Program-made: the position numbers and the translations under genes
Notes under the pieces: generated by a model
Told to the model about the DNA's origin: nothing
Database searches by the model: none
What the model saw: the letters and a program-made list of their open reading frames with translations, nothing else
Shown: positions 1 to 64,000 of the stretch, one piece after another
How the letters are laid out: each line of letters starts with the position of its first letter
How positions within the stretch are numbered: the stretch's first letter is position 1
From: an uncultured Flavobacteriaceae bacterium
GTDB taxonomy: Bacteria > Bacteroidota > Bacteroidia > Flavobacteriales > Flavobacteriaceae
Length of the DNA: 64,000 nucleotides
Reading direction: 5' to 3'
NCBI GenBank assembly: GCA_947504035.1
Contig: CANNGA010000002.1
Span: forward strand, 310,001-374,000

Positions 1-1701
1 TTGCTCTGTTAACGATAAAATTAATTTAAGACCTAAAGAGCCTACTTTGTTTTTTTCTTTTTCTAAAATTCCAATACCATTATCTGAAACTTCCATACGT
101 AAACCTTCTTTTTTTTCTTCTATTAAAACACGAAGTTTTGGGCTGTTTATCCCATTATAAGCATATTTAATGGAATTAGTTACTAATTCATTTATAATTA
201 ATGCTATGGGTATAGCTTTATCTACAGCAAGATGAATAGGCGTAATTAAAAATTTAGTTTCTATGGGAATATGATAACTATCGATAAGATTTAAAACAAG
301 TTCTTCTACATAGTCTTTAACATTAACTTTTGTTTCTATACCTTCTTGATATAATTTTCTATGTACTAAAGATAAAGCTTCCACACGCTCTCTTCCGGAA
401 GCAATAATTTGTTTGGCAGACTCTTGAGTTAATGACCCACTTTGTAAGTTTAGTAAGCTAGAAATCATTTGTAAGTTATTTTTAACACGATGGTTTAACT
501 CTTTTAAAAGTAATGCTTTTTCTTCTTCACGCTTAGATAATTTTATATTTGTTAGTTGTATATGTTTATATAATTTGTATAAGAGATACGATAACACAGC
601 AAATAATAAAATGCCAAAAGCTAAACCTATAGCGATGTTTTTTCTATTGGTACTAATTTCATTAATACGTTGTATTTCAGTTTCACGTTTATTAATTTCA
701 TACTCAGATTTTATGTGCTCTATTTTTTTAATATTACCCTTATTTATTAAGCTATCTTGATATATTTGATAAATTTCTTGATAGTTAAACGCTTTTTCGA
801 AGTCTTTTTTTTCTTTATTTAAAACAACTAGCATTTTACTGAAATCACGAATTTGTTCCTTTAACCCTGTGTTTTTAGCCATTTCAAAAGCTTGTGTTAG
901 TTTAGCTTCTGCTATGTTATATTTTTTTTCTTTTTTGTGAACTTGTCCAAGTTCTGCTAAATAAATCGATACAGAGTAATAATCTTCAAAATCAGATAAA
1001 ATGTTTATCGCTTTATTAAGTTTTATTTTAGCCTCTTTTAATAGGTTTTTTGAAGCGTAAACCATCCCTAAGTTTCCAAAACTATAACCTAAAATAGGTT
1101 TATAAGTACCTTGGTTTAATTTTAAAACTTTTAGGAAAGTACTTTCAGCTTTATTTAAGTTTCCTGATAAACGGTAAACTTCACCTAGATTCACTAATGT
1201 TAATAAATATTTTCTTTTAAAATTAAATCTATTATATATAGTTAAAGATTTTTCTAGGTAATTTAAAGCCCTAGTGTATTCTTTTTCATTTACATAATGG
1301 GTTGCAATTTGTGTGTGTAATGCAGCTTGATTTTCTACTAAGTTAAGCCTTTCATATATGGATAATGACTTGAATATTACTTGTAATGACTTTGTACTAT
1401 TTCCAAGCCGCTGTTCTATTGATCCTATTTCTTCTAAAGCACCAGCTTGCCTAATGTCATCCTTTAATTCAATAAAAAGTGTTAATGCTTTTTTTGCAAA
1501 ATAAAGAGCACTATCTAATTTAGGATGATAATATGAAATTGTCTCAAACAAAATAGCCTTTTCTGTTATAGATAGATTATTGCGTTCTAGAACTTTAAGT
1601 AAACTATCGGTTTTTTTTCTGTTTTGACTAAAACTAACTATTGGATAACATAGTATAAAAAACGTAAGTATTAAGATATGTTTTTCATATTTTTTATTCA
1701 T
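1..1701 (-). CDS. TPR-containing sensor histidine kinase (HisKA_2 type), 3' end outside window
   Basis: The frame is open from an ATG at 1701 to the window edge (567 codons, no stop). The N-terminus has a signal-like hydrophobic stretch, then a long helical region of the TPR type and one membrane segment (about 590-670). The H-box reads LLLKELNHRVKNNLQ, with the phospho-accepting His near 497. A HATPase_c domain follows, with an N-box (ELVTNSIKYAY) and a G1-like motif (VSDNGIG). This is the architecture of Bacteroidota TPR-HisKA_2 kinases, which sense a periplasmic or cytoplasmic cue and phosphorylate a response regulator. No regulator is visible here; it may lie beyond the left edge. The missing 3' part should contain only the end of the ATPase domain. 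Confidence 0.9.
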   Translation of the reverse strand, partial: MNKKYEKHILILTFFILCYPIVSFSQNRKKTDSLLKVLERNNLSITEKAILFETISYYHPKLDSALYFAKKALTLFIELKDDIRQAGALEEIGSIEQRLGNSTKSLQVIFKSLSIYERLNLVENQAALHTQIATHYVNEKEYTRALNYLEKSLTIYNRFNFKRKYLLTLVNLGEVYRLSGNLNKAESTFLKVLKLNQGTYKPILGYSFGNLGMVYASKNLLKEAKIKLNKAINILSDFEDYYSVSIYLAELGQVHKKEKKYNIAEAKLTQAFEMAKNTGLKEQIRDFSKMLVVLNKEKKDFEKAFNYQEIYQIYQDSLINKGNIKKIEHIKSEYEINKRETEIQRINEISTNRKNIAIGLAFGILLFAVLSYLLYKLYKHIQLTNIKLSKREEEKALLLKELNHRVKNNLQMISSLLNLQSGSLTQESAKQIIASGRERVEALSLVHRKLYQEGIETKVNVKDYVEELVLNLIDSYHIPIETKFLITPIHLAVDKAIPIALIINELVTNSIKYAYNGINSPKLRVLIEEKKEGLRMEVSDNGIGILEKEKNKVGSLGLKLILSLTEQ

Positions 1702-1745
1702 TTATACAGATATGTTATTTTTATGAATAACAAAAGTATTAATGT

Positions 1746-2318
1746 CTAATGTCTAGAAATAATTTTCATTAATGGGTCTATTTTAAAATAATAAATTTTT
1801 GAATTATATTTCATAGAAATAGTAAGGCTATATGAAATATATGTTACAGTAGCTGTTTTAGATGGTTTCGGTTTGGCTGAATTTATAGTTATTCGACATT
1901 TATTGTTTTTAGGTACAAGACAAAGTGTCCCATCTGGTATAGACAAGATATTAGATTTATCTTTATAATCAAAAATACTCTTCCAAGAATTAAGCGTTAT
2001 TGTTTTTTCATCTGGATTTGTTAATGCATTAATATAATCTTTTCCAACATTTGTAATTTCACAAGATATAAAAGAAAAATTTTCTTTTCCTTGTTCTTTA
2101 TCAAAGTTAAATCCAATCTCTATAGTTTCACCTTCAGTGAATTCCGAAAAAATAGGCTCATTAATAGTTGTAAAATTGTCTGCTCGTATGGGATCTTTTA
2201 TAGTTCCTAAGTTAATCGAACAATTATTTATTGATTCATAAAGATTAAGGACGTTTAAAGAAAAACTAATTTTACTTACTGTTTTACCTGCGTTTATTTT
2301 TTTTAATTGAATATTCAT
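1746..2318 (-). CDS. hypothetical protein, 190 aa
   Basis: I do not recognise this family. The protein starts MNIQLKKINAG and has no signal peptide or membrane segment. It alternates short beta-like stretches with charged turns, suggesting an all-beta fold, and ends in a beta-rich segment (YISYSLTISMKY). It lies 44 bp upstream of the kinase gene on the same strand, so the two could be co-transcribed. The AT-rich, Lys/Asn/Ile-rich coding resembles the neighbouring accessory genes. Coding status is supported by length and uninterrupted frame only. Confidence 0.6.
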   Translation of the reverse strand: MNIQLKKINAGKTVSKISFSLNVLNLYESINNCSINLGTIKDPIRADNFTTINEPIFSEFTEGETIEIGFNFDKEQGKENFSFISCEITNVGKDYINALTNPDEKTITLNSWKSIFDYKDKSNILSIPDGTLCLVPKNNKCRITINSAKPKPSKTATVTYISYSLTISMKYNSKIYYFKIDPLMKIISRH

Positions 2319-2531
2319 TCTGTTTTATGCTAAGTATTTAATATTTATTATGGTAATATTTTTTTAATAAAGTAAAAGTTTATAATATAAATGACAAAAA
2401 ATACATTTTTAATTGTAAAAAAATTAACTCTAAAATCAAATCTATTTACTCAATATATAATCTGTTTATTCTCACTTTTATTTTCTTAGTCTTAACCTCA
2501 AATTTGGACTAATCATAAAAACATATATACA

Positions 2532-2634
2532 ATGGCAATAGAATTTAAAAAACGTTACAGCTTCAGAGACAGCTATCCTTATGAATGCTATTACAGAAGA
2601 TAATACCGCTGGAGAACAATTCACCAGCGGTTAA
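2532..2634 (+). pseudogene. possible frameshifted mini-gene remnant
   Basis: From ATG 2532 the frame reads MAIEFKKRYSF and stops early. Removing one A from the A6 run at 2547-2552 gives a coherent 33-residue reading, MAIEFKNVTASETAILM and onward to ENDING residues GEQFTSG before TAA at 2632. The shifted reading has natural protein composition, so this may be a decayed or truncated gene start. The family is unknown, and a chance ORF is also possible. Confidence 0.3.
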
Positions 2635-2828
2635 TATAATTACACCCCGTTTTGTTATGGAGTAACTAAAGCGTATTTTAGGACTAATACATTTACGAAC
2701 GAAAATTTCGAACATATATATGTGGTTTCTTTTTCTACTATCCTTAGGTTTAGGTTAAAAGATAAAACTTTAACTACAACTAAATTTTGATTTTTTGATT
2801 TAGACTAGCGAAAAATAACTCAACATAC

Positions 2829-2859
2829 CTATACGAAATTATGATCCATGATCGTATAG
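2829..2859. terminator. hairpin downstream of the discoidin-domain gene
   Basis: The arms CTATACGA and TCGTATAG (8 bp, perfect) enclose a 15-nt loop. The hairpin lies about 55 bp beyond the stop of the minus-strand gene at 2914. There is no strong T-run, so terminator function is tentative. Confidence 0.3.
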
Positions 2860-2913
2860 TTTAAATGACACTAAAAAAGTATTTTCATAGTTTATGGTTT
2901 TGAAAATTTGCAA

Positions 2914-4026
2914 TTAACGATTTTTTGGTTTTTCACAAGCCTTACTGCCATTTACAGCAAATGTAGTGCGTTTATATCCTGAAGGACAAGTCCAGCATTT
3001 TCCTGTTCCAATATCATAAAACCCTCTGTTACATCCCGCAGATCCTAATTGTTTGGCACGAATAAATTTGGAATTTACTTTTTGAGAACATGCTTTGTTT
3101 GAAGTAACAGGATGTGTTGTGCGATTGTAACCATTAGGACATTTATAGCATTTTCCGTTTGGATCCCAAAAATACCCTGGGCGGCAATCGGTGCCTAATA
3201 AGCCTGTACCCTTACCTCCAGAAATGGTTTTAGTAAGGCGTTCACCACCAGGTTTTTCGCAAGCATTAGGGCCAGTAACAGCAGCTACTGTTCTTTTGTA
3301 ACCAGAAGGGCAACTCCAACATTTTCCAGTACCTATATCATAAACCGAATTGCCACCACAGTTTTTAGGAGTACCTACAGGTGTTGCTTGAGCAAAAACA
3401 GGAGCTATTGTGTTTACCCCTTTTTCAACAATAGTTATACCTTTGTTAATGCCTCGTGTTGTTTCACGCTCGGCCGCATCCGCAGCTTTTTTTATCGTTT
3501 TACCAGTACGAGAAAGGCCCCGTTCTATGTCTTTAATACTATTACCTATTACTTGTACTTCGGCTAAAGAAAGGATGCCTTTAGAATTCATTAATTGTAA
3601 TTTAACGGCGTTAGCTTTTTTATTTACTCTAAATTTTAAAGGGTATTGAATTCCGGGTGAAAACCTGTGAATGTTTTTATTGACACGCTCCCATCTCTGA
3701 CCAGTATAAACTGATATTACAAGATTATCTAATCGTTTTTTACAACAGTCGGTTCTATTCCAAATTAATATTTCTTTTATAGTACTATAACCATCTAAAT
3801 CTACCCGCCACCAAGGGTTTAAAGTTCCACCGTCCTTGGTGTGTGTTACCGATTTACCGTTCCAATTGCCGTTGGTATTTCCATCTACGGCCAACCTTGC
3901 CAATCCATTTGTGCTGTTATAATTACTGGATTGTTTTGCTCTTTTGCCTAAGGCTAGGTTTAACTGTGCATTTACATTACATGTTAGAAAACCTAGACAT
4001 GTTAACATGATCATTGTTTTTTTCAT
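2914..4026 (-). CDS. secreted discoidin (F5/8 type C)-domain protein with three Cys-rich repeats
   Basis: The protein has 370 residues. Residues 1-20 form a signal peptide ending NVNA. Residues about 21-163 form a galactose-binding/discoidin (fucolectin-like) domain: LALGKRAKQSS at the start, then AVDGNTNGNW, WWRVDLDG and IKEILIWNRTD. A short helical linker (165-215) follows, then three repeats of about 36 residues at roughly 222-257, 279-315 and 332-367. Each repeat has the pattern C-x(12)-KC-x2-CP-x-GY-(K/N)RT-x(9)-AC. The lectin domain should bind a sugar at the cell surface or outside the cell; the repeat is common in secreted Bacteroidota proteins but has no role I can name. No C-terminal T9SS sorting domain is evident. 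Confidence 0.85.
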   Translation of the reverse strand: MKKTMIMLTCLGFLTCNVNAQLNLALGKRAKQSSNYNSTNGLARLAVDGNTNGNWNGKSVTHTKDGGTLNPWWRVDLDGYSTIKEILIWNRTDCCKKRLDNLVISVYTGQRWERVNKNIHRFSPGIQYPLKFRVNKKANAVKLQLMNSKGILSLAEVQVIGNSIKDIERGLSRTGKTIKKAADAAERETTRGINKGITIVEKGVNTIAPVFAQATPVGTPKNCGGNSVYDIGTGKCWSCPSGYKRTVAAVTGPNACEKPGGERLTKTISGGKGTGLLGTDCRPGYFWDPNGKCYKCPNGYNRTTHPVTSNKACSQKVNSKFIRAKQLGSAGCNRGFYDIGTGKCWTCPSGYKRTTFAVNGSKACEKPKNR

Positions 4027-4383
4027 GATTTTAATTTTAAATTAAACGTAATAGCTATTTTAGTTCTTTTGAGAGTAATTACGGCTATGTGCTTTAGTGC
4101 ATTTTCTACTGTACACAAAAATAGGTAGCAGTTATACAGTCAAATAATTTGTTTTTAGTTACGATGTGAAATTGAGAAATTAGCAAATTGTATTCTTAAA
4201 AAATGTTATAAACGCTTAATATTTATACACGAACTCACAAATTTGAGGAATAAAAGAAAAAACCATACCGCACAATACATAAAAAATAAGGATATTTTAA
4301 AATGAAAACCTCGATACTAAAAATTTAAATAATGGCTAAAAACTAGTTCTAATGACAGTAGCAAAAGATGAATAACTGTGTAT

Positions 4384-4480
4384 AAAAAATTACTGAGAGC
4401 GCATAATGAGTTACGAAAAAGCAATACGTTTGCGAGCAGTAATTTTACATAACAGTTAATTATAACTACATAGTAACACA
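4384..4480 (+). repeat. island repeat R1 (diverged, partial)
   Basis: This segment matches the middle of the repeat at 10841-10940 over nearly its whole length. It includes the run from AAAAAATTACTG through TTTGCGAGCAGTAATTTTAC to the arm ACATAACAGTTAATTATA. It has more substitutions than R2-R5 and no visible second arm. It is probably an old copy at the left end of the island. Confidence 0.65.
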
Positions 4481-4481
4481 C

Positions 4482-4657
4482 GATGTTTTTCAAGTTTTAT
4501 CAGATAATAGCAATCTTGGACGTGATGCTTCAGAATTTATAATGTCGTTAAACAGGTTTTCTTATAAATCTCAACCATTTTTTATTTGGCTACAGACATA
4601 GATATTTTAATTGTTCGTGTGTTACATCAAAGTATGGATTATGATAAGAATTTATAA
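4482..4657 (+). pseudogene. RelE/ParE-type toxin remnant
   Basis: Reading from 4482 gives DVFQVLSDNSNLGRDASEF followed by a Phe/Tyr-rich strand, and stops at a TAG near 4600. The following frame then reads DIDILIVRVLHQSMDYDKNL to a TAA at 4655. Joined, these match the C-terminal half of ParE toxins: a P/S-N-x-GRD motif, then the ending ILIVRVLHQSMD. The gene has lost its start and carries a frameshift, so it is inactive. It abuts repeat R1. Confidence 0.7.
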
Positions 4658-4756
4658 CTAAAAATTGTTTGCAGCCCTCGTATTTCTATAAAATTACAGT
4701 AAAGCATCAAAGGCATTCTTCAATTTTATGTTATAAATTTGCAGAAATATTAAAAT

Positions 4757-5356
4757 TTGTTAGAGAAAAGACACCAACTTCCACAAAATCAGTGTACAGA
4801 TACCGATTATTTTATTTATTGTTTAGAAGCGGTTGATGCTATTGAAACACATACCGTTACCGACACACAAAAAAACCTAGAACAATTAACCCTAGAATAT
4901 GGCGTAGCTAGTATTTATAACACTTGTGACACCATTGAAGGTTTAGAAACGAGCTTAAATACATTAGTCTTAGACGATCATAATTTTACAAATTATGAAA
5001 TTATCTACATGATCATATCAGGAGAAGCTAATAGCATTTGTATCAATAATTATTACTACAGTTTTCAAGAACTAGCAGAATTATTTGAAGGCAAACTAGC
5101 AGGGAAAATTTTACATTTTTCGAATGCTAAAGTTTTAGATTTAGATGCAGAAGACGCACAATATTTTATAGATATCACTAATGCAAGGGCTGTCTCAGGC
5201 TACGGTTTCGCATATAACGGTGTGAGTAGTGCAAATTTAGATAAAGCATTCTTTAACTTATTTAAAGAAGATGGTGATATGTTAGCTGTTGTAGAAGCGT
5301 TGCATAAAAAATATTATAAGGCCTGTAAATTACTTGATTTTAGATTGTACTATTAA
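4757..5356 (+). CDS. DUF6642 family protein
   Basis: The protein has 199 residues. Features that match DUF6642 are the N-terminal FIYCLEAVDAIETHTVTD, the central YEIIYMIISGEANSICINN and FQELAELFEGKLAGKI, and the C-terminal CKLLDFRLYY. The family is common in Flavobacteriia and its function is unknown. A CHAT-like or Ca-free alpha/beta fold has been suggested for similar lengths, but I cannot support it here. There is no ATG before the conserved region; the likely start is TTG at 4757, preceded closely by an in-frame TAA at 4751. A -7-like box (TAAATTTG, near 4734) lies just upstream. The gene stands alone between repeat copies R1 and R2. Confidence 0.8.
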   Translation: MLEKRHQLPQNQCTDTDYFIYCLEAVDAIETHTVTDTQKNLEQLTLEYGVASIYNTCDTIEGLETSLNTLVLDDHNFTNYEIIYMIISGEANSICINNYYYSFQELAELFEGKLAGKILHFSNAKVLDLDAEDAQYFIDITNARAVSGYGFAYNGVSSANLDKAFFNLFKEDGDMLAVVEALHKKYYKACKLLDFRLYY

Positions 5357-5430
5357 GTCGAGTTCTAATGCCTGCACGCTAGCTTTCTTGATTTTAGCTT
5401 CAACCACTGGATAATCCAATATTAAAAGTG

Positions 5431-5516
5431 TACTGTAATGTTCTGCGTTATGTCACTTTGCTTGGGTGAGAAGCGAAGTTTTCTAACCCAATTTTCTTGG
5501 ATTTTTTTCTTTCTAC
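5431..5516 (+). repeat. solo 3' end of the island repeat
   Basis: This carries the right-arm module TACTGTAATGTTCTGCG followed by TTATGTCACTTTGCTTGG and the AAGCGAAGTTxTxTAACCCAATTTTCTTG tract. The same module lies at 18239-18310 in R4. It sits directly before R2, giving two right ends in tandem. Confidence 0.75.
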
Positions 5517-5558
5517 CTGAATTCGATCTAAGGATTCAGAAAAAAATATTAAGTATTT

Positions 5559-6003
5559 TTTTGTTTCTTTTTGTATCAAGACAAAAAGATATAGAACATT
5601 TGAAAGCTTTAAATAAATGCACAATTTGAGCAAGTGTATAAAATTTTATGCCTGTACAATGCGCTGCAAGCGGCTGAAAATTGAGTTTTAAAAAATTACT
5701 GCGATAGAATAATTAGTTACCAAAAAACAACAAAGCATTTGTGAGCGGCAATTTTAAATAACGGCTAATTACAGCTATACAGTTACGATGCCTCAATTAG
5801 CTTGATATAATTACTATCGATATAAGTCTGCGACATTATATTGTTCTGCGTTATGTAACTTTGCTTGGGAGGAAAAAGCTATTATAAATAACTATTCTTC
5901 TTTTTAGATTTTTTTCCTATCCCAAAAACTTCTTTAAAAATGTAATGGAATACTCTTTTTGCAACTAGGGCAGAGGAGAGGAGGCAAAATGTGTATGGAA
6001 TGG
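5559..6003 (+). repeat. island repeat R2
   Basis: In order it contains: a hairpin at 5567-5588 (CTTTTTGT / ATCAAG / ACAAAAAG); a C segment (GAGCAAGTGTATA); the left arm AAATAACGGCTAATTA near 5756; the module ACTATCGATATAAGTCTGCG; the right arm TTCTGCGTTATGTAACTTTG at 5844-5863; and the tail TTTCTTTAAAAATGTAATGG, ending in GTGTATGGAATGG. R2 and R3 share their inter-arm sequence and form one subfamily. All copies have the same orientation. Confidence 0.8.
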
Positions 6004-6125
6004 CAATAGTAATCTCAGAAATATGAATAAAACAAGATCAGATTTTATATCTTTATAATCCACAATTAGTAATTCAATTATTTTGTTATGTATGGATTGA
6101 ATGAAAACATAGTTTAACTTTTAAA

Positions 6126-7913
6126 ATGGCATTAAAAAATAAAGGGAAATTAAGATGTATTGCTATACTTCAAAAAAATAAATATCTAAAAAAATTAGAT
6201 TTATTAATAAAAGATGTTGTTATAAATATAGGGTTAGAATACGTTAGTATCGCATATAATAAAAGGAGAAATTTAAATAACCAAAATGGTGTAGAGGAAA
6301 TTCAACTTAATGATATAATAATTGTTGAAGCAACTTTATTAAGTCCTAATTTATTTTATGAACTTGGGATAGCTCAAGCTAGTGGAAAACAAATAATCTA
6401 CCTAATTGATCAACATTCAATTGACATTCCGAATAATCTAAGAGCATATTCTGGTTTACCATACGATTATGAAAGAAAAGATTTTAAGGGATTAGATAAT
6501 AGATTAAAAAGGTTATTACTTCAATTGATTAAAGCCCCAAAGAAAAAGTCTTTGGTAGAAGTTTTTCCTACTACTGTTTTTAGACAACCACATGTGATTG
6601 ACTTAGAAAATCTTGACATGCGTACGTTTGAAAATATGTGTTATGAATTATTAGTGCAAATGGGTTACAGACAAGTTGAATGGGAAAAGTCTAATGATAA
6701 TCTAATTGATATGTTAGCTGTTTACCCAAAAACTGACCCTGATGGGTTTGAATATGGAGAACAATGGCTTGTCTCAATATCTCAAAATTTAAAAAACAGA
6801 AAAAGTATTATGATGTTGGAAGAAGATCCAGCATATTTTGTTGATAGAATTTTAAGAGATCGAAAAGAAAGTAATAGATCCCAGTTAAATGAGCATGCTA
6901 CATTTTTATTTATAACTAAAAATTCTACAACTAAAGGTGAAAATTTCATAAGGAGATTAGATGCTAATATTAGAAAAAGAAGATTTAGGTCTTATAATAA
7001 CATAAATATAAGATTTAGACACTGGTCCTTATCAAGGATAGTACAACTTCTTCAGGAATACCCTAGTATTGTGACTAAATATTTTTCAGAAGATTCAAGA
7101 GAGGGTTCTAAATATAGAAAGAACGTGGAAGAATTATATAAGGAAAATATTGCTATCACAGACGAATTACAGAAAGCAAAGGGAGAGTTAGAAAAAGAAA
7201 AGAAATTAAGATTTATAGCTGAAAGAGATGCTGCATGGAAAGATGTTGCCTTTAGAGCGGCACATAAATTAGGTAACCCAATTGATGCAATTGATACTTT
7301 TTTGCAAAGTTTAAAGAAAAGAATCAAAAATGATTGCAAAGATGCATTAGAAATAGCTAACGAAATAGACACATCGGTTGAAGATGCAAAATCAGTAATA
7401 GCTCAATTCAAATCACTAACTAAAGTATTAAATGTTAAAGTTTCGCCTATAGAAATCCTACCTATTTTAGAGCATTCAGCAATGCCATATAAGGAGAAAG
7501 GAATTGATGTAAATATTACTATACGTAAAAAATGTCCAAAGCTTAATGCTGATTCTGAAAGACTAACTGAATGTTTTCAAGAATTATTTGCTAATGCTTC
7601 AATGTGGTTTCATGAAGATGAAGAATTAAATAAAGTGAATATCAAAGTTATTCGCCCAACAAAAGCTAAACTACCAGAAAAGCTTGATAAAAATAACTCT
7701 TATTTAAAGATTACTTTTAGTGATAATGGAAAAGGCGTACCATTAAAACTTAAAGAAAAAATATTTTCTCCATTTATTAGTAAATCTACTCATGGAACTG
7801 GATTAGGTCTTTCATTAGTACAAAGCATAATAGAAAAACATGGAGGAATTATTTATGAAGATGGAATTCCTGCAAATGGAGCACAATTTCAAATATATTT
7901 ACCCATAGCTTAA
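6126..7913 (+). CDS. hybrid histidine kinase with NDT/TIR-like and Mrr-like N-terminal domains
   Basis: The protein has 595 residues and no membrane segment, so it is cytoplasmic. Residues about 8-135 resemble nucleoside 2-deoxyribosyltransferase/TIR-like Rossmann domains (IIIVEATLLSPNLFYELGIA, Glu79). Residues about 155-320 resemble an Mrr-type PD-(D/E)XK domain (FENMCYELLVQMGY, Asp195 in NLIDMLAV). The usual QxK strand reads WLVSISQ, so the catalytic Lys is absent and the domain may only bind. A coiled coil (335-370) precedes a HisKA domain with His380 (FRAAHKLGNPIDAI) and a HATPase_c domain: N490, DNGKG 533-537 and GTGLGLS 557-563. All kinase motifs are present. The response-regulator cyclase gene starts 14 bp downstream, so the two very likely form a cognate pair. 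The sensed ligand is unknown; a nucleotide metabolite or DNA is inferred from the fused domains. Confidence 0.85.
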   Translation: MALKNKGKLRCIAILQKNKYLKKLDLLIKDVVINIGLEYVSIAYNKRRNLNNQNGVEEIQLNDIIIVEATLLSPNLFYELGIAQASGKQIIYLIDQHSIDIPNNLRAYSGLPYDYERKDFKGLDNRLKRLLLQLIKAPKKKSLVEVFPTTVFRQPHVIDLENLDMRTFENMCYELLVQMGYRQVEWEKSNDNLIDMLAVYPKTDPDGFEYGEQWLVSISQNLKNRKSIMMLEEDPAYFVDRILRDRKESNRSQLNEHATFLFITKNSTTKGENFIRRLDANIRKRRFRSYNNINIRFRHWSLSRIVQLLQEYPSIVTKYFSEDSREGSKYRKNVEELYKENIAITDELQKAKGELEKEKKLRFIAERDAAWKDVAFRAAHKLGNPIDAIDTFLQSLKKRIKNDCKDALEIANEIDTSVEDAKSVIAQFKSLTKVLNVKVSPIEILPILEHSAMPYKEKGIDVNITIRKKCPKLNADSERLTECFQELFANASMWFHEDEELNKVNIKVIRPTKAKLPEKLDKNNSYLKITFSDNGKGVPLKLKEKIFSPFISKSTHGTGLGLSLVQSIIEKHGGIIYEDGIPANGAQFQIYLPIA

Positions 7914-7927
7914 TAAATTAGTATAGA

Positions 7928-9019
7928 ATGGAGAATTCAATTTTGATAGTAGATGATCAAGAAACCAATAGAAAAGCATATCGAATAACTATAGAAGATA
8001 GCGGGCTATTTCAATATATAGATATTGCTGGAAGTGAAGCTGAAGCAAGAGGAATGATTCTCAAAAATAATTATGACGTTATATTGACGGATATGATTAT
8101 GAATGAGGATGACGACGGAATAAAAGTTTTAAATATAGCAAAAGAAAAAGACCCATGGTGTATGGTTCTTGTAATAACAGCAAATGACAAAAAGTTACAG
8201 CGTTATAAAGCTTTTGACAAAGGAGCTTTTGATTGTATATCTAAAAGTGCGCCAGGTATTAAATCTTCTGATGAAATTATTGCTAAATGTAAAACAGCTC
8301 TTAATTTCCGAAATATGGCGTTAAACCAAATTGAGAAAGAGAAGAATTTAGATAAATTAAAAAGATACTTTGACCCTAATGTTTTTGAAAGTATTAGATC
8401 AAATCCAGATATTTTAATACCTACAAACAAAATAGTATCAATTGTTTTTTGGGATATTAGAGGTTTTTCTAAATTAAGTGAGACTTTGAAAGCTCATCCT
8501 GATTTAATTGCTGGTTTTTTAAAAGAATACTGTGAATTAGCAGCTAAATGTATTTTCGAAGAAAAAGGTGTTTTAGATAAGTTTATTGGGGATGGTGTTA
8601 TGGCACTTTTTGGGGCGCTTGAAACTGAATCAAATATGGATATTGAACATGCAACAAATGCAGCAAATGCAGCGATAAAATTACGTGAAGAATTTAATAG
8701 TATTCATAAGAAGTGGATGGATAAATGGTCTTTATACTCTCCGGAAAAAATAGATATTGGATTAGGTTGCGGAATACATACTGGGCAAGCAATTGTCGGT
8801 AATATAAATACTGAAATCCGAGATGATTTTACAGCTCTAGGTCCTACTGTTAATTTAGCAGCTAGAGTTGAAGGGAGATCTGCAAAGTCACAAATACTAA
8901 TATCAAGTACAACTGAGGTTAGAATTAAACAGAATTTTTCCACAAATAAGGTAGGTGTTATTGACGATATAAAGAATATTCCTGGAGAATATGCTGTTTA
9001 TGAATTATCAAAAAAATAG
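7928..9019 (+). CDS. response regulator with class III nucleotidyl cyclase output
   Basis: The protein has 363 residues. The receiver domain (1-125) has the acidic pair Asp9/Asp10, phospho-acceptor Asp55 (ILTDMIM), Thr84 and Lys106. After a helical linker, the class III cyclase domain (about 165-345) has metal-binding Asp176 (VFWDIRGFS) and Asp222 (DKFIGDGVMALFG), Lys218 in the adenine-reading position, the DDFTALG strand, and Asn309/Arg313 (NLAARVEG). All catalytic positions are present. The Lys and Asp/Thr pattern suits ATP and hence cAMP; other cyclic nucleotides cannot be excluded from sequence. Phosphorylation by the upstream kinase should control it. No cyclic-nucleotide effector gene was seen next door; the downstream reading is a broken unrelated gene. 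Confidence 0.88.
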   Translation: MENSILIVDDQETNRKAYRITIEDSGLFQYIDIAGSEAEARGMILKNNYDVILTDMIMNEDDDGIKVLNIAKEKDPWCMVLVITANDKKLQRYKAFDKGAFDCISKSAPGIKSSDEIIAKCKTALNFRNMALNQIEKEKNLDKLKRYFDPNVFESIRSNPDILIPTNKIVSIVFWDIRGFSKLSETLKAHPDLIAGFLKEYCELAAKCIFEEKGVLDKFIGDGVMALFGALETESNMDIEHATNAANAAIKLREEFNSIHKKWMDKWSLYSPEKIDIGLGCGIHTGQAIVGNINTEIRDDFTALGPTVNLAARVEGRSAKSQILISSTTEVRIKQNFSTNKVGVIDDIKNIPGEYAVYELSKK

Positions 9020-9047
9020 TTCATCACTTTTGTTTTCTATAACTAAC

Positions 9048-9415
9048 GAGTTTCTAAAATCAGAATTAAAAAGTTACGGTTTAAAATTAACTAACAAAAT
9101 CGATGGGGGAGAAGGAGTTGATTTTTTAATAAGAAACAATCAATTATATCTACACAACGTAGTATTAAAATTATAAAACAAGAATTAGGAGAACTAAAAG
9201 ATAACTTGTTTATCGCTTTAGTTTTAATCATAGAAAAACAACCAAGGGTTGTTTATTTCATTCCATCCAAAGACTTACAAGATTCCAACAACAATTTCTT
9301 TATTAGTAATGACGTGAGTTTGATGCCCAGTTTATCTAATTGGGAAATTAAAATATCAAGCAAATCCATATTGAAAGTTAGCTTCTTTGTGTATTTTACT
9401 AAAAATGTCTATTAG
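9048..9415 (+). pseudogene. broken copy of the 136-aa gene at 22115-22525
   Basis: From 9048 the DNA closely follows 22126 onward (GAGTTTCTAAAATCAGAATT in both). The first part reads FLKSELKSYGLKLTNKIDG in one frame and stops at about 9174. After a deletion of roughly 20-25 bp the match resumes in another frame (LGELKDNLFIALVLIIE, then NDVSLMPSLSNWEIKISS). Similarity ends near 9370 and the frame ends at a TAG at 9413. The XRE partner gene is missing; the copy starts 28 bp after the cyclase stop, at a sharp homology boundary. Confidence 0.85.
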
Positions 9416-9424
9416 ACATTTTCT
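9401..9424. terminator. hairpin after the broken gene
   Basis: The arms AAAATGTCTA and TAGACATTTT (10 bp, perfect, 1-nt centre) are followed by a short T-rich run. It could terminate the kinase-cyclase transcript. Confidence 0.5.
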
Positions 9425-9439
9425 TAACGCTAAATAGTC

Positions 9440-9519
9440 TAAAAAAATCTTGAGTATCTTTTTGTTTCTTTTTGTATCAAGACAAAAAGATATGCAAATT
9501 TTAAAAATGTTCAATTATA
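9440..9519 (+). repeat. island repeat R3, left part (split by the IS630 element)
   Basis: This contains the conserved hairpin at 9468-9489 and the flank GATATGCAAATTTTAAAAATG. It continues at 10642 beyond the insertion. R5 at 22781-22850 shows the uninterrupted form. Confidence 0.8.
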
Positions 9520-9536
9520 CCATTTAATATTTTATT

Positions 9537-10040
9537 TTACTCAATTAATGGTATTGTATATATATGATATGCAGTAATGGAGCTAATCAACTCCTTATCC
9601 ATAGATTTTATTAATTGAGTTAATCTGTCCTGTAAATGTTTAATTGATTCATTGAACTTCATAGCGACCTTACTTTTCATGTACTGCCAAACTTTTTCAG
9701 CAGGATTTAACTCAGGAGCATATGCAGGGATTCTTAAAAGCTTAATATTTGGCGGTATTGAAATGTTTTTTGAGGCATGAAATCCAGCATTATCAATAAC
9801 TAATATTATGTATTTATTAGGGGTTCTTTGCCCTAGAGCTTTTAAATAGGCTTCAAATATATTGTTGTTAACAATTGGAGTTTCCCAATAAAAAGCATCA
9901 CCAGTCAAAGGAGAAAAGCTTCCCCAAATCCATAGATATTGATAACTATGCTGATAGTGAACTTTTGCTTTTATTCCTTTAGCAGTAATGGTTCTTTTTA
10001 GACCAGTGATAAGTCCATACCTAGTTTCATCTTGAAACAT
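9537..10040 (-). CDS. IS630 transposase, C-terminal DDE part (orfB)
   Basis: This part has 167 residues from the first ATG and belongs to the DDE_3 superfamily. The catalytic triad is visible: Asp in MFQDETRYG, Asp in ILVIDNAGFHAS and Glu in YAPELNPAEKVWQYM. The frame is open upstream of ATG 10040 to the T7 run (+ strand 10107-10113), reading KLPNLLSDIRINLNKDKYDG. It therefore continues orfA after a shift of one base. Whether it is expressed by frameshifting or slippage is unproven. Confidence 0.85.
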   Translation of the reverse strand: MFQDETRYGLITGLKRTITAKGIKAKVHYQHSYQYLWIWGSFSPLTGDAFYWETPIVNNNIFEAYLKALGQRTPNKYIILVIDNAGFHASKNISIPPNIKLLRIPAYAPELNPAEKVWQYMKSKVAMKFNESIKHLQDRLTQLIKSMDKELISSITAYHIYTIPLIE

Positions 10041-10086
10041 AAGTTCTATACCATCATATTTATCTTTATTAAGATTAATTCTAATA

Positions 10087-10590
10087 TCAGATAGTAAGTT
10101 GGGGAGTTTTTTTAAAGGCTTCTACAGCCTGTTCATCTTTTTTATGATGTGATTTTCTTGCAACCTTTAATTTAGATTTGTGTTTGCGTTTGCAATGTTG
10201 ATAAATAGCAGCGTATGTTAAATTATCTTGTGTTTCTTCTAGAATACTAACCAATTCAACATAACTAGTAATAGTACTATAGGGATCATTTAATAGTTCA
10301 TCTATTTTAACTATGGTAGCTTGTGATAATAAAGGCGTATTATTACCTCCTTGATTAACTTCACAAAGCTTTTTAATACCTTGGCCTTTATAAGCCTCAA
10401 ACCAATTGTAAATTGTTTTTCTGGTAACTCCAATTTTTACTGCAACTTCTTGAGTATATCTACATTTACCTTTTTTTACTAACAATAATGCTTTAACACG
10501 TTTTTCAACTAATTTACTTTTAGTTGTTCGTAATATGGATTGCAATTCCTTTTCTGTTTCAAAAACTTGAATATCTATAGTTTTAGCCAT
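10087..10590 (-). CDS. IS630 transposase, N-terminal helix-turn-helix part (orfA)
   Basis: This part has 167 residues. An N-terminal HTH (about 45-75: YTQEVAVKIGVTRKTIYNWFEAY) precedes a second winged-helix-like region (HTH_33 type) and a basic stretch. These are the DNA-binding half of IS630 transposases. The frame ends at TGA 10087 shortly after an A7 run in the coding sense (+ strand T7 at 10107-10113). Loss of one A would fuse it to orfB, so it is either a programmed or slippage frameshift or a recent mutation. Confidence 0.85.
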   Translation of the reverse strand: MAKTIDIQVFETEKELQSILRTTKSKLVEKRVKALLLVKKGKCRYTQEVAVKIGVTRKTIYNWFEAYKGQGIKKLCEVNQGGNNTPLLSQATIVKIDELLNDPYSTITSYVELVSILEETQDNLTYAAIYQHCKRKHKSKLKVARKSHHKKDEQAVEAFKKTPQLTI

Positions 10591-10641
10591 AAGATAAAGA
10601 TATCTATTTTATGGGAAAATTAAAAGTTAAAAAAGTATTAT

Positions 10642-11219
10642 AGTTCTGTATTTAACAAGTGTATAGAAATTTTAGAGCGTGGATTTGAGCTAGGAAAAAT
10701 TTTATACTCTTGTGGCAAGTTAGCGAGAATTGCCTAGAAAAAAAATTTGCGGAATGTTCATCGAATACGCGAATTTTAAACAAGAAGCAAAAGCTAGCTT
10801 TTTTTGGCGGTGGCAAGCGATGGATAATTGTGTTTAAAAAAATTACTGCGACAGCATAATTAGTTGCCAAAAAGCAATCGAGCGTTTGCGAGCGGCAATT
10901 TTACATAACGGCTAATTATAGCTACACAGTTATAAATATAACTACGAAGCCACAATTAGCTTGACATAATTACTATCGATATAAGTCTGCGACATTATAT
11001 CTTCAATTATGTCAAATAGCGCCCAAAAGCGCTATTTCGCTAATTGTTATGAAATGTACTATAATGTTCTGCGTTATGTAACTTTGCTTTGGTAAAAAGC
11101 TTTTTACCACTTAATTTTCTCTGATTTTTTTCTCTCCCAAAAGTTTCTTTAAAAATGTAATGGAATACTCTTTTTGCAGAAAGGGCAGAGGCGTGGAAGC
11201 AAAATGTGTATGAAATGGT
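10642..11219 (+). repeat. island repeat R3, right part
   Basis: This contains the C segment (AACAAGTGTATAGAAATTTT), GCGGTGGCAAGCGATGG, the left arm TTACATAACGG near 10898, the module ACTATCGATATAAGTCTGCG, an extra perfect hairpin at 11014-11037 (AAATAGCGC/GCGCTATTT), the right arm GCGTTATGTAAC at 11071-11082, and the GTGTATGAAATGG tail. The tail ends at the stop of the 64-residue minus-strand gene. The 579-bp interval carries no gene. Confidence 0.8.
11014..11037. other. 9-bp hairpin specific to repeat R3
   Basis: Arms AAATAGCGC and GCGCTATTT pair perfectly across a CCAAAA loop. A larger pair, GACATAATT near 10962 and AATTATGTC near 11005, surrounds part of the inter-arm region. R2 lacks this insertion. 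Confidence 0.6.
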
Positions 11220-11220
11220 T

Positions 11221-11415
11221 TTATTTCTTGCCTGTTGAATAATTTACCCTCTTTTTAAAATCAATAATCTCATCTTTTAATTTCTTATTAGCATTCTCGA
11301 TTAATTCATTCTGAAGTTTCATAACTCTCAATAAATCGTGGATTGCATTCAAATTGTCCAATTGAGTGTAAACAACCTGTTCTAAATCTGCTTTAGTATA
11401 TTTCGCTCTTGACAT
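11221..11415 (-). CDS. small coiled-coil protein, divergent from an XRE regulator
   Basis: The protein has 64 residues and is helical throughout, with a likely coiled coil (YTQLDNLNAIHDLLRVMKLQ, then a Lys/Asn-rich helix). Its paralog at 21532-21717 is about 80 percent identical by eye. Both copies are divergent from a short XRE regulator, across 137 and 194 bp. I know no named family. Possible roles are a regulator partner or a small toxin/antitoxin component; the conserved pairing is the only evidence. Confidence 0.75.
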   Translation of the reverse strand: MSRAKYTKADLEQVVYTQLDNLNAIHDLLRVMKLQNELIENANKKLKDEIIDFKKRVNYSTGKK

Positions 11416-11437
11416 TGTTCTTGTTTTAAGATTAAAT

Positions 11438-11507
11438 ATTCCGATTATCAGAACAAATATATCATAATTCGGATAAAATAAAAATTAATTGTTTAGAAAA
11501 TCGGAAT
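11438..11507. promoter_or_regulatory. inverted operator-like sites between the divergent small gene and XRE gene
   Basis: ATTCCGATT (11438-11446) is the exact reverse complement of AATCGGAAT (11499-11507). A related AATTCGGATAA lies between them near 11466. ATCAGA and TCTGAT half-sites lie beside the outer pair. This suits autoregulation by the XRE protein of both divergent promoters. Confidence 0.5.
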
Positions 11508-11552
11508 AAAATATCTGATTATGTAGATTTATATTCATAAAAACAGACAAAA

Positions 11553-11774
11553 ATGACTGATTTAGGACTTTATTTATCAAGAAAATCTGTAAACAGATCT
11601 GATGTATCTCGTAAAACAGGGATTAGCAAAACTAGACTTAGTGAGTTGGCTAATAACAATAAAACTAAATTGAGAGTAGATGAGTTGTATTTAATAGCAC
11701 TAGCTATTGATGTAAACCCTTGTGAAGTATTTAATGAAGTGTGTAAAGATTTAAAACTAAAAGAAGACAATTAG
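11553..11774 (+). CDS. XRE-family regulator heading the HsdM operon
   Basis: The protein has 73 residues, essentially a single HTH_3/Cro-CI fold: VSRKTGISKTRLSELANNN forms helices 2-3. The size and the position 3 bp before hsdM fit a restriction-modification control (C) protein, which delays or limits expression. It probably binds the inverted sites at 11438-11507. Confidence 0.85.
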   Translation: MTDLGLYLSRKSVNRSDVSRKTGISKTRLSELANNNKTKLRVDELYLIALAIDVNPCEVFNEVCKDLKLKEDN

Positions 11775-11777
11775 TAA

Positions 11778-13202
11778 ATGAGTAATGTTACGGGAATAAT
11801 TAAGTCCATTAGGGACATAATGAGAAAAGATGCTGGTGTAGATGGAGATGCGCAACGTATTTCACAAATGGTTTGGATGCTATTTATGAAGATTTTTGCG
11901 GATAAGGAAGAAGAATGGCAACATACTTTAGACAATTACGAAAGTCCTATTGTAGATAAATTTAAGTGGGATGCTTGGGCTGCCGATGATGAAGGCTTAA
12001 CAGGTGATAAATTAATGGAGTTTATCAATACCGAACTTTTTCCTGCATTAAAGGATATTGATACTTCTAAAACTGAGCAAGCAAAAATCATCAAAGCTGT
12101 TTTTGAAGATACTTATAATTACATGAAGAACGGAACACTATTCCGTCAAGTAATTAATGAGATAGATAAAATTGACTTTAACAGTAGTGAAGACCGACAC
12201 ACATTTAATGATATTTACGAAACGATTTTAAAAGAACTACAATCTGCTGGTTCTTCTGGTGAATATTATACACCAAGAGCAGTAACCCAGTTTATCGTAG
12301 ATATGGTCGACCCACAATTGGGAGAAAGTGTATTAGATCCTGCATGTGGTACTGGTGGTTTCTTAACCTGTTCTATTGACCATGTTCGTAAACAAGTTAA
12401 TAATCCTAAAGCGACACAAACTTTACAGAAGTCTATTAGAGGTGTAGAAAAAAAACCTTTACCTCATTTATTGTGTACTACCAATTTAATTTTATATGGT
12501 TTTGACCAACCAGCTGTTATTAGAGGAAATATGCTAACCAAATCCTACAGTGATTATGGAGCAAAAGATCAAGTAAATGTTGTATTATCTAATCCACCAT
12601 TTGGAGGAACAGAAGAGGACGGAACAGAAAAGAACTTTCCTAAAAAGTTTCAAACCAAAGAAACTGCTGATTTATTTTTAGCCCTTATCATTAAAGTTTT
12701 GAAAAAAAATGGACGTGCTGGTGTAGTATTACCTGACGGCACATTGTTTGGTGAAGGCGTAAAGACTAGAATTAAAGAAGAACTATTAACTAAATGTAAT
12801 TTACATACCATTATACGATTACCAAATGGTGTTTTTAATCCTTATACGGGAATTAAAACCAATTTATTGTTTTTTGAAAAAGGAACACCTACCAAAGAAA
12901 CATGGTATTATGAAATGCCTTATCCTGAAGGTATAAAAAGTTTTAATAAAGGAAGACCTATAAATATTAAAGATTTTGACATTTTAAAAGAATGGTGGAA
13001 AAATAGAGAAGAAAATGAATATGCCTGGAATGTTCCAGTTAATGAAATTATAGATTCTAATTTTAACTTAGATATTAAAAACCCACATGTTGTTGAAGCC
13101 GAAATTGTCTATTCTTCTGTTGAAATACTTGACAGATTAGATAAAGGAATTTCAAAGTCTAAAGAAATTCTTAACTCAATAAAAGAAATTATTAATGCAT
13201 AA
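11778..13202 (+). CDS. hsdM: type I restriction-modification methyltransferase subunit HsdM
   Basis: The protein has 474 residues. The N-terminal HsdM_N helices (1-125) precede an N6-adenine methyltransferase domain with SAM motif I (LDPACGTGGFL, near 190) and catalytic motif IV (NPPFGG, near 274). The TRAVTQFIVDM-type region (YYTPRAVTQFI) is typical. With HsdS it should methylate adenine in a bipartite target. The gene overlaps hsdS by 8 bp. The C-terminus is a helical segment that normally contacts HsdS. Confidence 0.93.
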   Translation: MSNVTGIIKSIRDIMRKDAGVDGDAQRISQMVWMLFMKIFADKEEEWQHTLDNYESPIVDKFKWDAWAADDEGLTGDKLMEFINTELFPALKDIDTSKTEQAKIIKAVFEDTYNYMKNGTLFRQVINEIDKIDFNSSEDRHTFNDIYETILKELQSAGSSGEYYTPRAVTQFIVDMVDPQLGESVLDPACGTGGFLTCSIDHVRKQVNNPKATQTLQKSIRGVEKKPLPHLLCTTNLILYGFDQPAVIRGNMLTKSYSDYGAKDQVNVVLSNPPFGGTEEDGTEKNFPKKFQTKETADLFLALIIKVLKKNGRAGVVLPDGTLFGEGVKTRIKEELLTKCNLHTIIRLPNGVFNPYTGIKTNLLFFEKGTPTKETWYYEMPYPEGIKSFNKGRPINIKDFDILKEWWKNREENEYAWNVPVNEIIDSNFNLDIKNPHVVEAEIVYSSVEILDRLDKGISKSKEILNSIKEIINA

Positions 13203-14961
13203 AATTGATATTAATAGAATTGCTTTTTTTGAAAATATTGGAGTTTATATTTCACTAATAAATCTTTTCTTATCAAAGACCAATAAATTGGAACCATTGG
13301 GTAACCATATAAAAATGGTTGGTGGTTTTGCTTTCAAATCTAAAGATTATAAAAACCAAGGTATTCCTGTAATTAGAATTTCTGATTTTCAAGATGAAAA
13401 AATACAACTTACTAAGGTTAGATATTATCAAGAAAATGAAAAGTTCGAAAAGTATGAGTTGCATGAAGGAGACATAATAATAGCAATGACTGGCGGTACA
13501 ATTGGAAAATTAGCAATTGTACAACCTAACTTAGGCAAACTCTATTTAAACCAGAGAGTTGGTAAATTTCAAGTCATAAATAAAGAAGAGTTTGACAAAG
13601 AATATGTTTATTGGATAGCTAGAGGAATACAAGATAAATTACAAAACATTGGTTATGGTGGAGCTCAACCAAATATTAGCAATTCGCAATTAGAAAAATT
13701 AAAATTCCCTTTTCCTGATAAGGAAACACAAAAAACAATTATTAGCTTTTTAAATGATTTAAAAAATGATTCAATAAAACCTGACAAGTATTTTGATTCA
13801 GAAACTGAGAAAGAAATACACAAAATTCAAAGTGTAAAAATTAAATCACTCGAATTAGATTATAATATTGAAGAGCAACTAACTTTTTTAACCAAACTCC
13901 GCCAATCCATTTTACAAGATGCAGTACAAGGAAAATTAACAAAAGAGTGGCGATCACAAAACCCCACTTTAAAACCTGCAAGTGAGCTTCTCGAAAAAAT
14001 AAAAGCAGAAAAAGAGCAACTCATCAAGGACAAGAAAATTAGAAAGGAAAAACCTTTACCACCAATCACAAAAGAAGAAATTCCTTTTGAAATCCCTGAG
14101 ACTTGGGAGTGGTGCAGAATGTTAGATGTTTCTGAAAAGCTTGGAGCTGGTAGCACTCCCAAAGGTGGTAATTCAGTCTATGTTACTAACGGAATTATGT
14201 TTTTTAGATCTCAAAACATATATAATGAAGGATTAAGATTAGATAATGTTGCATTGATTCCTAATGATATCCACGAAAGAATGAAAGGGACCAAAGTACT
14301 TTCAAAAGATATTTTACTTAATATAACCGGAGGTTCTATAGGCAGGAGTACTTTAATCTCTGATGATTTTGTTACAGCTAATGTTAGCCAACATGTTGCT
14401 ATAGTAAGAATGATAAATTTAGAAACTAGAAAATTTATTCACAACTTAATTATGTCTCCTTATTTTCAATCTAGGATAATGGATGTTCAAGTTGGAGTTT
14501 CAAGAGAAGGTTTAAGTATGACAAGCCTTAAGAGTTTACTTGTTCCATTTCCACCTATAGAAGAACAAAAAGTAATAGTCGAAAAAGTTAATCAACTTTT
14601 AGCTCATTGTGATGAACTAGAGCAAGAAATCAAAACAAGTAAAACCAATGCAGAAAAATTAATGCAATCGGTTTTAAGTGAGTTGTTAGGAGAAGAAAAC
14701 AATATATTAGTAAACAAACCAACTACAAAGAAGGAATTAAAAAAGCCCTCAAGAGAAATAAAATACAATAGTAAAACCTTGCTTATGGACTTAGTAAAAC
14801 TATTAAAAGAAAATGGAAAATTGCATGCAGAAGACCTTTGGAAAATGTCTAAATTCCCTAATGATATAGATGCCTTTTATGCTGAATTAAAAAAGCAAAT
14901 AGAAGAAGAAAAAGCCATTAAAGAAGTTACAAACGAAAAAGGGTATTTAGAACTAGCATGA
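13195..14961 (+). CDS. hsdS: type I specificity subunit HsdS
   Basis: The protein has 588 residues. Two target-recognition domains are present: TRD1 about 35-200 (GGFAFKSKDYKNQGIPVIRI) and TRD2 about 300-480 (PETWEWCRMLDVSEKLGAG, GVSREGLSMTSLKSL). Each is followed by a conserved helix (about 230-275 and 490-520). A C-terminal extension of about 70 residues (LVKLLKENGKLHAEDLWKMS) resembles a winged-helix tail found in some HsdS proteins. It recognises the DNA target for HsdM. The start overlaps hsdM and the stop overlaps the ATPase gene by 4 bp (ATGA). Confidence 0.92.
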   Translation: MHKIDINRIAFFENIGVYISLINLFLSKTNKLEPLGNHIKMVGGFAFKSKDYKNQGIPVIRISDFQDEKIQLTKVRYYQENEKFEKYELHEGDIIIAMTGGTIGKLAIVQPNLGKLYLNQRVGKFQVINKEEFDKEYVYWIARGIQDKLQNIGYGGAQPNISNSQLEKLKFPFPDKETQKTIISFLNDLKNDSIKPDKYFDSETEKEIHKIQSVKIKSLELDYNIEEQLTFLTKLRQSILQDAVQGKLTKEWRSQNPTLKPASELLEKIKAEKEQLIKDKKIRKEKPLPPITKEEIPFEIPETWEWCRMLDVSEKLGAGSTPKGGNSVYVTNGIMFFRSQNIYNEGLRLDNVALIPNDIHERMKGTKVLSKDILLNITGGSIGRSTLISDDFVTANVSQHVAIVRMINLETRKFIHNLIMSPYFQSRIMDVQVGVSREGLSMTSLKSLLVPFPPIEEQKVIVEKVNQLLAHCDELEQEIKTSKTNAEKLMQSVLSELLGEENNILVNKPTTKKELKKPSREIKYNSKTLLMDLVKLLKENGKLHAEDLWKMSKFPNDIDAFYAELKKQIEEEKAIKEVTNEKGYLELA

Positions 14962-16559
14962 GAATAGATAAAGTCTACATAGAAGAGTTTAAAAACCTTA
15001 AGGATTTCTCTATTGATCTTAATGAGGAATTTATGAGTACTGTATTTCTTGGTCAAAATGCAGCAGGTAAATCTAATTTGCTAGAAGCTCTAGTAATAAT
15101 ATTTAGAGACTTAGATTTAGAAGAAGAAACTATATTCAACTATAAAATTGAATATCAATGTAAAGACAATCTATTAAAAGTTGTAGGTGGTAAAAACACG
15201 AAAGGTAAATTTAAGTTTTATAGAGGTGTTAATTTAAAAAAATCAGTCGCTTATGACTTAAAACCAATTTCCAAGACATTAATAAAAAAGAATAAATCAG
15301 ATTACTTACCCAAATATGTGTTTTCATACTATTCAGGTATTAGTAATCGACTATTAGAACATTTTGACAAACATCAAAAGCGTTTTTATGATGAACTTAT
15401 AAAAGGTGTTGATGCACCTCCAAGACCATTATTTTATGCACGTCAAATACACAGTTATTTTGTATTAATGGCATTTTATGCGTTTTCAGATGAGAAAGCA
15501 AATAAATTTCTTAAAGAATTTTTGGGAATTGTTGGTTTAGAATCTGTATTGTTTGTTTTAAAAAAACCAGTTTGGGCTAGAAGTAAAACAGAAGCGCTAG
15601 ATTTTTGGAAAGCCAAAGGTGTAGTTCGTGAATTCTTAGATGAGTTGTTTGAATCTGCAATGGCACCTATTGTGCATGAAGATACCGTAAGGGAAGATTT
15701 TAGAAGAAGCCATAAGCAAGAACAATTATACTTATATATCTCAAATCAAGAAAAGTTAGAAAAAATTGCTAGTAAATATTTAACTAATGCTGAGTTTTTC
15801 AAGAGTTTAGAAAGCACATATATTTCTGATTTAATTCAAGAAGTTAGAGTAAAAGTAAAGAAGGAGAATGTACTTGGAGATATTACTTTTAAAGAGTTGT
15901 CAGAAGGAGAGCAACAATTACTTACTGTAATTGGATTATTGCGTTTCACTAAAGAAGAAGAATCCTTAATTCTCTTAGATGAGCCTGACACCCATTTGAA
16001 TCCTTTATGGAAATGGAAATACATGAATTTATTAGAAGAATATTCAGGGAAAGAAGAAACAAGTCAAATTTTAATGACAACACATGATCCATTGGTTATT
16101 GGCGGATTAACCAAAGAGCAAATAAGAATATTTCAAGCTGTTAAAAAAACAGACAAAGAACAAAAAGAGTATCAACATATAGAAGCATTTGAACCAGATT
16201 TTGATCCCAGAGGATTAGGAGTTGCTGGAATATTAACTAGTGATTTTTTTAATTTACCAAGTACTTTGGATGAAGACACTTTAGAGGATTTGAATGAACG
16301 TAATCGGTTAGTTGCTAAAAAGGATATAAAAGGGCTAACAAATAGGGAAAATGAACAATTAAATGAGCTTTTTATAAAATTAAGCGAGCTAGGGATAAAT
16401 ACAACTGATCGTGATCCTATGTACCAAAAATTTTTAACTGCATTAAGTCAAAGAGAGGAATTTAAAGTTGAAAAAATAACTAAAGAACTCAGAGAAAAAC
16501 AAAATCAGATTGCCTTAGAACTTCTAGATGAATTGTTTAACGAAAATGATGAATCATGA
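14958..16559 (+). CDS. PtuA-like AAA/ABC-type ATPase (Septu-like), fused into the hsd operon
   Basis: The protein has 533 residues. The N-terminal strand (MRIDKVYIEEFKNLKDF) and Walker A (LGQNAAGKSNLLEAL, near 33-47) are followed by an insert, then an ABC signature-like motif (LSEGEQQLLTVIG, near 315), Walker B (SLILLDEPDTHLNP, near 335) and an H-loop region (TTHDPLV). This is the SMC/RecF-like ATPase group that includes PtuA, RloA and OLD without a Toprim domain. An HNH gene follows with a 4-bp overlap, the order of Septu (PtuA-PtuB). It probably gates the nuclease by ATP state. Confidence 0.85.
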   Translation: MRIDKVYIEEFKNLKDFSIDLNEEFMSTVFLGQNAAGKSNLLEALVIIFRDLDLEEETIFNYKIEYQCKDNLLKVVGGKNTKGKFKFYRGVNLKKSVAYDLKPISKTLIKKNKSDYLPKYVFSYYSGISNRLLEHFDKHQKRFYDELIKGVDAPPRPLFYARQIHSYFVLMAFYAFSDEKANKFLKEFLGIVGLESVLFVLKKPVWARSKTEALDFWKAKGVVREFLDELFESAMAPIVHEDTVREDFRRSHKQEQLYLYISNQEKLEKIASKYLTNAEFFKSLESTYISDLIQEVRVKVKKENVLGDITFKELSEGEQQLLTVIGLLRFTKEEESLILLDEPDTHLNPLWKWKYMNLLEEYSGKEETSQILMTTHDPLVIGGLTKEQIRIFQAVKKTDKEQKEYQHIEAFEPDFDPRGLGVAGILTSDFFNLPSTLDEDTLEDLNERNRLVAKKDIKGLTNRENEQLNELFIKLSELGINTTDRDPMYQKFLTALSQREEFKVEKITKELREKQNQIALELLDELFNENDES

Positions 16560-17362
16560 GGTATATTGATTTAGAAAATAACCCACCTTCAGATAATTGG
16601 ATCGCTAGAGCTGATAACTTAACTCAGCAGCTAATAAATGCTAATACCGAAGAAGAGCGAAACCAAATAATTGATAATAATCAAAATATGTGGGGCGAAC
16701 TAAAAGATCATTTAAGAGGTTTGAGTAATAATAAATGTTGGTATTCCGAATCTAAGAATGATAGTGCACATTGTCATATTGATCATTTTAGACCAAAGAA
16801 AAAAGCAGTAGATGAAAATGGAAATGATAGGGGAGGGTATTGGTGGCTTGCATTTGATTGGTCAAACTATCGTTATTCAGCGCCAGTAGAGAATGTTAGA
16901 AAGAGGGATTATTTTCATGTTAATTCTAATAAAGCAAATTCACCAAACGATGCAATTGAAGATGAAGACATAAGATTTTTAGATCCAACCGATATTGAAG
17001 ACCCAAATAAACTTGCTTATACAAATGAAGGTTTAGTAACTCCTAAATCCATAGTTCAAACCAATCGGAATTATATCCAAGCAGAATACACCATTCGTAG
17101 GATGAACTTAAACAAGGAAGAAATGAAGGATTCACGAAAAGCAAAATACCATAAAACGAACCTTCTAATTAGACAGACTAATCGTTTAATGAATCAACAA
17201 GGTAATAATTTTAGTCCAGCTCGTAGACAAAAAATAAAAGCAAAGCTCAAAGAATTATTAAATTTAGCTTCTTCATCTTCGGAATATTCTTCAGCGGTAA
17301 AGTATTGCTTGAAGAGTTCAGGATATGATTGGGCTGATAATATTGTACAGCGAGCCGCTTAA
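16556..17362 (+). CDS. HNH endonuclease, PtuB/TIGR02646-like
   Basis: The protein has 268 residues. The HNH core is CHIDHFRPKKKA (about 73-84) followed by WWLAFDWSNYRYSAPVEN. TIGR02646/PtuB members usually have two CxxC zinc knuckles; here the first is CWYSES (one Cys) and the second reads SAPVENVRKRD, with no Cys. The catalytic HxxH-F-RPK is kept, so zinc stabilisation looks lost but catalysis may not be. It should cut nucleic acid under control of the ATPase upstream. No hsdR gene follows: the next 1.1 kb is repeat. Confidence 0.82.
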   Translation: MRYIDLENNPPSDNWIARADNLTQQLINANTEEERNQIIDNNQNMWGELKDHLRGLSNNKCWYSESKNDSAHCHIDHFRPKKKAVDENGNDRGGYWWLAFDWSNYRYSAPVENVRKRDYFHVNSNKANSPNDAIEDEDIRFLDPTDIEDPNKLAYTNEGLVTPKSIVQTNRNYIQAEYTIRRMNLNKEEMKDSRKAKYHKTNLLIRQTNRLMNQQGNNFSPARRQKIKAKLKELLNLASSSSEYSSAVKYCLKSSGYDWADNIVQRAA

Positions 17363-18473
17363 ATTCTTGCCGTAAATAAGTGTTTTATAATATTATGTAA
17401 AATAGACCTTAGTTTTTACCCAGATGTAGCGTTGGCAAAACGGCCTCAGAAAACTTTGGCTAAAACACGAGATATAATGATTGCTCCAGTGGAGGAATTA
17501 TTATAGCTGCGAGATGATGCGGCTGGACAATGATAGTAACCTAGATTAAACAAACGTTGTAAATCGCCAACACGCCAGCTCGCTTACAAAATCAAAAGTC
17601 TACTAGATTTTCAATTTTATGCCGTCTAAAATATAGCGATTGAGCCGTACATTGTTTCCAAAGTTTTATGCAGCCTTGATTTTTTTTGTTTCTTTTTTTA
17701 TCAAGAAAAAAAGATAATAATAAACGATTAATAGTTACGATTTTCAAATTTAGTTCCAAATGTTCTTAAACAGTTCAAATAAAAAAAAGTTGAATTATAG
17801 CACAATTAGAGCAAGTGTATAGAAATTATCTCGCAGAGTAATTTTATACTCTTGCGGAACGCTTTACGAGAATGTCGTAGAAAAAAATATTGCAGGATTA
17901 TTATCGAATACGCGAATTTTGAAACAATCTAAAAGGTTAGCTTTTTTATGGCGGTGGCTATGCGGTTGGAAATTGTGTTTAGAAATAAACGCCAGAAGCG
18001 TTTAATTTATAAAAAGCAATCGAGCGCATAGGCAGCGGCAATTTTACATAGCGACTAATTATAGTACAAACAGCAGAATGTTTATTATTTAGTACTAAAC
18101 CCAAGAGCCTAATGTTTAATGACCCAAGTACTACAGTTTATTGCGTGTACAAGGCTTTCTGGGATATTTTACATAATATTACATTATAGCTATCAAATGG
18201 CATAACAACTAGATATAATCGAAATATGATATTTGTACTATAATGTTCTGCGTTATGTAACTTTGCTTTGGTGAAAAGCGAAGTTCTTTAACCCAATTTT
18301 CTTGATTTTTTTTCTTTCTAAAAGTTTCTTTAAAAATGTAATGGAATACTCTTTGCCCGAAGCGACGATAGGAGTGAAGTGGGAATGTGTATGGAATGGG
18401 AATGATTTATGGAATATTCTGTTGTTAAGCGTTAAATTATTTTATCTTTAGCAGTTCAAGTTTTAGAGTTAAA
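17363..18473. other. gene-free spacer filled by island repeat R4
   Basis: This 1.1-kb spacer has no plausible gene. Almost all of it is R4 (17390-18404). Bases 17466-17620 are unlike the other copies, include scattered stops in all frames, and may be a decayed insertion. A -7-like TATCTTTA at 18443-18450 probably drives the helicase gene. Confidence 0.75.
17390..18404 (+). repeat. island repeat R4
   Basis: It opens with ATATTATGTAAAATA (17390-17404), then an A segment (TTTTTACCCAGATGxAGCG, GGCAAAACGGCCTCAG) and a B segment (GATTGAGCCGTACATTG, GCAGCCTTGATTTTTTT). The hairpin is at 17692-17713 (CTTTTTTT/AAAAAAAG). The C segment, the left arm TTACATAGCGACTAATTA (18045-18062), TATTTTACATAATAT (18165-18179, exact inverse of the opening) and the right arm GCGTTATGTAAC (18250-18261) follow. 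The tail ends GTGTATGGAATGGG. R4 and R5 share about 90 percent by eye in the inter-arm part. Confidence 0.8.
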
Positions 18474-20735
18474 ATGGAATACTTAGCAGGAAATATTGAA
18501 ATTGAAAATAAACCTATAGAAATTGATTTATGGGATAAAATCACTGAATTAATTGATAATGATAGGGGAGTTTTTGGTTATAAAATACCTTCATTAGGCG
18601 AAAGCGATTATAATAATATCCCTTCGTTTGTATTAAGAAGTTCAAAGTATGGTATCATTATTTTTGAAATCATTGATGAAAAAATAGCAGATTTTGATGA
18701 AGAAAATGAATATTGGGAAACTTCAAATGGAGAATTTATATATTCAAGAGAATTAATAATTAACTTATACCTACAAGAACTAGAAACAAGATTAAAAAAA
18801 GATAGTAGAATTTTCGATATTAGAAGAAATAAATGGTTAGAAGAAATTAATATTCAAAGTTATTTGATTTTCGGTTTTAATACAAATGAAGAAATAAGTG
18901 CTTTAAATCTGAAAGCCAAGAATCCAATTCTATCAAATTATATTTCTAGTGATAACTTAGATAATGACTTAAAATCACTATTGGATGTAAACCATAGTAT
19001 TGACCAAAATAAAATAGATGTAATTGATGCTATTTTTGATGGTTCCGATGTTTTTAGTAAAACGAAGAAAAAGAAAATAATTGAGCAACCTGAAAATGTA
19101 AATGATTTTATAAAAAAATCTCTAAACTATACTTTTAAATTAGACCATATACAACGTCAAGTTGCTTTACAAGTCCCACCAGGACCACAGAGAATAAGAG
19201 GCTTGGCAGGTACAGGAAAAACTGTAATTCTTTGTATGAAAGCAGCACTAGCGCATAAAGCGTTTCCTGAAAAGAAAATACTATTTGTTTTTAATACTCA
19301 AAGTATGTATGGTCAAGTAAAGAAAGCAATTACTGAATACTATTTTAACGAAACAAAGACAATGCCTAATTGGGCTAACTTACATATTTTACACGCTTGG
19401 GGAGGAAGTAGTAAACCAGGAGTTTATTATAATACTGCAAATTCAGCTGGTGTAAAGCCAAAAACTTTTATGAATGTCAAGAATAGAGCTAATCCACTAG
19501 ATGCAGTTTTTGAAGATTTATTATCAAGTTCAAAAAGTAAAATTATTCCAGAATATGATATTTCTTTAATAGATGAAGCACAAGATTTTTCTACATCATT
19601 TTTCGAAACGATATTTCATATTACTAAATCTGTTAATGATGAAAATAATGATAAAAGAATAATTTGGGCTTATGATGAGTTCCAATCTCTTACAGATATA
19701 AAAATAAGAGAGCCTGAAGAGTTATTTGGAAAGGCTGATTCTGGAGAACCAAATATACCTAATTCTAAATTGGAAGGATATTATAAAGGAAAAATTGAAA
19801 AAGATTTTGTTTTACCTAATTCATATAGAAATCCAAGAATTAGTTTGATGGTTGCACACGGACTTGCTTTAGGTTTATATTCTAAATATGGAAAAGTACC
19901 GATGGAAGATAGTAAAGATTGGGTAGCTAGAGGATATGCTATTCACTCTCCAGACAAAAGGATTTTTGAAAGTGGTGACAATGTAAAAGTTGAAAGACCA
20001 GAAAGATTTAGTAAAAATATTCTCGAACGCTTGCTAAAAGAAAGTGATAGTGAGGAAAGAAAACTGGTACAGTTTAAAAAATTTGAAGATATTAACTCAG
20101 AATTAAATGCAGTAGTTTCAAAAGTTGAATGGTTAATTAATAATCAAAAAGTTGAACCCGAAGAAATAGTAATTATCAACTTAGATACAAGAAATTCAAA
20201 AAGTCAGTTCCAATATATCCGTCAACAATTAGATATTAAAGACATAAAAGCTATAACTCCAGGTTATGTAGAACGTTCAGATGTATTCAAAGAACCTGGT
20301 TTTGTTACTCTTACCACAGCTTTTAGAGCAAAAGGAAATGAAGCAAATATAGTATTTGTTATAAATACTCAGAAAGTTATAAACGACTCAACCTTTAGAA
20401 TGAGAAATGCTATTTTTGTTGCAATAACAAGGTCAAGAGGATGGAATTACATTTATGGGTATGGAGATAAAATTGATGATTTAGAAAAAGAAATTGATGA
20501 TATAAAAACAGATTATCCATTTTTTAACTTTCCATTCCCAAGTGAAGATGAAATAAAACGACGTTTAACAATATTACAAAGTAACAAGAATGTTGAAAAA
20601 GCGGATAAAGAAATTGATAAACTTCTAAAAGAAGCTGATTACAAGGCTTTATTACTAGAAAAACTTTCTAAAGACCCAGAACTATTAGCTGAAATATTGA
20701 AGTTAGAAAAGTCTAAAAAGAAAGAAAATGATTGA
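18474..20735 (+). CDS. SF1 helicase/ATPase with NERD-like N-terminal domain
   Basis: The protein has 753 residues. Residues about 30-140 look like a NERD/PD-(D/E)XK-related domain (FVLRSSKYGIIIFEIID), but the usual E-x-K is replaced by FEIID, so nuclease activity is doubtful. The helicase core (about 225-670) has Walker A GLAGTGKT (243-250), Walker B SLIDEAQDF (364-372), a TTAFRAKGNEANIV motif V region and motif VI FVAITRSRGWNYIYG (near 645). The C-terminus is a Lys/Glu-rich helix. It resembles the UvrD/DUF2075-type defence-associated helicases. The stop overlaps the next gene by 8 bp, so they are translated together. HsdR was considered and rejected. Confidence 0.85.
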   Translation: MEYLAGNIEIENKPIEIDLWDKITELIDNDRGVFGYKIPSLGESDYNNIPSFVLRSSKYGIIIFEIIDEKIADFDEENEYWETSNGEFIYSRELIINLYLQELETRLKKDSRIFDIRRNKWLEEINIQSYLIFGFNTNEEISALNLKAKNPILSNYISSDNLDNDLKSLLDVNHSIDQNKIDVIDAIFDGSDVFSKTKKKKIIEQPENVNDFIKKSLNYTFKLDHIQRQVALQVPPGPQRIRGLAGTGKTVILCMKAALAHKAFPEKKILFVFNTQSMYGQVKKAITEYYFNETKTMPNWANLHILHAWGGSSKPGVYYNTANSAGVKPKTFMNVKNRANPLDAVFEDLLSSSKSKIIPEYDISLIDEAQDFSTSFFETIFHITKSVNDENNDKRIIWAYDEFQSLTDIKIREPEELFGKADSGEPNIPNSKLEGYYKGKIEKDFVLPNSYRNPRISLMVAHGLALGLYSKYGKVPMEDSKDWVARGYAIHSPDKRIFESGDNVKVERPERFSKNILERLLKESDSEERKLVQFKKFEDINSELNAVVSKVEWLINNQKVEPEEIVIINLDTRNSKSQFQYIRQQLDIKDIKAITPGYVERSDVFKEPGFVTLTTAFRAKGNEANIVFVINTQKVINDSTFRMRNAIFVAITRSRGWNYIYGYGDKIDDLEKEIDDIKTDYPFFNFPFPSEDEIKRRLTILQSNKNVEKADKEIDKLLKEADYKALLLEKLSKDPELLAEILKLEKSKKKEND

Positions 20736-21522
20736 TTCAGTATTATCCAATATTGAGTTAACAAAAAATATTTTCAGAAAATTAATAGTTACCTCGAATT
20801 ATAAAAAAACATCTGAAAGTACCATTGGTTGGGATAAATACTCATCTGGTATATTTAAAAATTTATATGCCAAGGAGTATGAATCCCTAATTCGTAATAG
20901 ACAATATAGTTTTTTATTAAAAGATGATTTAGGTTTTATCCAGTTTTATTACAAATGGAATAAATACAATGTTCTTGAAAAATTGAAAATGGCATATTAC
21001 CCTTATCCTCTAAGAGTGAGAGATGATGTTGGAAGTATAGAAACATATATTGATGATTCTGATGATTTAGTATTAGAAGAATATTATTATGATTTATGGA
21101 ATATTCTAAATCATAATTTTGAACTTAATGTAGATGATGAAAATTTGGAAAAAGCATTGAAAGATGCTATTAAATTTGGTAATACAGAAAATAAAGAGCA
21201 ACTTATTTTAGGAAGGTTTGAAAGTAAATATGAATTTACAAATAGTTCACACTTAAGGATTGATTATGATTCGAAAGTAACTAGTCATCATAAGACAGAA
21301 ATACAAATCGGAGCTATTAACGATTTAAGATTACCTTTAAATAGAATAATAAGTCCTTTTACTTTTTTTGATTTTATCTCAAAAAATATTTTCCGAAATG
21401 ATAGAGATTTTATCGATATTATTTCTTCCCAAAACTATTCAACAAACTTTAATAATTCTAAAAAATTATCATTTGAAATTAATCCTTTTGAAGAATCAAA
21501 TATTTATGTAAGTCATCTATAA
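20728..21522 (+). CDS. hypothetical protein, partner of the helicase
   Basis: The protein has 264 residues with no signal peptide or membrane segment. I do not recognise the family. The N-terminal half is aromatic- and acidic-rich (YYPYPLRVRDDVGSIETYID, then DDSDDLVLEEYYYDLW). The C-terminal half is beta-like (LRIDYDSKVTSHHKTEIQIG). DUF2290 proteins have a comparable length and helicase linkage, and it could belong there; certainty is low. It is translationally coupled to the helicase, so a two-gene system is inferred. The gene converges with the 61-residue gene 9 bp downstream. Confidence 0.7.
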   Translation: MIDSVLSNIELTKNIFRKLIVTSNYKKTSESTIGWDKYSSGIFKNLYAKEYESLIRNRQYSFLLKDDLGFIQFYYKWNKYNVLEKLKMAYYPYPLRVRDDVGSIETYIDDSDDLVLEEYYYDLWNILNHNFELNVDDENLEKALKDAIKFGNTENKEQLILGRFESKYEFTNSSHLRIDYDSKVTSHHKTEIQIGAINDLRLPLNRIISPFTFFDFISKNIFRNDRDFIDIISSQNYSTNFNNSKKLSFEINPFEESNIYVSHL

Positions 21523-21531
21523 AATATTATT

Positions 21532-21717
21532 CTATTTACCATAATTAACCCGTTTCTTAAAATCTATGACTTCATCTTTTAATTTCTTATTGGCATTTTC
21601 AATTAATTCATTTTGAAGTTTCATAATGCGTAATAAATCGTGAATAGCATTTAGATTATCCAGTTGTGTATATACGATTCTCTCTAAGTCTGCTTTGGTG
21701 TATTTAGGATATGGCAT
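21532..21717 (-). CDS. small coiled-coil protein, paralog of the 64-aa gene at 11221
   Basis: The protein has 61 residues (MPYPKYTKADLERIVYTQL). It differs from the first copy by a few conservative changes (V to I, E to R) and the two ends. It is again divergent from a short XRE gene. The near-identical sequence beside unlike regulators points to duplication of a functional unit within the island. Confidence 0.75.
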   Translation of the reverse strand: MPYPKYTKADLERIVYTQLDNLNAIHDLLRIMKLQNELIENANKKLKDEVIDFKKRVNYGK

Positions 21718-21911
21718 AAAATTTGAAATAAAGTTATTAACAATAAAAATTTAATTAAAAATTACATTTATATAATTTTAACTTACATAATGTTAATTCA
21801 AACTTATAAATTAAATTTTAAAAACACAAGTTTAGATTACTAAAAGTTAACTTAAACTTATGTTTTAGTAAGTATGTGTTATATCTTTAAAGTAGAATAC
21901 ATCAAATAGTT
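21718..21911. promoter_or_regulatory. divergent promoter region with AAGTTAACTT palindromes
   Basis: This contains the palindrome AAGTTAACTT (21844-21853), TTAAC-(9 nt)-GTTAA (near 21779-21797) and several AACTTA direct repeats. They lie between the small gene and the XRE gene, and are candidate operators of the XRE protein. A -7-like TATCTTTA lies near 21882. Confidence 0.45.
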
Positions 21912-22118
21912 ATGGCAATAGAAAGGATAAATAGAATAAAAGAAGTATTAGTAATTCAAGGAAAATCGCAGGTTTGGCTTGCGGAAGAGTTGGGAAAAAG
22001 TACAACTTCTGTAACGGCTTTTTGCAATAATAAATCACAACCACATTTAAAAGATTTAAAAAAAATAGCTGAAATCTTGGATGTGGATATTAGAGAGTTA
22101 TTAGTTTCTACAAAATGA
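21912..22118 (+). CDS. XRE-family transcriptional regulator
   Basis: The protein has 68 residues. One HTH_3 fold (IKEVLVIQGKSQVWLAEELG, KSTTSVTAFCNNKSQP) covers nearly the entire protein. The ATG of the next gene overlaps its stop (ATGA), so the two are coupled. It is not close to the XRE at 11553, although both face the same small protein. Confidence 0.88.
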   Translation: MAIERINRIKEVLVIQGKSQVWLAEELGKSTTSVTAFCNNKSQPHLKDLKKIAEILDVDIRELLVSTK

Positions 22119-22525
22119 TTGCCTTAGAGTTTCTAAAATCAGAATTAAAAAGTCATAACTTAGAATTAACCGCTAAAACCGATGGGAGGGAAGGGGCTGA
22201 TTTTTTTATAGAAAACTACCAAATATACTTACAACCACTAGATTTAGATATTGTAAAACAAAGTATCAAAATAACAAAACAGGATTTAGGAGAATTAAAC
22301 GATAACTTGTTTATCGCTTTAATTTTAATCATAGAGCAACAACCAAGAGTTGTTTATTTAATTCCACCCACACAATTACAGGATTCTGATAATAATTTCT
22401 TCGTAGATAATGAAGTGAGTTTAATGCCCAGTTTATCCAATTGGGAAATTAAAATATCAAGCAAAACTATAGGAGAGCTAGAAAAATACGCTTTAAATAA
22501 TATGATTGACAAATTAAAAGTTTAG
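22115..22525 (+). CDS. hypothetical protein, 136 aa, coupled to an XRE gene
   Basis: I do not recognise this family. The protein is soluble and mixed alpha/beta: FLKSELKSHNLELTAKTDG, NLFIALILIIEQQPRVVYLI, and NEVSLMPSLSNWEIKISS. A broken copy lies at 9048-9415. Small proteins coupled to XRE regulators often act as toxins, antitoxins or regulator accessories; nothing in the sequence decides between these. It is the last gene before the repeat that closes the island. Confidence 0.75.
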   Translation: MIALEFLKSELKSHNLELTAKTDGREGADFFIENYQIYLQPLDLDIVKQSIKITKQDLGELNDNLFIALILIIEQQPRVVYLIPPTQLQDSDNNFFVDNEVSLMPSLSNWEIKISSKTIGELEKYALNNMIDKLKV

Positions 22526-22532
22526 TTTTTTA

Positions 22533-23307
22533 ATATTATGTAAAATAGAACGTGCGTTTTTACCCAGATGAAGCGATGGCAAAACGGCCTCAGAAAACTT
22601 TGGTAAAACAATAGGTGAAAGAGCGTATATATTTTAGAGGGCTAGTAATACATATTCTTAATAATAACAAGGTTTAAAGCTAGTTCAAAGCAATCTTAAG
22701 CTGTTAGATTGTTTTCTAAAATATAGCGATTGAGCCGTACATTGTTTCTAAAGTTTTGTGCAGCCTTGATTTTTTTGTTTCTTTTTTTATCAAGAAAAAA
22801 AGATATGCAGACCCTAAAAATGTTTAATTATAGTTCTATAATGAACAAGTGTATAGAAATTTTAGAGCGTGGATTTGAGCCAGGGAAAATTTTATACTCT
22901 TGTGGCAAGTTTACGAGAATGTCGTAGAAAAAAATCTTGCAGGATTTTCCTCGAATACGAGAATTATAATTAATAGCAAAAGGTTTAGCTTTTTTTGGTG
23001 TGGCCAAGCGGTGGCAAATTGAGTTTAAAAATAAATGCCATAAAGCATTTAATTTTTTAAAAACAATAAAGCGGTTGGGCGCGGCAATTTTACATAGCGT
23101 CTAATTATAGTACAAACAGCAGAATGTTTCTTGTTTAGTACTAAAGCCAAGAGCCGAATGTTTAATGACCCCAGTACTACAGTTTATTGTGTGTTCAAAA
23201 CTTTCTGGGATATTTTACATAATATGGAATTATAGCTTACAAATGGCATAACTACAAGATATAATCGAAATATGATATTTGTACTATAATTTATATTATG
23301 TAAAATA
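22533..23307 (+). repeat. island repeat R5
   Basis: It starts and ends with direct copies of ATATTATGTAAAATA (22533-22547, 23293-23307) and holds the exact inverse at 23211-23225. Between are the A and B segments, hairpin 22781-22802, the C segment (AACAAGTGTATAGAAATTTT) and the left arm TTACATAGCGTCTAATTA. Where R4 has GTTCTGCGTTATGTAAC after GTACTATAAT, R5 has TTATATTATGTAAAATAG. The two copies thus switch sequence around a shared TTATGTAA core. Confidence 0.8.
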
Positions 23308-23324
23308 GACTTTTTTTAACACCA

Positions 23325-23426
23325 CTATTCTACAATCTTAATACCATAGCAACTATATTCTAATTTTATCATCTTTAAATAATAATCAGGAAACCCTTCA
23401 AAATTACAACACCTACTATTTACCGC
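23325..23426 (-). pseudogene. possible gene remnant at the island's right edge
   Basis: The minus strand reads AVNSRCCNFEGFPDYYLKM, then IKLEYSCYGIKIVE to a TAG at 23325-23327. The composition is protein-like. There is an in-frame TAA directly upstream, in a T7-type run where a one-base change would extend the frame. I cannot name the family. Confidence 0.3.
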
Positions 23427-23501
23427 TTAAAAAAACGCCACTGCAATAAATTTATGTAATTTTAAAAACGATTTCACATTAAAAAAAGACAAACTATCAT
23501 T

Positions 23502-23861
23502 ATGAGTCAAAACGTTTATGGCAATCCATTAATCCCCTGTTGTACAGCCCCAATGACGGGGTATTTTAGAGATGGCTTATGCCGAACCATGCCCGAAGAC
23601 ACAGGAACACATGTGGTATGTGCAGTTATCACCGAAGCATTTTTAAGTTATACCAAATCTAAAGGCAACGATTTAAGCACGCCTAGACCAGAATGGCAGT
23701 TCCTAGGGCTTAAAGCTGGTGATAAATGGTGTTTATGTGTAACCCGTTGGTTAGAGGCCGAAAAGGCAGGTGTTGCACCTAAAATAGATTTGAATGCGAC
23801 ACATATCAAAGCTTTAGAATTTACACATTTAGAGCTTTTGGAAGCTTATGCCATATCATAA
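23502..23861 (+). CDS. DUF2237 family protein
   Basis: The protein has 119 residues, the usual length for the family. Features are CCTAPMTGYFRDGLC near the start, then DTGTHVVCAVITEAFL, WCLCVTRWLEA and a C-terminal AL(E)FTHLELLEAYAI helix. The family is a small conserved cytoplasmic protein of unknown function with several conserved Cys. It is the first intact core-type gene to the right of the island. Confidence 0.88.
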   Translation: MSQNVYGNPLIPCCTAPMTGYFRDGLCRTMPEDTGTHVVCAVITEAFLSYTKSKGNDLSTPRPEWQFLGLKAGDKWCLCVTRWLEAEKAGVAPKIDLNATHIKALEFTHLELLEAYAIS

Positions 23862-24039
23862 TTAACGTAGTGTACCAAGGTATTAACCATTTCTTATACG
23901 CTAAATGCTGCTGTCGTTATTCCTAATACTTTCATTTTAAAAGCATAAATACAAAGACTAATAATTCGTAGAGACGAGGCGAAATGGAGTCGTTTTTTTA
24001 TGTTTAATTCGGTATTTTTGCTAACCTTAAATATTAAAA

Positions 24040-25122
24040 ATGAAAACGACTGCCTTATCCGAAATACATGAAGCATTAGGTGCCAAAATGGTGCCCTTTG
24101 CAGGATTTAATATGCCCGTACAGTACGAGGGCGTGACTATAGAACATGAAACTGTACGCAATGGCGTTGGTGTATTTGATGTCTCGCACATGGGCGAATT
24201 TTTAATAGAAGGTCCTCAGGCACTCGCTTTAATACAGGATGTTACCAGTAATGATGCTTCTAAATTAAGTATTGGTCAAGCCCAGTACAGTTGTTTGCCT
24301 AACGCTACTGGAGGTATTGTAGACGATCTAATTGTTTACCGCGTAAAAGAAGAAACCTACCTTTTGGTGGTCAATGCCAGTAATATTGAAAAAGATTGGA
24401 ACTGGATTAGCGCTAAAAACCATAGAGGCGCTACCCTACGCAATTTAAGCGATACCTATGCCCTACTGGCCATTCAAGGGCCTAAAGCCGTAGTAGCCAT
24501 GCAAGCTCTAACCGCGCAAGACTTGAGCGCTATTCCTTTTTATAGCTTTGTGGTAGGCGATTTTGCAGGGATAGCACATGTGATCATTTCGGCCACAGGA
24601 TACACGGGTAGCGGCGGATTCGAAATTTACTGTAAGAACAGCGAGGTTGAACAAATTTGGACTGCTGTACTTGAAGCAGGAGCAGATTTTGGTATTAAAC
24701 CTGTTGGTTTAGCTGCCAGAGACACGTTGCGTTTAGAAATGGGCTATTGCTTGTATGGTAATGATATAGACGATACAACATCACCTTTAGAAGCTGGATT
24801 GGGGTGGATTACGAAATTCAATAAAACCTTTACAAATTCGGAAGCCTTACAACTAGAAAAAACTCAAGGCAGTACTAAAAAACTGGTAGGCTTTCAAATT
24901 GAAGGACGCGGCATTCCAAGACATGATTATGTGATTGCCAATGCCGAAGGTACTCCTATAGGTCGTGTTACTTCAGGTACCATGTCACCATCCTTAAAAC
25001 AGGGTATTGGTTTGGGCTATGTTCCTATTAATTACGCCACGCCGGGCACCGAGATTTATATTCAAATTCGAAAAAAACAAGTACCAGCTACTGTGGTAAA
25101 ACTTCCTTTTTACAAGCAATAA
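24040..25122 (+). CDS. gcvT: aminomethyltransferase (glycine cleavage T protein)
   Basis: The protein has 360 residues, the normal length. It begins [20 protein letters not shown] and has the folate-binding and catalytic region with [10 protein letters not shown] (catalytic Asp region), then [12 protein letters not shown] and [10 protein letters not shown], ending in the GcvT C-terminal barrel ([20 protein letters not shown]). It transfers the methylene group of glycine to tetrahydrofolate and releases ammonia. glsA follows after 3 bp, so the two are likely one transcript. Confidence 0.95.
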
Positions 25123-25125
25123 TTT

Positions 25126-26037
25126 ATGGATTACCAAGCAATATTAGAAACGATATACCAGCAGGTTACTGCTATTAAAGATAAAGGAACACCCGCAGCT
25201 TATATTCCCGAATTGGCGCATATAGATGTGAACAATTTTGGCTTGTATCTGCAAAACAATACAGGCGATGTATACGGTGTTGGAGAATACGATACCAAAT
25301 TCTCTATTCAAAGTATTTCCAAAGCACTCGCACTTGCCTTAGCATCTTCGTTTGATGCTGTCGACATCTTAAAACGGGTAGATGTAGAGCCTTCCGGACA
25401 TCCCTTTAACCAATTAGCGCTTATTGAAATAGAAAATGGCATCCCTAGAAATCCATTTATAAATTCTGGAGCTATTGTAATTGCCGATATATTAGTATCC
25501 CAATTGGAAAATCCTAAAGCCGATTTTCTTAATTATGTACGCGATATAACGGGAGATACCAGCATCGCCTACGATTTAAACGTAGCAGCATCTGAAAAAG
25601 CAACAGGACATAAAAATTTTGCAGCAGCGCACCTTTTAAAATCGTTTGGGAATCTACATAATGATGTCGATACTGTTTTAGATTTTTACTTTCACCAATG
25701 TGCCTTACACATGTCTTGCGTACAAATAGCTAAAGCCTTCCATTTATTTGCCAATAGAGGCAAATGCCAAGTCAATAAATTACGCCTCACAGAACAAAAA
25801 GTAAAACGTATTAATGCGATTATGCTAACCTGTGGTTTTTATGATGAAGCGGGCGAGTTTGCTTTCGAAGTCGGTTTACCAGGCAAAAGTGGAGTTGGTG
25901 GCGGCATTGTAGCGCTTCTACCCGATAATTTTGTAATTTCTGTATGGGCGCCAGGACTTAATAAACGCGGCAATTCTAAACTAGGCATGCTAGCCCTAGA
26001 ACAATTTACAACCAAAACAGAATTATCTATTTTTTAA
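25126..26037 (+). CDS. glsA: glutaminase
   Basis: The protein has 303 residues. It is the beta-lactamase-like serine glutaminase: the catalytic motif S-x-x-K is KFSIQSISKAL (near 65), INSGAIVIADI (near 110) and a GLPGKSGVGGGIVA loop near 255. It hydrolyses glutamine to glutamate and ammonia. The neighbour gcvT also releases ammonia, but no shared pathway is implied. The start is 3 bp after gcvT. Confidence 0.95.
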   Translation: MDYQAILETIYQQVTAIKDKGTPAAYIPELAHIDVNNFGLYLQNNTGDVYGVGEYDTKFSIQSISKALALALASSFDAVDILKRVDVEPSGHPFNQLALIEIENGIPRNPFINSGAIVIADILVSQLENPKADFLNYVRDITGDTSIAYDLNVAASEKATGHKNFAAAHLLKSFGNLHNDVDTVLDFYFHQCALHMSCVQIAKAFHLFANRGKCQVNKLRLTEQKVKRINAIMLTCGFYDEAGEFAFEVGLPGKSGVGGGIVALLPDNFVISVWAPGLNKRGNSKLGMLALEQFTTKTELSIF

Positions 26038-26061
26038 ACCTCTTGCTTTAGGCAGTGGCAT

Positions 26062-26898
26062 ATGAAAGAAGGACAGGAAAAGCATAGAATATTGGTGTTA
26101 GGTGGCAGCGGTTTTTTGGGTAACGCTATTTATAAAGAACTTTGTGCTTATTTTAAAACCTATGCAACGTTTAACAGGCCCAATACGGCATTAGAGGGCA
26201 ATCATCAATTTTTCGAATACAATTTTGAAGAAGATGATATTTATGATATCCTTGCTTTTGTAAAACCAAGTATCGTAATTTCTGCCGTTCGAGGCGACTT
26301 CTCCAAACAAGTCTTATTACACCAACATCTCGCAGAGTATGTAGTCACCCATGATATTAAACTCTTATTTCTATCTTCGGCTAATGTATTCGATGCCTAC
26401 AGTAAATTTCCTAGTTATGAAGAAGACAAAACTTTAAGTCATAGTGTTTTTGGGCATTTCAAAATTAAAATTGAAAACATGTTACTCCGGTTGCCACGAC
26501 GTCAAGTCGCCATATTAAGGCTGCCTATGGTGTTTGGCAATCAATCGCCACGTATTGCAGAGTTGACACAGCACATTAAAGACGGGACGCCCATAGAAAT
26601 TTTTCCAAATCTTATCATGAATGTGGCTACAGCCTCTAAAGTCACACAGCAAATTCATTACATCATTAACCGTAAAAAATTTGGCGTCTTTCACTTAGGA
26701 ACTACAGATCTTGTGCATCATGACGATTTTATGAAAGACCTGATACAAACCTTAGCCCTAGAACAACAAGCGCATTATAAACGTGTTTACACCACCAACG
26801 ACGAACGGTATTTGGCGGTGTTACCCAAATTTAATGCCTTGCCCAAACAGCTGCAATACCAAAGTGCTTACCTCTTGGAAGAATTGCAAAAACCTTAA
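26062..26898 (+). CDS. NAD(P)-dependent sugar epimerase/reductase (RmlD-like)
   Basis: The protein has 278 residues. The N-terminal nucleotide-binding motif is LVLGGSGFLGNAIYKEL (11-27). Strands FLSSANVFDAY and LRLPMVFGN match extended SDR proteins of the RmlD type. The active-site Tyr-x3-Lys is not clear: the expected region reads HSVFGHFKIKIENML. The role may be dTDP-sugar or nucleotide-sugar modification. It lies 24 bp after glsA in the same direction. Confidence 0.75.
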   Translation: MKEGQEKHRILVLGGSGFLGNAIYKELCAYFKTYATFNRPNTALEGNHQFFEYNFEEDDIYDILAFVKPSIVISAVRGDFSKQVLLHQHLAEYVVTHDIKLLFLSSANVFDAYSKFPSYEEDKTLSHSVFGHFKIKIENMLLRLPRRQVAILRLPMVFGNQSPRIAELTQHIKDGTPIEIFPNLIMNVATASKVTQQIHYIINRKKFGVFHLGTTDLVHHDDFMKDLIQTLALEQQAHYKRVYTTNDERYLAVLPKFNALPKQLQYQSAYLLEELQKP

Positions 26899-26995
26899 CC
26901 TTAAGGTTAAAAATCAGTTCGTTTTCTTAGCGTATCACTTTAAATTACCCTAAATTGGCTACACATTAGAACAATAGATTTTAAACACAGTACTC

Positions 26996-27289
26996 ATGGA
27001 AAAGTTAACGGAACTACAGATTAAATCACAGTTAGTACAAATGCCAGAATGGGAATATGACGACAATGCCATTCATGCCGAATTTGAATTCGACAATTTT
27101 AAAGACTGCTTTAGTGCCATGAGTCGCATCGCTTTCGAGTGCGAAGCCCTTAACCACCACCCCGATTGGTCTAATGTTTACAACGTGCTTTCAATTACTT
27201 TAACGACACACGATGTGAATGGGGTTACCCTAAAAGATATTGAGTTAGCTAAAGCCATAGACGCTATTGTAGTACCCGAAGAAGATTAA
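26996..27289 (+). CDS. 4a-hydroxytetrahydrobiopterin dehydratase (PCD/DCoH)
   Basis: The protein has 97 residues, the full family length. The signature ALNHHPDWSNVYNVL (about 55-70) includes the catalytic His pair, followed by LTTHDVNGVTLKDIELAKAID. It recycles the pterin cofactor made by aromatic amino acid hydroxylases. No hydroxylase gene is visible nearby. Confidence 0.93.
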   Translation: MEKLTELQIKSQLVQMPEWEYDDNAIHAEFEFDNFKDCFSAMSRIAFECEALNHHPDWSNVYNVLSITLTTHDVNGVTLKDIELAKAIDAIVVPEED

Positions 27290-27290
27290 A

Positions 27291-27321
27291 TTTGCAATTA
27301 TCTAAGCTATTTTTAACTTTG
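27291..27321 (+). promoter_or_regulatory. Bacteroidota-type promoter for yebC
   Basis: TTTG (27291-27294) is spaced 19 nt from TAACTTTG (27314-27321). Both match the Bacteroidota -33/-7 consensus; the -7 box is 19 bp before the ATG. Confidence 0.6.
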
Positions 27322-27340
27322 TCAATCTAAAATTAGAACT

Positions 27341-28060
27341 ATGGGAAGAGCTTTTGAATTTCGGAAAGCAAGAAAAATGAAACGCTGGTCGGCAATGAGT
27401 AAGGCCTTTACACGTATTGGAAAAGATATTGTAATGGCAGTAAAAGAAGGCGGGCCAGACCCGGATAGCAATTCCCGACTACGTGCAATTATACAGAATG
27501 CCAAGTCTGTAAATATGCCAAAAGACAATGTAGAGCGCGCCATTAAGCGTGCCTCAGATAAAAGTCAAGGCGATTATAAAGAAGTTATTTTTGAAGGCTA
27601 TGCACCGCACGGTATTGCTATACTTGTAGAAACAGCTACAGATAACAACACGCGAACCGTTGCGAATGTAAGAAGCTACTTTAACAAATGTGATGGCAGT
27701 TTAGGCACATCAGGTTCGGTAGTGTTTATGTTCGATCACACCTGTAATTTTAGAATTAATGCTGAAGGTTTAGATCCTGAAGAGGTAGAACTCGAATTTA
27801 TAGATTATGGAGCCGAAGAAGTTTTTGCCGATGAAGATGGTATTTTAATTTACGCCCCTTTTGAAAGCTTTGGAGCGATCCAAGCAGCCTTAGAAGAAAA
27901 AGGCGTTGAAATTTTATCCTCTGGTTTCGAGCGTATTCCGCAGGTCACTAAACCATTATCTGGAGATAAAGTTGCCGATGTGGAAAAGCTTTTAGAAAAG
28001 TTAGAAGAAGATGACGATGTGCAAAACGTTTACCATACTATGGAAGAAACAGAGGCATAG
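27341..28060 (+). CDS. yebC: YebC/PmpR family regulator
   Basis: The protein has 239 residues. It begins MGRAFEFRKARKMKRWSAM, the family's conserved N-terminus, then the helical DNA-binding region (KSVNMPKDNVERAIKRAS), EVIFEGYAPHGIAILVE and the FDHTCNFRI core. Members act as transcription regulators, and some YebC proteins help translation of difficult sequences. A strong hairpin terminator follows. Confidence 0.95.
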   Translation: MGRAFEFRKARKMKRWSAMSKAFTRIGKDIVMAVKEGGPDPDSNSRLRAIIQNAKSVNMPKDNVERAIKRASDKSQGDYKEVIFEGYAPHGIAILVETATDNNTRTVANVRSYFNKCDGSLGTSGSVVFMFDHTCNFRINAEGLDPEEVELEFIDYGAEEVFADEDGILIYAPFESFGAIQAALEEKGVEILSSGFERIPQVTKPLSGDKVADVEKLLEKLEEDDDVQNVYHTMEETEA

Positions 28061-28084
28061 TCACCCCTAAAACGCTACAAAAAT

Positions 28085-28122
28085 ACGCCGAAGCAACCTT
28101 AAATATGTTTCGGCGTTTTTTT
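28085..28122 (+). terminator. terminator after yebC
   Basis: The stem ACGCCGAA/TTCGGCGT is closed over a 16-nt loop and followed by a T-run. It lies 25 bp past the yebC stop. Confidence 0.8.
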
Positions 28123-28313
28123 ATACCTACTTCCCTCCTAGCTTCGTTTGTGTTATGTTAGGTCGTCTTTTAGCATTGCTTAATAGTAATGTAAAAAAGC
28201 CGCATACGGTTCGCTGTCTGAAATTTAAATCCGTTCTACGAATATCTCAATCAAAAGAACTATACTTTTATATATTTGTGCACACATAATATATGCAATA
28301 ACCTGCTATAATC

Positions 28314-29456
28314 ATGAAGAAAAAAGTAATACGAACTGCTACCATTCCAGTGTCATTGTCTGGACTCTTAAAAGGACAACTGCAATTTTTAGGACAGCAT
28401 TTTGAGGTCATAGGTGTTTCATCCTACGATAAAGAAGTCCTTAAAGTATTGGAAGAACGCGAGCAAATCCGTACCAAAGCCATAGAAATAAAACGACAGA
28501 TTTCGGTATTTAAAGATTTTAAATCACTTGTACAACTGTATTTGTATTTTAGAAAAGAAAAACCATTTATCGTACATTCTATAACCCCTAAAGCGGGTCT
28601 GTTAAGTATGGTAGCAGCAAAATTAGCAGGTGTGCCACATCGCTTGCATACGTTTACAGGGCTAATATTCCCAACCAAAACAGGATTTAGTCAGAAGTTG
28701 CTTATTACCATGGATCGCATTTTATGCGCTTGTGCAACTAAAATTTTTCCCGAAGGCAATGGGGTTAAAAATGATTTAATCAACTATAAAATCACCTCTA
28801 AACCTTTAGAAATTATTGCAAATGGTAATGTAAATGGTATTGACACCAGTTATTTTGCACCCAGTCAATTTACTGCTACAGAAATAAATGCCTTAAAAGA
28901 AAAACTTGGTATTGCAGCAACTGATTTTGTATTTGTTTTTATAGGACGGTTGGTTAAAGATAAAGGCATTAATGAATTGGCAAATGTGTTTTCAAAACTA
29001 AGCAAAGCCCATACTTCTGTTAAATTGTTATTGGTAGGAGGTTATGAAGCTGAGTTAGACCCTGTAGCCCCTTCAACCTATGACATTATAGAAAACAACC
29101 CTCATGTTATTAGCACAGGTTGGGTAGATGATGTACGTCCCTATTTAGCAGTATCCAATATTTTAGCTTTTCCAAGTTACCGCGAAGGCTTTCCTAATGT
29201 TGTCATTCAAGCGGGTGCTATGGGCGTACCTAGTATTGTAACCAATATTAATGGAAGTAACGAAATTATTAAGGATGGTGAAAACGGCGTTATTATTCCT
29301 GTTAAAGACGAAACGGCACTATACGATGCAATGCAGGCTATGCTTGAGTCTCAAACACCTTTTAAAGCAGATGTGTGCAGAGCCTTAATCACCTCGCGTT
29401 TTGAAACACAAGTGGTTTGGGATGGCGTGCTTGATGCTTATCAACAACTCCAATAA
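28314..29456 (+). CDS. glycosyltransferase family 4
   Basis: The protein has 380 residues with a GT-B fold. The N-terminal acceptor half has FIVHSITPKAGLLSMVAAKL. The C-terminal donor half has FVFIGRLVKDKGINEL, LLLVGGYEAELD, AFPSYREGFPNVVIQAGAMG (E-x7-E motif) and NGVIIPVKDE. It is a surface-polysaccharide glycosyltransferase, probably retaining. It is first in the polysaccharide locus. A -7-like TATATTTG lies at 28271-28278. Confidence 0.92.
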   Translation: MKKKVIRTATIPVSLSGLLKGQLQFLGQHFEVIGVSSYDKEVLKVLEEREQIRTKAIEIKRQISVFKDFKSLVQLYLYFRKEKPFIVHSITPKAGLLSMVAAKLAGVPHRLHTFTGLIFPTKTGFSQKLLITMDRILCACATKIFPEGNGVKNDLINYKITSKPLEIIANGNVNGIDTSYFAPSQFTATEINALKEKLGIAATDFVFVFIGRLVKDKGINELANVFSKLSKAHTSVKLLLVGGYEAELDPVAPSTYDIIENNPHVISTGWVDDVRPYLAVSNILAFPSYREGFPNVVIQAGAMGVPSIVTNINGSNEIIKDGENGVIIPVKDETALYDAMQAMLESQTPFKADVCRALITSRFETQVVWDGVLDAYQQLQ

Positions 29457-29483
29457 AATAGTAGCTTACCTACTCTATTCCCA

Positions 29484-30800
29484 ATGAAAACTCAAATCGC
29501 AGCATTATTCGCATTATTTCGGTACCAGGCCTTTTGGACGATGGACCGTATAAAGGGAGGGCCTGTTAAAACACATCTAAAAGCCATTACGAATAGTATT
29601 GAGCACACGCTTCCAGAAGTTCAAAAACAACAGCGTCTAGAAAAACTAGAAGCACTACTCGCCCACTGTAAAGCTACCGTGCCTTTTTATGAAAAAGGAT
29701 ATCAAACAGCATCAGGCCTAGACGCGTTTCCTGTGGTAGACAAACGTATTATTTCTAATGATTACGAGCAGTTTACTTCAAAAACGTATCGCGATACTAA
29801 AAACACCATTCGTAAAACCAGTGGGTCTACAGGCACACCTTTTCAGGTGGCGCATAACGCCAACAAAGTACACCGAAATACAGCAGACAATTTATACTTT
29901 TCAAAAAAAGCAGGGTATAAAATAGGTACTAGTTTATACTATGTACGGCACTGGAATGCTGCTTATAAAAAAGCAGGATGGCAAAACTGGCTGCAAAATT
30001 TAAAACCCATAGAAGCCGTAGATCTTAAACCTAAAACAATAGAAGCCTTTCTAGAACGTATGGTAGCCGATCCTTCTAAAATAAGTATTTTAGGTTTTCC
30101 TTCAGCTCTAGAAGTGGTATGTAAACATTTAGACGCTAAAAATGCGGCTCCTTTTCCTTTTAAGGTGACGTCTGCTATTGCAATGGCAGAAGCTCTAAAC
30201 AGTTACACCACAACTAAAATGGCCTATTATTTCAATACCACCATGGTATCGCGCTATTCAAATATGGAAGCGGGTATTTTAGCCCAGGCACCTGTTGAAA
30301 ATCCTGCGGTTTTTACTATAAACACAGCCTCTTATCATATCGAAATTTTAAATTTAAATGAGGATACACCAGCTCCTAAAGGCACTTTAGGTAGAATTGT
30401 AATCACCGATTTGTACAATTACGCCATGCCACTTGTACGTTACGATACGGGCGATCTGGGAACTATAGAAACCAATGGAAATAGGCGTGTTTTTACTAAA
30501 ATAGAAGGTCGAAAATCGGATACAATTTATGATACCAAAGGGCATGTGGTCTCTTCCTTTATGATGACCTCTATCATAAATTACGCTAACATCAACCAAG
30601 TCCAGTTGATACAATACGATAAAACAGCATACGAATTGAAATTAAATGTTACTCCACATTTCAATTTGGAAGCAAAACTTAGGGAAGAATTCAAAACGTT
30701 TCTAGGCGCAGATGCTACGCTTACCATAAGTTATGTAGATGCCATTCCTTTATTAAATTCTGGTAAAAGAAAATACACGCTTAACACCTACAAAACATAG
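29484..30800 (+). CDS. CapK/PaaK-like AMP-dependent ligase
   Basis: The protein has 438 residues. The adenylation P-loop is RKTSGSTGTPFQV, followed by SRYSNMEAGILAQ and LVRYDTGDLG, which match the phenylacetate-CoA ligase group. CapK-type members are common in capsule and O-antigen loci and are thought to activate a carboxyl group for transfer to a sugar. The gene is 28 bp after the glycosyltransferase. Confidence 0.88.
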   Translation: MKTQIAALFALFRYQAFWTMDRIKGGPVKTHLKAITNSIEHTLPEVQKQQRLEKLEALLAHCKATVPFYEKGYQTASGLDAFPVVDKRIISNDYEQFTSKTYRDTKNTIRKTSGSTGTPFQVAHNANKVHRNTADNLYFSKKAGYKIGTSLYYVRHWNAAYKKAGWQNWLQNLKPIEAVDLKPKTIEAFLERMVADPSKISILGFPSALEVVCKHLDAKNAAPFPFKVTSAIAMAEALNSYTTTKMAYYFNTTMVSRYSNMEAGILAQAPVENPAVFTINTASYHIEILNLNEDTPAPKGTLGRIVITDLYNYAMPLVRYDTGDLGTIETNGNRRVFTKIEGRKSDTIYDTKGHVVSSFMMTSIINYANINQVQLIQYDKTAYELKLNVTPHFNLEAKLREEFKTFLGADATLTISYVDAIPLLNSGKRKYTLNTYKT

Positions 30801-30963
30801 AAAAAAACAACATTTGTTACTTATTTTAAAGATTTAACTTACGTTAATTTATTTTAAAACTACAAGGTCTATATAAATGTTATATTTTAACATTTACAAA
30901 AAACTAAAACACCAAAAGCATCGTATAATTTTTAAGAACACCCCTTTTTTAAAAGTTTAATTA

Positions 30964-31632
30964 ATGACAAAACAAAATGTAGTAGTAATAGGTGCATCTG
31001 GACATGCAAGTGTTATTATCGATATCATAGAACAGTTAGAAATCTATACTATTGTGGGCTTGATTGATAGTTATAAACCCAAAGGGTTTAAATTATTTAA
31101 TTATAGTGTTTTAGGTAGTGAATCTGAACTCAGTACTTTAATAGAAACACATCAAATTTTTGGAGGTATTGTTGCTATAGGCGACAATGCAACCCGACAG
31201 GCTATGGTAGAAAACATCGCCGCATCAAATCCAAATTTTTCATTTATATCGGCCATACATCCTACAGCTATTATCGGGAAACAAGTACATGTTGCTGAGG
31301 GCACTGTAGTTGTGGCTGGTGCGATAATTAATAGCAATACCCATGTAGGTGCGCATTGTATTGTAAATACGAAAGCTTCTATAGGTCACGATTGTAATAT
31401 TGCAACGTTTTCTAGTGTGGCTTCTGGAGCCACTATAGGTGGTGGTGTTCGTGTAGAAACGGGTGCCATTATTTGTTTAGGCGCTACTATACTTGGCAAC
31501 TTAACAATTGGCGCACATGCGCTTTTAGGTGCTGGTGCCGTAGCAGCAAGAGATATTGCCAGTTATGCCATTGCTATAGGTGTTCCAGCAAAAGTTGTGA
31601 AGCAACGAAAAGCAGACACACCTTATCTATAA
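30964..31632 (+). CDS. PglD/NeuD-type sugar O- or N-acetyltransferase
   Basis: The protein has 222 residues. The N-terminal Rossmann-like part has VVVIGASGHASVIIDIIEQ. The C-terminal left-handed beta-helix has hexapeptide repeats (TVVVAGAIINSNTHVGAHC, IGHDCNIATFSSVASGATIG), with the catalytic His in SIGHDCN. It acetylates amino groups (PglD type) or hydroxyls of sugars (NeuD type). With the sugar transferases downstream, a 4-acetamido product is likely. Confidence 0.88.
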   Translation: MTKQNVVVIGASGHASVIIDIIEQLEIYTIVGLIDSYKPKGFKLFNYSVLGSESELSTLIETHQIFGGIVAIGDNATRQAMVENIAASNPNFSFISAIHPTAIIGKQVHVAEGTVVVAGAIINSNTHVGAHCIVNTKASIGHDCNIATFSSVASGATIGGGVRVETGAIICLGATILGNLTIGAHALLGAGAVAARDIASYAIAIGVPAKVVKQRKADTPYL

Positions 31633-31801
31633 AATGGATGTAAAGGGACTTTAGCCTAACACACTATAAACCGTATTAAAATGACAATCTATTTCATCGG
31701 TAATTGCGGTATGCTTATCTAATATTTTAAAAGGAGAAAATAAAATTTTAACGATTAGATTTTATTCTAATTGCTTTTATATACATTTGAAACTTATAAG
31801 G

Positions 31802-31835
31802 AAGACACCGGCGCTATTAAAAGCGTTATTGTCTT
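31802..31835. other. hairpin in the leader of the 362-aa gene
   Basis: Nested arms AAGACA/TGTCTT and CGCT/AGCG lie 41-74 bp before the ATG at 31876. It could be an attenuator or RNA-stability hairpin. The interval 31633-31875 holds no gene. Confidence 0.35.
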
Positions 31836-31875
31836 GTCTTAATAGTTTTAAATTTTTTATAGAGACGCATTAGGA

Positions 31876-32964
31876 ATGAATCAAGATTTAAGTATAGTCA
31901 CGCTTACTAAGGCCGATTTAAAACAGGCTTTAAAAGACAATACCTACTGGGGCGCTTCTTCTAATGTGGTGCCATTTTCTAAAAGTAAAGCCTTCTGGTT
32001 GTTAGCTAATGACCGTATAGCAGATAACGATCTCTGCGCCGTACTAGGCCTTGAAAAAGAAGAATTGGTATCATTTGTATATATCATACCAGATCTTTTA
32101 AATACAGATCAAGGCACTACTAAAGTGTATTGGAGCAGACGTTGGTGGATTCATCCTAAATTTAAAGACACCGTACTGCCTACATTTACTATGACCACGG
32201 CTTTAAATGCTGTAAATCATAAAATGATTATAAAATTTTTGGGTAGAGATGTAGAGGCTTATTATGAAAAACAACCTTTTAAAAAAGTTGCCGAACGTAC
32301 CCGTTATTACATAGTTTTTAATGCAGATGCAGAACTCATTACTGCCAAAATAAAAGGTCTTAGCCGTTTATCTTGGATTCTAAAAGGTATAGACAAAACC
32401 TCTCTTAAAATTGCTAATGCCATAAATAAACGCAAATTAAAAACAAGCGCACTACAGTACAACTACGTATCACATATAGATAAGGATGTATGGGCGTTTA
32501 TGGCACCTCTATGTGCTAATGATGCTATTCCCAAAGACAGTGCCTATATCAACTGGCAGATAGACAATAACCAATACACAACAACCCTAGTAGAAAAACG
32601 CCATTCTAAAACCTGTCTCGTTGCAGGTGAAGCTAATACCATATTCAATACGAGTTTTACTGTTATAAAGGCCAATAAAATTATTGGATTTATTTCATTT
32701 TTAACCAGACGTCATGAGGCCGTTATACGGTACTTTGTTTGTGATGATGCGCATATAGCACTTTGTGCAGACGCACTTATAGAAAACGTTATTAGTGCTG
32801 GCGCTAGAAATATACAAACCGAAAACGAAGTATTAGGCCAATTGCTACAGCGTAAATTTTTTAATATACATACCAATACAAGAACACTATATGGGCTTGT
32901 AAATCATGCTATAGCTACAGAAACACCTCTGTTTTTTAACGATCGTGATGGAAACTTTGCTTAA
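31876..32964 (+). CDS. hypothetical protein with GNAT-like regions
   Basis: The protein has 362 residues and no signal peptide or membrane segment. Both halves look like GNAT folds (VYIIPDLLNTDQGTTKVYWS, RRWWIHPKFKDTVLPTFTMT; and IKANKIIGFISFLTRRHEAV). No acetyl-CoA loop is clear. The gene lies 6 bp before the adenylation gene, suggesting it acts with the acyl carrier system, for example in transfer of the loaded acyl or aminoacyl group. That function is inferred. Confidence 0.65.
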   Translation: MNQDLSIVTLTKADLKQALKDNTYWGASSNVVPFSKSKAFWLLANDRIADNDLCAVLGLEKEELVSFVYIIPDLLNTDQGTTKVYWSRRWWIHPKFKDTVLPTFTMTTALNAVNHKMIIKFLGRDVEAYYEKQPFKKVAERTRYYIVFNADAELITAKIKGLSRLSWILKGIDKTSLKIANAINKRKLKTSALQYNYVSHIDKDVWAFMAPLCANDAIPKDSAYINWQIDNNQYTTTLVEKRHSKTCLVAGEANTIFNTSFTVIKANKIIGFISFLTRRHEAVIRYFVCDDAHIALCADALIENVISAGARNIQTENEVLGQLLQRKFFNIHTNTRTLYGLVNHAIATETPLFFNDRDGNFA

Positions 32965-32970
32965 TATATT

Positions 32971-34479
32971 ATGAATTTTTTAGAACGTCTTAAACACACC
33001 ATACAAGAATACAGTACACACAATGCCTTTTTTATAAAAGAAACGTATTTTAAATATGAAGTCTTAAATCATGAAATTATAAAAATAAGACAGGCATTGC
33101 AAACCCGTATGACGGCTAAGGATAACTATGTTGGATTGGTTGTTCACAATGATATTCATACTTACGCTGCTATTATAGCGCTATGGTTAGAAGGTAAAGC
33201 CTATATTCCAATTAGTCCCGATGCACCCGCAGTTCGTAATACCGCCATTTTAAAAAGTACAGACACCACCTTTGTTATAGATGTGGCGCAAACATCGGTA
33301 TATGAAGCCAATTTTACAGTTTTAAACACGTCGTATTTAGAATTTCAGGACTTTCAATTACAAGAGAGTACCTTTAATCCCGACGCGATTGCCTATATAC
33401 TCTTTACTTCAGGGAGCACAGGGACACCTAAAGGGGTTTCTATTAGTTTCGATAATTTAGAAGGACTTATTACAGCAATAAAAGCAGATAAAGCACACGA
33501 CATTTACCCAGAAGACCGGTGTTTACAAATGTTTGAATTGACATTTGATTTTTCATTAGTCACATTTCTATACCCTTTACTTCATGGCGCTTGTGTTTAT
33601 ACCATTCCTAAGGATCAAATTAAGTATTTATACGTGTTTAAGCTTATTGTGCAACATAAGCTCACCTATTTGGTCATGACACCTTCTATTATTAACTATT
33701 TGCAACCCTACTTTAATGAGATACATGCAGAGGCTATACGCTATTGTTGTTTTGGCGCTGCGCCTCTTTTACATGATGTATTACGCAAATGGGAAAACTG
33801 CATACCCAATGCTACAGTATACAATTCGTATGGCCCTACAGAATACACAGTAACCACTAGTTATTACAAGCTGTCTGGGACGACGCATTTACAAACCAAA
33901 AATGGTGTTATAGCGATAGGGAAACCAATGCAAAGTATAGACGCTATTATCGTAGATGAAAATCACAATGAAATTCCAAATAATACTCCAGGCGAACTTT
34001 GTCTTGCAGGCCGGCAGTTAACTACAGGCTACTGGAAAAATCCAGAACAAAACGCAAAAGCCTTTTTCGAAGCTTCTCACGAACACCAAACAAAACGGTT
34101 CTATAAAACAGGGGATTTATGCATCAAAGCAGATTCGGGAGTCTTTATTTTTATAGGTAGAAAGGATTTTCAAGTTAAAATTCAAGGTTATAGAATCGAA
34201 CTGGGTGAGATTGAATTTCAAGCACGTAAAATCATTACCGATCTAAACTTTACAGTATTAGATGTGGATTTAGATACTGGAGACAAAACGTTGTTACTTG
34301 TAGTAGAATCTGCTATCGGTTTTGATGATGCACCAGTTCTAACACATCTAAAAACCACTTTACCAGATTATATGGTGCCTAAACATACCATGTGTATTGC
34401 CGAACTGCCGCATAATAGAAATGGCAAACTAGATAGAGGGCAATTAAGAACGTATTTTAAAAACAAATCAAATGGATAG
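32971..34479 (+). CDS. amino-acid/acyl adenylation enzyme (DltA/NRPS A-domain-like)
   Basis: The protein has 502 residues, a stand-alone adenylation domain. Motifs in order: YILFTSGSTGTPKGVSIS (A3), FELTFDFSLVT, YNSYGPTEYTVT (A5), GELCLAGRQLTTGYW, FYKTGDLC (A7), GRKDFQVKIQGYRIELGEIE (A8) and NRNGKLDR (A10, catalytic Lys). It activates a carboxylate as an adenylate and loads it onto a carrier. The next gene is an acyl carrier protein overlapping by 8 bp, the arrangement of DltA/DltC. The substrate is unknown. Confidence 0.9.
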   Translation: MNFLERLKHTIQEYSTHNAFFIKETYFKYEVLNHEIIKIRQALQTRMTAKDNYVGLVVHNDIHTYAAIIALWLEGKAYIPISPDAPAVRNTAILKSTDTTFVIDVAQTSVYEANFTVLNTSYLEFQDFQLQESTFNPDAIAYILFTSGSTGTPKGVSISFDNLEGLITAIKADKAHDIYPEDRCLQMFELTFDFSLVTFLYPLLHGACVYTIPKDQIKYLYVFKLIVQHKLTYLVMTPSIINYLQPYFNEIHAEAIRYCCFGAAPLLHDVLRKWENCIPNATVYNSYGPTEYTVTTSYYKLSGTTHLQTKNGVIAIGKPMQSIDAIIVDENHNEIPNNTPGELCLAGRQLTTGYWKNPEQNAKAFFEASHEHQTKRFYKTGDLCIKADSGVFIFIGRKDFQVKIQGYRIELGEIEFQARKIITDLNFTVLDVDLDTGDKTLLLVVESAIGFDDAPVLTHLKTTLPDYMVPKHTMCIAELPHNRNGKLDRGQLRTYFKNKSNG

Positions 34480-34720
34480 AGACGATATTTTATTAAAAGT
34501 AAATGCTGCGTTTGCAAAAATTTTAGAACACTCTAATTTTAACTTAGAAGACACTACCACGGCAGCAGATGTTGACGGTTGGGAATCTGTAACGCACATG
34601 TTAATTATTAATGAGATTGAACAGGTATTTAATATCAAATTCAAACTCATGGATTTAATGGGTATGAATAATGTTGGAGATTTATTGCGAACCATAACTG
34701 CAGAACTCAACACTAAATAG
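34472..34720 (+). CDS. acyl carrier protein
   Basis: The protein has 82 residues. The four-helix carrier fold has the phosphopantetheine Ser in DGWESVTHM (near 41). It overlaps the adenylation gene and ends 6 bp before the sugar transferase, so it is in the same operon. It is the likely acceptor for the adenylation enzyme. Confidence 0.88.
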   Translation: MDRDDILLKVNAAFAKILEHSNFNLEDTTTAADVDGWESVTHMLIINEIEQVFNIKFKLMDLMGMNNVGDLLRTITAELNTK

Positions 34721-34726
34721 TCCTCG

Positions 34727-35341
34727 ATGTATACCCGATTCTTTAAACCTTTTTTTGATATATCTGTAGCTTCTGTGGCTTTAGTACTCCTATTCCCTGT
34801 TTTTAGTATTGTTACGATATGTTTATGGTTTTTAAATGATAAAGCGCCTTTTTTTACTCAAAAACGACCTGGTAAAAATGAAAAAATATTTAGTATTTTA
34901 AAGTTTAAAACCATGGATAATAAGACCGACGCCTCTGGAAAACTATTACCAGATGCCGAACGGCTTACTTTTATTGGTAAAATTATAAGAAAAACGTCTT
35001 TAGACGAATTGCCACAGCTTATAAATATTATAAAAGGCGACATGAGTTTTATTGGGCCTAGACCATTATTAATACGTTATTTGCCTTATTATACCGAGGC
35101 AGAACGCGTACGCCATGCGATAAAGCCAGGCATTACAGGCCTGGCACAGGTCTCAGGAAGAAACATGTTAAACTGGGACGATAGACTTAAAAAAGATATA
35201 GAGTATCATGACACGATGAGTTTTATGTTAGATGTCAGCATTTTTTTTAAAACCATAAAAAATGTTTTAACATCTAAAGATATCGCCGTTGATCCTAATG
35301 CAGTAATTAAAGACTTAGATGAAATCAGATCCAAACCTTAA
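34727..35341 (+). CDS. undecaprenyl-phosphate sugar phosphotransferase, PglC/WcaJ type (copy 1)
   Basis: The protein has 204 residues. A re-entrant/transmembrane N-terminal helix (VASVALVLLFPVFSIVTI), then QKRPGKNEKIFSILKFKTM, the catalytic KTSLDELPQL (Asp-Glu), GDMSFIGPRPLLIRYLPYY and ITGLAQVSGRN. It is a monotopic enzyme that starts glycan assembly on the lipid carrier. The start of the formyltransferase gene overlaps its 3' end by 23 bp. Confidence 0.93.
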   Translation: MYTRFFKPFFDISVASVALVLLFPVFSIVTICLWFLNDKAPFFTQKRPGKNEKIFSILKFKTMDNKTDASGKLLPDAERLTFIGKIIRKTSLDELPQLINIIKGDMSFIGPRPLLIRYLPYYTEAERVRHAIKPGITGLAQVSGRNMLNWDDRLKKDIEYHDTMSFMLDVSIFFKTIKNVLTSKDIAVDPNAVIKDLDEIRSKP

Positions 35342-35924
35342 GTGGGCCATATTAGTAACAGGTTGGGGCAGAAATGCTAAAGACACCTTAAAAGCTTTTG
35401 TACACCAAAAGCTAAAGCAGTCTACCATAGCGGTAGTCATTTATGAATCTGAACCCTGTGGTGCTAAAGACTATGCTGAAAAGCATGGTATAGAAACCCT
35501 TCAAATGTTAAGACGTGATTTTTCAGATCGCACTGCATATCAAAAGCAGCTTATTCATGAAATTAATGCTAGAGCTATCGATTATGTTTTCATGCTTAAC
35601 TTTAAGTATATCATTAGAGATCATATGCTTAAAGCTTTTCCTAATAGAATCATAAATATACACCCCTCCTTATTCCCTAGCTTTTTGGCTACAAAAACAG
35701 CCATACAAGATGCGTTGGATTATGGTGTTAAAATTACAGGGGTTACCACACATATTATAGACGATAAAATAGATGAAGGCACCATTTTATGCCAACGGGC
35801 TATTAAAGTAGCTGAAGACGATACTTTCGATACCTTGTATCCTAAATTTGCAAAACAAGGTAAAAAAATCATCCTAGAAACCATAGCCGCAATAGAGGCT
35901 CGACATACCAATCAACAGGCCTAA
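35319..35924 (+). CDS. formyltransferase (PurN-like), likely sugar N-formyltransferase
   Basis: The protein has 201 residues. The formyl-transferase core has NIHPSLFPSFLATKTA (Asn and His of the catalytic triad) and GVTTHIIDDKIDEGTIL (the Asp). The length suits PurN more than the Fmt family. In a polysaccharide locus such proteins usually N-formylate an amino sugar; the alternative, purine GAR formylation, is less likely because of its neighbours. It is in an operon between two sugar transferases. Confidence 0.85.
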   Translation: MKSDPNLKWAILVTGWGRNAKDTLKAFVHQKLKQSTIAVVIYESEPCGAKDYAEKHGIETLQMLRRDFSDRTAYQKQLIHEINARAIDYVFMLNFKYIIRDHMLKAFPNRIINIHPSLFPSFLATKTAIQDALDYGVKITGVTTHIIDDKIDEGTILCQRAIKVAEDDTFDTLYPKFAKQGKKIILETIAAIEARHTNQQA

Positions 35925-36013
35925 AGCGATTATAGCGTTGTGTCTTGGCGAAGTATTGCTGCATTTTAACGCTTTCACTTTGGGAATTTAAAGAGACCAA
36001 TTACTTTTACCCC

Positions 36014-36625
36014 ATGAATTATAGAACCTTAAAACGATTTTTAGATTTTACAGCTGCTTTAGTTGCTTTAATACTACTAGCACCTATTTTCTTAACGGCA
36101 ACACTATGTCTATTAATCACGAACAGCGGCAAACCTTTTTTCTTCCAACAACGTCCTGGTAAAAACGAAAAACTGTTTCATATTATTAAGTTTAAAACCA
36201 TGAAGGATCCTAAACCAGGAGATGAATCTAACCTTCATAATTTAAGTCGCGTTACAAAAATTGGAAGCTTTATACGAAAATACTCTATAGATGAAATTCC
36301 GCAATTAATTAATGTTATTAAAGGTGATATGAGTATTGTGGGGCCAAGACCTCTTTTGGTTAATTATTTGAAACTATACAATGCTGAACAAAAAAAACGA
36401 CATAATGTAAGACCAGGCATATCAGGTTGGGCACAAGTGAAAGGAAGAAACGCTCTATCTTGGGCCGATAAGTTTGCTTATGATGTTTGGTATGTAGAAC
36501 ACCAATCTTTTGCTCTAGATGTGAAAATTATTTTACTTACTATAAAACGTGTTATTAAGCCTGAAGGTATTAATAATGCCGAAAATGAGGGGACGACAAT
36601 GCCAGAGTTTAAAGGAAATAATTAA
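36014..36625 (+). CDS. undecaprenyl-phosphate sugar phosphotransferase, PglC/WcaJ type (copy 2)
   Basis: The reading frame opens at 35945, but ATG 36014 (MNYRTLKRFLDFTAALVAL) matches the family's start; 203 residues. It has QQRPGKNEKLFHIIKFKTM, SIDEIPQLINVIKGDMSIVG and ISGWAQVKGRN. It is a close paralog of the copy at 34727. Two initiating transferases in one locus suggest two lipid-linked starts or alternative sugars. A strong terminator follows. Confidence 0.92.
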   Translation: MNYRTLKRFLDFTAALVALILLAPIFLTATLCLLITNSGKPFFFQQRPGKNEKLFHIIKFKTMKDPKPGDESNLHNLSRVTKIGSFIRKYSIDEIPQLINVIKGDMSIVGPRPLLVNYLKLYNAEQKKRHNVRPGISGWAQVKGRNALSWADKFAYDVWYVEHQSFALDVKIILLTIKRVIKPEGINNAENEGTTMPEFKGNN

Positions 36626-36662
36626 GGATTCTCCCCTATTCTTTTATTAAAAAAACAACATC

Positions 36663-36706
36663 AAACCAGCATCGTTTTAAATTTAAAACGATGCTGGTTT
36701 TTTAGA
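36663..36706 (+). terminator. terminator after the polysaccharide operon
   Basis: AAACCAGCATCGTTTTAAA pairs with its inverse TTTAAAACGATGCTGG and is followed by a T6 run. It lies 38 bp past the stop of the second sugar transferase. Confidence 0.88.
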
Positions 36707-37281
36707 AATAGACTTTTGTTAGTGCAATACAACATATTTTGTTTATCGTTTTCACAGCACAACCATCAAATAAAAATTTATACTTCCCTTTAATAGATAC
36801 AGTATAAGATCTAAACTAATAAAAAATAAATATGGCGTTATTCTATGCTGTATACGTTTACAATGCTAAAAACGCCTTTGTATAGCTGAGTACTATCTGT
36901 AAATCTTTCTTTGTTATTTATGCCATACTTTAATAGGAGCAGATCATACAGTAATGCTCTATATCTTTAATGAAAACAACTACAATATCAGTAACTCATT
37001 TTATCCTGAAATTAGATCATAAAGGGTGTTGTATTACAAATGGCTTAAAAAATTAAACGGGATTATTTCCTGTTTAACTCTAATTTTTCAGTTTGCCTAT
37101 ATATTTTATAAATCTATTATATTATAAATACGTTATTTGTTTTTTATAATTTATAGTATATTAGGCTGTGATTTTATGATTGTTAGCTGTAATCACGTTT
37201 TTTTAAGACATATGTTTTGATATGTAAGATTAAACAACTAAATTAACTAGAAAAACAATCATTCAAAGCACTTTCCCCATA

Positions 37282-37342
37282 AAATACATATAAATACATG
37301 TAAATACAGGGTCGTTTTAACGACTGTAATGTACCGGTACAT
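37282..37342. promoter_or_regulatory. phased repeats and palindromes before the FemAB-like gene
   Basis: Three 10-bp tandem units (AAATACATxT) at 37282-37310 are followed by GTCGTTTTAACGAC (37311-37324) and ATGTACCGGTACAT (37329-37342), each a perfect palindrome. The last lies 38 bp before the TTG start at 37381. Helical phasing of the tandem units suggests a binding array. Confidence 0.5.
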
Positions 37343-37380
37343 GCGCCTTTATAATTAGAGTCATTGAAACGATTTATATT

Positions 37381-38409
37381 TTGAATATTATCACGGAAAA
37401 AGAGGATTGGACACATGCTTTAAAGCAGGTACCATATTATGACATATATCATACTTATGAGTATCATGAAATATCGAAAGCTACTCCTGAAGATACACCT
37501 ATACTTATTGAGTATATTGATGGGGTACATAAAATATACCTCCCTTTAATTAAAAGACACATACCAAATACTTCTTTTTTTGATGCGACGTCTGTTTATG
37601 GTTATGCAGGACCTATACACGTAAATATAGATGCTCAATTTGATACGTCTAAATTTAGTACGGCATTAACGGCTGTTTTAAAAGAAGAAAACATTATATC
37701 TGTTTTTTCACGATTAAATCCATATATACAACACCAAGAGTCTATTTTAAAGGCCTTAGGTGCTGTAAAAACACTTGGTAATATTGTAAATATAGATTTA
37801 TCAAAACCCATAGATACACAACGTACGCTGTTTTCTAAAACAACGAAACGCTATATTAATAAATGCAGAAAACTGTTTGATGTTAAAATGAGTAGTGAGA
37901 AGGCCGATATTAAAGCATTTATAGATTTGTATTATGAAAATATGGATCGTGTTAACGCTGTAGGACGCTACTATTTTACAGAAACTTACTTTTTTAATAT
38001 TATAGCACAGTTAAAAGCTAAAGTAGATATTCTTTTTGCTATCGATAAAGAGACAAAACAGATTGTTTCTGCTGCCATGATGTTTAAAACAAAAGACATT
38101 ATACACTATCATATCTCTGGTACCAAAAACGATACCTTAAACCTCTCTCCTATACGTCTGTTAATTGATGAAATGCGTATTATAGGAACTCAAGAAGGTT
38201 ATACTTATTTTAATTTAGGTGGTGGATTAGGCAATAAAGAAGACAATTTATTTAAATTTAAATCGTCCTTTTCAAAAGATTTCAAACCCTTTAAAATTTG
38301 GAAACACGTTGTAAATCCTAGCGTGTATGACGAGCTTGTCTCTGCGCATTGCAATAGAGAAGCGCTTACATCTACAGATTTTTTTCCCCTCTATAGACAC
38401 TATTCCTAA
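37381..38409 (+). CDS. FemAB-like GNAT protein (copy 1)
   Basis: The protein has 342 residues from a TTG start (NIITEKEDWTHALKQVPYYD); no ATG upstream is in frame. It has the two-GNAT FemAB fold: YGYAGPIHV, LGGGLGNKEDNLFKFKSSF. Such proteins transfer an aminoacyl group, or act as peptidoglycan-bridge-like enzymes in polysaccharide loci. A paralog is encoded at 38523 on the opposite strand. The two genes converge. Confidence 0.8.
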   Translation: MNIITEKEDWTHALKQVPYYDIYHTYEYHEISKATPEDTPILIEYIDGVHKIYLPLIKRHIPNTSFFDATSVYGYAGPIHVNIDAQFDTSKFSTALTAVLKEENIISVFSRLNPYIQHQESILKALGAVKTLGNIVNIDLSKPIDTQRTLFSKTTKRYINKCRKLFDVKMSSEKADIKAFIDLYYENMDRVNAVGRYYFTETYFFNIIAQLKAKVDILFAIDKETKQIVSAAMMFKTKDIIHYHISGTKNDTLNLSPIRLLIDEMRIIGTQEGYTYFNLGGGLGNKEDNLFKFKSSFSKDFKPFKIWKHVVNPSVYDELVSAHCNREALTSTDFFPLYRHYS

Positions 38410-38471
38410 TTAGAATTAGAAAATATTCACTTTATGGGAAGCGCTATAAAACACTAAGTTTTTAAGTAAAG

Positions 38472-38506
38472 ATATGGCGTCGTAAAATACGTTTACAACG
38501 CCATAT
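38472..38506. terminator. hairpin between convergent FemAB-like genes
   Basis: ATATGGCGT and ACGCCATAT pair over 17 nt. It lies between the stops of the converging genes; a T-run is lacking, so it is a weak bidirectional terminator candidate. Confidence 0.4.
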
Positions 38507-38522
38507 ATATTATATGCTTACT

Positions 38523-39590
38523 CTAAACCGGTTGTCTGTATTTTGGGAAATAATGTACTTCGCGTGTGTCTTTATCTAAAGATGGTGTAATATTGGCTTT
38601 AGCTACCATCTCTTTATAGACTTTAGGATCTATAACTTTACGTCCTGTATAAAAAACAACATCTTCGTCGTTAGGAAAGAAGGTTTTCTTGTATTTATAT
38701 AAGCTGTCGTTATTTTGTCTTCCTCCACCAAGAACGTAGTAGGTATGACCATTTGCTCTGGCCCATTTCATGACCTGTATTTTTAAATAATCGTTAGGAC
38801 GACAATCGAAATAATCTGATAATGTGCCTCCTAAGTAAGAAAATAACGTATGTCCAGATATAAAAATTAATTCTGCAGAAATCGGGACATCTCCTTTATA
38901 CACGTAAGCAATGGCATAGTTGTCTTTGTTTAAACGTATGATGTTTTCAAAATAATTTAACGAAAAAAAGTAAGACTGATCAGCATTTAACCGTTGCATT
39001 GTCGTTATATAGATGTCGTAAAATACTTTTACATGTTCTAAATCATCTGGTGTATTGATAATCTTTATAGAAAGGTTGTTAGAAACGGCTTTTCTATAGT
39101 TGTTACGTACCTTAGCCTTGAAGTTTCCCCATTGCAACTCCTTTTCTGAGTGAATAAAACCATTCACATTATTTAAAGTAGGCACTAGTTTCCCCGTATA
39201 AAACTGATGGTTTAAACTCAAACTAAAACGAATAAATTCGGAAACTACATCGTTAGCCTTGTACCAAGCATCTACAGCTTCCCAAAAATCTAACAAATAC
39301 GCTCTAGACATATCTTCGTTAAATAAAGGACCACTATAGCCATAAGGCGAACTCACATCATAGTAGTGTTCAAAACCTTCAACTTTTATTTTTCTAAGCA
39401 AAAACGGCATTAAAACTAAAGTTTTATCCGTATTACCATAGGTGAAATAGCAGAGTTCTTCATCTACCAATTCATCTAAGTTAATCCCTAAAATTTTGCA
39501 AAACGGATTTACTCTACTAAATGCGTCTACGCAATCAAAATATTTATAAAAATCCCCCTTTTTTTTAATCTTATTAACAACTAACTGCAT
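38523..39590 (-). CDS. FemAB-like GNAT protein (copy 2)
   Basis: The protein has 355 residues. It shares the fold and motifs of copy 1 (PYGYSGPLFNEDM, YYVLGGGRQNNDSLYKYKK). The ATG overlaps the HAD stop (TAATG). It is the last gene of a minus-strand operon running from 43721. Likely role: aminoacyl or acyl transfer to the glycan, inferred from family and context. Confidence 0.82.
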   Translation of the reverse strand: MQLVVNKIKKKGDFYKYFDCVDAFSRVNPFCKILGINLDELVDEELCYFTYGNTDKTLVLMPFLLRKIKVEGFEHYYDVSSPYGYSGPLFNEDMSRAYLLDFWEAVDAWYKANDVVSEFIRFSLSLNHQFYTGKLVPTLNNVNGFIHSEKELQWGNFKAKVRNNYRKAVSNNLSIKIINTPDDLEHVKVFYDIYITTMQRLNADQSYFFSLNYFENIIRLNKDNYAIAYVYKGDVPISAELIFISGHTLFSYLGGTLSDYFDCRPNDYLKIQVMKWARANGHTYYVLGGGRQNNDSLYKYKKTFFPNDEDVVFYTGRKVIDPKVYKEMVAKANITPSLDKDTREVHYFPKYRQPV

Positions 39591-40273
39591 TAAATGTGTT
39601 TTATAATGTTAGGAACCTCATTAAAGTGGTTAATTTTAAATTGAGGTAAAAATTGGTTTGCCAAATCAAAGCTTTGTTTATGTATATTGAGAGAAGCATC
39701 ATCTAATAAACAAATACTCGTCCAGCCTAAGTGGTTCGGGGCTATAAAATCTTTCTTGGTATTATCTCCTATATATACATAGTTTAGAGATGTCCCATAT
39801 TTCGTTTCATAAAATTTAAAATTATTAGGATTAGGTTTTTCAGAACCAAATTCTTCAGAGATTAAAATATCATCTAAATAAGCTTCTAAACCTAAAGCTT
39901 TTATTTTACTACGCTGCTGTTTACTTCTACCATCTGTAATTAAGCCAATTTTATATACATTGGCCTTTAAATACGATAGTAATGTTTTGCTTTCATTAGA
40001 AAGTTTAATATTAGGACTATGGTTGCGATACAATTGCAGCAACGTAGAAACCTCTGTATCTGATGGTTTAAATTTAAGAAGTACTGTTTCAAAAGGATTA
40101 GCGCCTTTATAATACGCTTCTACTAAAAATGTGTAGATAACACTAGCATCTACACTAACTTTAGAAGCGATATATTGAGCGATCTCCTCATAAGCAGATT
40201 TTAAAAAATCAATCTCCTTATACAGTGTATCATCTAAATCAAATACAAATACCAAATTATCTTTCATAGTCAT
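39590..40273 (-). CDS. HAD-superfamily hydrolase
   Basis: The protein has 227 residues. HAD motif I is FVFDLDDTLYKE, motif II GLITDGRS, and motif III/IV EKPNPNNF ... YIGDNTKKD. It is a phosphatase, probably on a sugar or nucleotide phosphate. The start overlaps the end of the ATP-grasp gene by 17 bp. Confidence 0.88.
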   Translation of the reverse strand: MTMKDNLVFVFDLDDTLYKEIDFLKSAYEEIAQYIASKVSVDASVIYTFLVEAYYKGANPFETVLLKFKPSDTEVSTLLQLYRNHSPNIKLSNESKTLLSYLKANVYKIGLITDGRSKQQRSKIKALGLEAYLDDILISEEFGSEKPNPNNFKFYETKYGTSLNYVYIGDNTKKDFIAPNHLGWTSICLLDDASLNIHKQSFDLANQFLPQFKINHFNEVPNIIKHI

Positions 40274-41225
40274 GCACTAGTACTTCATGGTCGTAACGCA
40301 ACATTAATAAATTCTCTTCCCAGTCTTCGAAATACTCTGGAGCAGGTACCTCTGCTAAGTATTCATTAATAAGCCATTTGGGGTAATTGGCACCTGCAAA
40401 ATATGAAAGCGGATAACCGCCACCAAATCGTGCATTAATTTCTATACCATAAATCTCTCCTGTAGTTTTATGTTTAAAGAATTGCGCTGTTAAGCAACCT
40501 ATGGCGCCTTCTATATACCCAAGTTTATCCTTAATATAAGTGACAAGAACACCTTTTTCGGTGGCACATTTGTTCACTTCACCATCTCTAACTTCAATAC
40601 GTTCTCTAGGTACGACGCATTTTAAATGGTGCGATTTATCATAATACAAATCACAAGTGTACTCTTGAAACTCATCATGATCTAGATATTCCAAAAACAT
40701 CAAATCTTCATTTTTAAAATGATATTCTGTAAGATCTTCATGTGTATTAATTAAATAGGTATCCACACTCCTACTACCATTTATCGGCTTAATAAACAGT
40801 GGTAATTTATAGTCGTATTTAGAGTATTCTTTAGCTATTTTGATACCATTATCTGTGAAGAAGGTATGGATGTCCCTTTTATTCCTGCACAAATTTACAA
40901 ATGCTTCTTCGGCCACTATAGGTATAATGCCGTGCTTTTGCAGGACATCTTTCTTTGAGGCTAAAACTTTAAGTTCTGTATCTATTGTAGGTATAACTAA
41001 TTTAATAGCATTGGCTTTGCATATATCGATTAAACAATCAATATAATTTTTTTCGCAAACCAAAGGAATATCGAAAGCGTGATCGGCTTCTTGACATGCA
41101 GCCGATAACTTTGTGTTATTATCTGTAGCCATGACTTTTCCTTCTGGAAAAATAGCTTTTAGTTCCTTTTGAAAAGCTCTAACCAAAGAAACTCTTCGTC
41201 CTGCCGATGTAATGAGTATATTCAT
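40257..41225 (-). CDS. ATP-grasp protein (carbamoyl-phosphate-synthase-like fold)
   Basis: The protein has 322 residues. It begins MNILITSAGRRVSLVRAFQK, then a pre-ATP-grasp Rossmann region (VMATDNNTKLSAA), and ATP-grasp motifs PLFIKPINGSRSVDTY and GIEINARFGGGYPLSYFAG. It ligates a carboxylate to an amine or thiol. In this locus it may make a peptide-like or amino acid conjugate of the sugar. Substrate unknown. Confidence 0.85.
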   Translation of the reverse strand: MNILITSAGRRVSLVRAFQKELKAIFPEGKVMATDNNTKLSAACQEADHAFDIPLVCEKNYIDCLIDICKANAIKLVIPTIDTELKVLASKKDVLQKHGIIPIVAEEAFVNLCRNKRDIHTFFTDNGIKIAKEYSKYDYKLPLFIKPINGSRSVDTYLINTHEDLTEYHFKNEDLMFLEYLDHDEFQEYTCDLYYDKSHHLKCVVPRERIEVRDGEVNKCATEKGVLVTYIKDKLGYIEGAIGCLTAQFFKHKTTGEIYGIEINARFGGGYPLSYFAGANYPKWLINEYLAEVPAPEYFEDWEENLLMLRYDHEVLVHDYER

Positions 41226-41302
41226 TTAGTAAATATATCTGAATTTATATATGTCGTTGTTTTTATAGACCACAAAAAAACAACATATATAAATTAAAAC
41301 TA

Positions 41303-42265
41303 TTATTTTTTTGTAAAATTATTATTATAATAACTTACAATGCACTTTGCAACGATGTTTCGTCCATGATTATTCCAATGCATATCATAAATTAAAGTTG
41401 TAGGGCGTTTAGATGCTTTTAAGTCTTCTGAAACATCCACATAATCAAAATTATAACGTTTTAAATAGTTTAAAAATATCTGAGGCGTTTTAGCAGTATC
41501 TAGCACCAAAATAAATCGATCCTTATCATAACCATACCTTGTAATTAATGTTTTAAAATTCTCTATATACTTTGCATGAGCCTCAGCCTCTATATGTTGC
41601 TTATGTTGAGTCGTAGTGCTTGTCGTTTTTTTTGCACTCAAATTTAAAATGTGACTTATAGCATTTCTAATCGGATCTAAAAGTCCGATACTTTGCGCAT
41701 AGGTTAGAATTTTAATTTTACGCAAATTTTTGTACAAAGGTGATTCTAGTTTCATACGCTCTTGTAAAACATGATATGCATCGCGATACAAATCGTTTTC
41801 AAACTTAAGGCCTAAAAACACATAGTCAATGTTATCGAAGAGGTCTTTATAAGCATGAACCAAATGCAATTCATCTGCAAAATCATAACCCGCATATCCA
41901 AACTCATAAACATTAACATCTGGTAAATGCGTTTCTATCTTATGCCCTATCGAATTGTAATAATTTTGATGAAAACCTTCTATAAACGAATCACCAACTA
42001 AGGCAAGCTCTACGGCATCTTGGGTTGGCTCAAATTCTCTATACGAATTGAAGCCCGAACTATTAATATGGTATTCAGAAAAATTTTGTCTTCTATTTCC
42101 TGTTACAGAAAACCCCGATTGATTAGGGCGCCACTTCTCTACCCCTTTTACATCGACATAACGTGATGGGTAATCTTTCGTTAAATGAAACACACGAACA
42201 TAGCCCTCTAAAGCCACCAGTGTTAGCAGTAGGTATAATCCAGATTTTAAAATAAGTGCTTTCAT
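41303..42265 (-). CDS. SGNH/GDSL-type hydrolase-like protein (AlgJ/X-like partner)
   Basis: The protein has 320 residues. An N-terminal membrane anchor (LKSGLYLLLTLVALEGYV) precedes an SGNH domain: LVGDSFIEG (Ser block I) and DMHWNNHG (catalytic Asp-His). Such proteins act in the periplasm with an MBOAT protein to move acetyl groups onto polysaccharide. The MBOAT gene is 4 bp upstream. Confidence 0.82.
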   Translation of the reverse strand: MKALILKSGLYLLLTLVALEGYVRVFHLTKDYPSRYVDVKGVEKWRPNQSGFSVTGNRRQNFSEYHINSSGFNSYREFEPTQDAVELALVGDSFIEGFHQNYYNSIGHKIETHLPDVNVYEFGYAGYDFADELHLVHAYKDLFDNIDYVFLGLKFENDLYRDAYHVLQERMKLESPLYKNLRKIKILTYAQSIGLLDPIRNAISHILNLSAKKTTSTTTQHKQHIEAEAHAKYIENFKTLITRYGYDKDRFILVLDTAKTPQIFLNYLKRYNFDYVDVSEDLKASKRPTTLIYDMHWNNHGRNIVAKCIVSYYNNNFTKK

Positions 42266-42269
42266 AAGT

Positions 42270-43721
42270 TTAAAACTGAAAATAAATAAATGAACGGTCT
42301 ATATTACTGTCATAAAATAATAACATCGCCATGATGACTATGGTATATATTATAAACCGAACTGCTTTATACTTAAATTTAAAAGGCTGTCTTTCATCTT
42401 TTCGAATGAGATACTCATAGATCACAAATACAGCTATTAAAATGTAATAATCTAACATACGATATCCTGAAGGATGTTGGTAAGGCGCATATCCTGGATT
42501 GGTAAAAAAGCAACCGATATAAGCAAAGGCATCTGAAATTGAAGGCGATCTAAAAAATATTCTAGAAAAACTAACAATAGCAAATGTTAGGAGTACCTGT
42601 CCTATTTCTAAAAACGACGGAAAAACAGAAGACTGGCCAATAACCGTATGTTTATAAATTGTATTCCGTCCCATTAGAAAGACAGGAATAAAAACCAAGG
42701 CATGGAATGCACCCCAGAAAATAAACGTCCAATTGGCACCATGCCAAAAACCACTTACCAGAAAAATAATAGCTATATTTCTAATCGATTTAAGTTTTCC
42801 TGCTCTAGAGCCCCCTAAAGGAATGTAAATATAATGTCTAAACCAAGTTGATAATGAAATATGCCAGCGTTGCCAATATTCAGCGACATTACGTGAAAAA
42901 TTAGGGAATTTAAAATTAGACATCAATTCTATGCCAAATAGCTTAGAAGTCCCTATTGCAATGTCTGTATATCCACTAAAATCTCCATACACTTGAAAAC
43001 TAAAGAAAACAATTCCCATAAGTAATGTAGAAGCTGGATAAGTACTATAGTTGGCAAAAATATCGTCTACAATAGGTGCTAAAGCATCTGCAATAACCAC
43101 TTTTTTAAAGAGTCCCCAAAGTATTAGTTTTAAACCTGAGACGCATTGCTCATAACTAAACGTGCGTTTATTTAAAATTTGTGAAAGTAGATTAGAAGCC
43201 CTTTCTATAGGCCCTGCTACCAATTGAGGAAAGAAGCTTACAAAAGCCGCAAACCCTAGAAAATCTGTAGTTGGTTTTAAGCGTTTATAATAAATATCGA
43301 AGGCATAAGACATGGTTTGAAACGTATAAAATGAAATACCAACAGGCAATAGTATACGTAGCGTCCATTTGCTTTTTATGTCATAACCCAATAGCGCACA
43401 AGCATCTACCCAAGACGCAATAAAGAAATTAAAATATTTAAAGAATGCCAATAAACCTACATTAAAAACAATACTACACCAAAGCCATTGCTTTCTTGTT
43501 TTCGCATTAGAGTGTTTCTCTATTTGTATACCAACACAATAATCTACGACGGTACTTAAAAAAATAAGACTTAAAAAGCGCCAATCCCACCAGCCATAGA
43601 AAAAGTAACTTGAAAGTAATAAGAATACGTTTTGGACTTTTAAATTTTTCTTTAATACCAACCAGTATGTTAAAAAAACAATAGGTAAAAAAATAAAGAA
43701 TCCTAAAGAGTTAAATACCAT
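42270..43721 (-). CDS. MBOAT-family O-acyltransferase (AlgI-like)
   Basis: The protein has 483 residues and about 10 or more membrane segments. Catalytic His regions: NVAEYWQRWHISLSTWFRHY and GFWHGANWTFIFWG; conserved FFPQLVAGPIERA. It supplies acetyl from the cytoplasm to the periplasmic SGNH partner. It is first in the minus-strand operon. Confidence 0.93.
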   Translation of the reverse strand: MVFNSLGFFIFLPIVFLTYWLVLKKNLKVQNVFLLLSSYFFYGWWDWRFLSLIFLSTVVDYCVGIQIEKHSNAKTRKQWLWCSIVFNVGLLAFFKYFNFFIASWVDACALLGYDIKSKWTLRILLPVGISFYTFQTMSYAFDIYYKRLKPTTDFLGFAAFVSFFPQLVAGPIERASNLLSQILNKRTFSYEQCVSGLKLILWGLFKKVVIADALAPIVDDIFANYSTYPASTLLMGIVFFSFQVYGDFSGYTDIAIGTSKLFGIELMSNFKFPNFSRNVAEYWQRWHISLSTWFRHYIYIPLGGSRAGKLKSIRNIAIIFLVSGFWHGANWTFIFWGAFHALVFIPVFLMGRNTIYKHTVIGQSSVFPSFLEIGQVLLTFAIVSFSRIFFRSPSISDAFAYIGCFFTNPGYAPYQHPSGYRMLDYYILIAVFVIYEYLIRKDERQPFKFKYKAVRFIIYTIVIMAMLLFYDSNIDRSFIYFQF

Positions 43722-43910
43722 ACGATACTGAGAGCTGGTTTACGAAATCGTTTAAATATGGTATAAATATCTTTTAACGAAATAAGTAAATCAAAAATTT
43801 TCTATGAAAGACCTAATAATTACCATATATAGACATCTATGGGTATTTATAGGGGCTAAAAAACGGAAAATTAAACTCATTTCACACATTAGAATTTGGT
43901 TATGAGACTG

Positions 43911-43940
43911 TAAGACACACTATCGCATTAGTGTGTCTTA
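43911..43940. terminator. 11-bp hairpin
   Basis: TAAGACACACT pairs with AGTGTGTCTTA over an 8-nt loop. No gene ends next to it, and there is no long T-run. Its role is unclear. Confidence 0.35.
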
Positions 43941-44061
43941 ATATCTGCATAGTACTATGTGTAAATTAAAACATACAGTTCTTTATGGCAGATCGCAGGT
44001 CAGGTGTAATACATATTCTAATGCATAAAGCGGTCTCAATCGTGTAATATACAAGCCATAA

Positions 44062-44089
44062 AAAAAGCACCTATATAAAGGTGCTTTTT
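44062..44089 (-). terminator. terminator of the Lrp gene
   Basis: AAAAAGCACCT pairs with AGGTGCTTTTT over a 6-nt loop. On the minus strand it ends in a U-run 24 bp past the Lrp stop. Confidence 0.85.
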
Positions 44090-44112
44090 AATAATGTATT
44101 GTAATTCGCGTT

Positions 44113-44592
44113 TTACATCTCATTAAAGATAGAGTGCATCAAGCGTTTTTTATCATTAATGCTTTCTTCTAAAGAAATCATCGTTTCTGTGCGGTACACC
44201 CCTTCTATTTCATCCAATTTAAAAATAACCTCTTTCGCATGCTCTGTATTTCTACCACGTATTTTACAGAAAATATTAAACTTTCCTGTTGTAATGTGCG
44301 CTACGGTTACATATGGAATATCATTAATACGCTCTAAAACAAATTGTGTTTGAGAGGTATTATTTAAATATACGCCAACATAAGCAATAAAAGAGTACCC
44401 TAATTTTTTATAATCTAAAGTAAGGGAAGAACCTCTAATGATTCCCGATTCCTCCATTTTTTTAACTCTAACATGTACTGTACCAGCAGATATTAAAAGT
44501 TTTTTGGCAATATCTGTAAAAGGTATCCTTGTGTTATCAATTAACATGTCAAGAATTTGATGATCTATTTCGTCTAATTTTATTTTCCCCAT
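44113..44592 (-). CDS. Lrp/AsnC family transcriptional regulator
   Basis: The protein has 159 residues. An N-terminal winged HTH (IDHQILDMLIDNTRIPFTD, LISAGTVHVRVKKMEESGI) is followed by the RAM ligand-binding domain (FIAYVGVYLNN, VTVAHITTGKFNIFCKI). It probably senses an amino acid and controls metabolic genes. A hairpin terminator follows. Confidence 0.92.
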   Translation of the reverse strand: MGKIKLDEIDHQILDMLIDNTRIPFTDIAKKLLISAGTVHVRVKKMEESGIIRGSSLTLDYKKLGYSFIAYVGVYLNNTSQTQFVLERINDIPYVTVAHITTGKFNIFCKIRGRNTEHAKEVIFKLDEIEGVYRTETMISLEESINDKKRLMHSIFNEM

Positions 44593-44662
44593 GATGAACG
44601 ATTCTTAGTATAAGAGCAAAATTAATACATTCTTTTTGTAAATAACCCACATTTAGTGCGTT

Positions 44663-45814
44663 TTATTTCGAAAATAATACGATTTTCTTAGTATTAATAT
44701 GTACGCAAACGTTTTCGCTATCCAGTGCCAACTGCTTTGTGTCTGCACCAGTTAGTAAATGAGATTGCGCATCAATCTCTTTATGACCATAATAGCCCGA
44801 CAGCTCGCCTATTTTTCGTACAATTGGTGTAAAGTGCAACTCACCGTCTATTAAACGTTCCTCAAATTGAAATGCCACATCGGTGATGCTACTGCCACTA
44901 GATAGTTTTGCCTGTCTTATAATGACATCAAAAAACAGTTTCCCGTTTTCAGGAATATCTAAATAAGGAGCGTAATTAGCGCCAGTTACTGTTCTGCTTG
45001 CTATATAATTTAAAGAGGTTATATAGGAGATAAAAATAAGTTCTCGAGTGTACTCTCTATTATAATCATTCCCGTAATGACCGGCCTCAAACAAAATGGT
45101 AGGTACATTTTCACTTTGAAACGTATCACCAACACAGTTTATATTAAACGCATCATCATATACGCCAACTTGGTCTGGTATGACAAGCTGTAAATTACGG
45201 TTCATTTCTGCGATAACCTCCATGGCGATTTTTCGCGTTGGTGTGACAGTACAAGCCTTATCCTGTGCGGGAGCTAAAAACGATACAATCGCAGGTTTAG
45301 CAGTGTTTCCAGCACTAAAGATAGTACGTTGTCCATGCAAATTATAGCAAAAGTGAGGTTTAAAGGTTTCAAAAACGCTCCTTAAAACGTTACTTTCTGG
45401 TTGCGTTCTTTCTTGTGCATCTCTGTTTAAGTCTACCGCATTTGCATTCACTCTAGTGTAAGCTTTAGCGCCATCCGGATTTAATAAAGGTATAATGCAT
45501 AGGGTGCAAGCTTTTAGAACAGTATCTAGTTCTTGAGATGTAGCAGTACAGAGGTTTAAAAGGTCAAAAAGCGCCTTTGTTGTGGTCGATTCGTTACCGT
45601 GCATCTGAGACCACATTAAAATCTTCTTCGAACCATTACCAATGGTGATGCTGTGAATGGGAGTCTTTAATACAGATTGCCCCACAATTTCAATTTTAGC
45701 GACACCTTCTAATTCCGTTAATAACGGTTCAATATCTGTAGCTGTTATATAACGATGTTTAAGCGTTGCTGCTTTATATGTAGCAAATAGTGTTTGTATG
45801 TCTTCTATGGTCAT
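44663..45814 (-). CDS. M14 family zinc carboxypeptidase
   Basis: The protein has 383 residues without a signal peptide. Zinc site HxxE is SQMHGNESTT (near 72). LLNPDGAKAYTRVNANAVDLNRDAQ and a later His/Glu (FCYNLHGQ; ILFEAGHYG) fit M14. It trims C-terminal residues of peptides, or a related amide. It is divergent from the XRE gene at 46114, whose candidate operator lies in its promoter. Confidence 0.85.
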   Translation of the reverse strand: MTIEDIQTLFATYKAATLKHRYITATDIEPLLTELEGVAKIEIVGQSVLKTPIHSITIGNGSKKILMWSQMHGNESTTTKALFDLLNLCTATSQELDTVLKACTLCIIPLLNPDGAKAYTRVNANAVDLNRDAQERTQPESNVLRSVFETFKPHFCYNLHGQRTIFSAGNTAKPAIVSFLAPAQDKACTVTPTRKIAMEVIAEMNRNLQLVIPDQVGVYDDAFNINCVGDTFQSENVPTILFEAGHYGNDYNREYTRELIFISYITSLNYIASRTVTGANYAPYLDIPENGKLFFDVIIRQAKLSSGSSITDVAFQFEERLIDGELHFTPIVRKIGELSGYYGHKEIDAQSHLLTGADTKQLALDSENVCVHINTKKIVLFSK

Positions 45815-45835
45815 AAAATTTATTTGTATACAAAA

Positions 45836-45867
45836 GTAAACAATTAGTATTTTACAATTGTAAACAA
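45836..45867. promoter_or_regulatory. candidate XRE operators before the M14 peptidase gene
   Basis: The palindrome TTTACAATTGTAAA (45851-45864) and two GTAAACAA copies (45836-45843, 45860-45867) lie just upstream of the peptidase start at 45814. A related GTTTA-CAATGA-TAAAC site covers the XRE start. Confidence 0.45.
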
Positions 45868-46106
45868 ATAAAAGATCTTGAATTGTACACAGAAGTATAC
45901 AGTATTTTATATTAAATAGAGTCTTATAACATCACATTTCAGTTAATAGTGTATTCAATTTGTAATATCATTATATCATTACTAATCAATACATTAGATA
46001 TATTAACTTAAACCTATAAATCAATAGAAATCTCTAAAAAAATTCACAAAAGTACGCATTATCCAAATCATTTGTTACATTTGTAATCAAACAACTCTAA
46101 TTAATT

Positions 46107-46122
46107 GTTTACAATGATAAAC
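46107..46122 (+). promoter_or_regulatory. operator-like inverted repeat over the XRE start codon
   Basis: GTTTA and TAAAC flank CAATGA, which includes the start ATG (46114). It resembles the sites at 45836-45867, suggesting autorepression. A -7-like TACATTTG lies at 46076-46083. Confidence 0.4.
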
Positions 46123-46506
46123 AGCGATGCTTTTGCTAAAAGACTTCAACGTGTTATAGATTACTATGGGGAATCTGCCTCTTCGTTTTCTGAAAAAATT
46201 GGTGTACAGCGCTCCAGTATATCTCATATTTTATCTGGACGAAATAAACCGAGTTTAGAATTTGTGCTTAAAATACTCTCTGCATTCCCTGAAGTAGAAC
46301 TATATTGGCTCTTAAAAGGCAAAGGAACGTTTCCTAAGCTTACAGAAGTAGCACCAATTGAAACAGCACCTGCACCTGCTAAAGATCTCTTTACAGATGC
46401 AACAGCAGCTTTACCTGAAATGAATGCGCCTACACCTCATGAAAAATCGATTGAGCGTATCGTTGTATTTTATTCGGACGGAACTTTTAAAAATTATCGC
46501 AATTAA
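46114..46506 (+). CDS. XRE-family transcriptional regulator
   Basis: The protein has 130 residues from ATG 46114; an upstream TTG at 46105 is less likely. The HTH_3 domain (1-65) reads FSEKIGVQRSSISHILSGRN. A Pro/Ala-rich linker (PTPAPAKDLF type) and a short conserved C-terminus (IERIVVFYSDGTFKNY) follow. This tail is common in flavobacterial XRE proteins. Confidence 0.88.
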   Translation: MINSDAFAKRLQRVIDYYGESASSFSEKIGVQRSSISHILSGRNKPSLEFVLKILSAFPEVELYWLLKGKGTFPKLTEVAPIETAPAPAKDLFTDATAALPEMNAPTPHEKSIERIVVFYSDGTFKNYRN

Positions 46507-46546
46507 CCTGATAGTTTAATAGCTTTGCAAAAACTTTAAATTTTAA

Positions 46547-46921
46547 ATGAAAAAATTCATCGCTATTGCCTTTCTATTTACATTATATGCCTGTTATGAG
46601 ACCGAACGCTCTTGTAAGGCCTATAAAACGGGTACCTACTACACGGAAACACGTATTAATGGCACTGTTTACACCTCAGAATTTACACGAACAAAATCAT
46701 TACAAATAGAAACTTATAAAGATCATATCGATTCTTCTGAAGTGCGTTGGATTAATGACTGTGAAGTCGTTTTTAGAACCATACACCCTAAAAATAGGGC
46801 TGAACGTAAAGACATTCATTTAAAAATACTAACAACTACAGATACCTCGTATACTTATGAGTATTCTTATGTGGGAGATGTTAAAAAAGAAAAAGGCGTG
46901 GCTTATACAACTAAACCTTAA
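46547..46921 (+). CDS. small lipoprotein, conserved in Flavobacteria
   Basis: The protein has 124 residues. A lipoprotein signal ends in LYAC (Cys16). The mature part is beta-rich with CKAYKTGTYY and NDCEVVFRTIHPKNRAER. Homologs are often labelled DNA topoisomerase IV without support in the sequence; no such domain is visible. A -7 box TAGCTTTG lies at 46520-46527. It converges with the next gene, overlapping by 4 bp. Confidence 0.8.
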   Translation: MKKFIAIAFLFTLYACYETERSCKAYKTGTYYTETRINGTVYTSEFTRTKSLQIETYKDHIDSSEVRWINDCEVVFRTIHPKNRAERKDIHLKILTTTDTSYTYEYSYVGDVKKEKGVAYTTKP

Positions 46922-47418
46922 TCAAAAGGGTATAAAAAGGATTCTACCAGGTTGAACTCTATCTTGCCACCCTCGCGAATGTGATACGTAAAAAAGACTT
47001 CGCCCCAATATTCGCCATCCGAAAAATCGGCTATAATCCATTTATGATTTAGCAATTTTATGGTGTTTATTAGAATTTTTCGACCTTCAGAAGACGCATA
47101 CGGTACTATAGGATGCTGCCCTTTTAGTTCGTTAGTACTGTATATCGCATCTTGTACGGTTGCAATAATAGTTTCTGCTTTGTAGCCATCACGTTCAAAA
47201 TAACTAATGGCATCCTCATTGTTTTCAAACTTAAAATGAGAACAATGTATCAATTTTTCATCCATAGCAGCAATAGAATCTGTTAAGCGTTCTATTTTAC
47301 CTTTAGCGCTTGTTAGGCGTTTATTTTGACTTTCGAAAATGCGCTTCGCACTAGCATATTGAAATAGTATCAATAAAAGAGAAACGATAAACAGGTACAT
47401 GAAAATTTTTTGCTTCAT
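46918..47418 (-). CDS. membrane-anchored hypothetical protein
   Basis: The protein has 166 residues. An N-terminal membrane anchor (IFMYLFIVSLLLILFQYAS) and a short coiled coil (IFESQNKRLTSAKGKIERL) precede a soluble domain ending in KIEFNLVESFLYPFD. The family is unnamed to me; similar proteins occur in Flavobacteria next to MBL hydrolase genes. It is 3 bp after the MBL gene. Confidence 0.7.
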   Translation of the reverse strand: MKQKIFMYLFIVSLLLILFQYASAKRIFESQNKRLTSAKGKIERLTDSIAAMDEKLIHCSHFKFENNEDAISYFERDGYKAETIIATVQDAIYSTNELKGQHPIVPYASSEGRKILINTIKLLNHKWIIADFSDGEYWGEVFFTYHIREGGKIEFNLVESFLYPFD

Positions 47419-47421
47419 ATC

Positions 47422-48186
47422 TTAAAGGGTTAGTTTTAAAGTGTCGTACGCTAAAAACACATTTTCGGGTAATTGCGCTTCTACGGCGTCATGAAACCCT
47501 AATAAATGACTTATATGTGTTAAATAAGCGCGTTTGGGTTGTATTCGTGCTATAAACTCCAAGGCTTCTTCTAAATTAAAATGCGAAAAATGCGGCTCAA
47601 TGCGTAGTGCATTGACGACCAAAACATCTACACCTTTAATCTTTTCAATTTCCGTGTCGGCCATCGATTTTATATCTGTCAGGTAACAGAATTTAGGAAA
47701 TCGAAATCCAAATACTTTTAAGTGTCCATGCCAACCTTTTATAGGAAGAACACGCTGGCCACCTATTTCAAAAGGTCGACCTTGTTTTAGTTTGTAGGTA
47801 TCTACAGAAGGTGCACCAGGGTATCTGTTTTTAATTTTAAAGATATAGTCAAAGCGTTTGCGTAATGCTTTTAACACGCGTTTGTGCGCGTAAATAGCAA
47901 TAGCACCTTGTTTGAAGTAAAAAGGCCGGATATCGTCCAGTCCAAGCACATGGTCTGAATGTTCGTGCGTAAATAAAATGCCGTCTATTTTTTCACATCC
48001 GCAACGCAGCATTTGCTGTCTAAAATCTGGCCCACAATCAATTACATAACTAAAGTTGTCCCATTCAATCAAGGCCGATGTGCGAAGCCGTTTGTCTTTG
48101 GTGTTAGAACTTAGGCAAACGGGATGATCGCTACCAATAATAGGTATGCCTTGGGAGGTTCCTGTACCGAGAAATGTAACTTTCAA
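47422..48186 (-). CDS. MBL-fold metallo-hydrolase (PhnP-like)
   Basis: The protein has 254 residues. The GTGTSQGIP start and metal motif FTHEHSDHVLGLDD (HxHxDH) and later HISHLLG are seen. It resembles PhnP-type phosphodiesterases, which act on cyclic phosphates, and RNase Z relatives. It could also hydrolyse lipoate-type esters. Substrate is uncertain. Confidence 0.88.
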   Translation of the reverse strand: MKVTFLGTGTSQGIPIIGSDHPVCLSSNTKDKRLRTSALIEWDNFSYVIDCGPDFRQQMLRCGCEKIDGILFTHEHSDHVLGLDDIRPFYFKQGAIAIYAHKRVLKALRKRFDYIFKIKNRYPGAPSVDTYKLKQGRPFEIGGQRVLPIKGWHGHLKVFGFRFPKFCYLTDIKSMADTEIEKIKGVDVLVVNALRIEPHFSHFNLEEALEFIARIQPKRAYLTHISHLLGFHDAVEAQLPENVFLAYDTLKLTL

Positions 48187-48223
48187 TATGCTTTAATTTA
48201 ATAACAAAAATAGAACTATTTTT

Positions 48224-48253
48224 TTTGTAACCTATGCTTATTTGGTATCTTTA
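48224..48253 (+). promoter_or_regulatory. Bacteroidota-type promoter for the gene at 48282
   Basis: TTTG (48224-48227) is 18 nt from TATCTTTA (48246-48253). The -7 box lies inside an upstream extension of the frame, supporting the start at 48282. Confidence 0.65.
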
Positions 48254-48281
48254 CATTAAAACGATATTAATAAGAACGCTT

Positions 48282-49766
48282 ATGAAAATCACTATAAATG
48301 GAGATAAAGAATTTGATGATATTCCATCATTAAAATCAAAAGCATTACGTATCAATCTCAATAAGAACATCTACGGGTCTTTTGCAGAGATTGGTGCTGG
48401 CCAAGAAACCGCTAGACAGTTTTTTAGAGCTGGAGGGGCTTCCGGTACGATTGCCAAAGCAATGTCTGCTTACGATAAAGATTTTAGTGATGCCATTTAT
48501 GGAATTGAGGACGATAGACGCTATGTGACAGAATCGCGTTTGCGTAAAATGCTGTCTCATGAAATGTCGCTTATGGAAAAGCGCATCACTAGAGATAAAA
48601 ATCCTAATAAAATATTTTTTACTTACGCCAATACTGTTGCAACCATAGATTTTGCAAAGCAGTTTAAAGGGCATGGTTGGGTAGGCATAAAGTATCAGGT
48701 TGAAGCTGGCGCTGATTATAATGAAATTTTGTTACATGTGCGCTTTAAAGAAACTGATGCACGTCTGCAGCAAGAAACATTAGGTGTTTTAGGTACCAAT
48801 CTTATTTATGGTGCCTTTTACAAATACAATGAGCCTAAAAAATTACTACGTTACTTATACGATCACTTAGATAAAGACCAGTTGGAGATTGATACTATCA
48901 ATTTTTCAGGCCCCGTATTCAAACATGTAGACAACCGCTTGATGAGTTTGCAGTTGGTGAAAAACGGCATGACAGATGCTGTTGTTTTTGGCCCTGATGG
49001 TAATAATGTTTTGCCAGCCCGTATTTTCTATAAGAAAAACATTTTAGCACTTCGCGGTAGTTTTAGACCTGTGACTAAAGTGAATATGGCTATGTATGAG
49101 AAATCTTATGAGATGTTTATCCAGGAAAATAAGGTTGATGAAGATAAAGCTGTAGTTGTTTTTGAAATTACATTGTCTAATTTAAGAGCCGAAGGTAAGA
49201 TTGACGAGCAAGATTTTATAGATCGAGCAGATTTGTTATGTGCTCTAGGACATTCGGTTATGATATCTAACTTTCAGGAATACTATAAGGTTGTAGAGTA
49301 TTTCTCTAACTACACAAAAGCAAGAATGGGCTTAGCTATGGGGGTTAGTAATTTAATTGATATTTTTGACGAGAAATACTATAGACATATTAGTGGTGGG
49401 ATCTTAGAAGCTTTTGGAAAACTATTCTTTAAAGATTTAAAAGTCTACTTATATCCAATGTTCGACCCTGACACTGGTGAGCTGATTACAAGTGAAAATC
49501 TTAAGGTGTATCCTCGCATGAAAGAGTTATATAAATTCTTTAAGTACAACGGGAAAGTTATTGATATTGAAGACTATGACGAGCGTATTATGAATATTTT
49601 CTCAAGAGAAGCGTTAAGTCTAATCGAGAAAGGTGACACTGGTTGGGAAGACATGCTACCAGATGGCACTGCAGATCTTATTAAGGATTTCAGGTTATTT
49701 GGCTACACCAGACGCACGCTTAAACCGCTCACCCTAAAACATCGCACAACCTCAAAAAATGAATAA
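48282..49766 (+). CDS. conserved protein of unknown function, 494 aa
   Basis: The frame opens at 48234, but ATG 48282 (MKITINGDKEFDDIPSL) follows the promoter boxes. The protein is soluble, and highly conserved in Flavobacteria: YGSFAEIGAGQETARQFFRA, HGWVGIKYQVEAG, ALRGSFRPVTKVNM. Databases often label it TonB-dependent receptor; no beta-barrel or signal peptide is visible, so I do not support that. A nucleotide-handling role has been suggested by similar labels, also without motif support here. Confidence 0.8.
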   Translation: MKITINGDKEFDDIPSLKSKALRINLNKNIYGSFAEIGAGQETARQFFRAGGASGTIAKAMSAYDKDFSDAIYGIEDDRRYVTESRLRKMLSHEMSLMEKRITRDKNPNKIFFTYANTVATIDFAKQFKGHGWVGIKYQVEAGADYNEILLHVRFKETDARLQQETLGVLGTNLIYGAFYKYNEPKKLLRYLYDHLDKDQLEIDTINFSGPVFKHVDNRLMSLQLVKNGMTDAVVFGPDGNNVLPARIFYKKNILALRGSFRPVTKVNMAMYEKSYEMFIQENKVDEDKAVVVFEITLSNLRAEGKIDEQDFIDRADLLCALGHSVMISNFQEYYKVVEYFSNYTKARMGLAMGVSNLIDIFDEKYYRHISGGILEAFGKLFFKDLKVYLYPMFDPDTGELITSENLKVYPRMKELYKFFKYNGKVIDIEDYDERIMNIFSREALSLIEKGDTGWEDMLPDGTADLIKDFRLFGYTRRTLKPLTLKHRTTSKNE

Positions 49767-49811
49767 ATTTTAATAATAACATCACAATATTGCTGTAAAG
49801 CCAAAAAAATA

Positions 49812-49841
49812 AAAAAAGAGCCTTTTAAAGGCTCTTTTTTT
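49812..49841. terminator. bidirectional terminator
   Basis: AAAAAAGAGCCTTT pairs with AAAGGCTCTTTTTT around one T. It lies between the convergent genes ending at 49766 and 49840. Confidence 0.88.
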
Positions 49842-50298
49842 ATTCTGTATCTAAAATTTGAGCAGCGTGTGCTTTTGTTTTTACTTTAGTGATCACATTT
49901 TCGATAACGCCGTTTTCGTCAATGATAAACGTAGTTCTGTGAATACCATCGTATTCTTTACCCATAAACTTTTTTGGTCCCCAAACCCCAAAGGCCTCTA
50001 TAACAGCTTTATCTTCATCAGCCAATAAAGGATACTTAAAATCATATTTAGCTTTAAAATTAGATTGACGTTTTGCGCTATCAGCACTCACGCCTAAAAT
50101 TTCATACCCTTGCGCTTGAAAACGCTCAAAATTAGCATTAAGATCGCAGGCTTCTGCCGTACAACCAGGTGTACTTGCTTTTGGATAGAAAAAAACCACT
50201 AATTTCTTTCCTTTGTAATCGGCCAGTGTTACTGTATTACCCTGTTCGTCTAACGCTTTAAATTCTGGAGCTTTATCTCCTATCTGTAATGTTTTCAT
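49840..50298 (-). CDS. bcp: thioredoxin-dependent peroxiredoxin (Bcp/PrxQ)
   Basis: The protein has 152 residues. The catalytic motif is PKASTPGCTAEACDL, with peroxidatic and resolving Cys five residues apart (PrxQ type). GVSADSAKRQSNFKAKYDF and FIIDENGVI complete the fold. It reduces hydroperoxides in the cytoplasm. Confidence 0.94.
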   Translation of the reverse strand: MKTLQIGDKAPEFKALDEQGNTVTLADYKGKKLVVFFYPKASTPGCTAEACDLNANFERFQAQGYEILGVSADSAKRQSNFKAKYDFKYPLLADEDKAVIEAFGVWGPKKFMGKEYDGIHRTTFIIDENGVIENVITKVKTKAHAAQILDTE

Positions 50299-50493
50299 AT
50301 GCCTTGTTTTGTAACAAAGTTAGGCGACATATACAGAACAACCAAAATTATAAACTAAAAAAGCAGGTATCATCACCATAGTACAAGTTTACGACTATAT
50401 GCAACTCAATTTATTGTGAATTTTTAAAACCTGATGCTTCCTAAGATTGAGCATGAAAACCAATAAATAATGAACTTTTCCTTTTAATTCTTG

Positions 50494-50501
50494 TTATTTT
50501 T
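50494..50501 (+). promoter_or_regulatory. -7 box of nth
   Basis: TATTTTTG matches the Bacteroidota -7 consensus. It lies immediately before an ATG at 50503 and 16 bp before ATG 50518. Transcription would begin near 50508, so the later ATG is the more likely start. Confidence 0.5.
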
Positions 50502-50517
50502 GATGAAAACAACTGAA

Positions 50518-51177
50518 ATGACAAAACAAGAAAGCGTTACCTTTATTATTAAAACGCTAAATGCATACTATCCGCACATCCCTATTCCTTTAGATCATAA
50601 AGATCCATACACATTACTTATTGCCGTGTTAATGTCGGCACAAAGTACAGATGTGCGCGTAAACAAAATCACACCACTTCTTTTTGAGATTGCTGATAAT
50701 CCATACGATATGGTTAAGTTATCTGTAGATGAAATTAGAGATGTTATAAAACCTGTCGGTTTATCTCCTATGAAAAGTAAAGGTATCCATGGCCTGTCTC
50801 AAATTCTCATAAACGAACACGACGGCAAGGTGCCACAAAGCTTCGAAGCTTTAGAAGCGCTACCCGCAGTAGGACACAAAACAGCTAGTGTTGTTATGTC
50901 TCAAGCTTTTGGTGTACCTGCATTTCCTGTAGATACACATATACATCGTTTAATGTACCGTTGGAATCTCACCTCTGGTAAAAACGTGGTACAAACCGAA
51001 AAAGATGCGAAACGGCTTTTTCCAAAAGAATTATGGAATGATCTTCATTTGCAAATTATATGGTACGGTCGCGAATATTCCCCTGCAAGAGGTTGGGATT
51101 TAGATAAAGACATTATCACTAAAACTATTGGTAGAAAAACAGTACTTAACGCTTATTATAAAAAGAAAAAATCCTGA
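50518..51177 (+). CDS. nth: endonuclease III homolog lacking the iron-sulfur cluster
   Basis: From ATG 50518 (MTKQESVTFIIKTLNAYYPH) the protein has 219 residues. It has AVLMSAQSTDVRVNKITP, the helix-hairpin-helix LPAVGHKTASVV with catalytic Lys, and VDTHIHRLMYRW with catalytic Asp. The C-terminal four-Cys cluster loop of E. coli Nth is absent; the end is SPARGWDLDKDIITKTIGRK. It excises oxidised pyrimidines in base excision repair. Confidence 0.9.
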   Translation: MTKQESVTFIIKTLNAYYPHIPIPLDHKDPYTLLIAVLMSAQSTDVRVNKITPLLFEIADNPYDMVKLSVDEIRDVIKPVGLSPMKSKGIHGLSQILINEHDGKVPQSFEALEALPAVGHKTASVVMSQAFGVPAFPVDTHIHRLMYRWNLTSGKNVVQTEKDAKRLFPKELWNDLHLQIIWYGREYSPARGWDLDKDIITKTIGRKTVLNAYYKKKKS

Positions 51178-51195
51178 TACATGTATCAGGATTTT
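51168..51195. terminator. bidirectional terminator at the nth stop
   Basis: AAAATCCTGATACA pairs perfectly with TGTATCAGGATTTT (14 bp, no loop spacer), overlapping the last codons of nth. It also faces the 48-residue gene on the minus strand. Confidence 0.8.
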
Positions 51196-51213
51196 AATTT
51201 AAAAATTGATGCA

Positions 51214-51360
51214 TTAATTAAGAAACACGTCGTGTTTCTTATTACCTTCTCCCAGTACTTTATAGGATTTTGAAAAATTGATAATAAAATCAATGGTTTC
51301 TTTTTTCGGGTTCAAATGTCTTGCGTTTTCTATTGAATTATTAGAGTAAAGTTTTGCCAT
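51214..51360 (-). CDS. small conserved protein, 48 aa
   Basis: The frame MAKLYSNNSIENARHLNPKK continues through ETIDFIINFSKSYKVLGEG to stop. It is full of natural protein composition and is flanked by the sigma factor gene upstream on the same strand. No domain or function is known to me; it has no signal or membrane segment. It may be a small regulator or simply a conserved short ORF. Confidence 0.7.
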   Translation of the reverse strand: MAKLYSNNSIENARHLNPKKETIDFIINFSKSYKVLGEGNKKHDVFLN

Positions 51361-51501
51361 TTTCTGTGTTTAAAAGTTGATTCTAAAGTAAAACGCAGTT
51401 AAATTAGCTTTATTGTGTACTACATAACTTACTTTTAGATTTAATTTTAAATCAGGCTTCTTAAAACGTGAAACCGACTTGAAATAGCAACTTCAAAACG
51501 A

Positions 51502-52086
51502 TTAATCTGTAAGTACGATATTGTGTTTTTCTATAATCTTTCTCATGTTAATTAATGCGTAGCGCATGCGTCCCAAAGCAGTGTTAATGCTCACGCCTGT
51601 ACGGTCTGATATTTCTTTAAAACTCATGTCGTTGTACATACGCATCATTAAAACTTCTTTTTGATCTTCTGGCAACTCCTCTACCAATCGTCTTACATCA
51701 TTTTCTACCTGCGCTTTAATAATACTTTTTTCAGCATTTAACGCACTATCGCTTAAAACAGAAAAAATACTAAACTCGCCCGTATTGTCAAATTTTGGCA
51801 TCCTATTACTTTTTCTAAAAAAGTCAATAACAAGATTATGAGCGATACGCATTACCCATGGTAAAAACTTACCTTCTTCATTATAAGTGCCGCGTTTTAA
51901 AGTTTTTATGATTTTTATAAAAGTATCTTGAAAGATATCCTCCGCAACATCTTTATCATAAACTTTCGAATATATAAAACTATAAATCTTTTGTTTGTGT
52001 CTTTTGATAAGTATTTCAAGAGCACTTTCTTGTCCTTTGATGTAGCTACTCACAAGAGTAGCATCAGTAATGAGTTCTTTTTGCAT
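51502..52086 (-). CDS. ECF-type RNA polymerase sigma factor
   Basis: The protein has 194 residues. Sigma region 2 has VYDKDVAEDIFQDTFIKIIK and WVMRIAHNLVIDFFRK; region 4 has DMSFKEISDRTGVSINTALG followed by RMRYALINMRK. No anti-sigma gene lies beside it. It is divergent from uvrA across 239 bp. Confidence 0.92.
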   Translation of the reverse strand: MQKELITDATLVSSYIKGQESALEILIKRHKQKIYSFIYSKVYDKDVAEDIFQDTFIKIIKTLKRGTYNEEGKFLPWVMRIAHNLVIDFFRKSNRMPKFDNTGEFSIFSVLSDSALNAEKSIIKAQVENDVRRLVEELPEDQKEVLMMRMYNDMSFKEISDRTGVSINTALGRMRYALINMRKIIEKHNIVLTD

Positions 52087-52270
52087 GACAATTACTTTTA
52101 ATCCACGAAGTAAACTTCGAAGCTTGGGGTTATTCTTAAATTTAAAAGTAATGTTATGCTATAGACAAGTTGTTTTATGAGATAATAACAATTCAAATAT
52201 AACAACATTTTTACCTTAAATGCAAGAAATAGTTCGTTTTTTTTCTTTTAAAAGCTTAGAACTCAACTAT

Positions 52271-52301
52271 TTTTCAAGCTCATTTACTTATAGTATCTTT
52301 G
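52271..52301 (+). promoter_or_regulatory. candidate uvrA promoter
   Basis: TTTT (52271-52274), 19 nt, then TATCTTTG (52294-52301), 24 bp before the ATG. The -7 box matches the consensus; the -33 box has one mismatch. Confidence 0.5.
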
Positions 52302-52325
52302 CGCTACAATATCTTTTAAAAGCCT

Positions 52326-55112
52326 ATGAACACTGAGATTTCAGACATTAATCCAAAGGAAAATATCATCATAAAAGGTGCTAAGTTGCACAATTTAAAA
52401 AACATCGATGTCGTCATCCCTAGAAACAAGCTTGTTGTTATAACAGGGCTTTCGGGATCCGGAAAATCAAGTTTGGCATTCGATACGCTTTATGCTGAAG
52501 GTCAAAGACGTTATGTAGAAAGTCTATCCAGTTATGCTAGGCAATTCTTAGGCCGTTTAAACAAGCCTAAAGTAGATTATATTAAAGGTATTGCCCCAGC
52601 CATAGCTATAGAACAAAAAGTAAACTCGACCAACCCACGCTCTACAGTAGGAACCACTACAGAGATATACGACTACTTAAAATTATTATTTGCCAGAATA
52701 GGAAAAACCTACTCTCCTATTTCAGGAAAAGAAGTCAAAAAAAATACAGTCACTGATGTTATTGAATACATAAAAACATTTCCTGAACGCGAAAAACTAC
52801 TCCTTCTTGCTCCTATTCATTTAGAAGAAGGACGCGCTATGGAAGATAAATTAAAGGTGTTACAACAGCAAGGTTATGCAAGAGTACAGCATAACGATAG
52901 CGTGTTACGAATAGATGAGTTGCCTTCTATTTCTAAAGAGGATACACTAATGCTTGTCGTAGATAGGATTATAACAAAAAACGAAGATGATTTTTTTAAC
53001 CGTCTAGCCGACGCGGTACAAACCGCATTTTTTGAAGGTAAAGGAGAATGTCTTATCGTGCAACTAAGCACTAATTCACAACAGCGTTTTAGCAATAAAT
53101 TTGAATTAGACCAAATGTCTTTTTTAGAACCTAACGTGCATCTATTTAGCTTTAATAATCCTTATGGCGCCTGTCCTAAATGTGAAGGTTATGGTGATAT
53201 TATAGGAATCGACGAAGATTTAGTGATCCCCAACACAGGGCTTTCTGTTTATGAAAATGCCATTTTCCCATGGCGAGGCGACAGCATGAGTTGGTATAAA
53301 GACCAGTTGGTTAACAATTCACATAAATTCGATTTCCCAATTCATAAACCTTACTTTGAGTTAACCGCTGCTCAAAAACAACTTGTTTGGGACGGTAATA
53401 CACATTTTGAAGGCTTAAACAGTTTCTTTGCAGAATTAGAAGCCAAAGCCTATAAAATTCAAAACCGCGTTATGCTCTCTCGCTACCGCGGAAAAACCAA
53501 ATGTAAAACATGCCAAGGGAAACGCTTGCGTCCAGAAGCTAATTATGTAAAAATCAACAATACAACCCTTACCGATTTGGTAGAGATGCCCATCGAAAAG
53601 CTGGTTGCCTTTTTTAGCGCTTTAAAATTAGATGTTCACGATACTAAAATTGCAACACGCTTATTATTAGAAATCAATAGTAGACTAGAATTTCTCACCA
53701 ATGTAGGCTTAAACTACCTAACATTAAACCGAAAATCGAACACCTTATCTGGAGGCGAAAGTCAACGCATCAACCTAGCAACATCACTTGGCAGTAGTCT
53801 TGTAGGTTCCATGTATATTTTAGATGAGCCCAGTATTGGATTGCACCCCAAAGACACAGAACGTCTTATAACAGTTTTAAAAGCATTACGCGATTTAGGA
53901 AACACAGTTATAGTAGTAGAGCATGATGAGGATATCATGAACGCCTCAGATACGATTATAGATATTGGTCCAGAAGCAGGTACTTTAGGAGGACATGTAG
54001 TTGCTACTGGCCCACTAAATGAGATTTTAAAATCTGAATCATTAACAGCGAAGTATCTCAATGAGACTTTAAAAATTGAAATTCCCAAAACGAGAAGAAC
54101 CTCTAAACATTATATTGATATTAAGGGAGCGCGCGAGAACAACCTTAAAAATATAGATGTACGGTTCCCTTTAGAGATGCTTACTGTAGTTACCGGTGTT
54201 TCTGGAAGTGGAAAAAGTACTCTGGTTAAAAAAATACTGTTTCCTGCGCTTCAAAAAAAGCTAACAGACTTTAGTGATAAAGCAGGGCAATTTTCTGAAT
54301 TAGAAGGTAACTTTGGTATTATAAAGCATATAGAATTTGTAGACCAAAACCCAATTGGACGCTCATCAAGATCTAATCCAGTGACTTACATAAAGGCCTA
54401 TGATGATATAAGAGCTCTATTTTCCAGACAAAAACTTAGTAAAATACGTAACTACCAAGCCAAACACTTTTCATTTAATGTAGATGGTGGGCGTTGTGAA
54501 ACCTGTAAAGGTGAAGGCGAAGTTACTATAGAAATGCAGTTTATGGCCGATGTGCATTTAGAATGCGACACCTGCAAAGGCAAGCGCTTTAAAAAAGAAG
54601 TGTTAGAAGTTATGTTTGGAGGCAAAACCATAGATGACATTTTAAGTCTTACTATAGATGATGCTATTGCGTTTTTTGAAGCTAACGAACAATTTAAAAT
54701 TAAAAATAAGCTTCAGCCTCTTCAGGATGTAGGATTAGGCTACGTTACTCTAGGGCAAAGTTCTTCAACGCTTTCTGGTGGTGAAGCCCAACGTATTAAG
54801 TTAGCATCCTTTTTAGGTAAAGGGAATACAAAGGATAAAGCCTTATTTATTTTTGATGAGCCAACTACGGGTTTACACTTTCACGACATTCAAAAGTTAT
54901 TAAAATCATTTACGGCGCTTCTAGAAAAAGGACATTCTATTATAGTTGTAGAGCATAATATTGAATTGATAAAATGTGCCGACTTTATTATAGATCTAGG
55001 CCCTGTTGGTGGAGAAAATGGTGGTAATCTAGTAGCTTGTGGTACCCCTGAAGATGTTATAAGTGTTTCTGCGTCTCAAATCGGTCCCTATTTAAAAGAA
55101 AAGCTAAACTAA
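52326..55112 (+). CDS. uvrA: excinuclease ABC subunit A
   Basis: The protein has 928 residues, full length. Two ABC ATPase units: Walker [19 protein letters not shown] and [17 protein letters not shown]; signatures [17 protein letters not shown] and [16 protein letters not shown]; Walker [13 protein letters not shown] and [12 protein letters not shown]. Zinc sites CPKCEG ... CKTCQGKR and CETCKGEG ... CDTCKGKRF are intact. It finds bulky DNA damage and loads UvrB in nucleotide excision repair. Confidence 0.97.
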
Positions 55113-55285
55113 CCATAAAACACTTGTTTTCAATAAATTAAAACATATCTACTTCTAATTACATAAGAATAACCGCTACAAAACACCTTCTAAAACACTG
55201 CTGTTATAAATTGTGGCACGCTGTTTGTAATTCATAAAGCATGAACCTGTATACTGAAGTTTATCAGTATCTAAAATTTACTATT

Positions 55286-56350
55286 ATGAAGAAGGTGATA
55301 TTTTTTATAGCAAGTCTACTACTTGCAACGACATATACGAACGCGAAGACTGTTTATAGCGGTTACAATAACTCTTTTATATTTGTTGAAAACGGCATTG
55401 AATTCTCTGTGTTTAAAGATGGACAATTCGACTTTAACATTTTAAGAAACAACGCAAACTTAAACGTTGGTATCCATACAAGAAATGTTAATATTAGTTT
55501 CAATTCGGGTTACGATTATAATTCTTTTGTACAGTATGATGAGTATGGTGCAATCATTCAAATTGAAAACATTCCTATATTTTATGATTACTATGGTCGT
55601 ATTACCAGGGCTGGAAACGTAGCGATACATTATAACAACTTCGGACTTATAAACCGTGTTGGTGGTCTGTACGTACACTATAACAGATATAATAGATTCT
55701 CTCATTATACAGGTTATATTAACAGGTATAACAGATCTTATGTGCATAGACCATGGCACCGTTATTACAGTGTTCCAGCACGTGACTATTGTGTTGTATA
55801 CAACAGGCCTTACAGACGTTATTACACACCTGTTAGATATGATTACCGTAGGCCTTATTACAATAACCGTAGACCTGTTACCGCTATTGCGAGCAGAAGA
55901 GGAACTGTTATTCACAGGAATAAAAACTATGCTACAGTTAACAGAGGTAGAAGCTATAGATCTAATGCTAACAAAACCTATAGCAGACGTGTAGTAACAC
56001 CACAACGTAGCAAGTCGTACAAAAGTACCACAAGAAGACCTATTGCAAATTCGAACGTTACAAAAACAAGACGTACAAGCGCACCAGTAGTAAGACGTAG
56101 TGCGTCTACAAATAACAATCGCTCTCAAAATAGAGTCTCTAGTCAGAACACTAGAAAACAGGTCGTATCAAGACGTACAACACAAACCCCTAGAGGAGCG
56201 GTTGTGAATAGAACAACGCGTAAAACGACTGTAAAAAGAGCGCCTAGCACTACACGAACATATAGTAGAAATACTACCAGTAGAGCTACTCAAAACAAAA
56301 ACTATTCACGAAGTAGAGCCATAGCATCTACTTCTGGAAGACGAAGATAA
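55286..56350 (+). CDS. secreted, very basic Tyr/Arg/Asn-rich protein
   Basis: The frame opens at 55241, but ATG 55286 begins a good signal peptide (KKVIFFIASLLLATTYTNA); 354 residues. The middle has Tyr/Asn/Arg-rich strands (NIPIFYDYYGRITRAGNVAI, HYNNFGLINRVGGLYVHYNR), then a long Arg/Ser/Thr-rich low-complexity tail without acidic residues. The first part resembles short flavobacterial secreted proteins of unknown function; the tail could bind DNA or polyanionic polysaccharide. A hairpin terminator follows. Confidence 0.75.
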   Translation: MKKVIFFIASLLLATTYTNAKTVYSGYNNSFIFVENGIEFSVFKDGQFDFNILRNNANLNVGIHTRNVNISFNSGYDYNSFVQYDEYGAIIQIENIPIFYDYYGRITRAGNVAIHYNNFGLINRVGGLYVHYNRYNRFSHYTGYINRYNRSYVHRPWHRYYSVPARDYCVVYNRPYRRYYTPVRYDYRRPYYNNRRPVTAIASRRGTVIHRNKNYATVNRGRSYRSNANKTYSRRVVTPQRSKSYKSTTRRPIANSNVTKTRRTSAPVVRRSASTNNNRSQNRVSSQNTRKQVVSRRTTQTPRGAVVNRTTRKTTVKRAPSTTRTYSRNTTSRATQNKNYSRSRAIASTSGRRR

Positions 56351-56370
56351 TAATTTGGTTAGTTAGTTGT

Positions 56371-56420
56371 AAACCCCCGCAATCTGCTTATTCTCAAAGC
56401 AACATTGTGGGGGTTTCTTG
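56371..56420 (+). terminator. terminator after the basic protein gene
   Basis: AAACCCCCGCAAT pairs imperfectly with ATTGTGGGGGTTT, and TTTCTTG follows. The rest of the gene-free interval 56351-56654 shows no other element. Confidence 0.75.
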
Positions 56421-56654
56421 TTGTTTTAAATAACTCCAATTAAAGACTGTTTATCTCAAATCATGTGTTAGAAATACGATGACGTTTCACAAATATTACA
56501 CCTTTTAACCTAATCTTAGTAGCCAGCCTTATAATAACATCTAAAAAATATAAGCATTCCTTCTGTTTAGATGCATTGTCATGGCGCAGCACTATATAAC
56601 CCCTTAAAACAATGTCTAATTATAGAGATATACCTCCCTCCTTACCTTAACCTG

Positions 56655-58118
56655 CTATTGCTTTTTAACCAGGTACTTTTTAAAAACACCATTTATATCT
56701 TCAGATAACTTAAACCTGTAAACAGCAAATAGAAATACACCAGTAATAACAAGAGACTTTAACCCAATATTAATAATGGGATAGAATTTAAAATCCCAAA
56801 AATAAGTTCCTAAGGCCATAATAACTAAAAGGATACCTACCCTTAGGGTGTTATGCGTAAAAGGTATTATTTTAAAGGCTTTATAAACAAAAAACAGCTT
56901 TGTACTGTTATAGAGAAATACAGCAATAAAAGTCGCTAGTGCTGCCCCGTTTATTCCGTAAATAGGAATTAACCATACATTTAGAGCCACCATTAAAAAT
57001 GCTAAAAGTACCCCTAAAATCAATACAACTCTGTAATAATCGCTGTTGAATAATATCGCATTGTTACTCCCTAATAAAGAATCGTATAACTTAGACACAC
57101 TAATTAACAACATTACGTAGAGTCCCATACTGTAATCTGTAGCAAGAAAACGATACAGCTCATTAATATTAGATACAATTAACAAGAACACCAACCCCCC
57201 TACAATAAATAAATTTAAAGAACTGCGTTTATACAAGTCTGCTAGCTCTATCATATTATCCTCATTTAAGTATTTAGCAGTAATTGGCATTAGTATTTGA
57301 TGCATAGCACGTTGTGGCACGGCGATTACGGTCGCTATAAAAATAGCAACATTATAGTAGGCGATATTTTTTATAGGAATATATTTTCCTAACATCATTT
57401 TATCTACATCTAAAAGCATTGTTGCTATAGATCCTGCTATAATAATTAGAGATGAATATTTTAAAATTGCTCCAATATTAGAAGGCGTTTTAAAAGTGAG
57501 GATTGGTAATTTTAAATAAAAAGCACACCCCATCATGACTAATGTACGCACAACATACACAAGCACTAAGCCTATCATAAAATGTATCAAGTCAATGCAT
57601 CCCAGATAGAGTAACACCAATAATAACATGGTGCCTACTCTATGAAACACTTCTTTCATGAAATTACCAAAAACAGTTTGCATTTGAACTTTTACCCAGG
57701 CATAAAACACTTCAAAATACGCCAAGGCTATCGCTGTTATAATGATATGCCATATGTAATGGTATATCATCTCATTTTCTGTAGATAAAAACGAAGCAAT
57801 ACTATTGTAACTCAGATACGTTAAACCGCATACAGGAATAATGAGCACTAGGGGCAAGAATAGCATTAGTGTTAAAAAACTATGCAACCCCTGTCTTGTT
57901 TTAAATGAAGAGTAAAATTTTACAATGGTATTATGTACTCCAAAAGCCATTAAAGGCATCATTACGTAAGCCGAAGATAAAATAAAACCAACCATGCCAT
58001 AATAGGCATCACTCATAAAATTAGTGTACAAAAACAGCGTGTTTACAGCCCCTATAAAGAATCCAGCATAGGTTGAAATGATATTCTTTAAGGATTGTGA
58101 GGCAACGATTCCCATCAT
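56655..58118 (-). CDS. polysaccharide flippase (Wzx/MATE-like)
   Basis: The protein has 487 residues with about 12-14 membrane segments and the VLLDVDKMMLGKYIPIKNIAYYN loop typical of the PST/MviN-like exporter group. It flips lipid-linked glycan across the inner membrane. Its ATG overlaps the glycosyltransferase stop by 4 bp, so it is coupled. It could serve the polysaccharide locus at 28-44 kb. Confidence 0.9.
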   Translation of the reverse strand: MMGIVASQSLKNIISTYAGFFIGAVNTLFLYTNFMSDAYYGMVGFILSSAYVMMPLMAFGVHNTIVKFYSSFKTRQGLHSFLTLMLFLPLVLIIPVCGLTYLSYNSIASFLSTENEMIYHYIWHIIITAIALAYFEVFYAWVKVQMQTVFGNFMKEVFHRVGTMLLLVLLYLGCIDLIHFMIGLVLVYVVRTLVMMGCAFYLKLPILTFKTPSNIGAILKYSSLIIIAGSIATMLLDVDKMMLGKYIPIKNIAYYNVAIFIATVIAVPQRAMHQILMPITAKYLNEDNMIELADLYKRSSLNLFIVGGLVFLLIVSNINELYRFLATDYSMGLYVMLLISVSKLYDSLLGSNNAILFNSDYYRVVLILGVLLAFLMVALNVWLIPIYGINGAALATFIAVFLYNSTKLFFVYKAFKIIPFTHNTLRVGILLVIMALGTYFWDFKFYPIINIGLKSLVITGVFLFAVYRFKLSEDINGVFKKYLVKKQ

Positions 58119-59413
58119 ACAAGTTGCGATAAAGTCTTAGTAAGCTGTTTTCTATGGTATTTTTGCAAATCTAATGGCTGTACATTTAATTCTCCCTTAG
58201 CATATGCGGTATAATGTTCAAAAATAATCTTTTTTAAAGCGTGTTTATCCAAATAACTAAAATAATTTCCGGTCTGGGTTGCTTTAAGTATTTGTGCGAC
58301 ATCCGACCCTTCAGGGCCTAACGCTACAATGGGACGGCCAGACACCATGTATTCAAAAAGTTTCCCTGGGATAATACAACGCGTATCTTTAGAATCAATT
58401 TCTATTAAAAGTAGTAATTGTGACTTTTTTTGAAAATTAATAGCTTCTTTATGAGACACATACCCCACTTTATTTAAATAAGGTGTTAAGTTGTGTTTTT
58501 CCAAAGACACCAACACATCTTCACTAACAAACCCCACTAAATTCAGTTGAAAGTCATCTTTAAACCCGCTATGTTCTAAAGTTAAATCAGATAATGCTTC
58601 CCATAGCAACTCTGGGTTTCTTTTAGATAATAATGATCCAATATGTGCTATTGTGAATGCCTTGTCTAGAGTAAATGGCGCAACAGTCTCATCATCAAAA
58701 CCATTTGTAATAACATGTATGGGTTTAGTTGTAATGCTTTCAAACTCAAATTTAGTAACTGCAGAAGTTACAATAACAGTGTCAGCCGTACATAGCACTT
58801 CTTTTTCATAGGCTTTATGTTTTTTTTGGGACGCTGCTGTTAACTTCAATTGTTTATGATAACCAATGGTTGTCCACGGATCTCTAAAATCTGCCAGCCA
58901 TTTTATAGTAATCTTTTGCTTTAAATTAAGTCCTATAAGATGCAAGCTATGAGGAGGTCCTGTTGTTATTACTGTCTTTATCTTGTGTTTTGGAATGTAC
59001 TCTAAAAGAAATTTTGTTACAGGTTTTACCCAACCCATACGTGCATCGGGAATAAAAAAATTCCCTCTAACAAATAGCATTAATTGTTCGACAAAAGACT
59101 GTTTTTGTGCCGTACTAATAACCCCTTTACTAATGGTAGCCGTCTTTTTTTTAGAAAATAGTTTAGCTATTTTATAAGGTTCTTTAATAGGAATTTTTAA
59201 TACAGTAACGCCTTTAGGAACTTCTGCTGTTAGTGATAGATCTGTTAAAGGGTACGTTGCGTTATCTGGCACTACAACTATAGGCTCTATACCAAATTGC
59301 GGTAAATATTTTATAAATTTAAGCCATCGTTGCACACCTGGCCCTCCTGCTGGAGGCCAATAATAGGCGACTATAAGTACTTTTTTAGGCACGTTTTGTT
59401 TTCTTAAACTCAT
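58115..59413 (-). CDS. glycosyltransferase (GT-B, family 4-like)
   Basis: The protein has 432 residues. VLIVAYYWPPAGGPGVQRWL at the start, WLADFRDPWTTIGYHKQL, TIAHIGSLLSKRNPELLWEAL and the donor-side GKLFEYMVSGRPIVALGPEG fit GT-B enzymes of surface glycan assembly. Its start lies within the last 29 bp of the YfhO gene, and its end overlaps the flippase start. Confidence 0.9.
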   Translation of the reverse strand: MSLRKQNVPKKVLIVAYYWPPAGGPGVQRWLKFIKYLPQFGIEPIVVVPDNATYPLTDLSLTAEVPKGVTVLKIPIKEPYKIAKLFSKKKTATISKGVISTAQKQSFVEQLMLFVRGNFFIPDARMGWVKPVTKFLLEYIPKHKIKTVITTGPPHSLHLIGLNLKQKITIKWLADFRDPWTTIGYHKQLKLTAASQKKHKAYEKEVLCTADTVIVTSAVTKFEFESITTKPIHVITNGFDDETVAPFTLDKAFTIAHIGSLLSKRNPELLWEALSDLTLEHSGFKDDFQLNLVGFVSEDVLVSLEKHNLTPYLNKVGYVSHKEAINFQKKSQLLLLIEIDSKDTRCIIPGKLFEYMVSGRPIVALGPEGSDVAQILKATQTGNYFSYLDKHALKKIIFEHYTAYAKGELNVQPLDLQKYHRKQLTKTLSQLV

Positions 59414-61802
59414 AAAACAACCCTCCTAGCAACAGAACAGCTAGCACCACAGTACTTCCTAAAGCAATAGTACTTCCTGTTTTAACCACTTGGGGCTCAA
59501 ATTTAAACTCTATGGTGTGTTTGCCTGCCGTAAGCGCCATACCTCGTAATAGATAGTTAACACGTCTAAATGGGGTTGCTACGCCGTCAACATAAGCCGT
59601 CCAGCCATGCGGATAATACACCTCTGAGAAAACGGCAAACCCAGAGTTTACATTTTCAGCCTCGTATTTTATATAATTAGGGGTGTATACTACAGCTTTA
59701 ATACGTGCTAAACTATCTGTTTTAAACCGTTTTGTAATCTTGTCTTCAATATCATGCTTAATAGCGATACGCTTTGTGTCTAAACTGTCAAGACGCTTAA
59801 TTTCGTCGTTAGCAGAAGCTACAGATTCTAAAGTGTTTACAAACCAAGCATTACCATTAGCTGCATCATTTGTATAAGGAAACAGGCTCCCTTTATCATC
59901 TTTTGCTATAATATATTTTGCATTTAGCATGTTAAGGACATTAGGATTATTTTTAGACACATACCAATCGAAAATCTCGCGATAACGTTTTAATTCTGCA
60001 GCGTTATAACCATTTAGCGAATTGTGGAAATAAGAAGGTTTTGAAGGGCCAGACACTAAATCGAATACTCTAAAATGTGTTGTGTCTTTTAAAATAAATT
60101 GATCTACAGCATTTGCTGTAAAAGGTCTATTCATTTTACGTGCTGCGACAAAATCACTTTCGTTAACATAGCGTCTATTTACACCTATTAAATCGAATAA
60201 CACCAAAACTGTAAAGGCAATAATTACAGCACCAGCCTTAAGCTTTTGTTTTAAGTAAGCATAGATAAGCCCAGCCGACAACAGCACTAAGCAAAGTGTT
60301 CGAATGGTATCTGATGTGAAAACAGATTTTCGATCTGCCTTTATTGCTCTAATAAAATCATTTCCTAAAGCTTGGGCATAATGCCCATCATTAACGCCTA
60401 CGAAATCAAACAAGCTACTCCCTAACATTAAAAACACCACTGCTAAACCAGCAGTAATTCCCGTAGTATATTTTAACGCCCTTAATTTTGTATTGGTCGT
60501 ATAGTTTTCATTAAATAATTTCACCAATCCAAAAACACCAAGCACAGGGATACACAACTCCAGCAGCACTTGAATAGAAGTAACAGCTCGAAACTTGTTA
60601 TATAAAGGCACGTAGTCAATAAAAAAATTAGTCAAAAAACTAAGATTCTTACCATATGACAATAATAAGGGCATCACAATACCGCCTATAAGCCACCATT
60701 TTAAACGTCCTCTTACCAAAAACAAAGCAAAAACAAATAAAAACAACACTACTGCTCCTACATAAGCTGGTGCCTCAACAATAGGTTGCTGCCCCCAATA
60801 CAAGGGCGCATGCTCTGCTTTATCTAGGGCTTGTGTATGAGAGGCTCCTAATTTACGCACAGCCTCATAAACCTTAGAGTCTTTACCCAGTTTTTCGGCA
60901 TTTCCACCTCCCATGAAACGCGGAATAAATAAATTAAAGGTCTCCGCAAATCCATAGCTAAACTGTGTGATGTAATCCTTATCTAATCCCGATGTTACTG
61001 GTTTTGGAGAGCCATCTGGGTGTATTGTAAGTTCACTTTTACCTCTCGTACTATACTTAACATATTCTTTAGTTGCCAGAACATTTGTAGCATTAAGTCC
61101 AATAGCTAAAACTACAGCACCTACAAGAATACCTATGGATTTAAAAAAATGCGGTAATAGTTGCTTACGGTAAGCATCGATTAAATATACCACGCCTAAT
61201 ACCACTACAAGTAATAGTAAATAATAGGTCATTTGAAAATGATTGGCAACCAATTCTAAACCCATGGCTACTGCTGTAACTAAAAAACCAAGACTGTAAC
61301 GTTTTTGAAAAACAAGTAAAATACCACTCAATACTAAGGGCATATAAGCAATAGCATGTGCTTTACTATTATGGCCTACACCTAAAATAATGATTAAATA
61401 TGTTGAAAATCCAAATGCCAAAGCTCCTAAACCAGCCAATTTAAAATCAACGCGTAAGACTAATAGTAAAATATAAAAGCTTAACAAATACAAAAACAAA
61501 TAGTCGGCTGGTCTTGGTAAAAACCGCAGCATATGATCTAACTTTTTGATATAATTGTGCGGGTATCTAGCGCCTAATTGATAGGTTGGCATACCTCCAA
61601 AAGCACTGTTAGTCCAATACGTTTCCGTTCCTGTCTTCGCTTTAAAATCCTTTTGCTGCTTAGACATACCAATATACTGTACAATATCGCTTTGGTATAT
61701 TTGTTTGCCTTGTAGAACAGGGTTAAAATTAATTAGAGATACCAATACAAATCCTACTATAACGAGAAGATGTATGAGTGCTTTTTTAAATAATTGTTGC
61801 AT
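59385..61802 (-). CDS. YfhO-family membrane protein
   Basis: The protein has 805 residues. An N-terminal membrane domain with about 12 segments (GFGFSTYLIIILGVGHNSKAH region) has FGGMPTYQLGARYPHN, typical of YfhO. A soluble periplasmic part (EVYYPHGWTAYVDGVATPFR) and a last membrane segment follow. YfhO proteins are GT-C-like and have been linked to glycosylation of lipoteichoic acid or lipids in other bacteria. Its flippase and glycosyltransferase neighbours fit glycan assembly. Confidence 0.9.
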   Translation of the reverse strand: MQQLFKKALIHLLVIVGFVLVSLINFNPVLQGKQIYQSDIVQYIGMSKQQKDFKAKTGTETYWTNSAFGGMPTYQLGARYPHNYIKKLDHMLRFLPRPADYLFLYLLSFYILLLVLRVDFKLAGLGALAFGFSTYLIIILGVGHNSKAHAIAYMPLVLSGILLVFQKRYSLGFLVTAVAMGLELVANHFQMTYYLLLLVVVLGVVYLIDAYRKQLLPHFFKSIGILVGAVVLAIGLNATNVLATKEYVKYSTRGKSELTIHPDGSPKPVTSGLDKDYITQFSYGFAETFNLFIPRFMGGGNAEKLGKDSKVYEAVRKLGASHTQALDKAEHAPLYWGQQPIVEAPAYVGAVVLFLFVFALFLVRGRLKWWLIGGIVMPLLLSYGKNLSFLTNFFIDYVPLYNKFRAVTSIQVLLELCIPVLGVFGLVKLFNENYTTNTKLRALKYTTGITAGLAVVFLMLGSSLFDFVGVNDGHYAQALGNDFIRAIKADRKSVFTSDTIRTLCLVLLSAGLIYAYLKQKLKAGAVIIAFTVLVLFDLIGVNRRYVNESDFVAARKMNRPFTANAVDQFILKDTTHFRVFDLVSGPSKPSYFHNSLNGYNAAELKRYREIFDWYVSKNNPNVLNMLNAKYIIAKDDKGSLFPYTNDAANGNAWFVNTLESVASANDEIKRLDSLDTKRIAIKHDIEDKITKRFKTDSLARIKAVVYTPNYIKYEAENVNSGFAVFSEVYYPHGWTAYVDGVATPFRRVNYLLRGMALTAGKHTIEFKFEPQVVKTGSTIALGSTVVLAVLLLGGLFYEFKKTKRA

Positions 61803-61832
61803 GAAAAAAAATTAAAACGCTAAGGGATGAAA

Positions 61833-62105
61833 TTAGTCAATTTCTTCGAAATCCACGTAATCACCCACGTTATTATTTGATTGTTTACGTTTAGGGACTT
61901 TATCTATAGAAACTTCCCCTTCTTGTTTTGAAGGCCGCTGCTGCTGTCTATTAAAGTGTTGCCCAAATTTTTGTTCTGCTTTTTTAGCGACAAACTTTAG
62001 TAATAACGGCGCAAATAAGCGCGATAGGATTTTCAACCCAAAATAAACCAATAAAATGATAAGTACCATTTTAACTAAACCCAAAACTGAGGCTTGTTGT
62101 AGCAT
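61833..62105 (-). CDS. DUF4834 family small membrane protein
   Basis: The frame opens at 62141, but ATG 62105 (MLQQASVLGLVKMVLIILLV) matches the family start; 90 residues. One membrane helix (about 9-35), then a basic region and an acidic end (VGDYVDFEEID). The family is found in Bacteroidota, often beside YfhO genes; function unknown. Confidence 0.85.
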   Translation of the reverse strand: MLQQASVLGLVKMVLIILLVYFGLKILSRLFAPLLLKFVAKKAEQKFGQHFNRQQQRPSKQEGEVSIDKVPKRKQSNNNVGDYVDFEEID

Positions 62106-62249
62106 AACTTTAAATTTGGGTAAAAATACAATTCTAAACATTTAAAAAACGTTCAAAAAACATAAAAAAACGATAAAATATCTATATTTGAATGCAATGA
62201 ACTCATGTAATTAGAGAAAATTAAATCTATAGTGTCCTAAATCATTCTT

Positions 62250-63302
62250 ATGAATATCTTAAAAACTTCATTTACAATACTATCGCTGGCCGTTTTTAAT
62301 TTTACGTTTGCTCAGTATACAGACGTGATTAATTCAAACAGGCCTGGTGTGTCCCGAAGCGCATTTTCGGTAGGTACAAAAGTGCTACAGTTTGAACTTG
62401 GACCTTACTTTGTTAAGGAGAAACGCACACCTGCCCCACAAAACGAAGTTTCTGGTTTTGGAGCTGATTTTGCAATTCGCTACGGGTTATTTCTCGAGCA
62501 ATTAGAAATCAATATTGAAGGCGGCTATCAAAACGACACGCAAACCAACATCTCGTCGTTTACAACCGAAGAAAAGCGTTCTAATTTTAGGTTTTTAGCC
62601 TTTGGTGCCAAATATTTAATATTCGATCCTTATAAAAAGGCAGCTGATGAAAAGCCAAACTTATACAGTTGGAAAGCCAATCATGCTTTTCGATGGAAAT
62701 CACTTATACCTGCCGTATCTGTATACCTTGGCGCTAATTATGATACTAAAGATAATCCGTTTACGGCCGCAGGTATAGAAGGAATTAGCCCTAAGTTAAT
62801 CGTCGCTACGCAACACAATTTTAACGGAGGTTGGGTATTTGTAATGAATCTTATAAAAGATAGAATTGGTACCGATCAATCTGACTTCTCGTACATATTA
62901 ACACTAACCCATTCGTTTAATCCGCAATGGGTTATTTTTGGAGAAACTCAAGGGATTAAAAGCGATTTTGTTGCCGATAACCTTATACGATTTGGAGGGG
63001 CCTACTTATGGGACAAGAATCTTCAATTAGATACCGCTGTAACCTTTAACACTAAAGACACACCGTCTGTATTAAACCTTACCTTTGGAGCCTCTTATAG
63101 GTTAGATTTCCATAAAGACAAAGAAATAAAACCCGAAGAGATTGACAATGGAAACTCTGCTAAAGACGAGAAGAAACGAAAAGATAGAGAAGATAATCCT
63201 AAAAGCAAAAAACGCAAGAAACGTAAAAAAGATGATGATGCTACTGAAGAAGATAAAACCCCTAAAAAGCAACAACGCGAAGATGAAGATTTTGACAATT
63301 AA
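62250..63302 (+). CDS. outer-membrane transporter-like beta-barrel protein (MetA-pathway type)
   Basis: The protein has 350 residues. A signal peptide ends FTFAQ. VINSNRPGVSRSAFSVGTK and repeated aromatic strands fit Phenol_MetA_deg-type beta-barrels. The C-terminal 60 residues are a Lys/Asp/Glu-rich low-complexity tail, not part of a barrel. A -7-like TATATTTG lies at 62183-62190. Confidence 0.8.
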   Translation: MNILKTSFTILSLAVFNFTFAQYTDVINSNRPGVSRSAFSVGTKVLQFELGPYFVKEKRTPAPQNEVSGFGADFAIRYGLFLEQLEINIEGGYQNDTQTNISSFTTEEKRSNFRFLAFGAKYLIFDPYKKAADEKPNLYSWKANHAFRWKSLIPAVSVYLGANYDTKDNPFTAAGIEGISPKLIVATQHNFNGGWVFVMNLIKDRIGTDQSDFSYILTLTHSFNPQWVIFGETQGIKSDFVADNLIRFGGAYLWDKNLQLDTAVTFNTKDTPSVLNLTFGASYRLDFHKDKEIKPEEIDNGNSAKDEKKRKDREDNPKSKKRKKRKKDDDATEEDKTPKKQQREDEDFDN

Positions 63303-63320
63303 TAGCGCTTACTGTAATTT

Positions 63321-64000
63321 ATGATCACATTAAAAGAAGTCGTTTCTAAGAAAGATTTAAAAGCATTTGTAAAATTTCCTTTTGATCTGTATAAAGACAC
63401 CCCCTCTTGGACTCCTCCAATTATCAGTCAAGAGTTAAAAACATTTGACAAAAATGACAACCCTGTGTTTAAAGACGCAGAAGCTCGTTTATTTTTAGCG
63501 TACAAATCGCATAAAATTGTAGGGCGCGTAGCAGCAATAGTGAATTGGCTAGAAGTGAAAAATCAAGATTTGCGCAAAATGCGATTTGGTTGGTTTGATT
63601 TTATTGATGATTTAGAGGTGTCTCAAGCACTTTTCGATAAAGTGGAAGCTATTGGGAGCGCACATCAATTAGAATTTGCCGAAGGTCCTGTTGGCTTTTC
63701 TAATTTAGATAAAGTAGGTGTTATTGACGAAGGTTTTGACGCATTAACACCAATGATTACATGGTACAATCACCCTTATTACAAAAAGCATTATGAAGCT
63801 GCGGGATATGCTTTTGAAAAAAAATACATAGAAAACCGGTTTCCTTTTAAGAATGTGAAACCAGAGTTTTTCATGAAAGCACAAGAGCTTATAAAACGCC
63901 GTTATAAACTAAGAGCTTTAAAATTCTCCAAAACAGAAGAGGTTATGCCTTATGCCGATAAGATGTTTGATCTTTTTAATCAATCGTATGCGTCTTTATC
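63321..64000 (+). CDS. GNAT-like N-acetyltransferase, 3' end outside window
   Basis: The frame starts MITLKEVVSKKDLKAFVKFP and is open to the window edge (226 codons visible). It has DTPSWTPPIISQELKTFDK, FLAYKSHKIVGRVAAIVNW and FAEGPVGFSNLDKVGVIDEG. These match a flavobacterial GNAT-related family often labelled GTP cyclohydrolase; no cyclohydrolase motif is seen. It lies 18 bp after the barrel gene. Confidence 0.82.
   Translation, partial: MITLKEVVSKKDLKAFVKFPFDLYKDTPSWTPPIISQELKTFDKNDNPVFKDAEARLFLAYKSHKIVGRVAAIVNWLEVKNQDLRKMRFGWFDFIDDLEVSQALFDKVEAIGSAHQLEFAEGPVGFSNLDKVGVIDEGFDALTPMITWYNHPYYKKHYEAAGYAFEKKYIENRFPFKNVKPEFFMKAQELIKRRYKLRALKFSKTEEVMPYADKMFDLFNQSYASL

Follow-up and report, generated by a model that had tools for sequence, protein, structure and literature searches.

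A soluble histidine kinase with NDT/DNPH1-like and Mrr-like domains and its receiver-cyclase partner form a recurrent, probably nucleotide-sensing, bacterial two-component system

What might a cytosolic histidine kinase sense through two domains resembling enzymes of nucleotide metabolism and DNA restriction, and what would its partner make of the signal? The question is raised by two adjacent genes in a stretch of 64,000 nucleotides, here called the window, from an uncultured Flavobacteriaceae bacterium (GCA_947504035.1, contig CANNGA010000002.1, positions 310,001 to 374,000). A preliminary description of this DNA had claimed a kinase with a fused N-terminus and a response regulator with an intact class III cyclase. 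Both open reading frames, the kinase first and 14 bp between them, and the domain anatomy were reproduced with Pfam, family profiles and Foldseek, and the kinase, receiver and cyclase residues that were tested are present (Table 1). The NDT-like and Mrr-like domains precede a complete kinase core and occupy the sensor position, as had been claimed; no hydrophobic transmembrane-like segment was found in residues 1-330 of the kinase.

Table 1. Features of the kinase-cyclase gene pair in window coordinates.
Feature	Window position	Strand	Basis or residues
Soluble sensor histidine kinase, 595 aa	6126..7913	+	ORF, domain search
NDT/DNPH1-like domain, kinase aa 8-138	6147..6539	+	Asp63 and Glu79 present
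Mrr-like domain, kinase aa 155-322	6588..7091	+	Ser217-x-Ser219 replaces E-x-K; DPDG aa 204-207
Long helix/coiled coil and DHp helices, kinase aa 334-433	7125..7424	+	H-box AAHKLGNPIDAI
His380 of kinase H-box AAHKLGNPIDAI	7263-7265	+	
ATP-binding catalytic domain, kinase aa 440-595	7443..7910	+	Asn490, Asp533-Asn-Gly, GTGLGL
Response regulator with class III nucleotide cyclase output, 363 aa	7928..9019	+	
Receiver domain, regulator aa 1-134	7928..8329	+	Asp10, Asp55, Thr84, Lys106
Class III cyclase domain, regulator aa 166-363	8423..9016	+	Asp176, Asp222, Lys218, Thr302, Asn309, Arg313

The kinase core was recognized by Pfam through HATPase_c (54 bits) and HisKA (14.4 bits, under the cut-off). 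His380, Asn490, Asp533 and Gly535 are present in all 12 kinases compared, namely the window kinase and 11 relatives. The 50 Foldseek matches listed for the full-length model were all kinase-core structures; with a pTM of 0.36, domain packing is not readable from this model.

The N-terminus had been described as NDT/TIR-like, and the NDT part of that assignment held, whereas TIR fits less well. On the window kinase alone, the Pfam model Nuc_deoxyrib_tr gave a very weak match (12 bits, E 0.23) that would not stand by itself; the same model matched nine of 13 family members at E <= 0.01. The domain aligned with seven stand-alone NDT-like proteins at an hhalign probability of 99.8%, and a profile search retrieved DNPH1/Rcl proteins from E 1.2e-6. 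The predicted structure agreed with this fold, as 49 of the best 50 Foldseek matches listed were DNPH1/Rcl, and the listed matches cover the first domain only. From profiles and model together, the N-terminus is predicted to belong with the nucleoside deoxyribosyltransferases, nearest to DNPH1/Rcl. The TIR_2 and CAP12 TIR models each matched one of 13 members (best E 0.0029), and a PADLOC 'TIR effector' model matched five of the 12 kinases, the window kinase not among them. Asp63 and Glu79, which we take to be the positions of the NDT active-site pattern, are both kept in the window kinase; across the 12 kinases Asp63 is kept in 10 and lost in two, and Glu79 is kept in eight and lost in four. 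Because of these losses, the pocket may not bind one ligand throughout the family, or any.

For the second domain, an Mrr-type fold without the catalytic lysine had been proposed, and this was borne out; the glutamate of E-x-K is missing as well, in 12 of 12 kinases. Mrr_cat scored 18.6 bits on the whole kinase and 21.2 bits on the isolated stretch, against a cut-off of 21. The hhalign comparison with two real Mrr proteins reached 97.85% over 141 columns (0.2% in a mismatch control), and the assignment rests on these two proteins together with a model of pLDDT 75; searching with the Mrr-like profile, no solved Mrr structure was found by sequence. Asp195 is retained in all 12 kinases, and 10 of them, compared column by column, share 27 invariant columns; the DPDG motif is invariant. 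The NDT part is more variable. Since E-x-K is replaced throughout, the domain appears to be catalytically dead and nuclease activity is not expected.

In the regulator, Pfam identified Response_reg (63 bits) and Guanylate_cyc (58.5 bits). Fifteen regulators were compared, the split one of locus L146 and the cut one of L147 being excluded. The receiver residues Asp10, Asp55, Thr84 and Lys106 and the cyclase residues Asp176, Asp222, Thr302, Asn309 and Arg313 are kept in all 15, and Lys218 in 14, with Asn at L159. Asp176 and Asp222 presumably bind metal, Lys218 and Thr302 would form the base (adenine) pocket, and Asn309 and Arg313 would stabilize the transition state. The nearest solved cyclases were Pseudomonas aeruginosa CyaB (137 bits) and the adenylate cyclases 1wc0/1wc1 (128 bits), which we take to be Spirulina CyaC and which share the KF-GD and FTA-GP segments with the window cyclase. 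Its base pocket thus resembles, at the level of sequence, those of solved adenylyl cyclases, and cAMP is the most likely product, if Lys218 and Thr302 do specify adenine. The PADLOC PycC model also matched the cyclase part, at 75 bits. Excerpts of a study of Pycsar cyclases (PMC11224242) give pyrimidine-specificity sets for three clades (Y50/D94/R97, F100/R142/Q144 and F60/K104/F109) and show a pocket lysine in a clade D Pycsar cyclase too. By offset, F100/R142/Q144 corresponds to F174/K218/I220 in the window, which does not reproduce the set; these excerpts number the metal aspartates for this set only, and offsets for the other two would be assumptions.

A one-off fusion was ruled out by a scan of a genome collection, which showed relatives at 17 loci, spread over at least nine phyla. 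The whole NDT-Mrr-kinase lies in one frame at 11 of them, and these 11 kinases have the same domain order and are 31-45% identical to that of the window, so the fusion is more than chance. A receiver gene directly follows the kinase at 16 of the 17 loci, as in the window; spacing was measured for 15 pairs and runs from -11 to +14 bp. Three Bacteroidota members keep the kinase core and the cyclase with a membrane-type sensor. In the regulator tree, these three cluster (support 100/100), and the 15 regulators are separated from five other receiver-cyclases (100/99), all of which match Response_reg, one of them under the cut-off.

The window N-terminus was matched in 21 of 296 phylum genomes and nine of 349 family genomes, its own included; apart from the window itself, these were short NDT-like or Mrr-like stretches only, and a search of genome contigs gave no match. 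Of 395 phylum genomes, 150 had a match to the cyclase part, and at the 18 places inspected there was no adjoining kinase with an NDT-Mrr N-terminus. The kinase core was matched in 133 of 395 class genomes; among eight places inspected, only genome G809 had a comparable receiver-cyclase. G809, found through the kinase core, was the lead to the family. No fusion of NDT-Mrr to other outputs was found in 98 and four genomes of two classes, where only NDT-like parts matched. Phage searches yielded no match for the window N-terminus and one short partial match for the L152 protein; plasmid matches were partial, no record spanning 80% of the query. Viral contigs gave none for the kinase or for the regulator alignment, and three membrane cyclases were matched with a single regulator as the query. 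Searches of open PubMed Central literature, which are not proof of absence, found no description of an NDT-Mrr-kinase/cyclase or kindred architecture.

The explanation that we favour, and hold to be moderately probable as a whole, is a cytosolic two-component system with an NDT-Mrr sensor, a phosphorelay and a cAMP output. The NDT/DNPH1-like domain and the dead Mrr-like domain would form the sensor, coupled through the long helix to the kinase core. The system is probably nucleotide-sensing: the NDT pocket would most likely take up a nucleotide, or a metabolite derived from one, as the cue, and the Mrr-like domain may contribute a nucleic-acid or protein contact. Binding of the cue would lead the kinase to autophosphorylate His380, from which the phosphate would move to Asp55 in the product of the next gene, the regulator. 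The phosphorylated receiver would then activate the fused cyclase, and its product, most likely cAMP, would reach host cAMP-binding proteins encoded elsewhere; eight cNMP-binding matches occur in the host genome, all of them on contigs other than that of the window.

If the true sensor were the conserved Mrr-like domain with its invariant DPDG, reading DNA ends or modified bases, with a structural role for the more variable NDT part, the pair would be a general regulator of DNA damage or nucleotide stress; such conservation could, however, equally reflect packing onto the kinase, and we consider this unlikely. It is less probable still that the NDT-like domain acts as an N-glycosidase and that its turnover, rather than mere binding, drives the kinase: the window protein retains Asp63 and Glu79 and DNPH1 is the best fold match, but the glutamate is missing in four of 12 members that otherwise keep the system, and inspection by eye showed neither MPF nor RADD, motifs that many stand-alone relatives have, in the window protein. 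A passenger gene pair with no present role in the host seems very improbable. The pair was not found in the other 11 genomes of the genus (E <= 1e-20), and its composition (G+C 0.287, GC3 0.163) departs from the GC3 of 0.287-0.339 in four flanking genes; yet both frames are open and the tested residues kept.

A further reading is a role in phage defence. The window pair does lie, as first described, in an accessory, defence-rich setting: Septu PtuA/PtuB and genes of a type I RM system are nearby, and downstream come a fragment of a degraded gene and opposite-strand IS genes. Infection would raise an unusual nucleotide or expose DNA ends, the kinase would respond, and the cyclic nucleotide would cause cell arrest through an unlinked effector, by a Pycsar-like logic. 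The PADLOC TIR-effector matches, an AbiEi/AbiEii pair downstream at L148 and a TIR-like protein near L155 favour this. At L162, a Pycsar pair (PycC 646 bits, PycTM 92 bits, the PycTM adjoining its own PycC) lies directly upstream of the kinase-cyclase pair, and at L078 and L079, receiver-cyclases outside the family, a PycTM gene lies directly downstream, which suggests that Pycsar-like outputs can be under the control of a receiver. These observations count against a non-defence reading. As a family trait, however, defence did not hold up: no gene was common to the neighbourhoods when 139 neighbours of the 17 loci were compared, the Pfam families in 45 neighbours were largely housekeeping (first 25 of 43 families), no effector was linked to the pair in the window or at the 17 loci, and the pocket is adenylyl-cyclase-like. 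When PADLOC was applied to 45 of these 139 neighbours, which represent 15 loci out of the 17, clear defence-type genes occurred at three loci (five proteins), against two of 39 control neighbours from 15 other cyclase loci (45 picked, six kinase genes dropped). They are thus slightly commoner than in the control, with numbers too few to tell; that control, with two PycTM, one SspA and one DndA match, is not defence-free, as it contains PycTM. The five proteins, from L162, L148 and L155, account for 53 of 61 matched families in a tracing that left out three, and the mad3, mad8, BrxL, DolB and C3a214 matches include ABC, Lon and amylase-like proteins. Homologs were found largely in core, non-island contexts, which tells against the preliminary defence reading, although none has a known role. 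Together with the meagre phage, plasmid and viral-contig results, this makes the defence alarm rather unlikely. A defence neighbourhood as a general rule is not supported, and membership of Pycsar was not accepted, no TM or TIR effector being linked. Such a patchy distribution would suit a conflict gene no less than a regulator. A broader and quite doubtful version is a phylum-spanning, self-contained alarm for infection or genome stress, in which the dead restriction domain and the DNPH1-like pocket would read DNA and the dNMP pool (for example, phage-modified nucleotides) and the phosphorelay would release a pulse of cyclic nucleotide, a common messenger with no dedicated effector.

The favoured cytosolic system shares features with several known ones. 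Two-component adenylyl cyclase outputs are exemplified by cyanobacterial CyaC, in which a receiver likewise controls a class III cyclase, with a Lys/Thr base pocket as in 1wc0/1wc1; here, in contrast, a separate kinase carries a soluble NDT-Mrr sensor, and in the tree the family regulators stand apart from five other receiver-cyclases. Pycsar (PycC with PycTM or PycTIR) also uses a class III cyclase, but the window pair lacks a linked effector and has a phosphorelay input. The N-terminus of the window kinase shares profile, fold and the D...YELG pattern with DNPH1/Rcl and nucleoside 2-deoxyribosyltransferases, whereas here it is part of a kinase. The Mrr-like domain is alignable with Mrr-type (type IV) restriction endonucleases up to the C-terminal KYFS end and differs from them at E-x-K, with Asp195 kept.

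Two enzyme folds, one of nucleotide metabolism and one of DNA restriction, have been recruited together into the sensor position of a kinase whose pairing with a cyclase recurs in distant phyla. Some members combine the same kinase core and cyclase with a membrane sensor, hence the same output with a different input, and the module thereby provides a clean comparison for finding out what NDT-Mrr reads. If nucleotide sensing is true, the system would directly link the state of nucleotides or DNA to cyclic-nucleotide signalling in bacteria.

The pair belongs to the 4.23 Mb genome of its host (G000), and its two genes are separated by 14 bp. In the kinase, an NDT-like domain (nucleoside deoxyribosyltransferase), an Mrr-like domain, and a long helix precede a kinase core that is complete. 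Upstream of the pair, 4757-5356 encodes a DUF6642 protein (271 bits). The coordinates and residues in the preliminary description proved accurate, as far as the residues were tested.

Features of the window and of two control cyclase loci (L078, L079)
Feature	Position	Strand	Basis
Soluble histidine kinase gene	6126-7913	+	ORF and domain search
Receiver fused to class III cyclase, gene	7928-9019	+	ORF and domain search
Repeated intergenic blocks	5418-6003, 9048-9515, 10637-11403, 17412-18399, 21541-23290		Sequence comparison
Receiver-cyclase-type gene, then PycTM gene	L078:8887-10559; L079:9271-10910		Pfam PycTM, 66 and 56 bits

The signalling module is genuine and recurs, and its sensor is unusual. 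Searches with the window N-terminus alone recovered no full relative from 296 phylum genomes, 349 family genomes, or the genome collection, and an NDT-Mrr kinase stood beside none of the 18 cyclase places fetched out of 150 matching phylum genomes. The kinase core was matched in 133 of 395 class genomes; at one of the eight places fetched (G809), the kinase core is related to that of the window (38% identity) and a receiver-cyclase (44% and 52%) comes next. The genome collection was scanned with a two-row alignment of the dimerisation helices, and the search resulted in at least 17 loci, a lower bound because only two 8-residue patterns were used; L160 is the G809 locus itself. By their record titles, the loci include members of Bacteroidota, Ignavibacteriales, Nitrospirae, Planctomycetes, Armatimonadetes, Acidobacteria, Coatesbacteria, Desantisbacteria, and Magnetococcales. 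Eleven of the 17 encode the NDT-Mrr-kinase as a single frame and two in broken frames (L153 and L161), one contig begins within the kinase (L150), and in three (L156, L160, and L162) the sensor contains six transmembrane-like segments in place of NDT-Mrr. A receiver gene lies directly downstream in 16 loci, and in 14 it is a single-frame receiver-cyclase; the exceptions are L146 (split), L147 (cut by the contig end), and L161 (without a receiver gene). In the 15 pairs whose spacing was measured, the two genes lie -11 to +14 bp apart.

Judged by sequence, the NDT-like and Mrr-like assignments are weak for the window kinase and become firm only once relatives are added. Alone, it matched Nuc_deoxyrib_tr with 12 bits and Mrr_cat with 18.6-21.2 bits, whereas nine and four of the 13 members of the aligned family, respectively, matched these models. 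The family profile matched DNPH1/Rcl chains (from E 1.2e-6), and hhalign gave probabilities of 99.8% (NDT-like) and 97.85% (Mrr), against 0.2% in a control with mismatched profiles. Residues 1-326 were modelled with AlphaFold2 (mean pLDDT 75.5, pTM 0.51); of the 50 Foldseek matches listed for this model, 49 were DNPH1/Rcl, the other being a TIR-STING fibre. Foldseek did not confirm the Mrr fold, since the matches listed fit the NDT-like domain, and a sequence search with the Mrr-like domain profile gave no match to a nuclease of solved structure. The model of the whole kinase (pLDDT 73.6, pTM 0.36) does not give the packing of the domains. According to PMC11204291, Thoeris ThsB2, NDTs, and DNPH1 have in common a tyrosine that lies close to the catalytic glutamate in the active site, as befits the closeness of the NDT and TIR folds.

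Across 12 kinases, His380, Asn490, Asp533, and Gly535 were invariant, as were four receiver positions and cyclase Asp176, Asp222, Thr302, Asn309, and Arg313 across 15 regulators, so the output is strongly constrained; Lys218 is Asn in the L159 regulator. True Mrr proteins have ECK at the E-x-K site, whereas all 12 kinases have Ser at the first position and Gly, Ser, His, or Cys at the last. Asp195 is invariant. The Mrr-like domain is thus retained as a non-nuclease. Glu79 and Asp63 of the NDT-like domain were present in 8 and 10 of the 12, so conservation across the whole family does not extend to NDT catalysis.

Among cyclases of known structure, P. aeruginosa CyaB and the adenylate cyclases 1wc0/1wc1 are closest, and the window cyclase has the base-pocket segments with Lys and Thr in common with 1wc0/1wc1. 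The part of PMC11224242 on specificity residues covers three Pycsar clades; the window cyclase differs from one set, mapped via the metal Asp numbers, and the other two map onto it by assumption only. Its product would most likely be cAMP. In the tree, the 15 regulators split from five other receiver-cyclases (support 100/99), all matching Response_reg, L085 below the cut-off. The membrane-sensor members formed one group (100/100); its placement with that of the window (81/89) is a hint, not strongly supported, that a sensor was replaced within Bacteroidota.

Upstream of gcvT (24040), the pair is part of an accessory region that also contains transposase-like genes (putative IS630), hsdM, hsdS, PtuA, PtuB, and a helicase, in agreement with the defence-type island described previously. 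At 11778-17362, hsdM and hsdS precede Septu PtuA/PtuB, and the ORF lists show no intervening hsdR. No match to the kinase was found in the other 11 genus genomes searched. The region upstream of gcvT was compared in nine of these: G728 has 17626-23245 at 96% DNA identity, about 10 kb from gcvT, without the pair; in G734 a single island gene matched at 80%; the remaining island genes had no match in the nine, and no left border was found. Repeated intergenic blocks of 42-215 bp (60-98% identity) lie between the gene cassettes of the island and flank the pair, as would result from cassette exchange through recombination between the blocks. From this setting, the window copy was probably acquired recently. 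The gene at 22115-22525 has a degraded counterpart right after the cyclase gene (9048-9370, 77% identical to 22127-22471, frames interrupted).

Around the relatives, the Pfam families listed include Lon, HisF, IPP transferase, ABC, and Clp, and no neighbour family was common to different loci. Defence-type proteins were 5 of 45 neighbours, at 3 of 15 loci (L162, Pycsar; L148, AbiE; L155, TIR-like), versus 2 of 39 in the control set of neighbours of 15 other cyclase loci. With these counts and no shared neighbour, defence linkage is not shown for the window family, and a defence role is unsupported at this level. At L162:4002-8868, PycC and PycTM lie directly upstream, on the same strand, of the membrane-sensor kinase and receiver-cyclase; the C-terminal part of PycC also matches CD-NTase models. 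Both control defence proteins are PycTM. Their genes directly follow those of ordinary Flavobacteriaceae receiver-cyclases (L078 and L079), an arrangement that may form a Pycsar-like unit under two-component control, separate from the window family. Such receiver control elsewhere makes the defence idea less remote.

PMC7159879 reports conflict systems that include cNMP cyclases as well as Mrr-like and TIR-family domains, with no histidine kinase domains among the vWA-associated effectors, and a figure legend of PMC13092281 names HATPase and REC. No description of the kinase/receiver-cyclase pair appeared in the open PubMed Central listings examined. A defence system is possible, not established; the most fitting interpretation of the pair is a two-component system in the cytosol whose output is cAMP.
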